This document shows, one piece after another, positions 1-64,000 of a stretch of 64,000 nt of DNA. A program made the position numbers and the translations under genes. The stretch comes from Myxococcus fulvus (lineage in GTDB: Bacteria > Myxococcota > Myxococcia > Myxococcales > Myxococcaceae). Position 1 is the first letter of the stretch; the number at the start of each line of letters is the position of its first letter. The DNA lies in contig NZ_FOIB01000001.1 of NCBI RefSeq assembly GCF_900111765.1, forward strand, positions 1,550,001 to 1,614,000, in the 5' to 3' direction. Below the pieces are notes generated by a model. The model saw nothing but the letters and a program-made list of their open reading frames with translations. It had not been told where the DNA came from and did no database searches.

Positions 1-1148
1 TGAACTACACGGACGACGGCGACACGCTCTCCTACACGGACGACGCGGATGGCGACGGCCGCGCGGATGACCGCGACAACTGCCCGTTCGCGTCCAACCG
101 CGACCAGGCGGACGGCGACGGCGACGGCGTGGGCAACGTCTGCGACAACTGCGCGACGCTCTCCAACTTCCAGCAGCGCGACGCCGACGGTGATGGCATC
201 GGCGACGACTGCGACCCGGACCGCGACAACGACGGCATCGCCAACGAGCAGGACAACTGCCCGCTCATCCCCAACAAGGACCAGGCCAACCTGGACGGTG
301 ATGCGCAGGGCGACGTCTGCGACGCGGACGACGACAACGACGGCGTGGCGGACGGCACGGACAACTGCCCGCGCGTCGCCAACCCCGACCAGGTGATGCC
401 GGCCGACGGCAGCCAGTGCCGCGTGGACGCGGATGGCGACAACATCGCCGACAGCAGCGACAACTGCCCCGGGCTGCCCAACCCCGAGCAGACCGACCGT
501 GACAACGACGGCCAGGGTGACGCGTGCGACGCGGACGACGACGAGGACGGCGTCCTCGACGACGACGACAACTGCCCGGAGGTGGCGAACCGCGACCAGG
601 CGGACAGCGACGGCGACGGCCGGGGTGACGCGTGCGACGACCACTTCTGCGTCGTGGTGGACCCCACGCAGAAGGACCAGTGCCTGGACCCGAAGTCGTC
701 CTTCGCCGTCAGCGCTGGCGGCACCAAGACGCTGGAGCGCGCCGGTGAGGCGCTGCGTCCGCCGCTGTTCGCCAACCGCAACGGCGCGGCCATGGAGTAC
801 CGCTGGACGGTGACCAAGCGCCCCTCGGGCTCCAACGCCGTGGTGGAGAACCCCCAGGGCGCGGTGACGCTCAGCCGCAACTGGCAGTACTCGTACGTGG
901 ACGGCAGCGTGCCGAACTTCGTGCCCGACACCGAGGGCACGTACGAGCTGACCGTGGAGGCCCGCCTGGCCTTCGCCGACCGCGTCTTCCCGGAGCAGCG
1001 CGTCTCCACCAGCACCCTGGTGCTGAAGGTGGGTGAGGGCGACGGGGAGGGTGGCAACTGCAGCTCCGTCCCCGCCGGCTTCAGCGCCACCGCGCTGGGC
1101 GCCGCGCTGCTGCGCATGCTGATGCGCCGTCGTCGCAGCGAGCAGTAA
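1..1148 (+). CDS. Thrombospondin type 3 repeat protein with MYXO-CTERM-like tail (5' partial)
   Basis: The reading frame is open from base 3 to the TAA at 1146-1148, so the N-terminus lies before the window. The first ~210 visible residues are back-to-back acidic calcium-binding TSP3 repeats (DxDxDG / DNCP units with paired cysteines). A PKD/Ig-like beta-domain follows (YRWTV... GTYELTVEA). The last ~35 residues are a Gly-Asn-Cys-Ser-Ser segment, a hydrophobic stretch and an Arg-rich end (RRRR). That layout is that of the myxobacterial C-terminal sorting signal, which suggests a surface-anchored protein. A strong ribosome-binding site for the next gene starts 19 bases after the stop, so it is probably co-transcribed with the VWA lipoproteins. 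The adhesion or matrix role is inference. Confidence 0.85.
   Translation, partial: NYTDDGDTLSYTDDADGDGRADDRDNCPFASNRDQADGDGDGVGNVCDNCATLSNFQQRDADGDGIGDDCDPDRDNDGIANEQDNCPLIPNKDQANLDGDAQGDVCDADDDNDGVADGTDNCPRVANPDQVMPADGSQCRVDADGDNIADSSDNCPGLPNPEQTDRDNDGQGDACDADDDEDGVLDDDDNCPEVANRDQADSDGDGRGDACDDHFCVVVDPTQKDQCLDPKSSFAVSAGGTKTLERAGEALRPPLFANRNGAAMEYRWTVTKRPSGSNAVVENPQGAVTLSRNWQYSYVDGSVPNFVPDTEGTYELTVEARLAFADRVFPEQRVSTSTLVLKVGEGDGEGGNCSSVPAGFSATALGAALLRMLMRRRRSEQ
39..645 (+). repeat. Tandem TSP3 (calcium-binding) coding repeats
   Basis: The DNA encodes about seven consecutive TSP3 units with recurring GAC/GGC-rich codons for D-x-D-x-D-G and DNCP motifs. The repetition is at protein level and degenerate at DNA level. 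It explains the strongly biased composition of this stretch and is not a CRISPR or satellite array. Confidence 0.75.
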
Positions 1149-1182
1149 TCTCGTCGTCCCCCTCGCCAGGAGGTCGTACCGC

Positions 1183-3171
1183 ATGCGTCGCCTTGTCCGA
1201 CTCCCGCTGCTGATGGCGGGCCTCCTGGCCACGGGGCTGTTGTCCTGCACCGACTCGATGTTGGAGCCCCGGACGGAACAGCAGACCCACGTCGATGACC
1301 GCGTGATGCTCCAGGGGCGCGTGTGCACGCGCCCGCCCAACCCCTCCGGCTTCCCGGTGAAGGTGGTGGTGGTCATCGACGAGTCGGGCAGCATGTGCAT
1401 CAGCGACCCGCCAGGCGCGCAGACCGACAGCGGCTTCTGTCAGCGCGCCGAGGTGCAGGCCATCATCCCGCCGGGCGTCACGGAGCCCGCGCGCGTGCGC
1501 GCCCTCAAGCGCCTGGTGAACCAGTTCCGTCAGGTCAACGCGGCGGGCGGCAACGTGCAGGTGTCCGTGGCCCCCTTCGAGACGAACGTGCGCAACGTCT
1601 GGCCGCCGGCCACGACGGGCAACCGCTTCGCCCGGCCCGACACCAACATCGACAGCTACATCGACGGGCTGCAGAGCCAATTGGGCAAGGGCACCGACTA
1701 CCAGGGCGCGCTGTCGTACGCGTACAGCCTCATCGCCAGCGACATCAACGCCGTGGCCCTGTCCAACCCGGAGGTGCTGCCGCGCACCCGCTACGTCGTC
1801 GTCTTCCTCACGGACGGCACGCCGTACCCGCGCTGCTCGGCCACCGACAACCTCAGCGTGTACGCCAACCCGGACAACCCGGACCTGACGTGGGCGGACT
1901 CCATCGTGAGCTTCTGCAACGCCACGAACACCACGGACCAGATCGACGGGTTCGAGATCGGCACGGACCGCAACCAGAACTACCAGCTCTTCAGCTACGT
2001 GCGCCGGCTGATGGAGTTGAAGGACCAGTACAACGTCGGCGACGTGCGCATGCACACGGTGCTGCTCTTCAACCAGGAGGCGGTGCGCGCGTGCGGCCCC
2101 ATCTGCCAGGAGATCTACGGCATCTACCCCGGCGTGCCGCAGGCCCAGTACCCGGAGGCCGCCAAGAAGATCGCCTCCTGGCTGCTCAAGCGCTTCGCGG
2201 ACATGGGCAACGGCGTCTACCAGGAGTTCAACGACACGGCGGAAATCTCCAACCTGGGCCTGGGCGCGCTGGACTACTCGTCCTTCGCGTCGCGCAACGT
2301 GATGAAGACGCTGCTGGTGGAGCCGCTGAGCTCCGCGCCCGGACTGGAAGGACGCGTCATCGACAGCGACGGCGACGGCGTGCCGGACGACGTGGACAAC
2401 TCCTTCGCGCTGAAGACACACCCCTTCAACCCCGACAGCGACAGCGACTGCCTGGGCGACGGCTTCGAGCACCGCCGCGAGGACCAGGGCTTCAAGGCCG
2501 CCAATGACCTGGACGCGCGCGGCTGCGACCCGAACTCGCCGCTGACGCCGCGCTGCACCTGCCGCGACACGGACGGTGACGGGCTCTCCCAGTTCGCGGA
2601 GGCCTACATGCGCACGCGCGAGACCATCGTCGACAGCGACGGCGACGGCATCCCCGACAGCATCGAGTCGCGCTGGGGCCTGAACCCGCTGGAGCCCAGC
2701 GTGGCGGGGCTGGACACGGACGGTGACGGCCTGCCGGACGAGGTGGAGCTGCGCGCGGGCACGGACCCCACGCGCCGGGACAGGGCCTTCTTCGAGAAGA
2801 ACGGCTTCCAGTACGAGACGCGCATCGCGGAGGTCCGCCCCGACGGGAGCATCTGCTACGACTACACCGTCTCGAACCTCCAGATGGTCGCCACGCCGGA
2901 CCGGCCGGGCTCCAAGCTGGGCTTCAACCTGTTCAAGCTGTGGTTCGCGGAGGCGCCGGAGAGCGGCGTGGCCACCGACTACGGCGTGTGGCGCGCGGCC
3001 TGCGCGTGGTCCCAGTACGCGCCGCCCAGCGTGCGCGTGCCGGTGGGGCCGGAGCTGACGTTGACGAACGACAACTTCATGGTGCCCACGGAGCTGAGCA
3101 ATCCCTGGGACAACCAGGGCCGGTGCGTGGGCGCGCCGCCCTCGGGCCAGCAGGGAGGTCTGCTTCCGTGA
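1183..3171 (+). CDS. VWA-domain lipoprotein with TSP3/EF-like calcium repeats
   Basis: The 662-residue protein starts at ATG 1183 behind an AGGAGGT ribosome-binding site. It has a lipoprotein signal peptide ending in a LLSC lipobox at about residue 22. A von Willebrand factor A domain follows, with an intact MIDAS motif DESGS at residues 66-70 and a later LTDGTPY segment. The C-terminal half carries several D-x-D-x-D-G-x-x-D calcium-binding repeats (around residues 393, 462, 484, 511) and a Cys-containing beta-rich end. MIDAS plus TSP3 repeats suggests a metal-dependent adhesive surface lipoprotein. It is a paralogue of the next gene, with the same MIDAS position and an LQGR.C / IQGR.C segment. 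Its stop overlaps that gene's GTG start. Confidence 0.87.
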   Translation: MRRLVRLPLLMAGLLATGLLSCTDSMLEPRTEQQTHVDDRVMLQGRVCTRPPNPSGFPVKVVVVIDESGSMCISDPPGAQTDSGFCQRAEVQAIIPPGVTEPARVRALKRLVNQFRQVNAAGGNVQVSVAPFETNVRNVWPPATTGNRFARPDTNIDSYIDGLQSQLGKGTDYQGALSYAYSLIASDINAVALSNPEVLPRTRYVVVFLTDGTPYPRCSATDNLSVYANPDNPDLTWADSIVSFCNATNTTDQIDGFEIGTDRNQNYQLFSYVRRLMELKDQYNVGDVRMHTVLLFNQEAVRACGPICQEIYGIYPGVPQAQYPEAAKKIASWLLKRFADMGNGVYQEFNDTAEISNLGLGALDYSSFASRNVMKTLLVEPLSSAPGLEGRVIDSDGDGVPDDVDNSFALKTHPFNPDSDSDCLGDGFEHRREDQGFKAANDLDARGCDPNSPLTPRCTCRDTDGDGLSQFAEAYMRTRETIVDSDGDGIPDSIESRWGLNPLEPSVAGLDTDGDGLPDEVELRAGTDPTRRDRAFFEKNGFQYETRIAEVRPDGSICYDYTVSNLQMVATPDRPGSKLGFNLFKLWFAEAPESGVATDYGVWRAACAWSQYAPPSVRVPVGPELTLTNDNFMVPTELSNPWDNQGRCVGAPPSGQQGGLLP

Positions 3172-4916
3172 GTGTGGCCGCACGTATCCTGGCGGGGCTG
3201 GTGGTCGCGGTGGCGGTGACGGTGGCCTGCACCGATTCGTATCTGTACGACCCGCGCCGGGACGTGGAGGTCCCCGTGGACCGCTCGGTGTCCATCCAGG
3301 GCCGCTTCTGCAGCACGGGCTCCAACGAGGTGGTGCGGCCCATCAAGCTGGTGGTCGCCATGGACGCCTCGCAGTCCATGCGCGTCAGCGACCCGGACGG
3401 CACCCGCGCCACCGCGCTGGTGGAGCTGATTGAGAACCTGCCCAGGGACCCGGAGGTCCACCTGGCGGTGGTGCTCTTCGCCGGCAGCACCACGGCGTTC
3501 CTCACCCAGACGCCGGGCAGTCCGCCGCAGGACGGCTTCGTGCAGGTGGCCAGCTTCGACGACGCGCGGATGCGCCAGCTCACCGAGCAGCTGCTCACCT
3601 TCCGCAACCCGGACAACTCCCCGAACCGCGACTCGACGGACTTCGTCAAGCCGCTGTCGGACATCTACTCGCTCATCAACACGGACATCGCGCGCAGCCG
3701 GCTGGAGCCGGGTGGGGCGCAGGCGCTGGCCCAGGCGCGCTACTCGGTCCTCTTCCTGTCCGATGGTCGGCCCACCACGGACCAGGACGACGAGCTGCTG
3801 CAGGGTGACGCGGTGGTGCGCATCCGCCAGCTGCGGGACCTGGTGGAGGACGTGCGCGTCAACACCGTGCACGTCTTCAACCCCACGCAGCCGGTGTCGT
3901 CGGTGTGTGATTTGTCGGGCGACGGCGGCTGCCCGCTGCTCATCATCAACCAGAACTCGGACCGGCTGGAGAAGATGGCGGCGCTGGGCGGCGGCAACTT
4001 CCGCGACTTCCGCAACAACGAGCCCATCAACTTCCTGGACTTCAGCTTCGGGCAGGTGCGCCGGACGTTCATCGTGAAGGAGGTCATCGCGACGAACTTC
4101 TCCGCGCCGCCGGGCAACCCCTTCGACGAGGCGGACACGGACGGCGACGGGCTGTCGGACGCGCGCGAGCGGGAGGAGGGCACGGACCCCAACCGCGTGG
4201 ACACCGACGGCGACGGCTTCAGCGACGGCGTGGAGGTGTACTTCCGCGACCGCGGCGTGGACTTCGACCCCACGCAGGTGGCGGACCCGGACGGTGGTGG
4301 CCTGGACAAGGGCTGCCCGCCGCTGTTGCGCGCGTCGGACTCGGACTGTGACGGCCTGCTCGACTGCGACGAGCAGTTCATCGGCACCAACGCGACGCTC
4401 GCCGACAGCGACCGCGACGGCGTGCCCGACGGAATCGAGTGGCGCGGCGGCACCCAGGGCGCCAGTGACGACCTGGACGAGGACCCGGACAACGACGGGC
4501 TGTCGAGCCGCGCCGAGCTGCGCCTGCACACCCGCCCGCTGGTGGTGGACACCGCGAACCTGGCGGCCGAGGGCTACCGCTACTCCTTCGAGGCGGACGG
4601 CCCGCCGGACGAGCTGGGCCGGCAGTGCTACACGCTGCGCGTGGACAACGTGCTGCTGGCGCCCACCATCGCCTCCGGGGATGACGCGGGCGTGGTGGTG
4701 CGGGGCGCCGGCTACAACGACATCGCCTTGTCGGTGGCCATGGTGCCCGCCGACGACCCGACGGCGCGCACGCAGGTGCGCACCTTCCGGGTGAACCACG
4801 TGCGCTACCCGGTGGGCGGCATCAAGTCCCCCGCCGACGGCATCATCCGCGTGAATCCCGAGGACTTCGCCGACGGCTGCCCCGGCCGTCCCGACGTCAC
4901 CCTCCCGACGCCGTGA
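3168..4916 (+). CDS. VWA-domain lipoprotein, paralogue of the preceding gene
   Basis: The GTG at 3168 overlaps the upstream TGA (GTGA) and has a GGGAGGT ribosome-binding site, giving 582 residues. The much longer open frame upstream has no start context. The signal peptide ends in a TVAC lipobox near residue 21. The VWA MIDAS motif DASQS starts at residue 66, exactly as in the neighbour. TSP3/EF-like calcium loops (DTDGDG, DSDCDG, DSDRDG, DPDNDG) fill residues ~320-450. It was probably formed by tandem duplication and stays in the same operon, consistent with two subunits or alternative ligand specificities on the cell surface. The precise role is unknown. Confidence 0.86.
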   Translation: MSVAARILAGLVVAVAVTVACTDSYLYDPRRDVEVPVDRSVSIQGRFCSTGSNEVVRPIKLVVAMDASQSMRVSDPDGTRATALVELIENLPRDPEVHLAVVLFAGSTTAFLTQTPGSPPQDGFVQVASFDDARMRQLTEQLLTFRNPDNSPNRDSTDFVKPLSDIYSLINTDIARSRLEPGGAQALAQARYSVLFLSDGRPTTDQDDELLQGDAVVRIRQLRDLVEDVRVNTVHVFNPTQPVSSVCDLSGDGGCPLLIINQNSDRLEKMAALGGGNFRDFRNNEPINFLDFSFGQVRRTFIVKEVIATNFSAPPGNPFDEADTDGDGLSDAREREEGTDPNRVDTDGDGFSDGVEVYFRDRGVDFDPTQVADPDGGGLDKGCPPLLRASDSDCDGLLDCDEQFIGTNATLADSDRDGVPDGIEWRGGTQGASDDLDEDPDNDGLSSRAELRLHTRPLVVDTANLAAEGYRYSFEADGPPDELGRQCYTLRVDNVLLAPTIASGDDAGVVVRGAGYNDIALSVAMVPADDPTARTQVRTFRVNHVRYPVGGIKSPADGIIRVNPEDFADGCPGRPDVTLPTP

Positions 4917-4930
4917 GAAACGACGCTGCC

Positions 4931-7375
4931 ATGAAGACCCAAGCCCGACTGCTGTCGCTCGCGCTGCTCACCCTCGCCGCCGCCTGCTCCTCCAAGGGTG
5001 ATGACAAGGAGGACGCCGGCACCGTGGCGGTGGTGGATGTCTGCAACAGCCGCGAGGAGGCGCTGACGCTGGACGAGTGCGAGCTCAAGCCCGGTGAGAC
5101 GCTGGAGCGCTTCCTGGCGAAGGAGGGCGCGCAGCGCGAGGGCGACCAGGACTGGTACCGCATCGTCCTGCCCGCCAACACCACCGCGCGCACGCTGCTC
5201 AACCTCAACGGCGTCTACGTGGCCTCCAGCACCGCGGTGCAGCTGTCGCTCACCGTGCTGGAGACGCTGCCGGACGGCAAGGAGGCGGCGCTCGCGAAGA
5301 AGGACGACAAGCACGGCCAGGGCGCGCCCAAGCCGGTGGACATGGTGCTGCCCCTGCGCGCGGACCTGGCGGGCAAGACGCTGCTGGTGCTGGTGCAGGA
5401 CTCGCCGGACGTCGTCTCGCAGCCCAAGTTCGATGCGCGCAGCCCCTACCGGCTGACGGCGCGAATCACGGAGAACCCGGACACGAACGAGCCCAACGAC
5501 GCCATGGCGGCCGCCACGCCGGTGGCGCTGACGTCGGCGGGCGGGGTGCTCACGGGCACGGCCACCGGCTACCTGGCCACGGACAACGACGTGGACCGCT
5601 TCACCTTCGACGTGCCGCAGGGGAAGGTCCTCTACGTGGGCCTCACCGCGCCGGACCAGGGCGCCGTGCCCAACTGGCGGCTGTCGTACCAGCTGCTGCG
5701 TCCCGGCTTCCTCACCAAGGAGGAGAAGGAGGACGAGGACCAGGTGCGCCCCGGCGTGCGGCCCGGCGTGCTGGCCACGGCGCGCAAGGTGAAGGAGGCG
5801 AAGTACGGCGGCAAGTGGATGCTGGTGGTGCGCGGCTACCGCGGCATCAGCGACCGGGACACCGCGTCGGGTGACATCCAGCAGGCGTATCAGGTGGACC
5901 TCCGGGTGCTGGACGAGGCCGACGCGCAGGACTCGCGGGTGGTGGACGGCGTGGTCGTGGGCAACGACAAGGTGGCGGACGCGCTGGCGCGCGGGCTGAC
6001 TGCCCCGGCGCAGGACCTGGCCACGACGATTCCCGCGGGCGCGACGACGACCTTCACGGGGCGCCTGGGCTACATCGGTGATGAGGACTGGTACGAGGTG
6101 AAGCTGCCCGCCTCCGGCGTGCCCACGCGGCTGCACTACCACCTGGTCCCCAAGAGCGAGGGCGGCCGCTTCCCGCCGCTGCCGGACGTCCCGGACCGTC
6201 AGGTGCTCGTCTTCACGCTGGTGTCCAAGGGCGCCAACATCGAGGCGTGGCGCACCGCGTGCCTCTCCGACAACGCCGAGTGCCCCAAGGGCTATGGGGA
6301 GAACCCGGACATCGCCCCGCTGGTGCAGGACTACTGCCGCCGCACGGACCTGCCGGCGCCCATGTGCCTGCACTCGCTGCGCGAGGAGGTGTCGGAGAAC
6401 CCGCGCTTCGTGAACCTGAGCAACTTCCGGGGTGTCATCCCGGTGCCGGTGTTCGCCGGGGAGAGGCGCTACCTCTTCAACGTCCAGGACAACGGCGTGG
6501 GCTGGGCGGACGACAAGGACTACGACCTGGTGGTGACGTGGCGCGAGGAGGACGCGGACGAGGTGGGCCGCTACTCGGGCGGCGTCGAGCAGGTGGTGAC
6601 CAAGGCCATGGCCTCCACCACCGCGTTCCCCGCGCCGCCGGACACCGCGGAGTACAGCGTCTCCGGCAGGCTGTCCCACGGCTATGGCCGGCTGCGCAGC
6701 GGTGATGACCGGGTGAACGGCCGCGGCGTGCGCGGCCCCATGGACTACGACGCGGTGCCGTCCGACGTGGACTCGTACCTGCTCACGCTGCCGTCCGTGC
6801 CTGCGCCGGAGGACCGCGCGTGGCTGGTGCAGTGGGAGGTGGCGAAGACGCCGGATGGTGGCACCGCGCACGGGCTCGCGCTGGACTTGACGTTCTGTGA
6901 CGGCGACGCGGCGGCGGACGGTGGCGTGACGCCGGACGCGGGCATCGAGAACTGCGCGGTGGTGCGCGCGGGTAGCCGCAACCAGGGGCTCACGCTGGGC
7001 TATCGCTCGGACGCGCTGCGGGCCTGGCACACGCCGGCGGGGGCCTCCGCCAGCAGCCTGCAGCCGCTGTACACGCTGGAGGAGCGGCCCAACTCCACCG
7101 TCGTCACGCTGGCGCCGTATGCCTGCGGTTGTCTGGAGGGCCGCTTCGTGCGCGGCGGGAAGATGCGCGTGGACGTCTCCGCCGCCGAGCGCAACTCCTA
7201 CGAGCAGGTGAACTACACGCTGCGCACCGGCTACGGCGACTACCCGCAATCCTATACGCGGGATGGCGGTGTCACCACGCAGTGCCCGGGGCCCGCGGAC
7301 GCGGGCACGCCGGACCCGGATGGAGGCGTGCCTCCTCCGCCGAGCGGTGGCTGTGTCTTCACGCGTCAGCCTTGA
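4931..7375 (+). CDS. Large lipoprotein with PPC-like beta-sandwich repeats
   Basis: The start is ATG 4931, which gives a classical lipoprotein signal with LAAAC at residues ~17-21 and an 814-residue product. A GTG at 4913 overlaps the previous stop in the same frame and is a possible alternative start. At least three segments look like bacterial pre-peptidase C-terminal (PPC) beta-domains: GDQDWYRIVLP near the start, a NEPNDAM...VDRFTFDVP unit, and GDEDWYEVKLP in the middle. Two CxC/CGC motifs and a proline-rich end follow. No catalytic motif was recognised. It is the last gene of the surface-protein run and is followed by a strong hairpin. Envelope scaffolding or binding is an inference. Confidence 0.8.
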   Translation: MKTQARLLSLALLTLAAACSSKGDDKEDAGTVAVVDVCNSREEALTLDECELKPGETLERFLAKEGAQREGDQDWYRIVLPANTTARTLLNLNGVYVASSTAVQLSLTVLETLPDGKEAALAKKDDKHGQGAPKPVDMVLPLRADLAGKTLLVLVQDSPDVVSQPKFDARSPYRLTARITENPDTNEPNDAMAAATPVALTSAGGVLTGTATGYLATDNDVDRFTFDVPQGKVLYVGLTAPDQGAVPNWRLSYQLLRPGFLTKEEKEDEDQVRPGVRPGVLATARKVKEAKYGGKWMLVVRGYRGISDRDTASGDIQQAYQVDLRVLDEADAQDSRVVDGVVVGNDKVADALARGLTAPAQDLATTIPAGATTTFTGRLGYIGDEDWYEVKLPASGVPTRLHYHLVPKSEGGRFPPLPDVPDRQVLVFTLVSKGANIEAWRTACLSDNAECPKGYGENPDIAPLVQDYCRRTDLPAPMCLHSLREEVSENPRFVNLSNFRGVIPVPVFAGERRYLFNVQDNGVGWADDKDYDLVVTWREEDADEVGRYSGGVEQVVTKAMASTTAFPAPPDTAEYSVSGRLSHGYGRLRSGDDRVNGRGVRGPMDYDAVPSDVDSYLLTLPSVPAPEDRAWLVQWEVAKTPDGGTAHGLALDLTFCDGDAAADGGVTPDAGIENCAVVRAGSRNQGLTLGYRSDALRAWHTPAGASASSLQPLYTLEERPNSTVVTLAPYACGCLEGRFVRGGKMRVDVSAAERNSYEQVNYTLRTGYGDYPQSYTRDGGVTTQCPGPADAGTPDPDGGVPPPPSGGCVFTRQP

Positions 7376-7383
7376 GCGTCGCG

Positions 7384-7417
7384 CGAGTCGGGGGCCCACC
7401 CTCGGGGTGGGCACTCG
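7384..7417 (+). terminator. Hairpin terminator after the surface-lipoprotein operon
   Basis: A perfect 8-bp stem GCCCACCC/GGGTGGGC with a TCG loop (7394-7412) is flanked by an outer CGAGT/ACTCG pair. It begins 9 bases after the stop at 7375. There is no U-tract, as is common in very GC-rich genomes. Confidence 0.55.
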
Positions 7418-7617
7418 AACGCCCTCGGGCCCGGGAGGTCCTCGGGGGCAGGGCGCGCCGCCACGCGCGGACGCCGTGTCTGGCCATGAAGGCGTCGTCC
7501 GGAACGACTCGCGCGTCCGACGTCGGGGCACCGGCGCGGTCGGCATGCAAGTCATTGCAATCGGTGCGAGTGCGCGAAGCTCCGGACGGGGCCTCGCGGC
7601 GCAAACCCTGGCGGGCG

Positions 7618-7638
7618 GACGGGCGCACGGCGCCCGTC
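7618..7638 (-). terminator. Hairpin terminator downstream of the minus-strand lipoprotein
   Basis: A perfect 9-bp stem GACGGGCGC/GCGCCCGTC with a 3-base loop lies 20 bases beyond the stop of the minus-strand gene at 7659. With the hairpin at 7384-7417 it closes the convergent gap 7376-7658, in which I see no gene. Confidence 0.55.
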
Positions 7639-7658
7639 ATCGCTTCGTCCAACGTGTA

Positions 7659-8105
7659 TCAGGGAGGCGCGATGCCCAGCCCGTTGAGCGTGATGCTCTT
7701 CTCGGGGAGGTTCGCCGCGTTCGACTTGATGAGCAGCGCGCCCTGATACTGCTGAGCCTCGCGGGGTCGGAACGTCACCTCGATGAAGAAGCGCTCCTTG
7801 GACTTCACCTGGAAGGCCTCCTGGGGATTGAGGTCCTGGCCGTCCTTGGAGAGCTTCATGGTGAAGACATTCGGGCCGGAGAGGGCGATGCTGGAGACAT
7901 CCAGCGTATCCTCGCCCATGTTCTTCACCTGGACGGAGTTGAAGCCCGTGGTTCCGACGTAGGTTCCGGAGCGGAACTCCTGGTCGAAAGCCATCTCGTC
8001 GCGGTCCGAGATGAGCTGCGGGGCCTTGGGGAGTTCCTCGGCGCCTTCGCCGCAGGCGGCGAGTGAGAAGAAGAGAATGGGGAGCCACGGGGTGTGCAGT
8101 CGCAT
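7659..8105 (-). CDS. Small lipoprotein with a HYDIN/ASH-type Ig-like domain
   Basis: The 148-residue protein starts at the ATG whose first base is 8105, preceded by GAGGAG. The signal peptide ends in SLAAC near residue 18. The rest matches the 'choice-of-anchor D' / ASH Ig-like fold: a GTTGFNSVQVKNMGEDTLDVS strand pattern, then VTFRPREAQQYQGALLIKSNA and a final I.L.G.G strand. These are usually extracytoplasmic structural or binding domains. It diverges from the next gene with only 27 bases between the start codons. Confidence 0.8.
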   Translation of the reverse strand: MRLHTPWLPILFFSLAACGEGAEELPKAPQLISDRDEMAFDQEFRSGTYVGTTGFNSVQVKNMGEDTLDVSSIALSGPNVFTMKLSKDGQDLNPQEAFQVKSKERFFIEVTFRPREAQQYQGALLIKSNAANLPEKSITLNGLGIAPP

Positions 8106-8132
8106 GGACGTTCACTCCTCGCTAGAGGGTCG

Positions 8133-8642
8133 ATGATGATGAATGTTGTAACAGTGTTCTGTCGTAAGGCCCAGAGCGTCGGTGCATTCCTGCTCACGTT
8201 GCTGGCGGTGGGATGCGGAGACACTCGCGACGACTTCATCGGTCCGCGTGTGAAGGATGTGTGTGATGAGTCATGGCCCGTGTGCGGCCGCGTCGCCGGC
8301 TGCATCCTGGGAGCGGAAGGCTATTCGGAGGGTCGCTTCCCCGGCCGCAGCCAGTTCATCGTCCAGGTGCCGGAGGCGTCTCTCATCAAGGTGAGCTTCT
8401 ACCTGGACGAGGTCACCGCGGCGGGCGAGGAGACGGTGGTCATCTTCCACGAGGAGGGCTGTCGGGCGCGCATCCGGTCCGCGGCGGACGGCCGCGCGGT
8501 GCTCGACTCGATGGAGAAGTTCAGCGTCTTCACGCGCGAGGCGGAGCTCACCGGCGTGGGAGACCACCTCATCGAGTTCGAGTCCGACATGCAGGCGCGC
8601 TACGCCGTGAAGGTGGACGTGACGCCCCTGCGCAATCGCTAG
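8133..8642 (+). CDS. Small lipoprotein of unknown function
   Basis: The start was set at ATG 8133, behind an AGAGGG ribosome-binding site and the first of three consecutive ATGs (8133, 8136, 8139). A longer frame from 8094 would overlap the divergent gene's start. The 169-residue product has a signal peptide with an AVGC lipobox near residue 28, followed by a Cys-rich beta-sheet-like domain (CDESWPVCGRVAGC). No family was recognised. Its TAG overlaps the TAG of the convergent GMC gene through a shared CTAG. Confidence 0.75.
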   Translation: MMMNVVTVFCRKAQSVGAFLLTLLAVGCGDTRDDFIGPRVKDVCDESWPVCGRVAGCILGAEGYSEGRFPGRSQFIVQVPEASLIKVSFYLDEVTAAGEETVVIFHEEGCRARIRSAADGRAVLDSMEKFSVFTREAELTGVGDHLIEFESDMQARYAVKVDVTPLRNR

Positions 8643-10309
8643 CCGCCCGAGGAGACGCCTTGTTTCAGCGTGCGCACCAGATGGCTGGCCACCCGGAAGC
8701 TGTTGGCGGCGATGGTCAGCGTGGAGGGCACGCTGCCGCCGGTGGGCATGAAGCTGCCGTCCACGACGTAGAGGTTGTCCACCTCGTGCGCGCGGCAGTT
8801 GCGGTTCAGCACGGCCTCTGCCGGGTCGTCGCCGAAGCGGCAGGTGCCGTGCTGGAGGATGGTCGTCTCGCCGGCGACAGCCTTGCGCTCGAGCGAGTCC
8901 GGCTCCAGCCGCAGCAGCACCTCCTCGCCGCGCTCGACCAGGAAGCGCGTCGCCGCCAGGTCCATGGGGTGGCGCTCCACGGTGATGGCGGCCACGGGGA
9001 TGCCGTACTTGTCCTTCACGTCGCCCTCCACGCTCACGTAGCTGCCCTGCGTGGGGAGGTACTCCGCGTAGACCTCGAACAGCAGGACGCGCGAGTCGCG
9101 GTACGCGCGCATGCGGTCCTTGAGCTCCTTGCCGAAGACGGCGGACGCGCCGCTGCCCGCCAGCCCCGACGCCGCGTGGATGGGATTGGGGTGCGTCCAC
9201 ATGAAGCCCAGCGTGCCGCCCTTGCGGAAGCCGAAGCGCGCGTCGGGCATCAGGTAGAAGTCCTGGATGCTGCGGTTGACGAAGGGCGCGGGCTCCTTCA
9301 GCCACGGGCGCTTGTCGGCCTGCTTCGACAGACGGAACGTCGCCTGGGACTCACCGAACGAGCTGAAGATGAGGTTGCGCCCCACCAGGCCGTTGCCGTT
9401 GGCCAGGCCCCGTGTGAAGCGCTTGGACGTGGAGTTGAGCAAGAGCCGCGCGCTCTCCACCGCGGTGGCGGACACGACGACGACCTTGGCGGGCTGCTCC
9501 TGGGCCACGCCGTCCGCGTCCAGGTAGACGACGCTCTTCGCGCGCCCCTTCTTGTCCACCTCCACCGTGCGCGCCATGCAACCCGGGCGCACCTGGACGT
9601 TGCCGGTGGCGACGGCGGCGGGGATGAGGCTGGCGTTGGTGCCGCTCTTGGCGCCCATCTCGCAACCGTAGCTTCCGCACAGCGCGCAGTACGCGCACGG
9701 CGCGCGGCCCTTGTACGGGCGGCTGATGATGCCGCGCGCGGTGGGAATCGAGTGCCAGCCCATGGCCTGGCAGACCTTGTCGATCTCCGACGCCACCGGG
9801 TGCACGTCCAGCGGGGGCAGCGGAAAGGGGCCGCTGCGGGGCTCGGCGAAGGGGTGCGACACGGCCTGGCCGGACACGCCCAGCTCCGCCTCGGCCTTGT
9901 CGTAGAAGGGCGCCAGCTCCTCGTAGGAGATGGGCCAGTCCGCCAGCGTGCTGCCCGGCACCGCGCCCAGCGTGGTGCGCAGGCGGAAGTCCACCGGCTT
10001 GAGACGGTAGAAGAAGCCGCTCATGTGCACGGTGCCGCCGCCCACGCAGTTGGCGGTCCACGCCGCCGTGGTGCGCTCGTACTTGCCTTGGGCGCCCTTG
10101 CGCACCAGGTGCGGCTCCTCCCAGGGCAGCGGCATGAAGAAGTTGCGGCGGCTGTTGAGGATTTCGTCGTGGACGAAGTCCTGCGGCCGGTAGTGCGGCC
10201 CCTTCTCCAGCACCACCACCTTGAAGCCCGCGCGGCCCAGCTCCAGCGCCATGGGGGCTCCGCCCGCGCCGCTGCCGATGATGCAGACATCCACCTCGGG
10301 CAGGCTCAC
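8639..10309 (-). CDS. GMC-family FAD-dependent oxidoreductase (large subunit)
   Basis: The GTG start (first base 10309) overlaps the TGA of the upstream gene (GTGA), giving 556 residues. The N-terminal Rossmann motif GSGAGGAPMALELGRAG (~residues 12-28) binds FAD. The C-terminus has the GMC signature HGTCRFGDDP and a final VVDGSFMPTGGSVPS..TIAAN segment. A cysteine cluster CAYCALCGSYGC lies near residues 200-212, a feature of GMC members paired with a gluconate-2-dehydrogenase-type small subunit. The substrate is unknown, likely an alcohol, sugar or sterol oxidised at the membrane. It forms a two-gene operon with the Tat-exported subunit. The long frame running further upstream is a shadow of that neighbour. 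Confidence 0.9.
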   Translation of the reverse strand: MSLPEVDVCIIGSGAGGAPMALELGRAGFKVVVLEKGPHYRPQDFVHDEILNSRRNFFMPLPWEEPHLVRKGAQGKYERTTAAWTANCVGGGTVHMSGFFYRLKPVDFRLRTTLGAVPGSTLADWPISYEELAPFYDKAEAELGVSGQAVSHPFAEPRSGPFPLPPLDVHPVASEIDKVCQAMGWHSIPTARGIISRPYKGRAPCAYCALCGSYGCEMGAKSGTNASLIPAAVATGNVQVRPGCMARTVEVDKKGRAKSVVYLDADGVAQEQPAKVVVVSATAVESARLLLNSTSKRFTRGLANGNGLVGRNLIFSSFGESQATFRLSKQADKRPWLKEPAPFVNRSIQDFYLMPDARFGFRKGGTLGFMWTHPNPIHAASGLAGSGASAVFGKELKDRMRAYRDSRVLLFEVYAEYLPTQGSYVSVEGDVKDKYGIPVAAITVERHPMDLAATRFLVERGEEVLLRLEPDSLERKAVAGETTILQHGTCRFGDDPAEAVLNRNCRAHEVDNLYVVDGSFMPTGGSVPSTLTIAANSFRVASHLVRTLKQGVSSGG

Positions 10310-10959
10310 TTGTGAACCCCGCACTCGCGCAGGCACTTCGGGCCGTCGTAGCCCTCGGGGGGCGCCATCGCCACGGTGCCCACCGTGTCGAAGCCCATCA
10401 GCCTCCAGCCCACCTTGCCCTTGTTGCCGCCGTAGGACGGGTCTCCCAGGAAGCCCTCCAGTGTCAGCACGGTGAGCAGCTCCATGAAGTGCGCCTCGCC
10501 GCTGCTGGGGGGGCTGTCCTTGAAGAGCGTGAGCAGCTCGTCCTGCTGCGCGGGCGTGAGCGCCGCGAAGCCCTTCTGGAACATGCGCTGCGAGCGGCGC
10601 TCCAGCGCGGCCAGCCCCGTCATGAAGTCCTCGCGCATGGGCTGCATCGAGGGTGTCTGGAGGATGCGGTCGATGTAGACGGGCACGTCCGCGTCGAGCG
10701 CGCCCGGGTCCTCGTCCTTGGGGAGGATGCGCTCGGTGGCGGCGGCCACGACGGCGAACTCGAAGGAGGAGAAGGTGTGCGTCTGCCGCCCTCCGGGGGC
10801 GGTGCCCAGCGGGCCGGTGTCCTTGGCGGGCTGGGGCTCCTCGGAGGAGCGCTTGCAGGCCAGGGGCCCCAGCAACACCACGCCTCCGCCGAGGAAGCTC
10901 AGCCGCTGGATGAAGGAGCGCCGGGTCAGGCGCCGACGGGCAGGACGCGCACGGGACAT
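10306..10959 (-). CDS. Gluconate 2-dehydrogenase subunit 3 family protein (Tat-exported)
   Basis: The 217-residue protein starts at the ATG whose first base is 10959. The N-terminus carries a twin-arginine motif (TRRSFIQRL) followed by a Gly/Leu-rich hydrophobic core and ACK, so it is exported folded and may be lipid-modified. The body matches the helical subunit 3 family (FEFAVVAAATERILPKDEDPGALDADV and a GLAALERRSQ..F helix). It probably escorts and anchors the GMC flavoprotein encoded immediately downstream with a 4-base overlap. Confidence 0.87.
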   Translation of the reverse strand: MSRARPARRRLTRRSFIQRLSFLGGGVVLLGPLACKRSSEEPQPAKDTGPLGTAPGGRQTHTFSSFEFAVVAAATERILPKDEDPGALDADVPVYIDRILQTPSMQPMREDFMTGLAALERRSQRMFQKGFAALTPAQQDELLTLFKDSPPSSGEAHFMELLTVLTLEGFLGDPSYGGNKGKVGWRLMGFDTVGTVAMAPPEGYDGPKCLRECGVHK

Positions 10960-11096
10960 AGGCGCGTGAGCGTAACCCAGCGGGGGCGTGCCTGGCGCGT
11001 GTCTGGATGCGCGGTGCTCGTCTGCTCCCTCGGGTGCGTGGGTGAACTAGGATGCGACGCAACGTTGTGCACGGCCAAAAACGCAAGGAGACCAAG

Positions 11097-12464
11097 ATGA
11101 GACGTCATGCCTGGGCACTGGGATTGGCGCTGGCGATGGGCTGCGGCAAGGACTCGAAGCCGGACAACCCGGACGCGGGGCGCCCGGATGGCGGCGGAGG
11201 AAACACGGAGACGTTCACCAAGCTGGAGGTGGACGCGGAGCTGAGCGAGTTCAATCCCATCTCCAACATCGCCATGGCGGTGGGGCCGAACGACCGCATC
11301 GGCATGGTGTACTTCGTGAACAACGGGACGGCGACGGGGAGCGAGACGAACTACGATTTGCGCTACCGCGAGTTCGACGCGGGCGTGCTCGGACCCGTGG
11401 AGAAGATCGCCACCGTGCAGCGGGTGTACGGCGTGTCGGTGGCCTTCGGCGCGAACGGCCAGCCGGCGGTGTCGTACCTGGGCGGTGGACGCGACAACTC
11501 CACGTTCTGGCTGCAGAGTGATTTGGCGGTGTCCTATCGCTCGGCGGCGGGCGTGTGGACGGAGAGCATCGTCGCCACGCGCTCCAACGCGGCGGCCATC
11601 AACAACCCGCTGAGCGACGTGGGCTTCCTGGTGGGGCTCAACTCGTCCATCGTGTTCTCGGGCAGCCAGGCGCTCATCGCGTATCGCGACGGGCACAACG
11701 GCAACTTCGGGCGACAGGACTGGGAGTCGGCGGACCTGGAGATTGCGAGCGGCGGTCCTCCGTCCAGCTGGGTGTTCCGCATGGTGGCCGCGTCGGGTGA
11801 CACCAAGGCGGGCTACGGCGGCCACATCGGCCTCATCATGGCGGGAACGCAGCCGGCGGTGGTGCACGACTACGTGAAGGAGGGCGCGCAGGCGACGGGC
11901 GCCGGCATCATCTTCCAGCGGCGCGCCGCGGACGGCGTGGCGTGGAGCGCTCCGGTGGAGGTCGCCACGGCGGAGAGCATCGGCAACACGCAGCTGGGCC
12001 CCTCCATGGCGTTCGACTCGGAGGCGGGCTTTGGCATCGCGGTGCAGAACCGCGGCTCCTCGTCGCGTGGCGACGTGCTGCTGTACCTGGACTGCCCGAG
12101 CCCCACCGCGACGAGCTGCAACACGAAGGGGGAGTGGTCCTCGCCGGACCCGGTGTTCGGCCGTGGCACGGGTGGCTGGTATCCGTCGCTCGCGTTCGAC
12201 CCCGTGCACCACGAGCCGTCCATCGCGCACTACTTCTGCTCGTCGGAGTCGGGGAACAACGATACGGGCTGCAACCCGACCGAGGACCGGCTCCTCATCA
12301 GCACGCGCATCGGCGGCATCTGGCGCGAGACGGTGGTGGACGAGGACGGCGCGTGGTCTCCGAAGCTCGCGTACCTGTCCACGGGCAAGCGCGTGGTGCT
12401 GTACCGCCTGCCGGTGATGGCGCCGTCCAAGAAGGGTGTCCTGCGTCTGGCGGTGGAGCAATGA
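11097..12464 (+). CDS. Lipoprotein with sialidase/BNR-like repeat pattern
   Basis: ATG 11097 follows AAGGAG with ideal spacing and starts a signal peptide with LAMGC near residue 15. An in-frame ATG at 11052 would place 15 charged residues before the signal and is less likely. The mature part has recurrent beta-strand blocks such as PAVSYLGGG, ALIAYRDGH, PSLAFDPVHHEPSIAHYF and SPKLAYLSTGKRVVLYRL. These resemble propeller blades that read out a dated or surveyed value, as in BNR/sialidase-like folds. No catalytic residues are assignable. It is 455 residues long and translationally coupled (ATGA) to the next lipoprotein. Confidence 0.75.
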   Translation: MRRHAWALGLALAMGCGKDSKPDNPDAGRPDGGGGNTETFTKLEVDAELSEFNPISNIAMAVGPNDRIGMVYFVNNGTATGSETNYDLRYREFDAGVLGPVEKIATVQRVYGVSVAFGANGQPAVSYLGGGRDNSTFWLQSDLAVSYRSAAGVWTESIVATRSNAAAINNPLSDVGFLVGLNSSIVFSGSQALIAYRDGHNGNFGRQDWESADLEIASGGPPSSWVFRMVAASGDTKAGYGGHIGLIMAGTQPAVVHDYVKEGAQATGAGIIFQRRAADGVAWSAPVEVATAESIGNTQLGPSMAFDSEAGFGIAVQNRGSSSRGDVLLYLDCPSPTATSCNTKGEWSSPDPVFGRGTGGWYPSLAFDPVHHEPSIAHYFCSSESGNNDTGCNPTEDRLLISTRIGGIWRETVVDEDGAWSPKLAYLSTGKRVVLYRLPVMAPSKKGVLRLAVEQ

Positions 12465-13012
12465 GGAGCGCGGTCCGCGCCCTCGCGGCGCTGACGCTCT
12501 CGGGTGTGGTCTCGGGCGCGGGGATGCTCGCGTGCGCGCGTCCGGACAATTCGTTGTCCGGCAGCGTGTCGGAGCTCTTCCCGCTCGAGGTGTCGCGGGT
12601 GGAGATCCTCCGCAACGCGGAGGCGCTGCAGGTGAGCTACTTCCGCAACAACGACCTGGATGTGGACCTGGTGGTGCGGCTCACCGTGTCCACGGAGGGG
12701 TTGGAGTTGCGGCCCGGCGCGAAGGTGAACCTGGCGGGCATGACGCCGTCGGGCGTGGCGCGCGCCACGGTGGTGCACCTCAACGCGGGGGAGCCGGCGC
12801 GCGTCTTCGCGCCGGTGGAGAAGGGTGACCTGCAGCTGGAGTCGGGCGGCAACCCCGGCGAGCAGACGCGCGGGGACTTCTCCATGTCCTTCAAGAAGGG
12901 CGAGGGCTACGGCGCCGGTCGCAGCCTGGAGGGGACGTTCTCCTCCGAGGCGCGCGACGCGGGCTTCGGGCCGGAAGAGGGCGAGCCGCTCGACGCGGGC
13001 ACGCCCCCGTAG
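12461..13012 (+). CDS. Small lipoprotein coupled to the upstream propeller-like lipoprotein
   Basis: ATG 12461 overlaps the preceding TGA (ATGA). The product is 183 residues with a signal peptide ending in MLAC (~residue 25). A beta-rich domain follows (VEILRNAEALQVSYFRNNDLDVDLVVRLTV), then an acidic, Pro-rich tail. No known family was recognised. Tight coupling suggests it works with the upstream protein, perhaps as a pair at the inner face of the outer membrane. A strong hairpin follows the stop. Confidence 0.75.
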   Translation: MRSAVRALAALTLSGVVSGAGMLACARPDNSLSGSVSELFPLEVSRVEILRNAEALQVSYFRNNDLDVDLVVRLTVSTEGLELRPGAKVNLAGMTPSGVARATVVHLNAGEPARVFAPVEKGDLQLESGGNPGEQTRGDFSMSFKKGEGYGAGRSLEGTFSSEARDAGFGPEEGEPLDAGTPP

Positions 13013-13022
13013 GACCGAGGTG

Positions 13023-13054
13023 GAGGCGACGCCCGGAGGGTCGGGCGTCGCCTC
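13023..13054 (+). terminator. Strong hairpin terminator
   Basis: A perfect 13-bp stem GAGGCGACGCCCG / CGGGCGTCGCCTC with a 6-base loop begins 10 bases after the stop at 13012. Its symmetry means it could also act on read-through from the convergent gene ending at 13192. I see no gene in the rest of the gap to 13191. Confidence 0.7.
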
Positions 13055-13191
13055 GCGCGAGGTGTGTGGTCCGCTCGCGCGTCTCAGGTCGGCGCGTCGG
13101 CCTCGAGGAGGACCGCCGCCGCGTCAGCGCCTGGCGCGAACTCCCGGTCAGCGTGCGGGAGGGCCGCCGGGCGGTCTGCCGCGGGGCACCG

Positions 13192-13836
13192 TCAGTGCGC
13201 CGCGCAGGTGTTGAGCGCGAGCCCCTGGGACACGCGGGCCTGGTCCACGGTGTGACGGGCGAGCGCCGAGGCGCCGCCCTCCTCGTAGATGCGCCGCGCG
13301 AGCGCCAGTGCCTCGCCGCCGTGCACCGTCAGCGTCTTGCCCGCCGCGTCCGTCACCGCCACCGCGCCGTCCGCGGCGCCCTCGGCGCGGACCAGCAGCG
13401 CGCCCGCGTCGTCGCGCACCGCCATGCCGTTCTCCAGCGGCTCGAAGTAGCGGATGACGGGCTCCTGGCCCTCGCGCTCCAGCTCCAGCTTCATCACGCC
13501 GCTCTCCGCGTCGCGCGACATGCGCAGCACGTCCGTGGGGCTCAGGCGCACCACGCGGGTGCCGTCGTCCTCTCCGTCCACGCTGCCCACGGGGTTGTTG
13601 CCGCTCCAGAACTCGATGCTGTTGATGATGAGCGCGTCGATGAGCGTGCCCAGCTGGTACACGGGCACGATGACGAGCACGAGGAACATCAGCCACTGCA
13701 CGAACTTCTCGCCCGAGATGTTCTTGTTGAACTGCCAGATCTTCTGCGTGAGCTTGAAACTGCCGAAGCACCCGGTCGCGTGCATCGAGATGAAACCGGC
13801 GCACAGCACGGCGAGCCAGGGAGACGGACGCTTCAT
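13192..13836 (-). CDS. DUF3332 family lipoprotein/membrane protein
   Basis: The ATG with first base 13836 is preceded by AGGAGGG, and the product has 214 residues. The N-terminus is a lipoprotein-like signal (HATGC), then the DUF3332 hallmark GCFGSFKLTQKIW. A hydrophobic segment (WLMFLVLVIVPVYQLGTLIDALI) and the NSIEFWSGNNPV motif come next. The C-terminal half is a soluble beta-rich domain that in this family follows the motif. Function of the family is unknown; envelope location is expected. The gene stands alone between a convergent lipoprotein pair and a divergent peptidase. Confidence 0.85.
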   Translation of the reverse strand: MKRPSPWLAVLCAGFISMHATGCFGSFKLTQKIWQFNKNISGEKFVQWLMFLVLVIVPVYQLGTLIDALIINSIEFWSGNNPVGSVDGEDDGTRVVRLSPTDVLRMSRDAESGVMKLELEREGQEPVIRYFEPLENGMAVRDDAGALLVRAEGAADGAVAVTDAAGKTLTVHGGEALALARRIYEEGGASALARHTVDQARVSQGLALNTCAAH

Positions 13837-13964
13837 CGTGAACCCTCCTGGGGGGTGGAAGGACTGCGAAGGCAGACGCACCATGCCACGTCGGTTTTCC
13901 CCGGCACACCGCGTTCGTGGCTTCATCCGATGGACAGCACTTCCCAGCCCTCGGAGGTGCGAGG

Positions 13965-14792
13965 ATGCGGGGGATGCCTTCCCCACGTCTGTCATCGCGA
14001 GCCTTCGTCGCGTGGCTCCTGTCCCAGCCGGTGCAGGCCGCCGAGCCCGTCGACGCCGGGACGCGCACCCAGCCCCGTGAGGCCGATGCGCCACCCGCCG
14101 CGCTCGCGTGTCTGGCCCGGTGGTATCCGGTGGTGACACCCGTGCGGCTCGACTCCGGCTGGGGCTTCTCCTTGCCGGACGGACGCTCCTTCCCGTTCGA
14201 CGACGGACAGACGAAGTCGTTCGCCCGCAAGCTGGAGGCCCCGGACCTGGAGGACACGCTGTCCATTCCCTATCGCACCGGGCCCATCACGCCCGTGACA
14301 CGCGAGGACGAGGACCCCGGGCGCATCCGCTTCGAGCCGCTGTTCGAGGCCACCTACGGCGCTGCCCGTGCGCAGGTGGACGTCATCCCCATCGACTTCC
14401 TGGGCCAGCGCTTGAAGGTGAACCGCCAGGTGGCGCCCGCCTTCGAGCGCGTCGGCGCCCGGCTGGCGTCACTCGTGGCGAAGGACGCCTCGCTCAAGCC
14501 CTATCTCCAGGGCGTGGGCGGCACCTTCGTCTGGCGCAACATCGCCAACACGAACCGACGCAGCGCCCACTCGTACGGCGTCTCCATCGACCTCAACGTC
14601 GCGCGCTCGCACTACTGGGAATGGCAGAAGCCCCGGTCGCCCGTGCGCTGGCGCAATTCCATCCCCCAGGCACTGGTGGACGCCTTCGAGGCGGAGGGCT
14701 TCATCTGGGGAGGCCGCTGGTACCACTACGACACGATGCACTTCGAGTACCGGCCGGAGCTGCTCGACGCCGCGTGTGCTCCGGCCCGGTGA
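13965..14792 (+). CDS. M15-family D-alanyl-D-alanine carboxypeptidase-like protein
   Basis: ATG 13965 is preceded by GGAGG at suitable spacing; ATG 13974 is an alternative. The product has 275 residues with a short N-terminal export-type segment ending near QAAEP. The zinc ligands of peptidase family M15 are visible: H202 and D209 in AHSYGVSIDL, and H259 in YDTMHFEY. It probably trims peptidoglycan stem or cross-linked peptides in the periplasm, as VanY/M15C enzymes do. It ends 5 bases before the convergent regulator gene. Length and motif order fit M15C members. Confidence 0.85.
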   Translation: MRGMPSPRLSSRAFVAWLLSQPVQAAEPVDAGTRTQPREADAPPAALACLARWYPVVTPVRLDSGWGFSLPDGRSFPFDDGQTKSFARKLEAPDLEDTLSIPYRTGPITPVTREDEDPGRIRFEPLFEATYGAARAQVDVIPIDFLGQRLKVNRQVAPAFERVGARLASLVAKDASLKPYLQGVGGTFVWRNIANTNRRSAHSYGVSIDLNVARSHYWEWQKPRSPVRWRNSIPQALVDAFEAEGFIWGGRWYHYDTMHFEYRPELLDAACAPAR

Positions 14793-14797
14793 CGAGG

Positions 14798-16162
<1,365 letters not shown>

Positions 16163-16290
16163 GACCGGGCGGGGATTCTAGACGGCTTCTCGTCGAGAGG
16201 TGACTTCCTGTCGGGTGGGGTTCAGGCCGCCCTCCAGGCGACCGGGCATGGTTGGAGCCCCAGGGGGCCGTGATACGACGGGCCACCCCT

Positions 16291-18981
16291 ATGCGCTCCT
16301 CCTCCCTGCTCCTGCTGCTGGCCTCCGCCTGCGCCACCGTGCCGCGGGCTCCCACCCCCACCACCCCCGCCGAGGCGCCCCCTGGGCCCACGCGTGTCTG
16401 GAAGCAGACGCGCGCGGTGGTGGTGCGCCACGCCACGGTGCTGCCCGCCTCCGGCCCGGCCATCGAGGACGGCGCGGTGGCCTGGGTGGACGGAAAGCTG
16501 ACGGCGGTGGGGCGCAACGCGGAGGTCACGAGCCCCCCGGGCGCCGAGGAGGTGGACGGCACCGGCCTCTACGTCACCCCGGGCATCATCGACGCCCACA
16601 GCCACCTGGGCGTCTACGCGTCGCCCGACTCCTTCTCCAACTCCGACGGCAACGAGGCCACCGCGCCGGTGACGGCGGAGGTCTCCGCGGAGCACTCGTT
16701 CTGGCCGCAGGACCCCGGGCTTCGCCGCGCCGCGGCGGGCGGTGTCACGTCCCTGCTGGTGCTGCCGGGCAGCGCCAACCTGATTGGCGGCCGGGGCTTC
16801 CCGGTGAAGCTGCACTTCGGTCGCTCGGCGGCGGAGGTGCGCTTCCCGGGGGCGAAGGACGCGCTGAAGATGGCGTGCGGCGAGAACCCCCGGCGCGTCT
16901 ACGGCGCGGGACGCAACATGGCGCCCGCCACCCGCATGGCCAACGTGGCCGGCTACCGACAGGCCTTCGCCCAGGCCCGCGACTACATGGCCAAGCGGGA
17001 CGAGTGGACGAAGAAGAAGGAGAAGAGCCCGGACGAGGCGGGGCCGGAGCCGATGCGCGATTTGAAGCTGGAGACGCTCGCGGAGGTGCTGCGCGGCAAC
17101 ATCCTGGTGCAGAACCACTGCTACCGCGCGGACGAGATGGAGGTGATGCTCCAGGTGGCCCAGGAGGCGGGCTACACCATCCGCGCGTTCCACCACGCGC
17201 TGGAGGCCTACAAGGTCCGCGACAGCCTGGCCGCCAAGGGCGTGGCGGTGGCGACGTGGGCGGACTGGTGGGGCTTCAAGCTGGAGGCGTGGGACGGCAT
17301 CCCGGAGAACGCGGGCCTGGTGTCGCAGGCGGGCGGCAAGGCCGTCATCCACTCGGACTCCGCCTATGGCATCCAGCGGCTGAACCAGGAGGCCGGCAAG
17401 GCGATGTGGCGCGCGCGCGAGTCGGGCATCCCGATTCCGGAGGACGAGGCGCTGCGCTGGGTGACGCTGAACGCCGCGTGGGTGATGGGCGTGGAGGGCG
17501 TCACCGGCTCGCTGGAGCCGGGGAAGATGGCGGACGTGGTGCTGTGGAAGGGCCACCCGCTGAGCGTCTACGCGCGGGCCTGGCGGGTGTGGGCGGACGG
17601 CGTGGTGACGTTCGACGCGGGCTCGGGCGCGGTGGAGGCGAGCGACTTCGAGGTGGGCGAGATGGCGCAAGGCTCGGCGAAGCTGGTGGCCGCGTCCGCG
17701 CCGGTGCCGTCGCTGTCGGACCTGGGCCTCACCGAGCGCTGTGACGTGACGAAGACGCGAGAGTGCGCGCAGCCCCTGGCGCTGGGCACCGAGGCCTGCA
17801 CCGTGTTCCAGGGCGTGACGGCCTTCACGGGCACCGCCTGGGTGAAGGGCGCCACGGTGGTGGTGGACGGCGGCAAGGTGTCGAGCGTGCGCCAGCAGGG
17901 TGAGGGCGGCGTGGTGCCTTCGGGTTGCCGCGCGGTGGACGGCAAGGGCCGCGTGCTGACGCCGGGGCTGGTGGACCCGCTCACGCAGCTCGGCCTGGTG
18001 GAGGTGGGCGCGGAGGTGTCGACGCAGGACGACGGGCTGCGCGGCGAGGCGGACAAGCGCGACGTGCGCGCGGCGCTGGTGTCCGCGGAGGACGTCAACC
18101 CGGTGTCCGCCGCGTTCGCGGTGGCGCGGCTGGGCGGCGTCACCAGCGCGCTGACGGTGCAGCAGGGCGGGCTCATCTCGGGACAGAGCGCGCTGGTGTC
18201 GACGGACGGCGCGGTCCGGCGCACGCCTTTGGCGATGCACATCCGCCTGGGCATCGGCGGGCGGGACGCGGTGTCGGGCTCGCGGGCGCTGGTGCTGGAG
18301 CGGCTGCGCGAGGTGCTGTCGGATGCGCGCGAGTATGGCCGGCGCAAGGGTGACTTCGAGCAGCGGCGCATGCGCGACGTGGGCGCGAGCCGGTTGGATT
18401 TGGAGGCGCTGCAGCCGGTGCTCGCGGGCAAGCTGCCGGTGGTGATGGTGGCGCAGAAGGCGTCGGACATCCGGGCCGCGCTGACGCTCGCGCGCGAGTA
18501 CAACCTGAAGCTCGTCATCGCGGGGGCCAGCGAGGCGTGGCTCGTGGCGAAGGAGCTGGCGGACGCGAAGGTGCCGGTGATTCTGCAGCCCACGCAGAAC
18601 CTGCCCCTGGACTTCGACCGGCTCAACAGCCGGCTGGACGCGTCGGCGCTGCTGGGCGCCGCGGGCGTGAAGGTGCTGTTCTCCGTGCTGGGCGAGCCCG
18701 GCATGGTGCGCACGCTGGCGCAGGAGGCGGGCAACGCGGTGGCGTGGGGCCTGCCGCACACCGAGGCGCTCAAGGCGATGACGTCGAACGTCGCGGACGC
18801 GCTCGAGCTGCCGGTGGGGCGGCTGGCCCCGGGCGCGACGGCGGACGTGGTGCTGTGGAACGGAGACCCGCTGGAGTCGGCCACGCGGCCCGTCGGCATG
18901 TGGCTGGCCGGACGACAGGTGCCGCTGGTCAGCCGTCAGCAGGCGCTCTTCGAGAAGCACCGCGCGCTGCCCGCGAAGTAG
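16291..18981 (+). CDS. Fused double-amidohydrolase lipoprotein (second domain degenerate)
   Basis: ATG 16291 starts a lipoprotein signal with LASAC near residue 13; a more distal ATG at 16252 gives no signal. The 896-residue product holds two amidohydrolase-superfamily units in tandem. In the first, the metal-binding HxH is present (DAHSHLG, H103/H105), with later candidate ligands ([16 protein letters not shown]) and the closing [13 protein letters not shown] strand. In the second (from ~residue 510), the equivalent segment is DPLTQLG (L564/Q566), so metal binding is lost, yet it keeps its own [13 protein letters not shown] end. In related bacteria the halves are often separate adjacent genes. 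The substrate is unknown; a periplasmic imidazolonepropionase-like hydrolase is plausible. Confidence 0.87.
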
Positions 18982-19005
18982 GCGCGGGGCCTTGCGCGGA
19001 AATTA

Positions 19006-19046
19006 ACCACGCGGCGACCGCCCCCGAGGAGGACGGCCGCCGCGTG
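19006..19046 (-). terminator. Rho-independent-type terminator between convergent genes
   Basis: The inverted repeat CACGCGGCG / CGCCGCGTG has three further inner pairs across one mismatch. On the minus strand it is followed by TTAATTT, so it best serves the propeller gene ending at 19078, though it can also stop plus-strand transcripts. Confidence 0.65.
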
Positions 19047-19077
19047 CCTTCATCGGGACACGAGGCGCGGGCCCGAC

Positions 19078-20682
19078 TCAGTTCCCCTCATAGATGCCGA
19101 TGACCCCCGCCACCCACTTCTTGGTGGTGGAGTCCTGGAAGCCCAGGAAGGACACCAGCATCCGCCGGCCATCGCCGGAAGCATCCGCCTGGATGTCGCT
19201 GACCCGGGACATCCCGTAGCGGCGACCGAACACGTCCAGGCCATAGTTCGCGATGTTGCCGCCCTTGAGGCGCGACAGGCCGCCGCCCCACGACGCGCCC
19301 GTCCAGATGCTGCCGTCGGACGGGTCCTTGCCGAGCGCGGACAGGTACTTGTCCACCAGCCCCGAGCCCTTGCTCATGTGTCCCAGCACCGCGCCGTTCG
19401 CGTCGATGCGCACCAGGCCGTTGCTGAAGGAGCTCAGCCACACCGTGCCGTCGTTGGCCACCACCGCGCCGGAGATGTTGTCCGGCACCCGCTCGGCGGG
19501 CGTGGAGTGCTCGGGCTTGGCGTCCAGCCACAAATCCAGCTTGTTGCTGGGGTCGTTCTCCGAGCCCGTCTGCGCGCGCCAGAAGTTGCCGCCCAGCGTG
19601 CCGTAGCGGAAGCGCGTGGTGCGGTCCGAGCCGCCGAACCAGACGTCGCCGCCCGGGTCCACCGCCACGCCGTAGTACGCGTCCGTCAGCAGGACAGGGC
19701 GGCCGTTGGCGTCCAGCGCGTTGATGGCCGGGTGCACGTGCTCGAACACGCCGGTGCAGTTGAGCTGGCCGTTGCACATGGGCGCGCCCTGGAACTCCGC
19801 GTTGCCGCGCGCGAAGCCGTGGTTGCCGCCGAACCAGATGCTGTTGGTGCCCTTGTCGTAGCGCAGCCGCAGGATGTTGCAGAGCTTCTCGCGCCCGCGG
19901 CGCTCCGCGGCCACCACGTTGGGGCCGGAGAAGATGTCGTAGTGGACCACGTCCAGCGTGCCGTCGCCGTTGAGCGACACCTTGTCCGCGTCACCGCTCT
20001 TGTAGCGCGCGGGGTCGGGGCTGGGGCCGTCCCAGTTGTTCTCGCAGTGCTCGGAGCCCTTGCCGGGCATGCCCTCGTAGCCGACGAAGACGGTGCCCGC
20101 CTTGCCGCCCGCCACGGAGATGACCTTCAGGTACTTGGCGCCCGGCGGCGTGCTGCCGTCGTCCATGTACCCGTACGGACGCAGGCCGTCCTCCATGCCG
20201 TAGCGCACGAAGCGCTCCGCGCCGCGCTTGAGCAGGAACAGGCCCTCCTCGCCGCCGGCCACCCAGATGTTGCCCGCCTCGTCGGCGCTCACGCCGTACA
20301 CGGTGAGCGGGCCGCCCTGGTCCGCGCCGTAGAAGCGCCAGCCGGGCGCCGAGGGCAGCGGGGGAATCTCCGCGTCCGCGCGCGGGTCTGGCGTCGGGCC
20401 GCCGTCCGGCGTCCCGGCATCCGGCTCGGTAGGAGTGCCCGCGTCGGGGTCGGTGGGTGTGCCCGCGTCGGGGTCCGTGGGCTCGCCACCCCCGCCGTCC
20501 GGCGTGCCCGCGTCCGTCCCATCCGAGGGGCCCGGACGCTCGGGCGGAGGGCCCGGGTCGTCCATGCCTGGGTTGTCCTGCTGCGACTCGTCGCTGCTCT
20601 TGGAGTCGCAACCCGCCACGGTCCACATCGCGCCCGCCATGAAGAGCGCACCCGCCCAGCGCCATCCCCGCGTCATCCGCAT
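19078..20682 (-). CDS. Two-component-regulator-type propeller lipoprotein
   Basis: The start is taken at the ATG whose first base is 20682 (a second lies at 20676), giving 534 residues. The longer open frame upstream lacks a signal. A signal peptide ends in TVAGC at about residue 20. A low-complexity linker with repeated D-P-D-A-G-T-P-T units follows. The remainder has propeller blades of the 'regulator propeller' type (GVSADEAGNIWVAGGEEGLF, GVAVDPGGDVWFGGSD, VANDGTVWLSSFSNGLVRI). These read as a sensor-like or ligand-binding extracytoplasmic domain without an attached kinase. It diverges from the methyltransferase gene across 196 bases. Confidence 0.83.
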   Translation of the reverse strand: MRMTRGWRWAGALFMAGAMWTVAGCDSKSSDESQQDNPGMDDPGPPPERPGPSDGTDAGTPDGGGGEPTDPDAGTPTDPDAGTPTEPDAGTPDGGPTPDPRADAEIPPLPSAPGWRFYGADQGGPLTVYGVSADEAGNIWVAGGEEGLFLLKRGAERFVRYGMEDGLRPYGYMDDGSTPPGAKYLKVISVAGGKAGTVFVGYEGMPGKGSEHCENNWDGPSPDPARYKSGDADKVSLNGDGTLDVVHYDIFSGPNVVAAERRGREKLCNILRLRYDKGTNSIWFGGNHGFARGNAEFQGAPMCNGQLNCTGVFEHVHPAINALDANGRPVLLTDAYYGVAVDPGGDVWFGGSDRTTRFRYGTLGGNFWRAQTGSENDPSNKLDLWLDAKPEHSTPAERVPDNISGAVVANDGTVWLSSFSNGLVRIDANGAVLGHMSKGSGLVDKYLSALGKDPSDGSIWTGASWGGGLSRLKGGNIANYGLDVFGRRYGMSRVSDIQADASGDGRRMLVSFLGFQDSTTKKWVAGVIGIYEGN

Positions 20683-20878
20683 CCACCCCGCGAAACACGG
20701 ACCGCCCCGGATGGGCGACCGTCGTCCGGGCTCCTGCATCGCAAGGCCGATGCCAGGGTTTACCGGCACTCCAAGCCGCCCTTCGTCCGCTCCCGGACAG
20801 CGGATGGGCAATCGGCTGCCCTGCCAGGGCAAGTCGCTGTCCCGAAGACCCCAGCAAACGTGCTAGTGGCTTCCAGTC

Positions 20879-21577
20879 ATGGGTGGGAACGACGCGCGAG
20901 GTCGCACACCGCTGTCCTTGGTGGGCCAGGAGCCGGACCTCCTCTTCTACACACGGCAGGCGGCCGAGCACGGGGCGCCAGTGTTGGTCCTGGGCGCCGC
21001 CAACGGCCGGGTGGTCTGGGCCCTGGCCGAGCACGGCTACACCGCGGTGGGCGTGGACCCCTCCGAGGTGATGATCCGCTCCGCCGAGGAGCGCCGCGCC
21101 TCGGAGCCCGCGGAGGTCTCCAACCGCGCCCGCTTCCTCGTCGCGGACCCCAGGGCGCTGCGGATGCCAGACCGCTTCCCGCTGGTGCTCGCCCCGCAGC
21201 ACGCGCTGGGGTTGATGCCGGGCAATGATGACCTGGAGGCGTTCCTCACGACGGTGCGCCACCACCTCACGCCCGACGGCACCTTCGTCTACGACGTGCT
21301 CAACACGCCGCGCGAGCCGGTGCTCCCGCGCGATGACGAAGAGCCCAACGCGGGCCTGGAGCCGCGCCGTCCGCTGTTCGCCCTGCACCTGCGCGAGCGC
21401 AAGCAGCCGGGCGTGCCCAGCCCCATCCGCCGGCTCAAGCTGCGGCACTTCTCGCCCCAGGAGCTGGACGCGGCCCTTGCCTCCGCGGGCTTCATCCCGC
21501 GCGAGCGCTATGGGCGCTTCGACGGCAAGCCCTTCGACCTGGAGGACTCGCGCCACATCGGCGTCGCGGGGCCGTGA
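20879..21577 (+). CDS. Class I SAM-dependent methyltransferase
   Basis: The 232-residue protein starts at ATG 20879 with only a weak ribosome-binding site. Motif I is VLVLGAANGRVVWAL (~residues 35-49), followed by VGVDPSEVMI as the acidic motif II, and a Rossmann-type layout to the end. The substrate cannot be told from sequence. It ends 9 bases before the convergent response-regulator gene. The upstream gap contains a short GCCCT-gcc-AGGGC palindrome at 20818-20830 that could be an operator, but evidence is slight. Confidence 0.83.
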   Translation: MGGNDARGRTPLSLVGQEPDLLFYTRQAAEHGAPVLVLGAANGRVVWALAEHGYTAVGVDPSEVMIRSAEERRASEPAEVSNRARFLVADPRALRMPDRFPLVLAPQHALGLMPGNDDLEAFLTTVRHHLTPDGTFVYDVLNTPREPVLPRDDEEPNAGLEPRRPLFALHLRERKQPGVPSPIRRLKLRHFSPQELDAALASAGFIPRERYGRFDGKPFDLEDSRHIGVAGP

Positions 21578-21586
21578 GCCCCACGG

Positions 21587-22279
21587 CTACTTCTCGAAGC
21601 GGTAGCCCAGGCCCCGGACGGTGACGAAGTGGCGGGGCTCCTCGGGGTTCGGCTCGAACTTCAGGCGCAGCTGGCGCATGAAGTTGTCCACCGTGCGCGC
21701 GCTGCCCTCGTAGTGGTAGCCCCACGCGCCGGACAGGAGCTCCTCGCGGGTGAAGGTGCGCTCCGGGTGCGCCAGGAAGTGCGCCAGCAGCTTGAACTCC
21801 TGCGCCGTGAGCTCCACGGCCGCGCCGCGCCGGGCCACGGTGCGCGCGTTCATGTCCACGCTGACGTCGCCGAACGTCACCGGCGGCGCGCCCCCTGGCG
21901 TCGGGTAGCGTCGGCGCAGCACGGCCTTGATGCGCGCCAGCAGCTCCTGGAGGCCGAAGGGCTTCACCACGTAGTCGTCCGCGCCCAGGTTGAGGCCCAG
22001 GATCTTGTCGGTCTCCATGCCCTTGGCGGAGAGGACGACGACGGGCGTGTCCCGGCCGCGCTGGCGCAGCTCCTTGAGCAGCTCGAAGCCGTTGAGCTCC
22101 GGGAGCATCAAATCCAACACCATCAGGTCCGGGTTGTCGTCCAGCGCGCGCTGCAGGCCGGTGCGGCCGTCCTGGGCCTGGAGCACCTCGTAGCCCTCGA
22201 AGCGCAGGTTCATGGAGAGGCCGGTGAGGATGGACAAGTCATCCTCCACCACCAGGATGCGCCGCGTCGTGTCGCTCAT
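21587..22279 (-). CDS. OmpR/PhoB-family response regulator
   Basis: The 230-residue protein has a receiver domain with acidic residues E12/D13/D14, phospho-acceptor D56 (LDLMLPE) and K106 (VVKPF). A winged-helix C-terminal DNA-binding domain follows ([20 protein letters not shown]... [10 protein letters not shown]... [10 protein letters not shown]). Its ATG overlaps the TGA of the histidine kinase gene (ATGA), so the two are translated together as one two-component system. It acts as a cytoplasmic transcription factor; the regulon is unknown. Confidence 0.95.
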
Positions 22280-23808
22280 GCCTTCTGCACCGGAAGGTGG
22301 ATGGTGAACCGGCTGCCTCGGCCCAGCTCGCTCTTCACGCCGATGCGTCCGCCGTGCGCTTCGATGATACGCCGGGCGATGGCCAGCCCCAGCCCGCTGC
22401 CCTCCGTCTTTCGCGTCAGCAGGTTGTCCACCCGGTAGAAGCGCTCGAAGATGCGCTTGCGTTCCTTCGGAGCGATTCCCACGCCGTTGTCCTCCACCGT
22501 CAAATCAATCCACCGGCCGGAGCGGTGCGCGCTCAGCTGGATGCGCCGGTCCGTGGGCCCGCTGTACTTGTAGGCATTCTGCAGCAGGTTGAGCAGCGCG
22601 CCCGCGACGGCTTCCTTGTCCACGTCCACGCGCGGCAAGTCGTCGGCCACGTCCACCTTCAGGTCCACGCCGCCCTCCAGCCGCTGGGCGCGGAAGGCGG
22701 ACACGGCGGTGTCCACCACGTCCATCACCGGCAGGGGCTCGCGCTGGTACACCTTGCGTCCACCCTCGATGCGCGACCAGTCCAGCACCCGCTCGATGAA
22801 GATGGACAACCGCTCCGTCTCGCGCGTCAGCAGGGTGAGCACCTCCTGCATCTGCGCGGGGTCCTTGAGTCGTCCCAGGGCGAGCGTCTCGATGAACATG
22901 CGGATGGAGGTGAGCGGCGTGCGCAGCTCGTGGCTCACCAGGGACACGAAGTCCGTCTTCATGCGCGACAGCCGCGCCTCGCGGTACAGCACGCGGCCGG
23001 TGTAGACGACGCCGAAGGTGAGCGTCAGGTAGAAGAGCCCCAAGAGCACGCCGTACACGGCGCGGTTGCGCGTGGAGGCGCGGGCCACCGGGTCCTCGCC
23101 GGTGGGCAGCACCACCAGCCGGAAGTCCTGCAGGGGCGGGGACAGCACGCGCTCGGCGAGCACCTGGGGCCCCAGGGCGCTGGCGCGGGCCTGGGCCACC
23201 TCCGACACGAGCTTGCCCATGAGGCCGCCTTCACTGGAGGGCTCGCGGGGCACGGGCATCAGGCCGAAGCGCACCGGCTCGCTGGACACGGCGCGCGGCT
23301 CCACCTGCTCCGTCATCAGCGTCTCCAGGGCGCGCACGGACAGGCGGACGCCGCGCACGACGGCGCCGTCTCGCTCGGTCACCACGACGACGGAGCGTCC
23401 ACCGGTGGACAGGGAGAAGAAGGTAGGCGCCTCGGGGAGCGAGCCGACCTCCGGCAGCACGGTGCCCAGGGCCTCGGCCAGCTGGGGGTCCTCGGTGATG
23501 GCGCGTCCGCCCTCCAGCTGGAAGGTGCCGTCGGGCTCGGAGAGGACGCGGCCGTCGGCGGCCTCCAGGCGCAGGGTGCCGGCCTCCTGCTCCAGCCGGG
23601 CCTCGGCGAGCTGACGGGGCAGCTCCTGGGAGAGGGTCTCCAGCGTCCCGCGCCACGCGGACTCCAGGCGCTTCTCCACCGCGGCGCGCTCGTTGATGAT
23701 GGCCACCACGCCGAAGCCGGACAGGCCGGCGGAGGGCAGCACCACCAGGATGATGAGCAGGGCGAAGGTGCGCCGGAAGCTCAGGATGACGGAGGACGAA
23801 CGGGACAC
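22276..23808 (-). CDS. Membrane sensor histidine kinase
   Basis: The GTG with first base 23808 is chosen because AAGGAG sits 6 bases before it; an in-frame GTG at 23841 would add 11 residues. The 510-residue protein has a first membrane helix at ~residues 14-36, a ~200-residue periplasmic sensor domain and a second helix ([18 protein letters not shown]). The HisKA dimerisation helix with H293 (SHELRTPL) is followed by an HATPase_c domain with N box ([12 protein letters not shown]), G1 (DNGVGI) and G2 (GSGLGLAI). It is the cognate kinase of the overlapping response regulator. It is divergent from the cytochrome lipoprotein across ~260 bases. Confidence 0.94.
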
Positions 23809-24068
23809 GTCCCACTCCTTTACTCCCACCCGGTGCGACACGCTCGTGGCGTTTCATCCCGGGGGGCGGCGAGGCCGTCTGTCCGGCACCCGGAGTCCGC
23901 CCCGGGAGGCCATCGACTTCGCGGGGTGTCTGGTGCAAGCATGGTGGGCTCGCGGGGGAGGCGAGCGACCAGGGCCGGGCGTGTCCTCCCCTCCGACACA
24001 GCGCGGCAACTTCCGACGACGAGGCACGGTGGGTGGTGGTCCCGTCGGGGGACGCGAGAGGAGACTTC

Positions 24069-26063
24069 ATGAAGCGGCATCTTCTGGCCGGAGTCCTGGC
24101 GGCGGCGCTCGGGCTGTGTGCGTGTGAGGACCGCTCCACGGGAGCGGCGTGGACCAACGCCTCGGGCTCGGTGGCGCTCAGCCGGGACGACGCCTTCCTG
24201 TACGTGGTGGACGCGGACACCGGCGTGCTCGCCGTGGTGGAGACCGCGAGCGGACAGAAGGTGGGCGAGGTGAAGGTGGGCGCGGGGCCGGAGCGGGTGG
24301 TGGTGGGCCCGGACGACACCGTCTACGTCTCCAACCGCGGGGCCCGCAGCGTGTCCGTCATCCGGCGGGGTGACTGGAACGAGGCCGCGCGGGTGGCGGT
24401 GGGCGTGGAGCCGATGGGGCTGACGGTGTCCCCCAACGGGGACACGCTCTACGTGGTGAACAGCACGGCGCTGGACTCCTCGGTGTACGGGACGTTGATG
24501 GCGGTGGACACGCGCACGCTGGAGGTGCGCTGGGAGCTGCCGGTGGGCGAGGAGCCGCGCGGCGTCGCGCTGGTGGACGGCGGGCGCAGGGCGCTGGTCA
24601 GCCTGTTCCGGCACGCGGACCTGGTGACGGTGGACCTGTCGGACGCGCATCAGCCGCGCATGCAGCGCGAGGGCACGGACCTGTACGCGCGGGCGAACAC
24701 GCGGCAGGGCGTGGCGGCGGATGAGCCGATTCCCTTCCCCTCGTCGGACGTGCTGTTCCGCCCGCGAGGCATGGCGGACGTGGTGGTGTCGCCGGAGGGC
24801 GCGCGGGCCTTCGCGCCGACGTTGTGGGCGCGCGAGGACTCGCTCACGAGTGACGGGCGGGGGCCTGGGGGTTCGCTCTATGGCGGGGGTGGGCCGTGCA
24901 ACACGGCGGGCGTGGTGGCGCCGGGCGTGTTGACGTTCGACACGGAGGACGGCTCGCCGCGCGTGGACGATTTGGACCAGTGCCGTCCGCCGCCGAGCGA
25001 GGAGCCGGACTTCCCGCCGTCGACGATTGTGAGCCCGGAGTCGAGTCATCCCATCCAGGGGCCGGTGGCGGCGGTGGTGGACCCGTCCGGGCAGTGGCTG
25101 TTCCTGGTGAACCGCGAGACGGACAACGTGGCCATCCTGCCGACGCAGCGGCGCACGGGGCTGGATTTGACGGGGGAGCGGGGCAGCACGGTGCGGCAGT
25201 TGGTGCGGGTGGGCTCGGGGCCCAGCGGCATCGCGATGACGCGCGATGGGCGCAAGGTGTACGTCTACAACGCGTTCGACCACACGGTGACGACGTTGGT
25301 GAACGACGGCTCGGGGAACGTGGCGAACGTGCGCACGCAGGGGGCGCCGATTCCGGTGGTGGGGGAGGACGTGCTGACGGCGCAGGAGGCGGCGGGGCGC
25401 AAGCTGTTCTATTCGGCGTTGGATTCGCGGATGACGAGCGCGGGGGTGGCGGCGTCGTGTGCGTCGTGTCACCTGGACGGGCGGGATGACGGGCACGTGT
25501 GGGGCTTCCCGGACGGGCCGCGTCAGACGCCGAGCCTGGCGGGGCGGAAGGTGACCCAGACGGGGCCGTTCCACTGGAGCGGGGAGTTCCCGTCGATGAG
25601 GGACTTCCTGGATGCGACGGTGCGAGGGCGGATGGGTGGCACGTCGTTGGATGGGGTGATGGTGGCGCAGCTGTCCGCGTTCATCGACGTGATTCCCACG
25701 CCGGACAATCCGTACCGGAGCGTGGTGCAAACGGCGGCGCAGGCGCGGGGTGAGCAGGTGTTCAAGAAGGCCGCGTGTGACACGTGTCACGAGGGCGAGC
25801 ACTTCACGAACAACAAGCAGGCGGACGTGGGGACCTTCATCACCACCGGGCCGATGCGGGACGACGACAACACGCGGAAGCTGGGGCTGAACACGCCGTC
25901 GCTGCTGGGCCTGGCGCGCACGGCGCCGTACCTTCACGACGGCAGCGCGCTGTCGCTCAAGGGCCGGCTGATGCAGGGCAGGGCGTCCAACAAGCACGGC
26001 ACCACCGCGGACCTCACGGAGGCGGAGGTCGACGACCTGGTGGAGTACCTGCGCACGCTGTGA
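24069..26063 (+). CDS. Beta-propeller/diheme cytochrome c lipoprotein (YVTN + CCP/MauG-like)
   Basis: ATG 24069 follows GAGAGGAG. The product has 664 residues with a signal peptide ending near LCAC. Residues ~35-430 form YVTN-type propeller blades (LYVVDADTGVLAVVE, VYVSNRGARSVSVI, KVYVYNAFDHTVTTL). The C-terminal ~220 residues carry two c-type heme sites, CASCH (C464/C467/H468) and CDTCH (C570/C573/H574), like the diheme cytochrome c peroxidase/MauG family. The conserved APYLHDGSALSLKGRL end is also there. Such fusions are often electron-transfer or peroxidase-like proteins at the outer membrane. Redox partner and substrate are unknown. The neighbouring two-component system may regulate it. 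Confidence 0.9.
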   Translation: MKRHLLAGVLAAALGLCACEDRSTGAAWTNASGSVALSRDDAFLYVVDADTGVLAVVETASGQKVGEVKVGAGPERVVVGPDDTVYVSNRGARSVSVIRRGDWNEAARVAVGVEPMGLTVSPNGDTLYVVNSTALDSSVYGTLMAVDTRTLEVRWELPVGEEPRGVALVDGGRRALVSLFRHADLVTVDLSDAHQPRMQREGTDLYARANTRQGVAADEPIPFPSSDVLFRPRGMADVVVSPEGARAFAPTLWAREDSLTSDGRGPGGSLYGGGGPCNTAGVVAPGVLTFDTEDGSPRVDDLDQCRPPPSEEPDFPPSTIVSPESSHPIQGPVAAVVDPSGQWLFLVNRETDNVAILPTQRRTGLDLTGERGSTVRQLVRVGSGPSGIAMTRDGRKVYVYNAFDHTVTTLVNDGSGNVANVRTQGAPIPVVGEDVLTAQEAAGRKLFYSALDSRMTSAGVAASCASCHLDGRDDGHVWGFPDGPRQTPSLAGRKVTQTGPFHWSGEFPSMRDFLDATVRGRMGGTSLDGVMVAQLSAFIDVIPTPDNPYRSVVQTAAQARGEQVFKKAACDTCHEGEHFTNNKQADVGTFITTGPMRDDDNTRKLGLNTPSLLGLARTAPYLHDGSALSLKGRLMQGRASNKHGTTADLTEAEVDDLVEYLRTL

Positions 26064-26075
26064 GGCGTGCGAGGC

Positions 26076-26654
26076 TCACGGCGTGCCGGAGTCCAGCTCG
26101 GACTCCGGCGGTACCGGCACGCGGAAGGAGTCCGGACGCGTGGCGCCGAGCGCGAGACGCGCGACATCCAGTGCCTGCTCCGGCGAACCCCCGAGCCACG
26201 TGACGATGAGCGCGCACGGCGTGTCGTCATCCCACGCCATCACCTGCAACATCCCCTGCGCCGGGGCCCTGCGCGCCGCCGCCTTGCCGAGCGCCGGAAT
26301 CTCCTCGCCGCCCAGGCTCAACGTCGGCTGCAACAAGGCCTGCGTGTCCGCTTGTGAATAGTGCGGCTTGCAGTCCCACGTCACCGACACCGTGACGTCC
26401 TTCTCCGACGCCGAGCGGAACGTGCACAGCGGACCGCACGTCGGACACGCCCGGTCCTCCTTCATCGTGAAGCCCGGCAGCATCGACTCACGCACGTCCG
26501 AGGGCAGCAGCACCTCGCATGCGGGCAGCATCGCGTTGACCGGCGCCACCCGGCCCGTCGCTCCCGCATCCGCGTCCGCCTCCGTCGCGCGCGAGCGACA
26601 CGCCAACCCCATGGCCAGTGTCACCCACAACGCCACGCGCCCTCCTGCCCTCAT
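26076..26654 (-). CDS. Putative lipoprotein of unknown function
   Basis: The ATG with first base 26654 has a GAGGAG ribosome-binding site. The 192-residue protein has a signal peptide ending in GLAC near residue 19, then four further cysteines (ACPTCGPLC, WDCKP) and a beta-rich core (SVTWDC, VMAWDDDTPCALIVTWL). No family was recognised. It ends 12 bases from the convergent cytochrome gene. Its last codons contain a hairpin that may terminate the cytochrome transcript. Confidence 0.75.
   Translation of the reverse strand: MRAGGRVALWVTLAMGLACRSRATEADADAGATGRVAPVNAMLPACEVLLPSDVRESMLPGFTMKEDRACPTCGPLCTFRSASEKDVTVSVTWDCKPHYSQADTQALLQPTLSLGGEEIPALGKAAARRAPAQGMLQVMAWDDDTPCALIVTWLGGSPEQALDVARLALGATRPDSFRVPVPPESELDSGTP
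26086..26108 (+). terminator. Hairpin downstream of the cytochrome gene
   Basis: A perfect 9-bp stem CCGGAGTCC/GGACTCCGG with a 5-base loop starts 22 bases after the stop at 26063. It lies inside the final codons of the convergent lipoprotein gene, which is unusual for a terminator. Confidence 0.5.
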
Positions 26655-26840
26655 CCCTTGGCTCTCCTCGGTCGCCCAGCACCCGGCGCGCCGCGGATGG
26701 TAGACCGGTGCGGCGCCGCCGAGGACACGTTTCCCACCGCCCCCTGCCCACCAGCCGACGGGGCATACCCAGGGTCTCGCTCCGTCCCGCACCCGGCTCG
26801 TGTCCCTCCCACGCCGTGGACTAAGCTGCCGGCCGTCTCC

Positions 26841-27803
26841 ATGCCCTCCGTCCGCTTCCTCCTGGTGCCGCTCGCCCTCACCCTCGGGCACGCCACCGCC
26901 TGGGCCCAGGTCCCGGTGGGCCGCACCCCTCCGCCCGAGAAGCGACCGTGGGACCCCTCGGCCCCACAACCCGCCGAGCAGGTGCCCGCGCCCTCCCGGA
27001 ACGACTCCCCGGACGACACCTCCTGGACCAGCTTCCCGGGCGCCACCACCGCGCCCACCGGACCGGACGCCGCGACGCTGCCCCGCCTGCCCGAAGTCCC
27101 ACCCCTCGTCCCCGTGCCGGACGACGAGGAGCCCGTTCCCGTCGCGCCCTCGACACCGCGCATCCCCGAGCCTCCACCGGGTCCTCCCCCCGTCCCCAAC
27201 CGCGTCAGCCTCCTGGGCGCGCGCTCCGTGGGCCCGGGCGGCGTGGCCGTGGGCCTGTCACTCGGCTTCCCCGTCGTCTCCGCCCGCGCCGCGCTGGGCG
27301 TGCTGCCCCGCGTCGACGTGCTCGCGGGCTTCGACACCCTCTACGGGATGATGAACGAGCCGCGCCTGGGCCTGCGCTGGACGGCGCTCGACGGCGGCCC
27401 GCGCTGGAGCCTGGGCCTGGTGATGGAGGGCAGCCACGCGTTCTTCCTGCGCTCGGCCAGCATGGAGGACCGGGGCGCGCGCTACCTGAGCGGGCGGCGC
27501 AACTGGAACCTCATGCCAGGCATCGTCGGCACCTTCCAGCTGCGCGGCGCACGCGCCATGCGCCTCTTCGCCGACGTGCGTTATCACGTGGCCCTGGACA
27601 CCGAGCCCATCCAGCGCACGCCCCTGGGGGGACTGCCGCCGGACCTGGTGTCCTCCGGCTCCGTGCCCGTGCGCCTGGGCGCCGAAGTGCCGCTGAGCGA
27701 GAAAACGTCCTACTCTGTCTCCCTGGGCGGCGACTTCCGCAGCCGCCCCGAGGACGCGACCTTCATGCCGGTCGTCTCCATCGGCATCGTCACCGGCCTC
27801 TAG
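26841..27803 (+). CDS. Secreted proline-rich outer-membrane-type protein
   Basis: ATG 26841 begins a clear Sec signal peptide (cleaved near ATAWAQ). The 320-residue product has a long Pro/Asp-rich linker (~residues 25-115). A ~200-residue domain of alternating hydrophobic strands follows (GGVAVGLSLGFPVVS, GLRWTALDG, FADVRYHVALD, YSVSLGGDFRS), ending in a hydrophobic IGIVTGL. The strand pattern and aromatic girdle suggest a small outer-membrane beta-barrel. There is no obvious ribosome-binding site, so the start is less certain. It lies 36 bases upstream of gpsA in the same direction. Confidence 0.75.
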   Translation: MPSVRFLLVPLALTLGHATAWAQVPVGRTPPPEKRPWDPSAPQPAEQVPAPSRNDSPDDTSWTSFPGATTAPTGPDAATLPRLPEVPPLVPVPDDEEPVPVAPSTPRIPEPPPGPPPVPNRVSLLGARSVGPGGVAVGLSLGFPVVSARAALGVLPRVDVLAGFDTLYGMMNEPRLGLRWTALDGGPRWSLGLVMEGSHAFFLRSASMEDRGARYLSGRRNWNLMPGIVGTFQLRGARAMRLFADVRYHVALDTEPIQRTPLGGLPPDLVSSGSVPVRLGAEVPLSEKTSYSVSLGGDFRSRPEDATFMPVVSIGIVTGL

Positions 27804-27839
27804 CGCCGGTGCCCTCCACCCCCTCGAAGCGAGGTCTTC

Positions 27840-28841
27840 ATGCGTGGCAGTGTCATCGGCTCGGGTTCCTTCGGTACCGCCCTGGCGAACGTGCTGGCGG
27901 CGAACTGCGAGGACGTCCGCCTCTGGGGCCGTGAGCCGACGGTGGTGGACGCCATCAACACGCGGCACGAGAACCCGACCTACCTGCCCGGCATCCCCAT
28001 CTCCGAGCGCGTGCGCGCCACGCTGGACCTGCAGGAGGCGCTCGACGGCTCGGAGCTGGTGGTGCTCGCCACGCCCAGCCACGCCACGCGCCAGGTGCTC
28101 GCGCGCGCCAAGGACTTCCTGCCGCGCAACGTGCCCATCGTCACCGTGTCCAAGGGCATCGAGAACGAGACGCTCCTGACGATGACGGAGCTGCTCGAGG
28201 ACTGTCTGCCCGAGGAGTTCCACCCGTACCTCGCCGTGCTCTCCGGCCCCAGCTTCGCCAAGGAGCTGGCGCGGCGCATGCCCACGGTGGTCACCATCGC
28301 CTCGCACTGGGACAAGGTGGCGGTGCGCTGCCAGAAGGCGCTGCAGACGGAGACCTTCCGCAGCTACACGTCCACGGACGTGGTGGGCGTGCAGTACGGC
28401 GGCGCGCTGAAGAACGTCATCGCCATCGCCGCGGGCATGGCGGACGGCCTGGGCATGGGTCACAACGCGCGCGCGGCCATCATCACGCGCGGCCTGGCCG
28501 AAATCACCCGACTGGCGGTGCGCAAGGGCGCAAACCCCCTGACGCTGTCGGGCCTGTCCGGCATGGGAGACCTGGTGCTCACGTGCACCGGTGAGCTCAG
28601 CCGCAACCGGCACGTGGGCATGGAGCTGGGCAAGGGCAAGAAGCTGGCGGACATCCTCGGGCAGATGAAGGAGGTCGCCGAGGGCGTGAAGACGGCGCGC
28701 AGCGCGCGGGACTTGTCGCTCAAGACGGGCGTGGAGCTGCCCATCTGCCAGCAGGTCTACCTGATTGCCTACGAGGACAAGAACGCCAAGATGGCGGTGG
28801 TGGACCTGATGACGCGTCAGCCCAAGTCCGAGCTCGTCTGA
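27840..28841 (+). CDS. gpsA: Glycerol-3-phosphate dehydrogenase [NAD(P)+]
   Basis: This 333-residue enzyme reduces dihydroxyacetone phosphate to sn-glycerol 3-phosphate for phospholipid synthesis in the cytoplasm. The N-terminal dinucleotide motif GSGSFGTA is at residues ~7-14. Further motifs are TVSKGIE, the substrate-loop LSGPSFAKE, the catalytic-lysine segment GGALKNVIAIAAG and GMGDLVLTCTGELSRNR. Length and motif order match bacterial GpsA fully. The ribosome-binding site is GCGAGG. A terminator-like hairpin follows. Confidence 0.96.
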   Translation: MRGSVIGSGSFGTALANVLAANCEDVRLWGREPTVVDAINTRHENPTYLPGIPISERVRATLDLQEALDGSELVVLATPSHATRQVLARAKDFLPRNVPIVTVSKGIENETLLTMTELLEDCLPEEFHPYLAVLSGPSFAKELARRMPTVVTIASHWDKVAVRCQKALQTETFRSYTSTDVVGVQYGGALKNVIAIAAGMADGLGMGHNARAAIITRGLAEITRLAVRKGANPLTLSGLSGMGDLVLTCTGELSRNRHVGMELGKGKKLADILGQMKEVAEGVKTARSARDLSLKTGVELPICQQVYLIAYEDKNAKMAVVDLMTRQPKSELV

Positions 28842-28863
28842 CGCAGGTTGGGATGTGGGCCCC

Positions 28864-28882
28864 GCGCGCTGTTCCGGCGCGC
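28864..28882 (+). terminator. Hairpin after gpsA
   Basis: A perfect 6-bp GCGCGC/GCGCGC stem with a 7-base loop lies 22 bases after gpsA and before the MFS gene. It suggests gpsA and the transporter may not be fully co-transcribed. Confidence 0.4.
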
Positions 28883-28911
28883 GCCGGGGTGCTGTTAGAA
28901 ACCGGGCTCGC

Positions 28912-30150
28912 GTGTCCCTCTCGAGCCTGGCGAGCCTGCCGTCCTTCCGTGCCTTCCGTCACCGGGAGTTCCTCGCGGTGTGGTCGGGGGCGCTCGTGTC
29001 CAACGTGGGCACGTGGATGGAGGTGCTCGCGCTGGGCGTCTTCGTCACGAAGGTCACGGGGCGCGCGGAGTGGACGGGCGGCGTGGCGGCGCTGACGTAC
29101 CTGCCCTCGCTCATCCTGTCTCCGTTGGGTGGCGCGCTGGCGGACCGGTTCGACCGGCGCAAGTACGTCGCGGTGTGCGCGGCGTCGCAGGCGCTGCTGG
29201 CGGCGGTGCTGGCGACGCTGGCCTTCACGGGGAACCTCACCGTGCAGGCGGTGGCGGGCATCTGCTTCCTCAACGGCTGCGTGCACGTGGTGTCGGGGCC
29301 GGCGTACACGGCGCTGGTGGCGGGGCTGGTGTCGAAGGAGGACCTGCACAGCGCGATGACGCTGATGTCGGCGCAGTTCAACCTGGGGCGCATCGTCGGG
29401 CCGGTGTTGGCGGCGGGGTTGCTCGCGGCGGGCAACGTGGCCTGGGTGATGGTGGCGAACACGCTGTCGTTCTTCGCGGTGTTGTTCGCGGTGGCGCAGG
29501 TGCGCGCGGAGCCCAGGGCCTCGCTGCCCGCGTCCTCCCGGGGACTGTGGGGTGACATCCTGGAGGGAGCGCGGCTGGCGCGCGGTGACTCGGGCATCCG
29601 TTTGTCGATGGTGGCGTTGTTCCTGCTCGCGCTGTTCATCTCGCCCTTCATCGCGTTGGTGCCGGTGTTCGCGCTCCAGGTGTTCGGCGCGGATGCGTCG
29701 GCCGCGTCGGTGCTCATCGCGGTGCAGGGGGTGGGAGCGCTCGTTGCGTCGGGGCTGGTGGGCGGCTTCGCGGTGCGCTGGGGCAAGGACCGGGTGGTGG
29801 ACCTGTCGATGATGTTGATGGGGCCGGTGACGATGGCGTACTGGCTGTCGCCCACGCTGCCCGTGGCGATGGGGAGCATGTTCGTCCTGGGCGCGGTGTA
29901 CCTGGTGGTGATGACGGGGCTGAGCACACGCAACCAGGAGCGCACGCCGCGCGAGCTGCAGGGGAGGGTGAGCAGCCTCGCGATGCTGCTCATCAACGTG
30001 GGCTACTCGGTGGGCGTCTGGGCGCAGGGCGCGCTCGCGGACCGGGTGGGTGTGCGCGGCGTCACCGCGACGGCGGCGGCGCTGTTCTTCCTGTCGATGG
30101 TGGGGCTGCGCTGGCAGCGCCCGAGGACCGCCGACGTCGCGAGCACCTGA
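28912..30150 (+). CDS. MFS transporter (EntS-like exporter family)
   Basis: The GTG at 28912 gives a 412-residue protein starting just before the conserved FRAFRHREFLAVWSGALVSNVGTWM segment. The longer frame from 28855 has no support. Around 10-12 hydrophobic helices are visible, with the family's ADRFDRR cytoplasmic loop after the second helix and a repeat of the fold in the second half. It belongs to the drug/siderophore exporter group of the major facilitator superfamily. It ends 5 bases from the convergent LysK-type gene, so it could export the cluster product, but it is oriented with gpsA, so this link is only inference. Confidence 0.87.
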   Translation: MSLSSLASLPSFRAFRHREFLAVWSGALVSNVGTWMEVLALGVFVTKVTGRAEWTGGVAALTYLPSLILSPLGGALADRFDRRKYVAVCAASQALLAAVLATLAFTGNLTVQAVAGICFLNGCVHVVSGPAYTALVAGLVSKEDLHSAMTLMSAQFNLGRIVGPVLAAGLLAAGNVAWVMVANTLSFFAVLFAVAQVRAEPRASLPASSRGLWGDILEGARLARGDSGIRLSMVALFLLALFISPFIALVPVFALQVFGADASAASVLIAVQGVGALVASGLVGGFAVRWGKDRVVDLSMMLMGPVTMAYWLSPTLPVAMGSMFVLGAVYLVVMTGLSTRNQERTPRELQGRVSSLAMLLINVGYSVGVWAQGALADRVGVRGVTATAAALFFLSMVGLRWQRPRTADVAST

Positions 30151-30155
30151 CGCCC

Positions 30156-31217
30156 TCAGACCTTGTTCGGCAGGAGCGCGAGCACGCGGGCCAGCACGGC
30201 GACGCCCTCTTCGTACTCGCCCAGCTCGATGTGCTCGTCGGGCGTGTGGTCCAGCGCGGAGTCACCCGGGCCGTAGGCGACGGTGGGCACGGCCCAGGTG
30301 TCCGCCACGGTGTTCCAGTCCGAGGTGCCCGTCTTCACGCGAAGGGTGGGGCGCGCGCCGCGCTCGCGGATGGACTGCTTGAAGGCGCGGGTGAGCGGGT
30401 CGTTGCCCTCGGCGGACACGGCGCCCTTGCGGGACACCGTCTTCACCGAGACGTCGGGCACGCTGGTGAGGCACGCGAGCAGGGCGTCCACGTCGCTGGT
30501 GGGGCCGGTGCGGATGTTGATGCTCGCGGTGGCCCACTCGGTGTCGTGGTCGGTGCCCGTGTGGAAGGACAGGAGCGAGGGCAGGTCCTGCTCGAAGAGG
30601 GTGCAGCCCGCGTTGCGCTCATCACAGCGGCGGCGCAGGGCGTTCCAGGCGTCGACGAGGTGCTCGGCGGGGGCGCGATAGTTGCGGCTCGCGGTGTGCT
30701 TGCGCGCGGCGCGGTACTCGAGCTCCAGCCGGACGAGGCCCTTGTAGCCCAGGGTGATGGCGTGAGCGCCGCTGGGCTCGCCGTTGACGACGAAGTCCGG
30801 GCGGTGGTGCTCGCGAGCGTGGAGCGCGCCCCGGGTGATGGCGACCTCCTCTTCCACGCAGCCGAGGAGGAGGAAGCGCTTGCCGGCGCGCTCGGAGTCG
30901 TCGAGCAGCTCCGCGGCCTCGATGAACGCGGCCAGCGCGCCCTTGGCGTCCACCGCGCCACGGCCGAACAGGCGCGTGCCTTCGAGGCGCACGGGGATGT
31001 CGCCAGGGACGGTGTCGATGTGGCCCAGCAGCGCGACGCAGGTGTCGCCGTCACCGAGGCTGGCCACGGTGTTGCCCATCTCGTCGACATGGGCGCGCCA
31101 GCCGCGACGCTCCAGCTTCTCCGCGAGCGCACGGGAGAAGTCTGCCTCCTGGTGACTGGGGCTGTACTGCTCCAGCATCCACCGCAACAGCTCCGAGCTC
31201 GCCTCACGCGCCCGCAT
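30156..31217 (-). CDS. lysK: LysK-type M20 hydrolase ([LysW]-amino acid hydrolase)
   Basis: The 353-residue M20 metallopeptidase has the metal ligands H66/D68 ([10 protein letters not shown]), D90 (GRGAVDAKG), E122/E123 (GCVEEE) and a later VNGEPSG segment. Its best family fit is LysK, which frees lysine or ornithine from the C-terminal glutamate of the amino-group carrier protein LysW. It is the last gene of the minus-strand operon and overlaps the LysZ-type gene by 14 bases. Here it is inferred to release the finished unusual amino acid rather than lysine. A generic ArgE/DapE-type deacylase is the alternative; the linked LysX/Y/Z genes favour LysK. Confidence 0.87.
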
Positions 31218-32061
31218 CAGCCACCTTCACACCCGAAGAAGTGAGCTTCGTACCGGCCTCGCCCGCCAGCGCGGACAGCACGGGGCGAGGCGCCGCCGAG
31301 GCCGTGACGTGCGCGGACCGCACGCCCCCCGCGAGCGCGCGCCGAGCCGCCTCCAGCTTGTAGCGCATGCGTCCCCGCGCGAAGCCCATGACCCGCTCGA
31401 CATCATCACTCTCACGGATGAGCGACGTGGGGTCCGCCGGGTCCTCGAGCAGCCCCGCCACGTTGGACAGCATCACCAGCGCGCGAGCCCCCAGCGCGGC
31501 GGCGATGGCGGCGGCCACCTGGTCCGCATCCACATTCACCAGCGTCCCATCCTCCGTCACCGCCGGAGGACACACGACCGGAGTCTGGCCCGCGTCCATC
31601 AACACGCCGAGCAGCCGCGTGTTCACCTCGGTCATCTCCCCGGCCAGGTGCGTGCGGTCGATGCGCGTGCGAGTCCCATCCTGGAGCTTCAAGGGTGGCC
31701 TGCGCCGGGCCACGAGCACCCGACCATCCGCGCCGCACATCCCCATCGCCGGCACTCCTCGCGACAGCAGCGCGAGCACCGCGCGCTTGTTGACGTCACC
31801 CACCCACGCCATCGTCAGCACGCGCAGCGTGGCCTCATTCGTCAGCCGCACCACGTTGCCAGAAGCCGTCAGCGCCTCCCTGCGCTCCATGCCCAACGAG
31901 GCCAGCAGCGAGTCGCCCGCCTCCGAGCCTCCATTCACCACGACGACCCGCTCGCCACGCTGACGCAGCTCCGCCACGTCGGCGCAGACGTTCTCCAGGT
32001 CCACGCCCGCGGCGCCCCCAATCTTCACCACGAGCGGCGCGGGCTGGGACACGGGGCTCAT
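31204..32061 (-). CDS. lysZ: LysZ-type amino-acid kinase ([LysW]-aminoadipate/glutamate kinase)
   Basis: The 285-residue amino-acid kinase family protein has the N-terminal phosphate-binding GGAAG motif (VVKIGGAAGVDLENVC) and VVVVNGGSE. The nucleotide-site segment VNVDADQVAAAIAAALGA and the lysine-rich C-terminal helix MRYKLEAARRAL follow. It phosphorylates the side-chain carboxylate of the carrier-bound Glu or aminoadipate, the second step of the LysW pathway. It resembles LysZ more than ArgB in its start and in its context. Its ATG overlaps the SDR stop (ATGA). Primary arginine synthesis is the alternative reading but does not explain the transketolase and sulfotransferase neighbours. Confidence 0.88.
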   Translation of the reverse strand: MSPVSQPAPLVVKIGGAAGVDLENVCADVAELRQRGERVVVVNGGSEAGDSLLASLGMERREALTASGNVVRLTNEATLRVLTMAWVGDVNKRAVLALLSRGVPAMGMCGADGRVLVARRRPPLKLQDGTRTRIDRTHLAGEMTEVNTRLLGVLMDAGQTPVVCPPAVTEDGTLVNVDADQVAAAIAAALGARALVMLSNVAGLLEDPADPTSLIRESDDVERVMGFARGRMRYKLEAARRALAGGVRSAHVTASAAPRPVLSALAGEAGTKLTSSGVKVADAGA

Positions 32062-32840
32062 CCGATGACGCTCGCGCCACCGTCGATGAGCTGCACGGTG
32101 CCCGTGATGAACGACGCGCGCTCACTGGCGAGGAACGCGGCCGCCGCGGCGAACTCCTCCGGCTCACCCACCCGGCGCAGCGGGATGTGCGCGGCCATGG
32201 CTCGAAGCCCCGCCTCGACATCGCCCGACGTGTTGGTCCCCGCCGTGCGCTCCACGGGCGGCGTGCGCGTATAGCCCGGCGCGAGCACGTTGACGGTGAC
32301 GCCGCAGTCCCCCAGTTCCTGCACCAGCGCGGATGCGAATCCCACGATGCCCAGGCGCGCCGTGCCAGACAGGGCGAAGCGCGCCACCGGCCGCACCACC
32401 GTCTCCGAAGTGATGAGCAAGAGCCGTCCCCACTTCGCGGCCTTCATGTACGGCAGCGAGGCCAGGGCCAGGTTGATGGCCGGCAGCATCACCGTGTCGA
32501 CGGCCTCCTGGTACGCGGTGATGTCGAACTTCGTCGCCGGCCCCGGCGGCGGCCCCGCGCTGTTCGTCACCACGATGTGGGGACCGCCCAGCTTGCTGGC
32601 CACGTCCTCCACCCACGCCTTCGCGGCGCTGTGCTCCTTCAAGTCCACACGCGTGGCCAGCACCTTGCCACCGCGAGACATCAAGCGCAGGTGCGCCTCG
32701 GCGCGAGCCAGCCGCTCGGCGTCGCGCGCGCCGATGGCGACATGCGCGCCTTCCTTCACCAGCTCCTCGGCCACGGCCAGCCCCAGTCCACTGGAGCCAC
32801 CAGCGATGAGCGCGACCTTATGGGTGAGTCCCAGTTCCAA
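32058..32840 (-). CDS. SDR-family protein of the subgroup lacking YxxxK
   Basis: The start is set at the TTG whose first base is 32840, behind GGAGG. It gives 260 residues beginning M-ELGLTHKVALIAGGSSGLG, which matches the usual MDLGLKGKVALV start of this subgroup. The glycine-rich cofactor loop is GGSSGLGL and the NNAG-equivalent is NSAGPPPGP. Where classical SDRs have YxxxK, this protein has FALSGTARLGIVG, as in the non-canonical 'LSNxxRAG' SDR subgroup. The true catalytic residues therefore differ. It lies between the sulfotransferase and the kinase, so a role in tailoring the carrier-made amino acid is inferred. The frame is open upstream to 32975 because the gene start was duplicated. 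Confidence 0.85.
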   Translation of the reverse strand: MELGLTHKVALIAGGSSGLGLAVAEELVKEGAHVAIGARDAERLARAEAHLRLMSRGGKVLATRVDLKEHSAAKAWVEDVASKLGGPHIVVTNSAGPPPGPATKFDITAYQEAVDTVMLPAINLALASLPYMKAAKWGRLLLITSETVVRPVARFALSGTARLGIVGFASALVQELGDCGVTVNVLAPGYTRTPPVERTAGTNTSGDVEAGLRAMAAHIPLRRVGEPEEFAAAAAFLASERASFITGTVQLIDGGASVIG

Positions 32841-33004
32841 GGTTCTTCCTCCGAGTGTCCGGCATGTTCCTGACGGGGCCTGCACCAGCGCGGGGGGCCT
32901 CGCAAGCCCCGGTCCCCAGGCTCCACCGGCGATGCGCGCGGCCTTATGGATGAGTCCCGGTCCCCAGGTTCCCACTCCGAGCGTCCGACACGTTCTTCGC
33001 GGGC
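32781..33004 (-). repeat. Diverged 126-bp-period tandem duplication of the sulfotransferase/SDR junction
   Basis: Two ~98-bp copies (about 32781-32878 and 32907-33004) align with an offset of exactly 126 bases and about 80% identity by eye. Each contains the sulfotransferase C-terminal codons ending GTGTHP-stop and, in another frame, the SDR start region ending HK.A.IAGG. The upstream copy ends the real sulfotransferase and the downstream copy begins the real SDR gene. Confidence 0.8.
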
Positions 33005-33942
33005 TCCGCTCCGGAGCCGACGTCCACGGGGGCCGGTGGTCCCCGGTACTGGTAGCGCCCCGTCAGCGGCCACGCGAGCGTGGACACCAGCGTCTTCACC
33101 TTCGCCGGAAGCTCCTTGCGCCACGCATCGTCACCGGGCCGCAGCAGCGTCGAGCCACTCAGGAACCGGTCCGGGTTGCCGGTGACGGTGTGGTTGCGGC
33201 CCAGCACCACCGTGCGCCCCTTCACCGGATTCACCGCGCGGTCCACCTGGATGAGCTCCAGCAGGGAGTCGATGGTGGCCTGCGGCGACGCGATGAAGTC
33301 CTCGTAGCGCAGGAACAGCGAGCGCTCCGGGTGACGCCGGGTGACCAGCTCCGAGGCCACGTTGAAGCCCAGCCAGTACGCGGTGCTCCGCGCGGCGGAC
33401 ATCGGGACGACGTACTGCTTCGTCTTCGTCCACGAGTGCGCCACCGCGCGAGGGTCCCTCACCAGGTGCAGGTAGTACGGAGTGATTCCATCCACGTGCG
33501 GAAGCAGCGCCGCCTCGGAGGGGAACTTCCCGCTGTCCACGATGATGTGGCTGCCCGTGGCGTCCGCGATGGTGCGGTACGTCCGGGCAAGCAGCTCCGC
33601 GTGCTCGTACAGCACCGGAGAGGGCGTACCCTGCCGCAGTACGCGCCACGTGTGCCGCGTGCGCACCGTGTCCAGCTGTCGGCGCACCACCCGCGCGGCA
33701 TGTCCCTGCGGAGACTCCCCTGTCGCCACGCCCTGCTCCAGCACCTTGGCCCACAGGGCGCATTGCACCAGCGGCGTGCCACAGCCGCACATCGTGTTGG
33801 AGCCGTTCCCGTAGGCGTTCTTCCACAGGAAGCTCAGCTCGCCGGTGTGGAAGCAGCCCGCCACCTCGTTGAGCACGTTGCCGATGATGGTGCTGCCGCT
33901 GCGGCACCAGCCGGTGATGTAGAGGACGGTCAGCGTGCTCAT
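32944..33942 (-). CDS. PAPS-dependent sulfotransferase
   Basis: The 332-residue enzyme has the 5'-phosphosulfate loop WCRSGSTIIGN (R14-T18) and the 3'-phosphate motif LVRDPRAVAHSW (R162, S170). These are the two PAPS-binding signatures of sulfotransferases. A Cys cluster (CGCG around 52-55) and a C-terminal Pro-rich tail are extra features. Azinomycin biosynthesis uses a PAPS sulfotransferase (AziU2) to activate a hydroxyl for aziridine closure, and the LysX/Y/Z plus transketolase context is the same here. Sulfation of the mature peptide is the other possibility. No clear ribosome-binding site precedes the ATG, and a 45-base gap separates it from the LysY-type gene. Confidence 0.88.
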   Translation of the reverse strand: MSTLTVLYITGWCRSGSTIIGNVLNEVAGCFHTGELSFLWKNAYGNGSNTMCGCGTPLVQCALWAKVLEQGVATGESPQGHAARVVRRQLDTVRTRHTWRVLRQGTPSPVLYEHAELLARTYRTIADATGSHIIVDSGKFPSEAALLPHVDGITPYYLHLVRDPRAVAHSWTKTKQYVVPMSAARSTAYWLGFNVASELVTRRHPERSLFLRYEDFIASPQATIDSLLELIQVDRAVNPVKGRTVVLGRNHTVTGNPDRFLSGSTLLRPGDDAWRKELPAKVKTLVSTLAWPLTGRYQYRGPPAPVDVGSGAEPAKNVSDARSGNLGTGTHP

Positions 33943-33987
33943 GGGCGGACACCGAGGGGGAGGTGGCGCATGGGGGAGTCTTTCACG

Positions 33988-35031
33988 TCAGAGGGGGTGG
34001 AGGCCGCGGAAGCCGAGGCCCTCCGTTTCGGGTCTGCCCAGCATCAGGTTCAGCGCATGCACGGCCGTGCCCGCCGCGCCCTTCACCAGGTTGTCCAGCG
34101 CCGCGTTCACCACGATGCGCCCGCGCTCCGCGTCCACGTCCACCGACAGGTCACAGTGGTTGGTGCCCGAGAGCGGGCCCGGCTCTGGGAACGGTGACGC
34201 GCTCGCGTTGGCGCGCAGCACGTTCACGAAGGGGTGCTCGCGGTACGTCGACGCGAGCGCGCGCAGGGGCTCGTTGGCGTCCTCGAGCGGACGCGCGGCG
34301 AAGGCGTGCACGGTGGCGAGGATGCCTCGGACGCTGGGCACCGCCGTCGCGCTGAAGTGCACGGTGGCGCGCGTGCCGGTGAAGCGCTCCGTCGCGGCCT
34401 CGATCTCCCCCGTGTGCCGATGTCCCGTGGGCCGATAGCAGCGCAAGGCCGAGGCCCGCTCGGGATGATGCGACGAGCGGTCCGGGGTCGCGCCGCCACC
34501 GGACGAGCCCGTCTTCGCGTCCACCACCACCATCTCGGGACGCACCAGCCCCGCGCGCACCAGGGGCAACAGCCCGAGCAGCGCCGCGTGGGCCATGCAC
34601 CCGGGCACCGCCACCCACCGCGCGTCCTTCAATCGAGCGCCCGCCCACTCCGGCAGGCCGTAGACGAACTCGGGCAGCTCCGCGGGCCGGGGCGCGCGGG
34701 GATACCAGCGCGCGTGGTCGACGGGACCGAGCCGGAAGTCCGCGCTCAGGTCGATGATGCGCGCGGCGAGCGGGCTCACCTGCGACCACCGGCGGATGAG
34801 CTCTCCGGAGGGCATGCAGGAGACGAGCACGTCGCACGGCTCCAGCGCGTCGTGGGGCGCGAAGCGCAGCGTGCTCGCGCCGCGCAGGTGCGGGTGGGGG
34901 AAGTCGAGCCGCTTGCCGGCGTGCTGCTCGGACGTGGCCTGGGCCACCTCCACCGCCGGGTGCGCGAGGAGCAACCGCAGCACCTCGCCGCCAGCGTAAC
35001 CCCCGGCCCCCAGCACCGCGACACGCGTCAT
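33988..35031 (-). CDS. lysY: LysY/ArgC-type reductase ([LysW]-acyl-phosphate reductase)
   Basis: The 347-residue enzyme reduces the carrier-bound acyl phosphate to the semialdehyde with NADPH. The N-terminal dinucleotide loop GAGGYAGGEVLRLL (residues 8-21) and the catalytic cysteine C145 (VAVPGCMAHAALLGLLPL) are visible, and the length fits ArgC/LysY. Its ATG overlaps the LysX-type stop (ATGA). The resulting semialdehyde would be the acceptor for the C2 unit delivered by the adjacent transketolase. ArgC of arginine synthesis is the alternative, judged less likely because it sits in an operon with LysX and the split transketolase. Confidence 0.88.
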   Translation of the reverse strand: MTRVAVLGAGGYAGGEVLRLLLAHPAVEVAQATSEQHAGKRLDFPHPHLRGASTLRFAPHDALEPCDVLVSCMPSGELIRRWSQVSPLAARIIDLSADFRLGPVDHARWYPRAPRPAELPEFVYGLPEWAGARLKDARWVAVPGCMAHAALLGLLPLVRAGLVRPEMVVVDAKTGSSGGGATPDRSSHHPERASALRCYRPTGHRHTGEIEAATERFTGTRATVHFSATAVPSVRGILATVHAFAARPLEDANEPLRALASTYREHPFVNVLRANASASPFPEPGPLSGTNHCDLSVDVDAERGRIVVNAALDNLVKGAAGTAVHALNLMLGRPETEGLGFRGLHPL

Positions 35032-35876
35032 CGCAACGTCTCCCGCACGTAGTCCGCCATCAGCTCCGGCAGGGGAATGCCGGTGAACTCGATGCTCCGC
35101 GCGAACTCCACGCAGTGGTTGATCTCATTCACCATCACCTCGCCTGCCCGCGTCTCCAGCAGGTCCACCGCCACCATCTCCCCGCCCACGGCGCGCGCGG
35201 CCTGCTCTGCGAGCCGGGCGTGGGACTCCGGCACCTCGTAGCGCTCCGGCACCGCGCCCCGGGCGGTGTTCGTCACCCAGTGCTCGGAGCGTCGGCGCAT
35301 GCCGCCCACCGACTTGCCGATGACGTACACGCGCAAGTCGTATCCCGGCTTGTCGATGTACTGCTGCACCAGCGCCACGTGGTCCTGCGCGCCGCCCATC
35401 TCGAAGCGCATGGACATCATGCCCTCCGCCGCGTGGACGCCATCCACGCGCGCCACCATCCGCCCCCACGAGCCGAGCACGGGCTTGGTCACCACGGGGA
35501 AGCCGCGCTCCTGCATCTGCGCGACGCAGGCCTCCTCCTCGAAGCCCACGAAGGCCCAGGGGATGGGCACCTCCGCCCTGGCGAGCGCGAGCGTGGTGAG
35601 CGCCTTGTCCCCGCACGTGGCGATGCAGTGCGCGGTGTTGAGCACGCGGGAGCCCTTCACCTCCAGGATGGAGGACAGGTAGCGCGCCCGCGTGAAGGAC
35701 ATGCTGCGCATCAGCACGGGCCCGCCGTCCTGCCAGCGCTCACGGCTCAGCGGGAGCACCAGCTCCGAGTCCGCGTGTGTCCTCACCCCGAAGCCCCGCG
35801 CGCGCAGCGCGTCCGCGAGCATGCGCTCCTCGGTGCGCAGGCGGGTGTAGACCAGGTGGACCTCGTGGCCTTGCAT
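35028..35876 (-). CDS. lysX: LysX-type ATP-grasp ligase (RimK family)
   Basis: The ATG with first base 35876 has AGGAGG at good spacing; an adjacent ATG at 35879 overlaps the previous stop and is an alternative. The 282-residue RimK-family protein has ATP-grasp features: VVTKPVLGSWGRMVA, the Arg-rich GGMRRRSEHW loop and the metal-binding VNEINHCVEF end. LysX joins the alpha-amino group of aminoadipate or glutamate to the C-terminal Glu of the small carrier LysW. Whether it prefers Glu or aminoadipate cannot be told. It is the committed step of the operon; its carrier substrate is not encoded in this window. Confidence 0.9.
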   Translation of the reverse strand: MQGHEVHLVYTRLRTEERMLADALRARGFGVRTHADSELVLPLSRERWQDGGPVLMRSMSFTRARYLSSILEVKGSRVLNTAHCIATCGDKALTTLALARAEVPIPWAFVGFEEEACVAQMQERGFPVVTKPVLGSWGRMVARVDGVHAAEGMMSMRFEMGGAQDHVALVQQYIDKPGYDLRVYVIGKSVGGMRRRSEHWVTNTARGAVPERYEVPESHARLAEQAARAVGGEMVAVDLLETRAGEVMVNEINHCVEFARSIEFTGIPLPELMADYVRETLR

Positions 35877-36910
35877 CATCCCCTCCTGGCGGGTGCCAGC
35901 GCCGCCAGCCGGGGGCGGGGCAGGGCGCCGAGAATCGTCTCCACCAGCGCGCCCGCCTCCAGGCCGTGGCGCTGCAGCAGCGACTCGTGCGTGCCGGCCG
36001 TGGAGTCGTAGCGGTCCTGGATGCCCGCCCGCACCACGCGCCGGCCCAGGCCGTGACTCGCCACGCTCTCGCACACCGCGCCGCCCAGGCCGCCGAGGAT
36101 GGAGTGCTCCTCCACCGTGACGAGCAGCCGGGTGCGCTCGGCCGTCTCCAGGAGCGCCTCCTCGTCGAAGGGCTTGAGCGTGTGCAGGTTCACCACGCGC
36201 GCGGAGACGCCCTGGGTCTCCAGCCGCGACGCCACGTCCAGCGCCACGCTCACGCCCACTTCTCCGTGCGCGATGATGCCCACGTCGCCGCCCTCGCGCA
36301 GGCACATGGCGCGCCCCAGGGCGAAGGCGGGCCGGGCCACGTCCAGCCGCGTGACGCGGTTGCGGCCGAGCCGCAGGTACACCGGGCCCTCCAGCTCCAG
36401 CACCGCCCGCGTCGCCTGGATCGTCTCCAGCCCGTCCGCCGGCGACACCACCGTCATGCCCGGCATGGCGCGCAGGATGGCCAGGTCCTCGATGGCGTGG
36501 TGCGTGGGGCCGAAGAATGCGCCGGACAGGCCGCCGTAGTCGCACACCAGCTTCACGTTGGCGCGCGCATAGGCCAGCCCCAGCCGCACCTGCTCGCACG
36601 CGCGCATCGCCCCGAAGGGGGCGAAGGTGTGGGCGAAGACGACGTGGCCGGTGGCCGCCATGCCGCTGGCGATGTCCAGCATCGCCGCCTCGCAGATGCC
36701 CAGGTTGAGGAAACGCTCCGGGTGGCGCGCGGCGTACGGGTCTCCACCTCCCGCCAGGTCCGCCTCGAGCAGCACCACGCGCTCATCCTGGTCCGCGAGC
36801 CTGGCCAGCGCGTGCCGGAACACCAGCCGGTTGGACAGGCCCGGCTGCTCCGCGAGCCAGTCCGAGGGCGCCGTCAGCAGGTCCGCGCCGCTGGAGGTGG
36901 AGCTCGTCAC
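35876..36910 (-). CDS. Transketolase C-terminal subunit (split type)
   Basis: The GTG with first base 36910 overlaps the stop of the N-terminal subunit (GTGA), giving 344 residues. It has the pyrimidine-binding and C-terminal transketolase domains. The catalytic glutamate segment is LGICEAAMLDIASGMA and the THHAIEDLAILRAMPGM motif is characteristic of the split and DXS-like types. With the preceding gene it forms one TPP enzyme. Split transketolases occur next to LysX/Y/Z genes in vazabitide/azinomycin-type clusters, where they add a two-carbon ketol unit to the carrier-bound glutamate semialdehyde. That role is inferred here. Confidence 0.92.
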   Translation of the reverse strand: MTSSTSSGADLLTAPSDWLAEQPGLSNRLVFRHALARLADQDERVVLLEADLAGGGDPYAARHPERFLNLGICEAAMLDIASGMAATGHVVFAHTFAPFGAMRACEQVRLGLAYARANVKLVCDYGGLSGAFFGPTHHAIEDLAILRAMPGMTVVSPADGLETIQATRAVLELEGPVYLRLGRNRVTRLDVARPAFALGRAMCLREGGDVGIIAHGEVGVSVALDVASRLETQGVSARVVNLHTLKPFDEEALLETAERTRLLVTVEEHSILGGLGGAVCESVASHGLGRRVVRAGIQDRYDSTAGTHESLLQRHGLEAGALVETILGALPRPRLAALAPARRG

Positions 36911-37725
36911 GGCGTCACCTCACCCAGCGACGCGAGCGCCCGCTTGAGCTGCTCCGGGTTGAACGTCGCGTAGTGCGGCCCCTTGCCGCGCAGCATCGGC
37001 ACCCCCGCGCCCTTCTTCGTGTTCGCCACAATCGCGCGAGGCCCCTCGGCGGGCGCCTCCAGCGCGGAGGCCAGCGCCTCCAGGTCGTGCCCGTCCACCT
37101 CCACGGTGCCCAGGCCGAACGCGGAGAGCCGCTGCACCAGCGCGGCCTGGGAGAGGATGCTCTCCGTGGGCCCGTCGTTCTGTCCGCCGTTGCGGTCCAC
37201 CAGCACCGTGAGCCCGCTCAGCTTGTGCTGCGCCGCGATTTGCAGCGCCTCCCAGTTGGAGCCCTCGCCCATCTCACCGTCTCCACAGATGACGAACACG
37301 CGGTTGGCGCGCTGCCGCAGCCGATGTCCCAGCGCCATTCCCACGCCCAGTCCCACGCCGTGTCCCAGGCTCCCCGTGGGGAACTCGACACCCGGCACCG
37401 CCGCGCTCACGTGTCCGGTATAGGGACTACCCTCCGCGTTGTAGCGTTGCACCAGTTCTTCAGCATCGATGAAGCCGAACTCGGCCAGGGCGGCGTAGAG
37501 CCCGGCGGCGGCGTGGCCCTTGGAGAGGATGAGCGAGTCGCGCTCCTCCCAGCGGGGCTCCTGGGGCCGCACGTTCATCACCCGTCCGAGCAGCACCACG
37601 AGCAGCTCCACCATGGAGAGCGAGCCCCCCAGGTGACAGCCCACGGGCGTGGCGGCGAGCCGGAGGATGGTCCGGCGGATGCGACGAGCGCGCTCCTCGA
37701 GGGGTACCTGGACCATGGGTGTCAT
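36907..37725 (-). CDS. Transketolase N-terminal subunit (split type)
   Basis: The start is placed at the ATG whose first base is 37725 (272 residues). The in-frame ATGs at 37785 and 37848 fall upstream of or within the predicted promoter. The TPP/Mg motif GDGEMGEGSNWEALQIA with N179 (residues 148-179) is intact, as are the SKGHAAAGLYAAL and GSLGHGVGLGVG segments. It pairs with the next gene and is the first gene of the eight-gene operon. The divergent AMP ligase gene starts 213 bases away. Primary pentose-phosphate transketolase is normally a single ~670-residue chain, so a split, cluster-located copy points to secondary metabolism. Confidence 0.92.
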   Translation of the reverse strand: MTPMVQVPLEERARRIRRTILRLAATPVGCHLGGSLSMVELLVVLLGRVMNVRPQEPRWEERDSLILSKGHAAAGLYAALAEFGFIDAEELVQRYNAEGSPYTGHVSAAVPGVEFPTGSLGHGVGLGVGMALGHRLRQRANRVFVICGDGEMGEGSNWEALQIAAQHKLSGLTVLVDRNGGQNDGPTESILSQAALVQRLSAFGLGTVEVDGHDLEALASALEAPAEGPRAIVANTKKGAGVPMLRGKGPHYATFNPEQLKRALASLGEVTP

Positions 37726-37788
37726 GCCGGCGGAAGCGGGCCCGTTGTCTTCATCCAAGTGGGACGCACAATCCTGGCTATTCATTCC

Positions 37789-37818
37789 AAAGTAGGAAAC
37801 CGAGAGCGGCCCCGTCAA
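37789..37818 (-). promoter_or_regulatory. Candidate sigma-70-like promoter of the transketolase-lys operon
   Basis: On the minus strand TTGACG (37813-37818) and TACTTT (37789-37794) are 18 bases apart. The predicted start of transcription near 37782 agrees with translation from 37725 and not from 37785. Confidence 0.4.
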
Positions 37819-37864
37819 TGTGAGTGAGGGTCCTGGGGGTGCAGACATGTGAGCTTTCGCAGTC

Positions 37865-37894
37865 TTGCTGGTTTTGCACGCGAATCGGTATGGT
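37865..37894 (+). promoter_or_regulatory. Candidate promoter of the AMP ligase/NRPS operon
   Basis: TTGCTG (37865-37870) and TATGGT (37889-37894) are separated by 18 bases, about 45 bases before the start at 37939. The match is moderate. The -10 element lies inside the inverted repeat described next. Confidence 0.35.
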
Positions 37895-37899
37895 TCGCG
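37879..37899. promoter_or_regulatory. Inverted repeat, candidate operator in the divergent promoter region
   Basis: CGCGAATC-GGTAT-GGTTCGCG is an 8-bp inverted repeat with one mismatch and a 5-base centre. It overlaps the candidate -10 of the plus-strand operon and lies 61 bases upstream of the minus-strand -35. A repressor bound here could control both halves of the cluster. Confidence 0.4.
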
Positions 37900-37938
37900 C
37901 GGTCCGGAAAGTCACGCGGTCCATGGAGGATGTGGACG

Positions 37939-39621
37939 ATGGACGCACGGTTCGGAAGCGGCCCCACGCCAGAGCAGGCGGCGCTGTACCGGAGCAGGGG
38001 CTGGTGGCGTGACGAGACGGTGCTGGACGACCTGCGTCGAGCCATCCAGAAGCACCCGGACAAGCCGGCCATCGTGGCGGCCCGCTACTTCGCCAAGGAC
38101 GTCACGCGCATCAGCTACGCCCAGCTGGGACGGTACGCGGAGCGCTTCGCGGGCGCGCTCGTGTCGCTGGGCGTGGCCCGGGGCGAGCTGGTGGCGGTGC
38201 AGCTTCCCAACTGGTGGCAGTTCACCGCGCTGGCGCTGGCGTGCGCGCGAATCGGCGCCGTCATCGCCCCGATTCCTCCCGACTACCGGCGCCGCGAGGT
38301 GGAGTTCATCCTCGGCAGGACGGAATCCTCCGTCTACATCGGACCGCTGAGCTGGAGCGGCCACTCGCACCGGGACATGCTGCGCGAGGCCGCGTCGTCG
38401 CTGCCGGCTTTGAAGCACCGCGTCTTCATCGGCGCGGAGGGCGCCACCCAGGCGGGCGAGCTGGACTTCGAGGCGTACTTCGTCGAGCGGCGCTGGGAGG
38501 AGGAAGTCGACCCGGCGACGTTGGACGCCAGGTCCGCGCGCGCCGACGACATCTGCAACGTCCTCTACACCTCCGGCACCACGGGCGAGCCCAAGGGCGT
38601 GGTCCACTCGCACAACACCAACTTCGGCATCACCCGCGCCATCGCGGACGTCATGGCCCTGGGCGAGGACGATGTGGTGTGCCTGCCGTCGCTGCTCACC
38701 GCCTCCAGCGGATTTACTTACCTGTACTTGATGGCGGTGAACCTGGGGGCGACGGCTGTCTACATGGACGTGGGCGACCCGGAGCTGACGCTGCGCTGCA
38801 TCCAGGAGCACGGCGTCACGTTCATGTATGGGATTCCCACGTATGTGATGAACGTCATCGCGGCGAAGAAGAAGCGCGGCGGTGAAACATCCTCGTTGCG
38901 ACGGCTGTCCACCGGCTCCATCCCCGTGCCGCCGCACCTCATCGCCGCGGTCCGCGAGAGTTTTGGCGTGCCACTGCACACGCTGTGGGGGATGACGGAG
39001 AACGGCGCGGTGACGATTACGCGGCGCGACGACCCGCCGGACTGGCCGTCCCACAGCGACGGGCGCCCGGTGGAGTGGATGGAGGTGAAGATTGTCCCCG
39101 CGCTGGCGGAGGACGGCTCGCCCTATCCGGAGGGTACGGGACGGCTGCTCGTCCGGGGCGCGAGCCAGTGCCTGGGCTACTTCAAGCGGGAGGACATCTA
39201 CCGCGCGAGCGTGGACGCGGAGGGTTGGTTCGACACGGGGGACCTCGCGCGGGACGACGGGCGCGGGGGCATCCGCATCGTCGGGCGGCTCAAGGACGTC
39301 ATCTTCCGCTACGGCCAGAAGGTGCCGGTGGTGGAGGTGGAGTCGGCGCTGTACTCGCATCCGAAGGTGAAGGAGGTGGCCGTCATCGGTCACTCCGACG
39401 ACCGCATCGGCGGCGAGCGGGTGTGCGCGGTGGTCGTGGCGCGCGACGAGGCGCCGACGCTGGACGAGCTGCGCGCGCACTTGAAGGGCCTGGGCATGTC
39501 CAACCAGTACTGGCCGGACCGGCTGGAGGTGGTGGAGGAGATGCCCAAGACGCCGTCGGGAAAGATTCGCAAGTACCTGCTGCGCGAGCGGCTCAAGGGC
39601 CCCACCGCCAAGGTGGGCTGA
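37939..39621 (+). CDS. Stand-alone AMP-dependent acid ligase (EntE/acyl-adenylate type)
   Basis: ATG 37939 lies 9 bases after GGAGG (an in-frame ATG 37930 is too close to it), giving 560 residues. The AMP-binding core YTSGTTGEPKG is near residues 210-220, and WGMTENG, DTGDLA, GRLKDVIFRYGQ and the final PSGKIRK lysine follow. The N-terminal PEQAALYRSRGWWRDET segment is typical of ligases that load aryl or acyl acids onto a free carrier protein. The next gene encodes such a carrier and the first NRPS starts with a condensation domain. It therefore probably activates the starter acid, though it could also load the adenylation-less modules. Confidence 0.9.
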   Translation: MDARFGSGPTPEQAALYRSRGWWRDETVLDDLRRAIQKHPDKPAIVAARYFAKDVTRISYAQLGRYAERFAGALVSLGVARGELVAVQLPNWWQFTALALACARIGAVIAPIPPDYRRREVEFILGRTESSVYIGPLSWSGHSHRDMLREAASSLPALKHRVFIGAEGATQAGELDFEAYFVERRWEEEVDPATLDARSARADDICNVLYTSGTTGEPKGVVHSHNTNFGITRAIADVMALGEDDVVCLPSLLTASSGFTYLYLMAVNLGATAVYMDVGDPELTLRCIQEHGVTFMYGIPTYVMNVIAAKKKRGGETSSLRRLSTGSIPVPPHLIAAVRESFGVPLHTLWGMTENGAVTITRRDDPPDWPSHSDGRPVEWMEVKIVPALAEDGSPYPEGTGRLLVRGASQCLGYFKREDIYRASVDAEGWFDTGDLARDDGRGGIRIVGRLKDVIFRYGQKVPVVEVESALYSHPKVKEVAVIGHSDDRIGGERVCAVVVARDEAPTLDELRAHLKGLGMSNQYWPDRLEVVEEMPKTPSGKIRKYLLRERLKGPTAKVG

Positions 39622-39656
39622 GTCCCCTGGAGTCGACGTCACCATGAGGAGCACAC

Positions 39657-39923
39657 GTGAGCACTGACACGAGCACCACGCCGCTTCAGGACAAGCTCGC
39701 CGCGTACTGGCGCGAGCTGCTGGGGGCGGAGGTGGTGAGGCAGCAGGACCACTTCCTGGAGGTGGGCGGCAACTCGCTGATGGCGACGATGCTCGCCAAC
39801 CGCATCGAGGAGGAGCTGGGCGTCCAGCTCTCCATGGTGGACCTGTTCGACACGCTGGAGCACGTCACCGCGGTCTGCGAGGAGCAGCTGCGCGAGCAGG
39901 GCCGCACCTTCCCCGCGGCTTGA
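39657..39923 (+). CDS. Free-standing phosphopantetheine carrier protein (PCP/ACP)
   Basis: The GTG start at 39657 has GAGGAG 6 bases upstream, and the product has 88 residues. It is a single carrier domain with the phosphopantetheine-serine motif DHFLEVGGNSLMAT and helix II/III sequences of PCP type. It likely receives the acid activated by the upstream ligase and hands it to the first condensation domain of the NRPS. It is not the LysW-like carrier: it lacks zinc-binding cysteines and the acidic C-terminal end ending in Glu that LysW proteins have. Confidence 0.9.
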   Translation: MSTDTSTTPLQDKLAAYWRELLGAEVVRQQDHFLEVGGNSLMATMLANRIEEELGVQLSMVDLFDTLEHVTAVCEEQLREQGRTFPAA

Positions 39924-39967
39924 AGTCCCGCCCGGGCAGGCCACCGGGCACACGCCTCACGCCTTCG

Positions 39968-40003
39968 CGAAGTGAAGCGACCTGTCCGGGTCGCGGGGCT
40001 TCG
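39968..40003 (+). promoter_or_regulatory. Stem-loop in the leader between the carrier gene and the NRPS gene
   Basis: CGAAG-tgaa-GCGACC-tgtccg-GGTCGC-gggg-CTTCG forms an 11-pair interrupted hairpin, and CTTCGCGAAG at 39963-39972 is a separate perfect palindrome. There is no U-run. It could attenuate or process the message before the 14.6-kb NRPS gene. Confidence 0.4.
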
Positions 40004-40041
40004 TGTCTTCGAGATCTGCTTCCTTGAGTTGAGGTGTCGAC

Positions 40042-43000
40042 ATGTCCGCGAATGAGTCGAAGCCCGCGAGCCCTCGTGCTCGCAGGCCGCCCCCTGTGGT
40101 GCCGGTCCGCCGCGAGGGCGCCCCTCCGCTCTCCTTCGCCCAGCGCCGGATGTGGTTCCTCTCGCGGCTGGACCCCTCGGGCTTCGCCTACAACGCGCCG
40201 TTCTTCTCGCGGTTGAAGGGCCGGTTGGACGTGGCCGCGCTGGAGCGGGCCCTCACGGAGGTGGTGCGCCGGCACGAGGCGCTGCGGACCACCTTCGTCG
40301 AGGTCGCGGGCGAGCCGGTGCAGCGCATCTCACCCGAGGCGACGGTGACGCTGCACGTGGAGCGGGTGGAGGGTGAGGCCGAGGCGCGTCGGCACGCGGA
40401 GGAGGAGGCGAGGCGCCCGTTCGATTTGAGCGCCGGGCCAATGCTGCGAGCCCGGCTCCTGCGACTGCGCGAAGAAGACCACGTGCTGCTGCTGACGCTG
40501 CACCACATCGCGTGCGACGGGTGGTCGCTGTCGCTGCTGGAGCGCGAGCTGCGCGAGCTGTACGGCGCGCTCGTCGAGGGCCGCGAGCCCGCGCTGCCGG
40601 CGCTGACGGTGCAGTACGCGGACCATGCGGCGTGGCAGCGGGAGTGGTTGACGGGCGAGGTGCTGGAGACGCAGCTCGCGTGGTGGCGGGATCACCTGGC
40701 GGGAGCGTCGCCCGCGTTGGAGTTGCCCACGGACAGGCCGAGGCCCGCGGTGCAGTCGGCGCGGGGCGCGGTGCTGGGCGTGCCGCTGCCCGCGGAGCTG
40801 ATGCGGGCGCTGCACGAGCGGTGCAAGCAGGAGTCGGTGACGCCGTTCATGTGGCTGCTCGCGAGCCTGCAGGCGTTGCTGTCGCGGCACAGCGGCCAGC
40901 CGGACGTGGTGGTGGGCACGCCCATCGCGGGGCGCACGCGGCGCGAGGTGGAGGGGCTCATCGGTTTCTTCGCCAACACGCTCGCGCTGCGCACGGACGT
41001 GGACGGGAGCGAGTCCTTCAAGTCGCTGCTCGCGCGGGTGCGTCGCTCGTGCCTGGGGGCGTATCAGCACCAGGACGTGCCCTTCGAGCGACTGGTGGAC
41101 GCGCTGCGGCCGGTGCGTGACCTGAGCCGCTCGCCGCTGTTCCAGGTGCTGCTCGTCCTGCAGAGCGCGCCGCCGCTGGTGCGCCTGCCGGGGCTGGAGT
41201 CGCGCGACGCGGACTTCGAGCCCGGGGTGGCCAAGTTCGACCTCACGCTCTTCGTGCGCGAGACGCCGGACGGCTGGATGGGACTGTGGGAGTACAGCAC
41301 CGCGCTCTTCGACGAGGCGACGGTGCGCAGGCTCGCGGGGCACTTCGTCCGCTTCCTGCAGGGCGTGGTGGGCAACCCGGAGGCTCGGGTGGGGACGGTG
41401 CCGCTCCTGGATGACGAGGAGCGACAGGCGGTGGTGCGGGAGTGGCACTGGATGCTGGAGTCCAGGTCTCCGTCCTGGTTGCTGCATCGGCGCGTGGAAG
41501 CACAGGTGGCGCGAACGCCGCATGCGGTGGCGGTCACGGATGGACGCGAGTCGTTGACGTACGCGCGATTCGAGGCGCGGGCCAATCAGCTCGCGCATTA
41601 CCTGCGGACGGTGGGTGTTCTCCCGGGTGACGTGGTGGGCCTGTGCCTGGAGCGGGACAGCCTGGACCTGCCCGTGGCGGTGCTGGCGACGCTGAAGGCG
41701 GGCGCGGCGTGCATGCCCCTGGATGCGAGCTACCCGCGGGAGCGTCTGGCGCGGATGCTCGAGGACGTGGGCGCGCCGGTGGTGCTGGTGCACTCGTCGC
41801 TGGAGGCAGTGCTTCCTCCGGAGAGTGCATCGCGTCGGGTGCGCTTGGACGAGGAGGCCGAGCGAATCGCCGAGGCGTCCACGCTGGCGCCCGCGTGGGT
41901 GCTGTCTCCCGCCACGCCCTGCTACGTCCTCTTCACGTCCGGGAGCACTGGACGGCCCAAGGGCGTGACGATGTCCCACGGCGCGCTGGACACGCTGGTG
42001 CGCTGGCAGCTCGAGAGCACGGCGGCGCCGCGCGCGCGCACGTTGCAGTTCAGCGCGTTGAGCTTCGACGTGTCGTTCCAGGAGATGCTGTGCACGTGGT
42101 GCGAGGGCGGGACGCTGGTGCTCGTCTCGGCCACGACACGGCAGGACCCGGCCCTGTTGCTCGCGCACATGCGGGAGCACGGCGTGGAGCGGCTCTTCCT
42201 GCCGTACGTCGCGCTCCAGTCGCTGGCCGAGCGGGCCCGGCACGAGGCCGCGCTCCCTCCGCTGAAGCAGGTGGTGACGGCGGGTGAGCCGCTGCAGGTG
42301 ACGCCCGCGGTGGTGTCGTTCTTCGAGCGGCTGACCGGGTGCGTGCTGGAGAACCAGTACGGGCCGACGGAGTCGCACGTGGTGACGGCCTGGAGGGCGG
42401 AGGGCCCGCCGTCGACGTGGCCCGCGCTGCCTCCGGTGGGCAAGCCCATCACGCTCGCGACGGTGTTCGTGCTGGATGCGTTCGGCGCACCGTGTCCCAT
42501 CGGCGTCACGGGAGAGCTGTACCTGAGTGAGCGGAGCCTCGCGCACGGTTACTGGGGACGTCCGGAGCTGACGGCGGAGCGCTTTGTCCCCGATGGCCTG
42601 CATCGCGGTCGAGACGGGATGCGGCTGTACCGCACGGGTGACCGGGGGCGATGGCTCGCGGATGGGAACCTGGAGCTGCAGGGGCGCTCGGACGAGCAGG
42701 TGAAGGTGCGTGGCTTCCGCGTGGAGCCCGGCGAGGTCGAGGTCGCCCTGAAGGAAGTGGAGGGCGTGGAGGACGCGGCGGTGGTGGCGCGTGTCTCCGA
42801 GCGGGGTGGGAAGCAACTGGTGGGCTACGTCGTCGCGACGGGCCCCTGGGATGCCGAGGCGCTGAAGCGTCGCCTCGCGAAGCGGCTGCCCGAGTACATG
42901 GTGCCCGCGGTGCTGGTGCCGCTGGAGGCCCTGCCGCTGACGCCGAGCGGGAAGGTGAACCGCCGGGCATTGCCACAACTGGAGTCCACGCGAGAGGAGC

Positions 43001-46000
43001 CGGGCACACGCTACGAGGCGCCGCGTACTTCGATGGAGCAGACGCTCGCGAACGTGTGGCGTGAGGTGCTGGGCGTGCCGCGCGTCGGCGTGCGAGATGA
43101 CTTCTTCGCGCTGGGTGGACACTCGCTGCTGGCGACGCGCGTGGTGTCGCGCCTTCGGGACGAGCTGGGCCACGACGTCCCCGTGCGACTGTTGTTCGAG
43201 GCGCCCACGGTGGAGGTCCTGGCCGAGCGGCTGGGCGCGGCGGGCGCGAGTACGCGGCGCCCTTCGCTGACGCGCATGGACCGACCGGTGGACCCGCCAC
43301 TGTCGTTCGCGCAGCGGCGACTGTGGTTCCTCGCGCAGCTGGACGCGGGAGGACACTCGTACAACCTCCCCTTCGTCGTCCGACTCCACGGCGCGGTGGA
43401 CGCGCGTGCCTTGGAGCAGGCCCTGACACAGGTGGTGCGCAGACACGAGGCGCTGCGCACGAGCTTCGTGGAGGTGGGCGGAGAGCCCGTGCAGCGCATC
43501 GCCCCCGATGCGGCGATCTCCCTGGGCGTGGCGGCCGTCGAGGACTCCGTCGACGTGGAAGCGGCGGTGCGTGACCAGGTGGTGAAGGAGGTCCAGGCGC
43601 CCTTCGACGTGACGCGAGGCCCGCTGCTCCGGGCCACCCTGTTGAGGACGGGCCGGGACGAGCAGGTGCTGGTGGTGGTGCTGCACCACCTGGTGGCGGA
43701 TGGCTGGTCGCTCGGTGTGCTCACTCGGGAGCTGGAGTCGCTGTACGTCGCGGCGGAGCTGCCCGAGCTGCCGGTGCAGTACGCGGACTATTCGCTGTGG
43801 CAGCAGAACTGGTTGAAGGGCGAGGTGGAGTCCGCGCAGCTCGCGTGGTGGGGCGAGGCGCTGAAGGGCGCGCCGCCGGTGCTGGAGCTGCCCACGGACA
43901 GGCCGAGGCCGCCGGTGCAGGGCTATCGGGGCGCGAGCGTGCCGGTGCGCCTGTCCACCGAGCTGAGCGAGTCCCTGCGACAACTGGGACGGCGTGAAGG
44001 CGCGACGCTGTACATGACGCTGCTCGCGGGCTTCCAGGTGTTGCTGGCGCGCTACAGCGGACAGTGGGACGTGGTGGTGGGTTCACCGGTGTCGGGCCGC
44101 ACGGCGAAGGAGACGGAGGGGCTCATGGGCTTCTTCGTCAACACGCTGGCCTTGAGGGCGAGGCCGGATGCGGCGCGCTCCTTCGAGGTGTTCCTGCGTC
44201 AGACGAAGGAGTCGGTGCTCGGGGCGCTCGCGCACCAGGACGTGCCCTTCGAGCGATTGGTGGAGCACCTGCGTCCGGAGCGGGACCTGAGCCGCTCGCC
44301 GCTGTTCCATGTGCTCTTCACGTTGCAGGACGCCGCGCCGCTGCTGTCGTTGCCCGGTGTCACCGCGGGCCCCTGGGACTTCGCGAGCACCATCGCCAAG
44401 TTCGACCTGGAGCTGCTGCTCGTGGACGCCCCTGGCGCGAGCGTCGAGGGACAGCTCATCTACAACGCGGACCTCTTCGAGCCGTCCACGGTGCAGCGCC
44501 TCGCCGCGTGTTTCCTGGAGCTGTTGTCGAACCTGTCCGCTCGGCCCCAGGCCCGACTGTCGACGCTGTCCCTGTTGCCTGCCGAGGACCGCGCGCGGCT
44601 GTTGGTGGAGTGGAACCAGACGGCGGTGGAGTTCCCGCGCGAGGCGTGTGTCCACCACCTCTTCGAGGAGCAGGTGGCACTGCGCCCCGACGCGGTGGCG
44701 CTGGAGTTCGGCGACGAGCGGCTCACCTACCGTGAGCTGGAGGCGCGAGCCAATCAGCTCGCCTGGGCACTGCGGGCGCGCGGTGTCGGCGTGGATGTGC
44801 TGGTGGCGGTGTGTCTGGACCGCTCGGTGGAGCTCGTCGTGTCGCTCCTGGCCATCCTCAAGGCCGGTGGCGCGTACGTGCCGCTCGACTCCAGCTATCC
44901 GGCGAAGCGACTGGAGCAGATGTTGGAGGACTCGGCGCCGCGGTTGCTCATCACCACCCGCGTCCTCCTGGAGCAACTGCCTCGCGAGGGACGTCCCGAG
45001 TTGATGTTGCTGGAGGAGGCGCGGCTCGACGGACATCCGACGACGGCGCCACGCATGCCGGTGTCGGGGCGCAACCTGGCGTACGTGGACTTCACGTCCG
45101 GGAGCACGGGCCGTCCGAAGGGCGTGGCGGTGGAGCACCGGGGCGTGCTGCGGCTCTTGTACGGCGCGCCCTACGCGAAGCTGGGACCCGAGGAGACGTT
45201 CCTGCTCATCGCGCCCATCTCCTTCGATGCGTCGACGTTGGAGGTGTGGGGCCCGCTGTGTCTCGGTGGACGGTTGGTGGTCTTCCCGCCGCGCTCGCCC
45301 AGTGATTTGGACCTCTTGACCGAGGTGCTCCGTCGGCACTCGGTGACGTTGCTGCACCTGACGTCGGGCTTGTTCAGCCAGATGGTGGAGCTGGGGTTGG
45401 AGGGGCTGAAGACGGTGCGTCAGCTCCTGACGGGCGGCGACGTGGTGTCCGCGCCGCACGTGAGGCGCTCGCTGGAGGAGCTGCGCATCCCGGTGACGGC
45501 GTGTTACGGGCCCACGGAGAGCACGCTCTTCACCTCGACGCATCGGATGACGCGGGTGGAGGACGTGGGGACGTCGGTGCCCATCGGCCGGCCCATCGGA
45601 AACACGCAGGTCTACATCCTGGACGAAGGGATGGAGCCGGTGCCCGTGGGCGTGGCGGGAGAGCTGTTCATCGGCGGCGACGGACTGGCCCGTGGCTATC
45701 TGCGCCAGCCCGACGTGACGGCGGACCGCTTCATCCCGAATCCCTTCAGCGCGGCGCCGGGAGAGCGCCTCTATCGCACGGGTGACCTGGCGCGGTGGCG
45801 CCCGGACGGGGTGCTGGAGTTCCTGGGGCGGCGCGACAGCCAGGTGAAGGTGCGGGGCTATCGCATCGAGCTGGCCGAGGTGGAGGCGGCGTTGCTCGCG
45901 CATCCCTCGGTGAAGGAGGGGCTCGTAGTGGTGCGGGACGGAGCCGGGGGCAAGCGGCTGGTCGCGTACTACGTCGAGCAGCAAGGGCCCGAGACTCCGA

Positions 46001-49000
46001 AGGTGCGGGACTGGCTGAAGCAGAAGCTGCCCGAGTTCATGGTCCCCTCGGCCTTCGTGCGACTGCAGGCGTTGCCGCTGACCGCGAACGGGAAGGTGGA
46101 CCGCAGGGCCTTGCCGTCGCCGGACCAGGAGGGGCCGGGCGTCGAGGAGGCGCAGGGGCCTCGGACGGTGATGGAGTCGCTGGTGGCGCGCATCTGGACG
46201 CCGCTGCTCGGTGTGGCGCGGGTGGGCGTGAAGGATGACTTCTTCGCGTTGGGTGGGCACTCGCTCCTGGCGACGCGCGTGGTGTCGCGACTGCGGGAGG
46301 CGCTGGGACGCGACGTGCCGGTGCGGTGGTTGTTCGAGGCATCCACGGTGGAGGCCCTGGCGGAGCGACTGGAGGGGCTGACCGCGCGGGGCTCCGGCGC
46401 GAGCCTCTCCGTGCCGTCGCGGGTGCCGAGGCTCGCGGGGATGCCGCTGTCGTTCGCGCAGCAGCGCTTGTGGTTCCTGGGGAAGCTCGACGCGGGTGGG
46501 TATTCGTACAACCTGCCGTTCGTCGTGGGCCTGAGTGGCTCGCTGGACGTGGGGGTGTTGGAGCGGGCGCTCGCGGAGGTCGCGCGGCGACACGAGTCGC
46601 TGAGGACGACGTTCGATGAGGTGGAGGGACAGCCGGTGCAGCGCATCGCCTCCGAGGTGGTGGTGCGGCTCGCGGTGGTCACCGTGCAGGGCGCGCCGCG
46701 TGACGCGGTGGAGAGGCTCGCGCGCGAGCCGTTCGACCTGGGCACGGGACCGCTGCTGCGAGCGACGCTGTTGAAGTCGACCGAGCGTGAGCAGGTGCTG
46801 GTGCTGGTGGTGCACCACATCGTGGCGGACGGTTGGTCGATGGGCGTGCTCGCGAAGGAACTGGAGTCGCTCTACGGCGCGTACGTGAGGGGCGAGGCCG
46901 CGACGCTGGCGGAGTTGCCGGTGCAGTACGCGGACTACGCGGTCTGGCAGCGCGAGAGGTTGCAGGGCGAGGTGCTGGAGGAGCAGTTGTCGTGGTGGAG
47001 GGCGAGGCTGACGGGAGCACCCGAGGTCCTGGAGGTGCCGACGGACCGCCCGAGGCCCGCGGTGCAGCGCTACCGGGGCGCGACCGTGGCGGTGGAGTTG
47101 CCCGCCGCGCTGAGCGAGAAGCTGAAGCGCCTGAGCCGCCAGGAGGGTGCGACGCTGTACATGACGCTGCTGGCGGGCTTCCAGGTGCTGCTGGCGCGCT
47201 ACAGCGGACAGTGGGACGTGGTGGTGGGCTCACCGGTGTCGGGCCGCACGGTGAAGGAGGTCGAAGGGCTCATCGGCTTCTTCGTGAACACGCTGGTGGT
47301 GAGGACGGAGGCGGCGGGCGAACTGACGTTCAGGGAGCTGTTGGGGCGGGTGAAGGAGTCGGTGCTCGGCGCGTTCGGTCACCAGGAGGTCCCGTTCGAG
47401 AAGCTGGTGGAGGCGCTGCAGTCGACGCGCGACACGAGTCGGGCCCCGTTGGTCCAGGTGGCCTTCGGCCTGAACGGTCCGGCGCGGTTGCCTGTGTTGC
47501 CGGGCCTGAGTGCGTCGGAGGTGAAGTACGAGCCCGGGATGGCGAAGTTCGACTTCGCGCTCTCCGTCCGGGAGGACGCGGAGGACCTCACGGGCTTCTG
47601 GGAGCTGAACACGGACCTGTTCGATGTCTCCACGGTGGAGCGCATGGCCGCGCACTACCAGCAGGTGCTGGAGTCGGCCGTGGCGGACCCCGAGGCGCGA
47701 GTGGGGACGCTGCCCCTGTCGGGACATCGCGAGGTGCCGGAGAAGTTGGACGTGGCGCGCATCCAGACGCGTCGGCCCGAGCGCGTGGCGCGCGACTCCG
47801 TGCCCGAGGGGTTCATCGCGCCTCGGACGGGCTTCGAGGAGCTGGTGGCGGGCGTCTGGGCTCCGCTGCTGGGCGTGAAGCACGTGAGCGCGGAGGCCCA
47901 CTTCTTCGAGCAGGGTGGGCACTCGCTGCTGGTGATGCAGGTGGCCTCGAGGCTGCGTGACGTGGTCGGTCGAGACGTCCCCGTGCGGATGCTCTTCGAG
48001 AACCCCACGGTGTCCTCGCTCGCGAGGAGCCTGGAGACGCTGGTCCGCGGAGGGCCTGGAGCGGAGCGTTCCGCGCTGGTGCCCGTGCCGCGCATCGGCG
48101 CCTTGCCGCAATCGTTCGCGCAGCAGCGCCTGTGGTTCCTGGACCGCTTGGAGCCCGACAGCCCGCTCTACAACATCCCGCTCGCGCTGCGACTCGAAGG
48201 CGCGCTTGATGTCGGTGCCCTGGAGCGGGCATTCGAGTCGCTGGTTCGCCGCCACGAATCCCTGCGGACGACCTTCCATCAGGAAGGGCAGGGCGCGGTT
48301 CAATCCATCCAGGCCGCTGGCCCCGTGGCGCTGCCGGTGGTGGACCTGGGCGGCGTGCCCGTGATGCGCCGTGAGCAGGAGGCGTTGCGGCTCGCCATCG
48401 AGGAAGGGCGCCGCCCGTTCGACCTGGGCAAGGGGCCCCTGCTGCGAGCGACGCTGTTGAAGCTGGGCGAGCGCGAGCACGTGCTGCTGCTGGTGGTGCA
48501 CCACATCGTGGCGGATGGCTGGTCGATGGGCGTGCTCACGAAGGAGCTGGAGACACTCTACGGCGCGCACCTGAGAGGAGAGGCCGCGACGTTGCCGGAG
48601 CTGCCGGTGCAGTACGCGGACTACGCGGTCTGGCAGCGCGAGTGGTTGCGGGGCGAGGTGTTGGAGGCGCAGTTGTCATGGTGGAGGGCGAGGCTGGCCG
48701 GAGCACCCGAAGCGCTGGAGGTGCCGACGGACCGCTCGAGGCCGAAGGTGCAGAGCTACCGAGGTGCGAGCGCCCCGGTTCGCTTCTCGCGGGAGCTGAG
48801 CGAGAAGCTGAAGCGCCTGAGCCGGCAGGAAGGCGTGACGCTGTACATGACGCTGCTGGCGGGCTTCCAGGTGCTGCTGGCCCGCTACACCGGGCAGTGG
48901 GACGTGGTGGTGGGCTCGCCGGTGTCGGGCCGCACGGTGAAGGAAATCGAAGGGCTCATCGGCTTCTTCGTGAACACGCTGGTGGTGAGGACGGAGGCGG

Positions 49001-52000
49001 CGGAGGAGCTGACGTTCCGGGAGCTGTTGGGCCGGGTGAAGGACGCCGTCCTCGGAGCGCTGACGCATCAAGAGGTGCCGTTCGAGAAGCTGGTGGATGC
49101 GTTGCAGTTGAGCCGAGACCTGAGCCGCTCGCCGTTGGTGCAGGTGTCCTTCGCGCTCCAGACCGCTCCAGCGGGTGAGCTGTCGTTGCCGGGGCTCACG
49201 ACGCACACGCTGGACCTGGGATCTCGGACTGCCAAGTTCGACCTCGCCCTGTCGCTGCGAGAGGACGAAGAGGGACTGGTCGGCGCCTGGGAGTTCAACA
49301 CGGACCTGTTCAAGACGGCGACCGTGGAGCGGATGACCGCGCACCTCTTGCGCCTGTTGGATGTGGCGGCGGAGGTGCCGGAGGCGAGGCTGAATGCGCT
49401 CCCGATGCCGGGCCATCGCGAGCCGCCGCGAAAGGTCACGGGCGCGCGTATCTCCGCCCGAGGCAAGGCGCAGGGTTCGCAGTCGGAGGACTTCATCGCG
49501 CCGAGGACGGCGATGGAGGCGCGGGTCGTGGAGGTCTGGGCGCCCTTGTTGGGTGTGGGGCGAATTGGCGCCGAGGACCACTTCTTCGAGAAGGGTGGCC
49601 ACTCGTTGTTGGTGATGCAGGCGGCATCCCGTCTGCGCGAGGCGCTGGGAGTCGAGGTCCCGGTGCGGATGCTGTTCGAGTCCCCTACCGTGTCCTCGCT
49701 CGCGGAGCGCCTGGAGGCGCTGGTTCGGGGAGGCATGACGCCTCGAATCCCTGTGCTCGCCCGGTCGGCACGAGACGAGGCCCCGCCGCTCTCCTTCGCC
49801 CAGCAACGCTTGTGGTTCCTGGACCGGCTGGAGCCGAACAGCCCGCTCTACAACATCGCCTTCGCGTTGACGCTGGAGGGTGCGCTCGATGTCGGAGCGT
49901 TGGAGCGCTCGTTCCAGGAATTGGTCCGACGACACGAGTCTCTGCGGACGACCATCCGCCAGACGGAGCAGGGCGCGGTACAGCACATCGACCCTGTCGC
50001 ATCCGTCCCTGTATCCCGGGTGGACCTGACGGGCCTGCCTCCGGAAGAGCGAGCACGGGAAGCCCTGCGAAGGGGGACCGAGGAGGAGCAGCGTCCGTTC
50101 GACCTCGTCACAGGTCCGTTGCTGCGAGTGACGCTGCTGAAGCTGAGCGAGCGCGAGCACGTGCTGGTGCTGGTGGTGCACCACATCGTGTCCGACGGCT
50201 GGTCGATGGGCGTGCTCACGAAGGAGCTGGAGTCGCTCTACGGCGCGTACGTGAGAGGCGAGGCCGCGACGCTACCGGAGCTGCCGGTGCAGTACGCCGA
50301 CTACGCGGTGTGGCAGCGGGAGCGACTGAATGGAGAGGCGCTGGAGGAACAGCTGTCGTGGTGGAAGGGGCAACTGAAGGGAGCCCCCGAGTACCTGGAG
50401 GTCTCGACGGACCGCCCGAGGCCCGCGGTGCAGACCTTCCGAGGCGCCAACGTCCCCGCACGGCTCTCTCCTTCCTTGAGCGAGAAGCTGCAGCGCTTGA
50501 GCCAGCAGGAGGGCGCGACGCTGTACATGACGCTGCTGGCGGGCTTCCAGGTGCTGCTGGCGCGCTACAGCGGACAGTGGGACGTGGTGGTGGGCTCGCC
50601 GGTGTCCGGCCGCACGGTGAAGGAAATCGAAGGGCTCATCGGCTTCTTCGTGAACACGCTGGTGGTGAGGACGGAGGCGGCGGGCGAACTGACGTTCCGG
50701 GAGCTGTTGGGGCGAGTGAAGGAATCGGTGCTCGGCGCATTCGGCCACCAGGAGGTCCCGTTCGAGAAACTGGTGGATGCGTTGCAGTTGAGTCGTGACC
50801 TGAGCCGCTCGCCGTTGGTGCAGGTCTCCTTCGCGCTCCAGACAGCGCCAGTGGGTGGACTCTCCCTGCCGGGACTCACGCAGCGGCCGCTGGACCTGGG
50901 CTCACAGGTGGCCAAGTTCGACCTCGCCCTCGCGATGCGAGAGGACGCGGAGGGGCTGGCGGGATACTGGGTCTTCAACACGGACCTGTTCGACAGGGCG
51001 CTCGTGGAGCGCATGGCGGACCACTTCCAGTCGCTCCTGGAGGCCGCGGTCGATGTTCCGGAGACGAAGCTGAGCGAGCTTCCGATGCCGGGGCATCGCG
51101 AGGTGCCCGTGAAGCAAACTGCGTCCCGCATCCAGGCCGAGCGCCCCACGAGTCGTGAGCCGCGACAAGTGACGGAGGGCTTCATCGCGCCGAGGACCGC
51201 GATGGAGGAGCTGGTCGCGGAGACGTGGGCGCCCCTGCTGGACGTGAAGCGAATCAGCGCCGAGGACCACTTCTTCGAGCGCGGTGGGCACTCGTTGCTG
51301 GTGATGCAGGTGGCCTCGCGGTTGCGCAAGGTGCTGGGGCGCGACGTGCCGGTACGTCTGCTCTTCGAGGCGCCCACGGTATCCGCCCTCGCCGCGAAGC
51401 TGGAGTCGCTGGTGCGCGGCGGAGGCGCGACGGGACGGCCGGAGCTCGCCCCCGTGACGCGTGTCGAGGGGATGCCGCAGTCCTTCGCACAGCAGCGCCT
51501 GTGGTTCCTGGACCGCCTGAAGCCTGGGGGCTCGCTCTACAACATCGCCTTCGGGATGCGCTTGGAGGGAGCCCTCGACGTCGCGGCGCTGGAGCGCGCC
51601 TTCAACACGCTCATCCAGCGTCACGAGTCGCTGCGAACCACCTTCCAGCAGGAGACCCGAGGCGCGGTGCAACTCATCCATGCCTCCGCCGCATTGGCGC
51701 TGCCGGTGGTGGACCTGAGCGGGTTGACCCCAGAGGGGCGTGAGCAGGAAGCCCTGCGCCTCGGCGCGGAGGACAGCCGTCGCCCATTCGACCTCGTCAC
51801 GGGCCCGCTGTTGCGCGTGACGCTGTTGAAGCTGAGCGAGCGGGAGCACGTGCTGGTGCTGGTGGTGCATCACATCGTGTCGGACGCCTGGTCCATGAGC
51901 GTGCTCGCGAAGGAGCTGGAGACGCTCTATGGCGCAGACGTGAGAGGCGAGGTCGCGACGCTGCCGGAGCTGCCCGTGCAGTACGCCGACTACGCGGTGT

Positions 52001-54651
52001 GGCAGCGCGAGTGGTTGAAGGGCGAGGTGTTGGATGCGCAGTTGTCGTGGTGGAAGGCGAGATTGTCGGGAGCCCCCGAGTCCCTGGAGGTCCCGACGGA
52101 CCGGCCGAGGCCGCCGGTGCAGAGCTACCGGGGCGCGAGCGTCCCGGTCCGATTCTCACGGGAGCTGAGCGAGAAGCTGAAGCGCCTGAGCCAGCAGGAG
52201 GGCGCGACGCTCTTCATGACGCTGCTGGCCGGCTTCCAGGTGTTGCTGGCCCGCTACACTGGACAGTGGGACGTGGTGGTGGGCTCGCCGGTGTCGGGCC
52301 GCACGGTGAAGGAGGTCGAAGGGCTCATCGGCCTCTTCGTGAACACGCTGGTGCTGCGCACGGAGGCGACGGGGGCGCTGACGTTCCTGGAGATGCTGGG
52401 CCGGGTGAAGGAGTCGGTGCTCGGCGCGTTCAGTCACCAGGAGGTGCCGTTCGAGAAGCTGGTGGAGGCGCTGAGCCCGAAGCGGGACCTGAGCCGCGCG
52501 CCCGTGGTCCAGGTGGTGTTCCACCTGTTGAACACGCCCTCCGGAGACCTGTCCCTGCAGGGGCTCACGCAGCGTCCCCTGGACCTGGGGCTGAAGGCCG
52601 CGAAGGTGGACCTGTCGCTGGGCCTGCGGGAGACGGCCGATGGAATCGACGGCCTCCTCGAGTTCGGCGCGGACCTGTACGACGTCTCGACCATGACCCG
52701 CTTCTCCGAGCACCTGGTCCGGCTGATGGAGGCCGCGGTGGAGTCACCACGGACGCGCCTGTGGGACCTCCCGCTCCTGTCCGAGTCCGCGCACGGCGAG
52801 CTGCTCACCCGACAAGGCCACGCGGAACCCGATGAAGGCGAGTGCCTGCATCGTCTCTTCTCGGCCCAGGCCGCGCGTACGCCCGACGGCGTCGCGGTGG
52901 AGATGGACGGACAGGCGCTGACGTACGCGGAGCTCGACCGGCGCTCCCACGCGTTGGCGGTGCTGCTGCTCCAGCGGGGCGTGAGGCCCGACATGGTGGT
53001 CGGCCTGTGCCTGCGGCCGGGTTTCGAGTGGGTGGTGGCGATGCTCGCCATCCTCAAGGCGGGAGGCGCCTGGCTGCCGCTGGACCCCGACCATCCGGTG
53101 GAGCGACTCGCGTATCTGTTGAATGACTCCGGAGTGCGGCTGCTGGTGTCCCGTTCGGAAGAGACCACCCGACTCGACTACTCGGGGGCCACCGTGTTGT
53201 TGGACCAGGTGGCGGTGCCCGAGAGCCGTGCGGGCGAGGTCGCGCCCGAGGTCACGGCGCGAAACCTCGCGTACGTCATCTACACGTCCGGCAGTACGGG
53301 TCGTCCGAAGGGCACGCTGCTGGAGCACCGCGGCGCGGCCAATCTGGCGCGGTCCTTCCCCACGGTGCTCGGAGGGCTGGGGCCAGGAGACCGCGTGTTG
53401 CAGTTCGCGCCCGTGAGCTTCGATGGCTCGGTGGCGGAGCTCATCCCCACGCTGTTGAACGGGGCGACGCTGTGTCTGGCGCGTCGCGAGCAGATGTCAC
53501 CCGGCAGCCCGTTGACGGAGCTCCTCGCGCGGGAGCGAATCACGGTGACGATTCTTCCGCCCTCGGTGCTCGCGGTGTCCCCGGTGACGGAGTTGCCCTC
53601 GCTGCGAGTCCTCCTCTCCGCGGGCGAGGCGTGCAACGCGGAGCTGGTGGCGCGCTGGAGCCCCGGACGTCGCTTCGTCAACGGCTATGGCCCCACGGAA
53701 GGGACGGTGTGCGGCACCTGGGGCGAGTGCCACGCGGGCGCCCGGCTCACGATTGGCCGGCCGCTGCACAACGTGCTCGTGAGGGTGATGGACGAAGCGG
53801 GGCACCTGGTGCCGCCCGGTGTCTGGGGTGAGCTGTATCTCGGCGGCATGGGGCTCGCGCGAGGCTACCTGGGCCGTCCCGAGCTGACGGCGGAGCGCTT
53901 CGTCCCGGACCCGTACGCGGACGGAGGCCGGCTGTACCGCACGGGCGACGTGGTGCGCATGCTGGAGGACGGACGGCTCGAGTACCTGCGCCGAGCCGAT
54001 ACCCAGGTGAAGGTGCGCGGCGTGCGCATCGAACCCGGAGAGGCGAACGCGGCGCTCGCGACGTGTCCGGGAGTGCGGTCCTCCGTCGTCATGGGCCGCG
54101 CGGACACTCCTGGGGACATGCGACTGGTGGCCTACGTGGTGCCCTCGGAGGACGTCACGCTGACGGTGGACGTGCTGCGAGCGTGGATGAAGCGCACGCT
54201 CCCGGAGGCGCTGATTCCGTCGGCCTTCGTGCTGTTGCGCGAGCTGCCCCTCACGCCGAACGGGAAGCCGGACTGGAAGGCCCTCCCCGCGCCGGAGTCG
54301 AGTCGCCCGGAGCTCAGTGGTGGCTACGTGGCGCCTCGGGAGGGATTGGAGGCAACGCTCGCGCGACTCATCGCGGAGGTGCTGGGCCTGGACCGCGTGG
54401 GCGCGGGAGACAACTTCTTCGACCTGGGGGGCAACTCGCTGCTGTTGCAGACGCTCCAGGTGAAGGTGGAGGCGGAGCTGTCGCGCAAGGTGCCGTTGGT
54501 GTCCCTGCTCCAGTTCCCCTCCGTGCGCGCGCTGGCCGAGCACCTGTCCCCCACGCAGGAGGCGCCGAAGTCTCCATCGACGGCGGAGAACCGGCGCGAG
54601 GGACTCCAGCGGCTCGCTCGGCAACGGCGTCAGCGGCCGGGCTCGGATTAG
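40042..54651 (+). CDS. Six-module non-ribosomal peptide synthetase, C-A-T/C-A-T/C-T/C-T/C-T/C-A-T
   Basis: ATG 40042 (TTGAGGTG site) starts a 4869-residue protein. Condensation domains have HHxxxDG at H154, H1215, H2258, H2820, H3380 and H3943; the last reads HHIVSDA instead of DG. Adenylation cores (TSGSTG) lie near 631, 1685 and 4415. Carrier serines are S1028, S2074, S2628, S3188, S3751 and S4799. Modules 3-5 have no adenylation domain: a ~35-residue linker (GHRE.P.K...RI) joins C directly to T. There is no epimerase, thioesterase or reductase domain. By hand alignment A1 has a proline-like pocket (D-V-Q-F-V-A-Q-V-V); A2 (D-A-L-H-L-G-C-L-F) and A6 (D-G-A-I-L-A-G-V-C) are unassigned. The N-terminal C domain implies an incoming starter. 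Confidence 0.97.
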   Translation: MSANESKPASPRARRPPPVVPVRREGAPPLSFAQRRMWFLSRLDPSGFAYNAPFFSRLKGRLDVAALERALTEVVRRHEALRTTFVEVAGEPVQRISPEATVTLHVERVEGEAEARRHAEEEARRPFDLSAGPMLRARLLRLREEDHVLLLTLHHIACDGWSLSLLERELRELYGALVEGREPALPALTVQYADHAAWQREWLTGEVLETQLAWWRDHLAGASPALELPTDRPRPAVQSARGAVLGVPLPAELMRALHERCKQESVTPFMWLLASLQALLSRHSGQPDVVVGTPIAGRTRREVEGLIGFFANTLALRTDVDGSESFKSLLARVRRSCLGAYQHQDVPFERLVDALRPVRDLSRSPLFQVLLVLQSAPPLVRLPGLESRDADFEPGVAKFDLTLFVRETPDGWMGLWEYSTALFDEATVRRLAGHFVRFLQGVVGNPEARVGTVPLLDDEERQAVVREWHWMLESRSPSWLLHRRVEAQVARTPHAVAVTDGRESLTYARFEARANQLAHYLRTVGVLPGDVVGLCLERDSLDLPVAVLATLKAGAACMPLDASYPRERLARMLEDVGAPVVLVHSSLEAVLPPESASRRVRLDEEAERIAEASTLAPAWVLSPATPCYVLFTSGSTGRPKGVTMSHGALDTLVRWQLESTAAPRARTLQFSALSFDVSFQEMLCTWCEGGTLVLVSATTRQDPALLLAHMREHGVERLFLPYVALQSLAERARHEAALPPLKQVVTAGEPLQVTPAVVSFFERLTGCVLENQYGPTESHVVTAWRAEGPPSTWPALPPVGKPITLATVFVLDAFGAPCPIGVTGELYLSERSLAHGYWGRPELTAERFVPDGLHRGRDGMRLYRTGDRGRWLADGNLELQGRSDEQVKVRGFRVEPGEVEVALKEVEGVEDAAVVARVSERGGKQLVGYVVATGPWDAEALKRRLAKRLPEYMVPAVLVPLEALPLTPSGKVNRRALPQLESTREEPGTRYEAPRTSMEQTLANVWREVLGVPRVGVRDDFFALGGHSLLATRVVSRLRDELGHDVPVRLLFEAPTVEVLAERLGAAGASTRRPSLTRMDRPVDPPLSFAQRRLWFLAQLDAGGHSYNLPFVVRLHGAVDARALEQALTQVVRRHEALRTSFVEVGGEPVQRIAPDAAISLGVAAVEDSVDVEAAVRDQVVKEVQAPFDVTRGPLLRATLLRTGRDEQVLVVVLHHLVADGWSLGVLTRELESLYVAAELPELPVQYADYSLWQQNWLKGEVESAQLAWWGEALKGAPPVLELPTDRPRPPVQGYRGASVPVRLSTELSESLRQLGRREGATLYMTLLAGFQVLLARYSGQWDVVVGSPVSGRTAKETEGLMGFFVNTLALRARPDAARSFEVFLRQTKESVLGALAHQDVPFERLVEHLRPERDLSRSPLFHVLFTLQDAAPLLSLPGVTAGPWDFASTIAKFDLELLLVDAPGASVEGQLIYNADLFEPSTVQRLAACFLELLSNLSARPQARLSTLSLLPAEDRARLLVEWNQTAVEFPREACVHHLFEEQVALRPDAVALEFGDERLTYRELEARANQLAWALRARGVGVDVLVAVCLDRSVELVVSLLAILKAGGAYVPLDSSYPAKRLEQMLEDSAPRLLITTRVLLEQLPREGRPELMLLEEARLDGHPTTAPRMPVSGRNLAYVDFTSGSTGRPKGVAVEHRGVLRLLYGAPYAKLGPEETFLLIAPISFDASTLEVWGPLCLGGRLVVFPPRSPSDLDLLTEVLRRHSVTLLHLTSGLFSQMVELGLEGLKTVRQLLTGGDVVSAPHVRRSLEELRIPVTACYGPTESTLFTSTHRMTRVEDVGTSVPIGRPIGNTQVYILDEGMEPVPVGVAGELFIGGDGLARGYLRQPDVTADRFIPNPFSAAPGERLYRTGDLARWRPDGVLEFLGRRDSQVKVRGYRIELAEVEAALLAHPSVKEGLVVVRDGAGGKRLVAYYVEQQGPETPKVRDWLKQKLPEFMVPSAFVRLQALPLTANGKVDRRALPSPDQEGPGVEEAQGPRTVMESLVARIWTPLLGVARVGVKDDFFALGGHSLLATRVVSRLREALGRDVPVRWLFEASTVEALAERLEGLTARGSGASLSVPSRVPRLAGMPLSFAQQRLWFLGKLDAGGYSYNLPFVVGLSGSLDVGVLERALAEVARRHESLRTTFDEVEGQPVQRIASEVVVRLAVVTVQGAPRDAVERLAREPFDLGTGPLLRATLLKSTEREQVLVLVVHHIVADGWSMGVLAKELESLYGAYVRGEAATLAELPVQYADYAVWQRERLQGEVLEEQLSWWRARLTGAPEVLEVPTDRPRPAVQRYRGATVAVELPAALSEKLKRLSRQEGATLYMTLLAGFQVLLARYSGQWDVVVGSPVSGRTVKEVEGLIGFFVNTLVVRTEAAGELTFRELLGRVKESVLGAFGHQEVPFEKLVEALQSTRDTSRAPLVQVAFGLNGPARLPVLPGLSASEVKYEPGMAKFDFALSVREDAEDLTGFWELNTDLFDVSTVERMAAHYQQVLESAVADPEARVGTLPLSGHREVPEKLDVARIQTRRPERVARDSVPEGFIAPRTGFEELVAGVWAPLLGVKHVSAEAHFFEQGGHSLLVMQVASRLRDVVGRDVPVRMLFENPTVSSLARSLETLVRGGPGAERSALVPVPRIGALPQSFAQQRLWFLDRLEPDSPLYNIPLALRLEGALDVGALERAFESLVRRHESLRTTFHQEGQGAVQSIQAAGPVALPVVDLGGVPVMRREQEALRLAIEEGRRPFDLGKGPLLRATLLKLGEREHVLLLVVHHIVADGWSMGVLTKELETLYGAHLRGEAATLPELPVQYADYAVWQREWLRGEVLEAQLSWWRARLAGAPEALEVPTDRSRPKVQSYRGASAPVRFSRELSEKLKRLSRQEGVTLYMTLLAGFQVLLARYTGQWDVVVGSPVSGRTVKEIEGLIGFFVNTLVVRTEAAEELTFRELLGRVKDAVLGALTHQEVPFEKLVDALQLSRDLSRSPLVQVSFALQTAPAGELSLPGLTTHTLDLGSRTAKFDLALSLREDEEGLVGAWEFNTDLFKTATVERMTAHLLRLLDVAAEVPEARLNALPMPGHREPPRKVTGARISARGKAQGSQSEDFIAPRTAMEARVVEVWAPLLGVGRIGAEDHFFEKGGHSLLVMQAASRLREALGVEVPVRMLFESPTVSSLAERLEALVRGGMTPRIPVLARSARDEAPPLSFAQQRLWFLDRLEPNSPLYNIAFALTLEGALDVGALERSFQELVRRHESLRTTIRQTEQGAVQHIDPVASVPVSRVDLTGLPPEERAREALRRGTEEEQRPFDLVTGPLLRVTLLKLSEREHVLVLVVHHIVSDGWSMGVLTKELESLYGAYVRGEAATLPELPVQYADYAVWQRERLNGEALEEQLSWWKGQLKGAPEYLEVSTDRPRPAVQTFRGANVPARLSPSLSEKLQRLSQQEGATLYMTLLAGFQVLLARYSGQWDVVVGSPVSGRTVKEIEGLIGFFVNTLVVRTEAAGELTFRELLGRVKESVLGAFGHQEVPFEKLVDALQLSRDLSRSPLVQVSFALQTAPVGGLSLPGLTQRPLDLGSQVAKFDLALAMREDAEGLAGYWVFNTDLFDRALVERMADHFQSLLEAAVDVPETKLSELPMPGHREVPVKQTASRIQAERPTSREPRQVTEGFIAPRTAMEELVAETWAPLLDVKRISAEDHFFERGGHSLLVMQVASRLRKVLGRDVPVRLLFEAPTVSALAAKLESLVRGGGATGRPELAPVTRVEGMPQSFAQQRLWFLDRLKPGGSLYNIAFGMRLEGALDVAALERAFNTLIQRHESLRTTFQQETRGAVQLIHASAALALPVVDLSGLTPEGREQEALRLGAEDSRRPFDLVTGPLLRVTLLKLSEREHVLVLVVHHIVSDAWSMSVLAKELETLYGADVRGEVATLPELPVQYADYAVWQREWLKGEVLDAQLSWWKARLSGAPESLEVPTDRPRPPVQSYRGASVPVRFSRELSEKLKRLSQQEGATLFMTLLAGFQVLLARYTGQWDVVVGSPVSGRTVKEVEGLIGLFVNTLVLRTEATGALTFLEMLGRVKESVLGAFSHQEVPFEKLVEALSPKRDLSRAPVVQVVFHLLNTPSGDLSLQGLTQRPLDLGLKAAKVDLSLGLRETADGIDGLLEFGADLYDVSTMTRFSEHLVRLMEAAVESPRTRLWDLPLLSESAHGELLTRQGHAEPDEGECLHRLFSAQAARTPDGVAVEMDGQALTYAELDRRSHALAVLLLQRGVRPDMVVGLCLRPGFEWVVAMLAILKAGGAWLPLDPDHPVERLAYLLNDSGVRLLVSRSEETTRLDYSGATVLLDQVAVPESRAGEVAPEVTARNLAYVIYTSGSTGRPKGTLLEHRGAANLARSFPTVLGGLGPGDRVLQFAPVSFDGSVAELIPTLLNGATLCLARREQMSPGSPLTELLARERITVTILPPSVLAVSPVTELPSLRVLLSAGEACNAELVARWSPGRRFVNGYGPTEGTVCGTWGECHAGARLTIGRPLHNVLVRVMDEAGHLVPPGVWGELYLGGMGLARGYLGRPELTAERFVPDPYADGGRLYRTGDVVRMLEDGRLEYLRRADTQVKVRGVRIEPGEANAALATCPGVRSSVVMGRADTPGDMRLVAYVVPSEDVTLTVDVLRAWMKRTLPEALIPSAFVLLRELPLTPNGKPDWKALPAPESSRPELSGGYVAPREGLEATLARLIAEVLGLDRVGAGDNFFDLGGNSLLLQTLQVKVEAELSRKVPLVSLLQFPSVRALAEHLSPTQEAPKSPSTAENRREGLQRLARQRRQRPGSD
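46441..51420 (+). repeat. Three consecutive near-duplicate adenylation-less C-T modules
   Basis: Modules 3 (46441-48060), 4 (48100-49740) and 5 (49783-51420) repeat the same C-linker-T layout. Blocks of ~250 bases around 47143, 48831 and 50511 are almost identical, and a fourth copy lies in the module 6 condensation domain near 52199. Serines and HHxxxDG motifs are intact in all three modules, so none looks dead. Recent duplication or gene conversion is likely. Confidence 0.85.
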
Positions 54652-57600
54652 GGCAGCAGCCGGGCCAGCTTCGCTCCGAGCACCTCGACGTGAGGTGCCT
54701 GGAGCATCGTGTAGTGATCGCCAGGAGTGATGTCCACGCGCGTCGCCGCGCCCAGGTCCAACCAACCCAGCTCGGGATGCGGAGGGAAGCCCGGGGGTGG
54801 CCGCTGGGCGCGGAAGTACTGCACCTCTCCTCCCTCCCATCGCGGTGGCGTGTAGAGGCTCAGGGCCCGGGAGTTCGCTCGCAGCACGTTGAGCTGCCGA
54901 CGCGCGTCATCGACGGTGGCGAAGGGCGGCGCGAGGCCTTGGCGCTCCGCCTCTTCCTGGAGCACGCGGAACTGCTCCTCCACGGACAGGTCCTCGGGCC
55001 GCTGCGCGGCGGGGTCGAACATCTGCCCCGCGCGGAAGGCGAGCAGCGATATCCGGTCGGCGAGCTCGGTGGAGAAGGAGCCAGGAGGCGGCGTGTCCAG
55101 GAGCGCGCACAAGGGCACGGCCTCGCCTTCGGCCGAAAGGCGTCGCGCCATCTCGTAGACGATGGTGCCGCCCAGCGACGCGCCGATGAGTAGATAGGGC
55201 CCTCTGGGGCGGACGATCCGGAGCGCGGCGACGTAGTGCCGCGCCATCTGCTCCACGGTGGTGAGGCAGGGCTCGTCGCTCTCGAGGCCCACGGCGGAGA
55301 AGCCGTACACGGACCGGTCGGGCGCGAGCTGTCGGGCCAGCTCCCGATAGAAGAGCACCTGTCCGCCCGCCGCGTGCGCGAAGAACAGGGGCGCCTTCGC
55401 GGACGTGCCGGTCTGAATCTGGACGACACAGTCAGGGCTCGTCTTCGGTGTCACGCGAGCACCGCTGATGCGCTCGGCGAGCCGAGCCACGGTGGAGGCT
55501 TCCAGTACGGCCTTCAAGGGCAGCTTCGCGCCGAGGCGCTCCTGGATGCGGGCGCTCAGGCGCAAGGCGAGCAGCGAGTCCCCACCCAGCGAGAAGAAGT
55601 CATCGTGGATGCCGATGTTGTCGAGGTGGAACGTGAGCCGGAAGCATTCCAGCAGCGTGGCCTCCGTGTCGTTGCGGGGAGGCGCGGCGCGTGAACCCTC
55701 AGTCCGCGGTGGCGCGGGCCTGGGTTCTTCACGGGGCCCCACGGCCCGAGGAGCGGCCGTGACAGGTTCAATCCAGTACCGCTCGCGGTCGAAGCTGTAG
55801 CCGGGGAGGGTGACGCGGCGGCGCTGTTCGTCCGCGCGGAAGCGCTCCCAGTCAATGGAGATGCCCGCGAGCCACGCCTCGCCGAGTGACGCGAGGGGAT
55901 GCGTCGGCTCCTCGGAGGTGTACGGCAGCGTGGAGACCACGGGCTGGGTGGAGCGGCTCGGGTGTCGTCGCGTGAGCGAGGACAGGGCCGTGCCGGGACC
56001 GACCTCGATGAAGGCTCGCTCCTTGCCCGAGAGCAACAGGTGCAGGGCGTCCGAGAAGCGCACCGTCTCGCGCAGATGCCGGCACCAGTAGTCGACGGTG
56101 ACGGCCTCGCGTTCGGTGAGCCAGTCTCCGGTGAGGCTGGACACGATGGGCAGCTTGGGGGCGCGAGGCTTGATGCGGGACACGACGCGCGCGAAGTCCG
56201 CCAGGTGCGGCTCCAGCATGAACGAGTGCGCGGCTTGCCCCAGCCGGAGCCTCCGAGCCTCGATGCCTCGCGCGGCGAGCTCCGCCTCCAGGGCGTCGAG
56301 CGCCTCCAGTGAGCCGGCGATGACACAATCAGAGGGCGTGTTCAGCGCGGCCACGGACAGTCGAGGATGGAGCAGCGCCTCCACCTGGGCCACGGGCGCG
56401 AGGACCGCCGTCATCCCTCCGGGCGGGAGCTGCTCCATGATTCTTCCGCGCGCGGTGACGAGCTCCAGCGCCTCCTCCAGCGTGAAGACGCCCGCCACAC
56501 ACGCCGCCACGTATTCGCCGAGGGAGTGACCGAGCAGCGCCTCGGGCTGGATACCGCGAGAGAGCCACAGCTGCGCGAGCGCCCAGTCGCAGGTGAACAG
56601 CGCGGCCTGGGTCCAGAGGGGACGTGACAGCTCTCGCGCCGCGGTGTCGTAGCGCTCGGCGGAGGCGAACATCACGTCGCGCACGTCCGCGCCGAGGGGG
56701 CCTCGGAGCAGCGCGGCGCAGCGGTCGATGGCCTGCCGGAAGACGGGCTCGCCGAGCAGCTCCGCGCCCATGTTCACCCGCTGGGAGCCTGCGCCGGGGA
56801 ACAGGAAGACCGCGCCACGCTTCTCCACCGGGTCGTGGCTCGTGCGTGGACGTTGTCCCTCGTCGCGCAGGCGCAGGGCCGCGTTCTTGGCGGTGCTCGC
56901 GGTGACGAAGCTCCGGTGCTCGAAGCGGTGACGCCCGACCTGGAGCGTGTGCGCGATGTCGGCGAGCGAATCCCGGGTGTGCTCCAGGTGCTCGGCCAGC
57001 TCGGTGCTCATCCGCTCCAGCGCGGCCTCGGAGCGGGCGGAGAGCAACAGCAGCTCCGTCTCCCGGGCCGAAGGTGCCGTGGGACTGACAGGGGCTTCCT
57101 CGAGCACCACGTGCACGTTGGTGCCGCCCATGCCGAACGAGCTCACGCCCGCGCGGCGAGGCCCGCTGGAGTTCCACGGACGCGCCTCGGCCACGACGTA
57201 GAAGGGACTGTCGTCGAGGCCCAGGAGCGGATTGGGCCGACGGAAGTGGACGGTGGGCGGGAGCTGGCGGTGCTCCAGTGCCAGCACGGCCTTGATGAGC
57301 CCCGCCACGCCTGCCGCCGAGTCGAGGTGGCCCAGGTTGCTCTTCACGGAGCCCAGGCCGATGGAGCCCGGCACCACGCCCTGGAAGACCTGCTTGAGGG
57401 CGGTGACCTCCACCGGGTCACCCAGCGGAGTGCCCGTGCCGTGTGCCTCGATATAGGAGATGGAGCTCGGCTCCACGCCCGCGAGCGCCAGCGCATCGCC
57501 GATGGCGGTGACCTGTCCGGAGACGGAGGGCGCGGTGAACCCCGCCTTGCCGCTGCCGTCGTTGTTGGCGGCCGAGCCGAGGATGACCGCGCGAATGGGG

Positions 57601-58367
57601 TCGCCATCCGCGAGCGCGTCCTCCAGTCGCTTGAGCAGCACCACACCCACGCCGTTGCCCGGCACCGTGCCAGCGGCCTGGGCATCGAACGCGCGACAGT
57701 GGCCATCGGGTGAGGAGATGCCACCCTCCTGCGTGGGGTAGGCGCTCAGCTGCGGCGAGCGCACGGCCGCGCCACCCGCGAGCGCCATCGTGCACTCACC
57801 CGCGAGCAGCGACTGACACGCGAGGTGCACGGCGGTCAGCGACGTGGAGCACGCCGTCTGCACCGTCATCGCGGGGCCGGTGAGGTTGAGCTTGTAGGCC
57901 ACGCGCGTCGCCAGGAAGTCGCTGTGCGTGCCGAGGACGCTCTCCGTCCAGTCGCTGGAGCGGCGCTCCATGTTGGGCAGGACGTTCGTCAGCAGGTAGC
58001 TGCTGAGGGACGCGCCACCATAGACGCCCACGTGCAGGGGCCTGGCGCGGGCGGTGTATCCCGCGGCCTCGAGCGCGCCCCAGCAACACTCCATGAAGAG
58101 CCGCTGCTGCGGGTCCAACTGCTCGGCCTCGCGAGGCGAATAGCCGAAGAAGCGCGCATCGAAGAGGTCCGCGCCCTCGATGATGCCCGCCGCCGCGACC
58201 CAGCCCTCCTCCGAGGGATGGCCGGCTTTCGCCCGCTGCTCGGCGTCCAGCACCGTGACGCTGTCGACACCCGAGATGAGGTTGGACCAGAAGCTCCGTG
58301 CGTCCGAAGCGCCAGGGAAGCGGAGCGACAACCCGATGATGGCGATGGCCGACGCGTTCTCACCCAT
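54648..58367 (-). CDS. Single-module polyketide synthase KS-AT-T-TE
   Basis: The ATG with first base 58367 gives 1239 residues; the open frame extends upstream without homology. The ketosynthase (~8-425) has C173 (TACSTS), H309 (HGTGT) and H347 (KSNLGHL). The acyltransferase (~520-820) has S615 (GHSLGEY), but the specificity motif is QAAH (711-714) instead of HAFH or YASH. The carrier serine is S931 (FFSLGGDS). The type I thioesterase (~985-1239) has S1064 (GASLGG) and a C-terminal His (GDHYTML). There is no reducing domain, so the added unit would keep its keto group. It holds the only thioesterase in the window and runs convergently into the NRPS gene, overlapping its stop. Confidence 0.94.
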   Translation of the reverse strand: MGENASAIAIIGLSLRFPGASDARSFWSNLISGVDSVTVLDAEQRAKAGHPSEEGWVAAAGIIEGADLFDARFFGYSPREAEQLDPQQRLFMECCWGALEAAGYTARARPLHVGVYGGASLSSYLLTNVLPNMERRSSDWTESVLGTHSDFLATRVAYKLNLTGPAMTVQTACSTSLTAVHLACQSLLAGECTMALAGGAAVRSPQLSAYPTQEGGISSPDGHCRAFDAQAAGTVPGNGVGVVLLKRLEDALADGDPIRAVILGSAANNDGSGKAGFTAPSVSGQVTAIGDALALAGVEPSSISYIEAHGTGTPLGDPVEVTALKQVFQGVVPGSIGLGSVKSNLGHLDSAAGVAGLIKAVLALEHRQLPPTVHFRRPNPLLGLDDSPFYVVAEARPWNSSGPRRAGVSSFGMGGTNVHVVLEEAPVSPTAPSARETELLLLSARSEAALERMSTELAEHLEHTRDSLADIAHTLQVGRHRFEHRSFVTASTAKNAALRLRDEGQRPRTSHDPVEKRGAVFLFPGAGSQRVNMGAELLGEPVFRQAIDRCAALLRGPLGADVRDVMFASAERYDTAARELSRPLWTQAALFTCDWALAQLWLSRGIQPEALLGHSLGEYVAACVAGVFTLEEALELVTARGRIMEQLPPGGMTAVLAPVAQVEALLHPRLSVAALNTPSDCVIAGSLEALDALEAELAARGIEARRLRLGQAAHSFMLEPHLADFARVVSRIKPRAPKLPIVSSLTGDWLTEREAVTVDYWCRHLRETVRFSDALHLLLSGKERAFIEVGPGTALSSLTRRHPSRSTQPVVSTLPYTSEEPTHPLASLGEAWLAGISIDWERFRADEQRRRVTLPGYSFDRERYWIEPVTAAPRAVGPREEPRPAPPRTEGSRAAPPRNDTEATLLECFRLTFHLDNIGIHDDFFSLGGDSLLALRLSARIQERLGAKLPLKAVLEASTVARLAERISGARVTPKTSPDCVVQIQTGTSAKAPLFFAHAAGGQVLFYRELARQLAPDRSVYGFSAVGLESDEPCLTTVEQMARHYVAALRIVRPRGPYLLIGASLGGTIVYEMARRLSAEGEAVPLCALLDTPPPGSFSTELADRISLLAFRAGQMFDPAAQRPEDLSVEEQFRVLQEEAERQGLAPPFATVDDARRQLNVLRANSRALSLYTPPRWEGGEVQYFRAQRPPPGFPPHPELGWLDLGAATRVDITPGDHYTMLQAPHVEVLGAKLARLLP

Positions 58368-58755
58368 CCCCGAAATAGAGCATGACTCGCTGCGCCAGTT
58401 GAGCCCGGACCACGATATTTCCAGTTGAATCCTGAGTGGGTGTGCCCTCGCTTGCCATCTCGCCCTGGAGCGGCGCACCCGGCCCGACAAAAGGGCTCCA
58501 GCCTCTCGAATCGCCCAGATGCAAGACACGCGTTGTGGCCGTGCTCGTCCAATCTCGCATGCGGGGCAAGAGGTGGTGCGGGCCATTCAATGAGCTGTCT
58601 TTTATTTGAGAGAGTTTTTGCTGGGTTGAAAGTGATGTGTTTGGTGATTGCTTGGGGGCCTCGGTGGAATGGGGCCCGGTTGTTGTGTGATTATCATGAG
58701 GGTTGTGGATGATGTCTGCCATCCGCTGCCCCTGCTCTGTCCATGGAGGCTGGTC
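58368..58755. other. Divergent intergenic region between PKS and A-T-R genes
   Basis: This 388-base stretch has no credible gene. Its middle part (~58590-58700) is clearly AT-richer than the surroundings, as expected for a promoter region. TTGAAA at 58626-58631 is a possible -35 element, but no convincing -10 partner was found. A 7-bp inverted repeat CTGGAGC/GCTCCAG spans 58465-58501. It presumably holds divergent promoters for both genes. Confidence 0.5.
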
Positions 58756-61700
58756 ATGTTGAATAAATCCGTGCTCGACGGCTTTCGTCACCAGTGTGTC
58801 CTCAATCCCAGCGCGCCCGCGGTGGTGGGACTTCGCGAGCGGCTCTCCTATGCGGAGCTGGATGCGCGAAGCAGCAGGTTGGCGGCTCATCTCCAGGCCA
58901 GGAACATCGGCAAGGGGACCCTGGTGCCCGTGGTGACGGACCACTCGGAGAACCTCGTTGTCGCGTTCCTGGGGGTCCTGAAGGCTGGCGCCGCCTACGT
59001 GCCCATCGACAAGGCCTTTCCGGACGGTCGCAAGCAAGCCATTGCGCGCCAATGTGCCGCGCCCCTCTTGCTCACCACCATGTCCCTGGACCCGACGTTA
59101 CCGGGGTGGGAGGTCCAGGCCCTCGATGACCTGCTGCGCCAGGAACCCGTGGCGGCCTTCCGTGAGGTGGACGTCGAGGGGCATGACGCGGCCTATGCCA
59201 TCTTCACGTCTGGAACCACGGGGCAGCCGAAGGGCGTGGTCATCGAGCACCACTCCCTGGCGAAGCTGGTGCGGTGGCACAACGCCCGGTTCGACATGGG
59301 GCCCGGTAGCCACACCCTGCTGATGGCCAGCGTGGCCTTCGATGTCTCACAATGGGAGGTGGGCGCCGCCCTGGCGGCGGGGGCTTGCATCCACATCCCC
59401 ACGGACGACATCCGTCTGGACGTGGGCGCCCTGCTGTCCTTCTATGTCGAGCACGGCATCACCCACGCCTTCCTTCCGACGGTGATGGTGCCTGACTTCG
59501 TCGGGAGGTCCGCACATCAGAAGCTGGCCCTGCGCTACCTGTTCACCGGGGGCGAGAAGCTCCATCCCGTGGAGACCGAGGGGCTCTGCTACACCCTGGT
59601 GGACTATTACGGACCGACGGAGACCACCATCTTCGTCACCCACCGGGTGGTGGAGAGCAAACGCCTGAACCGGCCCGCCTCCATCGGGACGCCCCTCGCG
59701 GGCTCCGAGGTCTTCATCCTGGATGACCGGCTGGAGGTGGTTCCCTGGGGGGAGGTGGGGGAGTTGTGCATCGCGGGTGACTGCCTGGGGCGCGGCTATC
59801 TCGGGGATGCCGCGCTGACAGCCGCGCGCTTCGTCGTCCCTCCTTCGCTCGGTGGCCGCGTCTATCGCACGGGGGACCTGGCGCGTGGGTTGCCGGACGG
59901 GAACATCCAGTTCCTCGGGCGTCAGGACGAGCAGATCAAGATTCGGGGCAATCGGGTGGAGATGGGAGAGGTGGAGTCCGTCCTCATGCGGGGGACGGCG
60001 CTCAAGGCCGCCGCGGTCCTGGTCGATGACTCCGCCGGTCCCTCCAACAAACGGCTGGTGGCGTTCGTCGCTCCGCGTGACACCCAGGTTCCCGCTTCGT
60101 CGCTCGTCGCGAGTCTGAGGGCGGCGCTGCGCGTGGAGCTGCCGGACTTCATGCTTCCCGGCCAGTACCTCTGCCTGGCGTCGCTCCCCACCACCAGCAA
60201 CGGCAAGACGGACAAGCAGGCCCTTCGCGAGATGCTGCGGACGTCCGCGGCGCGGACGCAGGAGGAGGCGGAGTTTTCCGGCGAGTTGGAGAAGACCATT
60301 GCCAGCGCCTGGACGGAGGTCCTCGGCCACTCCGGGTTCGCGGCAGACGACAGCTTCTTCGAGGTGGGAGGGCACTCGCTGCTGGCCTCCACGCTCGCCG
60401 CGGGGGTCTCACGCAGGCTCGGGCTGAATGCCTACATCCGCGATGTCTATGAGCACAAGACCGTCCGGAAGCTCGCCGCCGCGCTGGGGCCGCGAGCCTC
60501 GCGCGGCGCCTCGATGAGCGATCCAGAGCCCCTGCGCGCGCTCCGGGAGGATGTGTGGCTCTTGCCCGGTACGGACTTCTCCTCGGGCTTCGACCCCGCG
60601 CGGCTTTCGCAGCCTCGGCACATCCTGCTCACGGGGGCCACGGGCTTCGTGGGGGTCCACCTGCTTCTGGAGTTGCTCTCGCGTAACGACGCCGATGTCC
60701 ACTGTCTGGTGCGGGATGTCAGCGACGAGCTGGGACGCGCGCGTCTGCGACAGGTGGTCGAGCACTACCAGGTGCCGCTGAGCGAGCGCGACTGGGCACG
60801 CGTGCACGTCCATGCCGGAGACATCGCCTCGCCCCGATTCGGGATGGCCGAGGAGGACTACCGCCAGCTGTCCGAGTCGGTGGACGTCATCTACCACTCG
60901 GCCAGCGCGGTGAACTTCATCGAGCCCTACTCGCAGATGAAGCGCGACAACGTCGAAGGCGTGCGACAGGTGATTGCCTTCGCCGGCCATCTGCGGGTCA
61001 AGGCGCTGATGTTGTTCTCCACGCTCTCCATCCACAGCTGGGGCAACCGGCTCACCGGCAAGACGGTGATGCGGGAGACGGACGACATCGACCAGAACCT
61101 CCCCGCCGTCATCTCCGACATCGGCTACGCGAGCAGCAAGTGGGTGATGGAGAAGATCGCCGACCTCGCGCAGTCGCAGGGCCTGCCCCTGATGACGTTC
61201 CGCCTGGGCTACGCGACGTTGCACAGCCGCACGGGCGCCTTCGCCAGCTATCAGTGGTGGGGAAGGCTGGTCAGCACCTGCCTCATCCTGGATGCCGTCC
61301 CGGACCTGAGGGGGCTGCATGAAGGGTTGACCACGGTGGACTACATGGCGTCCGCGATTGCCGTGATTGCCCGCGACCCGGCGGGGCTGGGCAAGAAGTT
61401 CCACGTCGCGCCGTCCCCGGACAACGACCTGACGCTCCTGGAGTTCTTCGAGCGGGTGGGCCAGTGCCTGGGGCGTTCCCTGCCCGTGGTGCCGTTCAAG
61501 GAATGGGTCTCCCTGTGGGATACGGACCCCGAGGCGCCCATCTTCCCGTTGCTGAGCATCTTCCGGGACCCCTTGAGTGGGGGGCAGGCGATGGTCGAGC
61601 TGTATCAGGACAACTACGTCTGGGATTGCTCCAACACGCGCAAGCACCTGGCCGGCTCGGGGATTCAGGAGCCCACCTTCACCCCTGAGTTGCTCGGCTT

Positions 61701-61776
61701 CTATCTCGACAAGGTGCGTGGCAGCCCGGGGATGATGTCCTGGCGACCCAAGCGGCGATGGAAGGCGGCGGGCTGA
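58756..61776 (+). CDS. Free-standing A-T-thioester reductase (Lys2/CAR-like)
   Basis: ATG 58756 lies 6 bases after GGAGG; the product has 1006 residues. An adenylation domain (~8-500) has TSGTTGQPKG at 151-160 and YGPTETT. A carrier domain with S541 (VGGHSLLAS) follows. The thioester-reductase domain has the NADPH loop TGATGFVG (626-633) and Y791/K795 (YASSK). It lacks a condensation domain, so it activates one acid and releases it as aldehyde or alcohol, like alpha-aminoadipate or carboxylic acid reductases. The aldehyde could be a precursor, or the domain could release a peptide in trans. The substrate pocket (D-V-W-F-F-G-Y-I-F by eye) matches no common code known to me. It is followed after 34 bases by the second NRPS. 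Confidence 0.93.
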   Translation: MLNKSVLDGFRHQCVLNPSAPAVVGLRERLSYAELDARSSRLAAHLQARNIGKGTLVPVVTDHSENLVVAFLGVLKAGAAYVPIDKAFPDGRKQAIARQCAAPLLLTTMSLDPTLPGWEVQALDDLLRQEPVAAFREVDVEGHDAAYAIFTSGTTGQPKGVVIEHHSLAKLVRWHNARFDMGPGSHTLLMASVAFDVSQWEVGAALAAGACIHIPTDDIRLDVGALLSFYVEHGITHAFLPTVMVPDFVGRSAHQKLALRYLFTGGEKLHPVETEGLCYTLVDYYGPTETTIFVTHRVVESKRLNRPASIGTPLAGSEVFILDDRLEVVPWGEVGELCIAGDCLGRGYLGDAALTAARFVVPPSLGGRVYRTGDLARGLPDGNIQFLGRQDEQIKIRGNRVEMGEVESVLMRGTALKAAAVLVDDSAGPSNKRLVAFVAPRDTQVPASSLVASLRAALRVELPDFMLPGQYLCLASLPTTSNGKTDKQALREMLRTSAARTQEEAEFSGELEKTIASAWTEVLGHSGFAADDSFFEVGGHSLLASTLAAGVSRRLGLNAYIRDVYEHKTVRKLAAALGPRASRGASMSDPEPLRALREDVWLLPGTDFSSGFDPARLSQPRHILLTGATGFVGVHLLLELLSRNDADVHCLVRDVSDELGRARLRQVVEHYQVPLSERDWARVHVHAGDIASPRFGMAEEDYRQLSESVDVIYHSASAVNFIEPYSQMKRDNVEGVRQVIAFAGHLRVKALMLFSTLSIHSWGNRLTGKTVMRETDDIDQNLPAVISDIGYASSKWVMEKIADLAQSQGLPLMTFRLGYATLHSRTGAFASYQWWGRLVSTCLILDAVPDLRGLHEGLTTVDYMASAIAVIARDPAGLGKKFHVAPSPDNDLTLLEFFERVGQCLGRSLPVVPFKEWVSLWDTDPEAPIFPLLSIFRDPLSGGQAMVELYQDNYVWDCSNTRKHLAGSGIQEPTFTPELLGFYLDKVRGSPGMMSWRPKRRWKAAG

Positions 61777-61810
61777 GCTTGGCGCTATAAGTGTCGGCGG
61801 AGGTGCAGCC

Positions 61811-64000
61811 ATGGCCGCGCCCGAGCCGAAGCGAGTGGTGGGGAGGGGGCGGGGTCTCCCCCCGCTGGTGCCCGTGTCGAGGGACACGGCTCCTCCGCTG
61901 TCCTTCGCGCAGCAGCGCCTGTGGTTCCTCTCGCAGGTGGACGCGGGAGGCTTCTCCTACAACGTGCCGTTCTTCGCGAGGCTCCAGGGACGCCTGGATG
62001 TCCCGGCGCTGGAGCGTGCGTTGTCGGACCTCGTTCGACGGCACGAGTCCTTGCGCACCACCTTCGGCGAGGAGGCGGGGCGGCCGGTGCAGCGCATCCT
62101 GCCCGACGTCGCGGTGACGCTGCGGGTGGCTCAGGTCGCCGACGAAGCCGAGGCACGGCGCGAAGCGGAGGCAGAGGCGCGGCGTCCGTTCGACCTGGGC
62201 ACGGGGCCGATGTTGCGCGCCCGGCTGTTGCGCGTGGCGGAAGACGACCACGTGTTGCTCCTGATGCTGCACCACATCTCCTGCGACGGATGGTCGCTGG
62301 GTGTGTTGGAGCGCGACCTGCGAGAGCTGTACGCGGCCCACACCGAAGGGCGCGCGCCCGTGTTGCCCGCGCTGCTCATCCAGTACGCGGACCACGCGGT
62401 GTGGCAGCGCGACTGGCTGAAGGGTGAGTTGCTGGAGGAGCAGCTCGCGTGGTGGAAGGAGCTGCTGACGGGGGCCTCTCCGGCGTTGGAGCTGCCCCTG
62501 GACCGGCCCCGGCCTCCGGTGCAGACCTTCCTGGGCGCCACCGTGGCGGTGCCGCTGCCACCAGCGCTCTCCCAGGCGGTGAAGGCGCTGGGGCGTGCGG
62601 AGAGCGTGACGCCGTTCATGCTGCTGCTCGCGGGCTTCCAGGTGTTGATGTCGCGCTACAGCGGACAGCGGGACGTGGTGGTGGGGACGCCCATCTCGGG
62701 ACGGAACCGGCGCGAGCTGGAGAACCTCATCGGGTTCTTCGTCAACACGCTCGCGCCCCGCGTGGATGTGGACGCGGAGGAGTCCTTCCGCTCGCTCCTG
62801 GGCCGGGTGCGGCAGGTGTGTCTGGGCGCCTATGCGCGCCAGGATGTCCCGTTCGAGACGTTGGTGGAGGCGCTGCGACCGCCGCGTGACTTGAGTCGCT
62901 CGCCGCTGTTCCAGGTGATGTTCGTCATCCAGGGGCCGCGCTCGCTGCCGTCGCTGCCGGGGTTGGTGGAGCAGGAGGTGTCCTTCGACTCCGGCATGTC
63001 GAAGTTCGACCTCATCTGCTTCCTGCGAGAGACGCCCGAGGGCTGGGTGGGCTTCTGGGAGTACAACACCGCGCTGTTCGACGCGGCGACGGCGCGGAGG
63101 ATGGCGGGGCACTACGTGACGCTGCTGGAGGGCCTGGTGGCCGACCCGAGCGTGCGCGTCGGTGATGCGCCGCTGCTCGCGGACCCGGAGCGACGGGAGC
63201 TGCTGCGCGAGTGGAGTGGCCGGGAGACACCGGACGCTGTCGCGGGGCTGATGCATGCGTGGGTCGAGGCCCAGGTGGCGCGCTCGCCTGACGCCGTGGC
63301 GGTGACGGATGGCGTGGCCTCGCTGACGTACGCGGAGCTGGAGCGGCGCGCGAACCAGCTCGCGCATCATCTGCTCGCTTCAGGGGTGACGCCTGGGAGC
63401 ACGGTGGGCTTGTGCCTGGAGCGCGGCAACCTGGAGATGCCGGTGGCGGTGCTGGCCACGCTGAAGGCGGGCGCGGCATTTCTTCCGTTGGACCCGAGCT
63501 ATCCGGCCCAGCGTCTGGCGCAGATGCTGGAGGACACGGGCGCGCCGGTGGTGCTGGTGCAGGGCGAACTCGGACGCGCGCTGCCCGAGCATCCGGGGAC
63601 GCGGCGGGTTCGCCTGGAGGACGAGGCCGCGCGAATCCGGTCGAGGCCCGTGCACGCTCCGGCGTTGGCACTGTCTCCCGAGACGCCTTGCTACTTCGTC
63701 TACACCTCGGGGAGCACGGGTCGCCCCAAGGGCATCCTCATGTCCCATCGCGCGGTGGGGAACATGCTGCGGTGGCTGCTCGCGCGCACTGTGGACCCGG
63801 GCGCGACGACGTTGCAGTTCGCGTCGCTGAACTTCGACGTGTCGTTCCAGGAGCTGTTCGGCACCTGGTGCCTGGGCGGCACGGTGTTGCTGGTGGGCGA
63901 GGCGGAGCGCAGGGACCCGGTGGCGCTGCTCGGGCGCATGGTCGCGCATGGAGTGGGGCGCTTGTATCTGCCCTTCGTGGCGCTCCAGGCGCTGTGCGAG
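61811..64000 (+). CDS. Second NRPS, C-A... (3' partial)
   Basis: ATG 61811 follows GGAGG and the frame is open to the window end (730 codons shown). The condensation domain has HHISCDG with H154, the same position as in the first NRPS, and the N-terminus is paralogous to it (LPPLVPVSRD / PPLSFAQ). The adenylation domain begins near residue 480, with TSGSTG near 632 and FDVSFQE, and is cut before its later motifs. The visible pocket residues (D-V-Q-Y) again point to a proline-like substrate. It is probably co-transcribed with the A-T-reductase, 34 bases upstream. Confidence 0.95.
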   Translation, partial: MAAPEPKRVVGRGRGLPPLVPVSRDTAPPLSFAQQRLWFLSQVDAGGFSYNVPFFARLQGRLDVPALERALSDLVRRHESLRTTFGEEAGRPVQRILPDVAVTLRVAQVADEAEARREAEAEARRPFDLGTGPMLRARLLRVAEDDHVLLLMLHHISCDGWSLGVLERDLRELYAAHTEGRAPVLPALLIQYADHAVWQRDWLKGELLEEQLAWWKELLTGASPALELPLDRPRPPVQTFLGATVAVPLPPALSQAVKALGRAESVTPFMLLLAGFQVLMSRYSGQRDVVVGTPISGRNRRELENLIGFFVNTLAPRVDVDAEESFRSLLGRVRQVCLGAYARQDVPFETLVEALRPPRDLSRSPLFQVMFVIQGPRSLPSLPGLVEQEVSFDSGMSKFDLICFLRETPEGWVGFWEYNTALFDAATARRMAGHYVTLLEGLVADPSVRVGDAPLLADPERRELLREWSGRETPDAVAGLMHAWVEAQVARSPDAVAVTDGVASLTYAELERRANQLAHHLLASGVTPGSTVGLCLERGNLEMPVAVLATLKAGAAFLPLDPSYPAQRLAQMLEDTGAPVVLVQGELGRALPEHPGTRRVRLEDEAARIRSRPVHAPALALSPETPCYFVYTSGSTGRPKGILMSHRAVGNMLRWLLARTVDPGATTLQFASLNFDVSFQELFGTWCLGGTVLLVGEAERRDPVALLGRMVAHGVGRLYLPFVALQALCE

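Follow-up and report, generated by a model that had tools for sequence, protein, structure and literature searches.

A transketolase-containing LysW-type amino-acid operon in Myxococcus fulvus and a carrier–encapsulin gene pair at a distant locus

The window analysed here comprises 64,000 nucleotides of the forward strand of Myxococcus fulvus (contig NZ_FOIB01000001.1, positions 1,550,001 to 1,614,000; assembly GCF_900111765.1, a draft of 42 contigs). On its minus strand, positions 30156-37725 contain eight genes, each with a Pfam match above cut-off, which confirms the gene content of the initial annotation: the N- and C-terminal halves of a transketolase, LysX, LysY, a sulfotransferase, an SDR, LysZ and LysK. 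The reading frame of the transketolase N-terminal half (36907..37725; Transketolase_N, E 2e-30) is open to 37848, and its start was placed at 37725, where most relatives begin; homologue matches start at residues 39-65 in eight of the nine relatives printed and at residue 8 in one. The C-terminal half follows (35876..36910; Transket_pyr 5e-35, Transketolase_C 8e-26). LysX (35028..35879) is an ATP-grasp ligase matching Pfam RimK and LysX_preATP_grasp and is the predicted loader of glutamate onto the carrier protein LysW; among NCBIfam models, it scores 243.3 bits with LysX_arch, below the cut-off of 275.6, and 211 bits with rimK_fam, above the cut-off of 143.4. LysY (33988..35031) is an ArgC-like phosphate reductase (Semialdhyde_dh; TIGR01850, 320.8 bits, cut-off 233.6). 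The PAPS-type sulfotransferase (32944..33942; Sulfotransfer_3, 6e-10) is followed by the SDR oxidoreductase (32058..32840; adh_short_C2, 6e-38), for which a TTG start at 32840 was assigned tentatively. LysZ (31204..32061; AA_kinase) is annotated as a kinase of carrier-bound glutamate or aminoadipate, and its NCBIfam match, NF010659 (234.5 bits, cut-off 223), is named [LysW]-aminoadipate kinase, a name that favours aminoadipate over glutamate. LysK (30156..31217; Peptidase_M20) is predicted to release the product from LysW; it reaches 358.5 bits with NF003367 ([LysW]-lysine hydrolase), just below the cut-off of 363, and lies above cut-off for TIGR01902.

Stop and start codons had been described as mostly overlapping, and five of the seven junctions do overlap, by 4-14 nt. 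The exceptions are the junction of the sulfotransferase and SDR genes, which is set by the choice of SDR start codon, and a 45-nt gap between LysY and the sulfotransferase (33943..33987, minus strand). Neighbourhood comparison places the encapsulin gene of relatives in this gap and their lysW at the junction of the transketolase C-terminal half with LysX. Because the same order of all eight genes recurs, up to contig ends, in the other 31 genomes with LysX, we take the operon to be real and beyond chance.

The sulfotransferase is 52% identical to the protein of Actinomadura locus L162, and the PDB sequences closest to it are 4gox, an entry titled Polyketide synthase, and the CurM sulfotransferase 4gbm. 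We considered its conserved GTGTxQ tail as an encapsulin targeting peptide and dropped the idea: by eye, the coding stretch of the tail in relatives runs into the beginning of the SDR gene (SDR frame LELGL), so that its conservation has another cause. The sulfotransferase of locus L090 lacks the tail. In the SDR, Ser and Arg occupy the positions of the classical Tyr and Lys in all 29 aligned rows (motif aligned by eye). A special chemistry was likewise discarded as the meaning of this change; the printed alignments with its closest relatives of solved structure, 2z1n and 5va8, have identical letters there, and the substitution is thus a subfamily trait that says little about the reaction. The lack of the usual Tyr and Lys nevertheless counts against the pathway proposed below.

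Flanking genes on the plus strand include an MFS exporter adjoining the operon (28855..30150; MFS_3, 7e-50), which accompanies the operon at 20 of its 32 loci, contig ends truncating several of the others. On the other side lies a stand-alone AMP-binding enzyme (37849..39621; AMP-binding, 3e-76) that adjoins the operon in all 32 genomes and, by eye, lacks the Asp marking amino-acid adenylation. A stand-alone peptidyl carrier protein (39657..39923; PP-binding, 1e-13) and a nonribosomal peptide synthetase, NRPS1, come next; a domain scan of the latter (40042..54651) gave six C, three A and six PCP domains. The first A domain of NRPS1 has the code DVQFVAQVV; of the 26 clusters that could be read, 23 have a DVxxQ A domain. 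A scan of NRPS1-cluster ORFs showed neither a halogenase nor an O-methyltransferase among them, an absence that also counts against the proposed pathway. A Methyltransf_25 gene lies elsewhere in the window, at 20879-21577.

The initial annotation had named this a carrier-protein operon, a title that does not hold: no LysW was found within it, and the only PF21344 (LysW) match of the genome is on another contig, C5. That protein scores 58.8 bits with TIGR01206 (cut-off 53.2) and keeps the C-terminus EDWGE; the gene beside it encodes a Family 3 encapsulin (NF041188, 373.9 bits, cut-off 180). LysX occurs in 32 of 145 genomes of the order and LysW in the same 32, lysW lying directly upstream of lysX in 24. 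All but one of these 24 also have a Family 3 encapsulin gene after lysY (23 genomes, 22 of them with both neighbours in view). Across 195 genomes of the phylum, Family 3 encapsulin is present in 31 of the 32 with LysX and in none of the 163 others, counts that come from genomes of shared ancestry and are not independent; in the sole LysX genome without it, the contig ends inside LysY. The remaining eight of the 32, all of the window's genus and including the window genome, Myxococcus eversor and M. qinghaiensis, lack both lysW and the encapsulin gene in the operon. In these split genomes, the two genes are 15-19 nt apart at another locus, 4.7-5.6 Mb from the operon in the three that have both loci on one contig. 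Since the split is common to eight related species, the operon and the far lysW–encapsulin locus probably cooperate at a distance. A literature search found no report of a split between such an operon and its carrier and encapsulin genes.

Operon and far pair are both under purifying selection, with dN/dS values of 0.16-0.28 for LysW, 0.12-0.16 for the encapsulin and 0.21-0.27 for LysX (computed for four species pairs drawn from five of the eight split species). In the encapsulin tree, the grouping SPLIT + B was rejected (p-AU 0.006; groups named after the tree was seen), and the far encapsulin clusters with proteins of the Archangium type instead of those found in the closest relatives of the operon. 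This incongruence speaks, for the encapsulin, against a plain relocation of the operon's own pair, and it also counts against the pathway proposed below. The LysW trees were undecided, with p-AU values of 0.15 and 0.24. Against other phyla, myxobacterial LysX forms a long branch of its own; its grouping with transketolase-linked rows was not rejected (p-AU 0.22) and that with Actinomadura alone gave p 0.07, values that leave descent from actinobacterial transketolase-linked enzymes undecided.

LysW, LysX, LysY, LysZ and LysK chemistry is shared with primary lysine and arginine synthesis in Thermus and archaea, from which the window operon differs by its additional transketolase, sulfotransferase and SDR. 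Its LysX is present in only 32 of the 195 genomes of the phylum. Because 163 genomes do without LysX, and because the window genome has separate ArgC (C6:184204) and ArgB (C6:190066), both above cut-off, the operon does not serve primary arginine or lysine synthesis. In the vazabitide, azinomycin and ficellomycin pathways of Streptomyces, LysX/Y/Z/K-type steps likewise go together with a split transketolase; as those pathways are described, the myxobacterial system differs in that no aminotransferase was found and in adding an SDR and an encapsulin. Locus L162 of Actinomadura rupiterrae unites sulfotransferase, SDR, encapsulin (a 41% similarity match), both transketolase halves, LysW, LysX, LysY, LysZ and LysK, but keeps the whole set together; its neighbours are a lantibiotic-dehydratase N-domain protein and a KAS III, and no NRPS was recognised within the 20 kb seen. 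The better match, likened by published description, is the chloromyxamide-type Family 3 encapsulin cluster (PMC8346489), and this kind of biosynthetic gene cluster is already known. Andreas and Giessen (2021, PMC8346489) link the chloromyxamide cluster with a Family 3 encapsulin, whose role they describe as unknown. A chloromyxamide cluster has been published for Myxococcus sp. MCy10608. As described, the two systems have in common an NRPS, a sulfotransferase, an SDR, a LysW-type carrier and an encap_f3 shell as pathway members, and the product expected from the transketolase step agrees with the pipecolate skeleton; they differ in that carrier (AmCP) and shell lie at another locus in eight genomes of the window's genus. 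The tabulated portion of PMC8538283 gives scaffold 18 of Citreicoccus inhibens a chloromyxamide entry of 13%, and contig 18 of the same strain, which is that scaffold if the numbering matches, carries the operon.

The operon probably encodes a pathway of the chloromyxamide type whose product would be a 5-hydroxy-6-hydroxymethyl-pipecolate unit bearing a sulfate as leaving group, with the carrier–encapsulin pair acting in trans. The amino acid would be built while attached to LysW: LysX would couple glutamate to the carrier, LysZ and LysY would convert the side chain of the bound glutamate to an aldehyde, and the split transketolase, by its known chemistry, would add a two-carbon unit to give carrier-bound 2-amino-5,7-dihydroxy-6-oxoheptanoate. 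Without an aminotransferase, the alpha-amine could then close on C6 after release by LysK, and the SDR might reduce the ring-closed compound to 5-hydroxy-6-hydroxymethyl-pipecolate, which would supply the carbon skeleton of the chloromyxamides' 6-chloromethyl-5-methoxypipecolate. The sulfotransferase may activate C7 as a sulfate that could then be displaced by chloride or in forming an aziridine, and an aziridine intermediate may occur. The adjacent NRPS1, with its proline-like A domain, would take up the pipecolate unit. In the window genome and seven others, LysW and the Family 3 encapsulin would be provided in trans by the locus that carries their genes.

The eight split genomes constitute a natural experiment in which two non-neighbouring operon genes are jointly missing and kept adjacent elsewhere. 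Their joint absence and their adjacency elsewhere point to a carrier–shell partnership that is directly testable via two small genes. More tentatively, and at less than even likelihood, LysW and the Family 3 encapsulin could form one functional unit, with the carrier presenting its cargo to or inside a shell that protects a reactive group bound to the carrier, be it an aldehyde, a sulfate ester or an aziridine. This unit would have been exchanged for that of another lineage in eight species of the genus and would serve in trans a remote operon, separated from it in three of them by roughly half a genome, and the chloromethyl group would arise, with no halogenase, from chloride opening of the sulfate ester or of a fused aziridine. 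The pathway proposed above offers a concrete route to the chloromethyl-pipecolate unit, and the split implies that cluster-based genome mining can miss a carrier encoded megabases off.

A LysW-dependent, transketolase-extended amino acid made beside an NRPS in a myxobacterium, as first suggested, is supported by these findings; its identification as diamino-dihydroxyheptanoate is not. In a vazabitide/azinomycin-type pathway to that compound and an aziridine, the sulfotransferase would act as AziU2. The transketolase halves, LysX/Y/Z/K and the sulfotransferase are all present, the azinomycin route is described as involving chain extension by a transketolase, an aminotransferase step and an intermediate that carries a sulfate (PMC9570651, in the part concerned with this route), and the amination could be supplied by a general aminotransferase whose gene lies elsewhere. 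However, the operon genes and the ORFs scanned at 19-64 kb of the window and at L007 (a part of all ORFs) gave no aminotransferase match, whereas three actinobacterial transketolase–LysW loci have ORFs between LysX and LysY that match the DegT aminotransferase family (a strong match at L170, partial ones at L154 and L187). At the Streptomyces S465 locus L186, moreover, the sulfotransferase belongs to another Pfam family, PF19798; it had no match in the PDB at E 0.01. Because the operon has neither LysW nor an aminotransferase, the diamino product is unsupported, and we consider such a pathway very unlikely here.

Other alternatives to service in trans turn on the far locus, where the lysW–encapsulin pair is flanked by a second synthetase gene, NRPS2, and a methyltransferase gene in all eight split genomes. 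This position would suit a pair that serves NRPS2 with a chemistry of its own and leaves the window operon as a decaying relic without a carrier, a reading that we regard as distinctly improbable. No stop codon interrupts the aligned stretches of the eight operon genes, of lysW or of the encapsulin gene in any split genome, and the seven of these genomes for which dN/dS was calculated have operon values well under 1. The window genome's other LysX-like matches are all partial, with identities of 29% or less. In four related genomes, NRPS2 has no LysW or encapsulin alongside, and G110, whose NRPS2 is shortened (1331 aa, versus 3450 aa in G000) and has no OCD gene beside it, retains lysW, the encapsulin gene and the operon intact. 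One building-block pathway might also feed both NRPS1 and NRPS2, with a shared carrier coupling the two clusters metabolically: lysW adjoins NRPS2, and two of the three A domains of NRPS2 are of the DVxxQ type. An ornithine cyclodeaminase-like gene adjoining NRPS2 can, however, account for its proline-type domains, and the two Corallococcus genomes examined have the operon but no NRPS2 at the methyltransferase locus; sharing of this kind seems unlikely to us. The far-locus methyltransferase was dropped as a candidate tailoring gene, since in G113 it stands apart from any NRPS2, LysW or encapsulin and adjoins an enolase gene.

Each of the eight genes that the initial annotation had reported was confirmed on the minus strand at 30156-37725: the N and C halves of a transketolase, LysX, LysY, a sulfotransferase, an SDR, LysZ and LysK. 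The operon had been read there as a possible route to an aziridine building block, an azabicyclic or diamino-dihydroxy amino acid made on a LysW-type carrier; this reading is partly supported, but neither LysW nor an aminotransferase was found within the operon or among the flanking ORFs scanned. The surroundings on the plus strand comprise a glycerol-3-phosphate dehydrogenase, an MFS exporter, a stand-alone AMP-binding enzyme, a stand-alone carrier protein and an NRPS (40042-54651), beyond which comes a minus-strand KS-AT-ACP-TE protein. An A-PCP-reductase protein at 58648-61776 (AMP-binding, PP-binding and NAD_binding_4 domains) is a possible aldehyde-releasing unit. The NRPS has six C and six PCP domains with only three A domains, and its motif order suggests several consecutive C-PCP modules devoid of an A domain. 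Among 32 clusters examined, 26 yielded an A domain for this NRPS; 23 of these show DVxxQ, which we take to be a proline-type A-domain code, in either the first or the second one. Some 9 kb to the left of the operon, beyond regulators and various other genes, is a Methyltransf_25 gene (20879-21577). At the sulfotransferase/SDR junction (32840-32975) there is an additional stretch that by eye looks like a local duplication; the two genes overlap in some relatives, and the same junction in a Corallococcus locus (L099:13750-13995) bears tandem repeats.

The window covers C1:1550001-1614000 of a genome that spans 10.8 Mb in 42 contigs and has named Myxococcus species among its near relatives. Its sole match to PF21344 (LysW) is on another contig (C5), in a gene at 520187-520381 whose product ends in EDWGE and scores above the TIGR01206 cut-off. 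The gene 16 nt downstream matches NF041188, family 3 encapsulin, at 373.9 bits versus a cut-off of 180. This pair sits between a methyltransferase gene and a second NRPS, the latter accompanied by an ornithine cyclodeaminase-like gene. LysX of the operon type is present in 32 of 145 genomes of the order, and LysW (E < 1e-10, leaving out ten weaker LysW-like matches with E > 1e-4) in the same 32; widening the survey to the phylum (195 genomes) adds no further genome with LysX, and the encapsulin is found in 31 genomes, all among these 32. The one exception, G121, has a contig that breaks off inside LysY; in G062 the encapsulin gene is spread over two contigs. In 24 of the 32 genomes lysX is preceded by lysW at a distance of 9-47 nt, with the encapsulin gene after LysY in 23 of them and the sulfotransferase visible next in 22. 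The other eight, all of the genus studied here (G000, the present genome, G097, G099, G101, G102, G105, G110 and G112), have an operon without either gene, and the two adjoin elsewhere, 15-19 nt apart. On single contigs of about 10.3 Mb, operon and pair are separated by 4.73 Mb (G101), 4.71 Mb (G110) and 5.57 Mb (G112; 4.75 Mb by the shorter route should this contig be circular); in the remaining five the loci fall on different contigs, which yield no distance.

The LysX tree places the eight split genomes with G095, G104, G108 and G109 (support 100/98), whereas the encapsulin tree places them with Archangium-type operons (G044, G046, G047, G098 and G111; support 100/98). With groups defined after the trees had been viewed, the first grouping was rejected for encapsulin (p-AU 0.006) and the second for LysX (p-AU 0.005); the LysW tree favours neither. 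The conflict between the two trees suggests exchange of the pair instead of simple relocation. The far site is empty in G113, which has no LysX, and the four genomes that join the split ones in the LysX tree have the second NRPS and the methyltransferase gene with neither lysW nor encapsulin between them (gap below 0.1 kb in two, about 1.3 kb in two). In G110 this NRPS measures just 1331 aa and has no cyclodeaminase-like gene next to it, while both members of the pair, lysW and the encapsulin gene, are intact, as is the operon. The shortened NRPS (L093:10320-14315) is one C-A...TE protein, in which the pattern used found no PCP motif. Values of dN/dS (NG86, four pairs among five split species) were 0.16-0.28 for LysW, 0.12-0.16 for encapsulin and 0.21-0.27 for LysX.

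For the chemistry, only gene content was observed, and the steps follow by analogy. LysW-dependent lysine synthesis serves as one model. Azinomycin, as described in PMC9570651, serves as the other. By this analogy, glutamate would be loaded on the carrier, phosphorylated, reduced and extended by two carbons. As no aminotransferase was found, the seven-carbon hydroxy-keto amino acid would be expected to close to a piperideine, reduction of which would give 5-hydroxy-6-hydroxymethyl-pipecolate. The title of the chloromyxamide paper names this skeleton.

We regard the cluster as of an already known kind and the arrangement, with carrier and encapsulin apart from the operon, as new; no description of a carrier split from its own operon was found in the literature searched, weak evidence of novelty as subscription papers lay mostly outside it. 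The split arrangement makes the carrier-encapsulin partnership open to testing. According to PMC8346489, a Family 3 encapsulin is encoded in the chloromyxamide cluster, its role given as unknown, some Family 3 encapsulin clusters encode LysW-like carriers, and the shells may sequester reactive intermediates. For scaffold 18 of Citreicoccus inhibens M34, PMC8538283 lists chloromyxamide (13%); contig 18 of that strain bears the operon, and is the same scaffold only if the numberings agree. Outside the myxobacteria, Actinomadura rupiterrae (L162) has the same ten genes, its encapsulin being assigned by similarity and Phage_capsid rather than NF041188, and no aminotransferase was found among five further ORFs scanned. 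Next to the operon there (L162:1847-5280) are a KAS III and a protein with a lantibiotic dehydratase N domain, so the building block may be put to use in that species independently of any NRPS. Streptomyces sp. S465 has two transketolase-LysX loci (L186 and L187), of which L186 has a Sulfotransfer_5 gene and carries LysW at the operon's far end. A locus of Paenibacillus algorifonticola (Bacillota; L184) encodes LysW, LysX, LysY, LysZ, LysK and transketolase; its LysX and LysY are separated by a gap of 2 kb, as in the Streptomyces loci.
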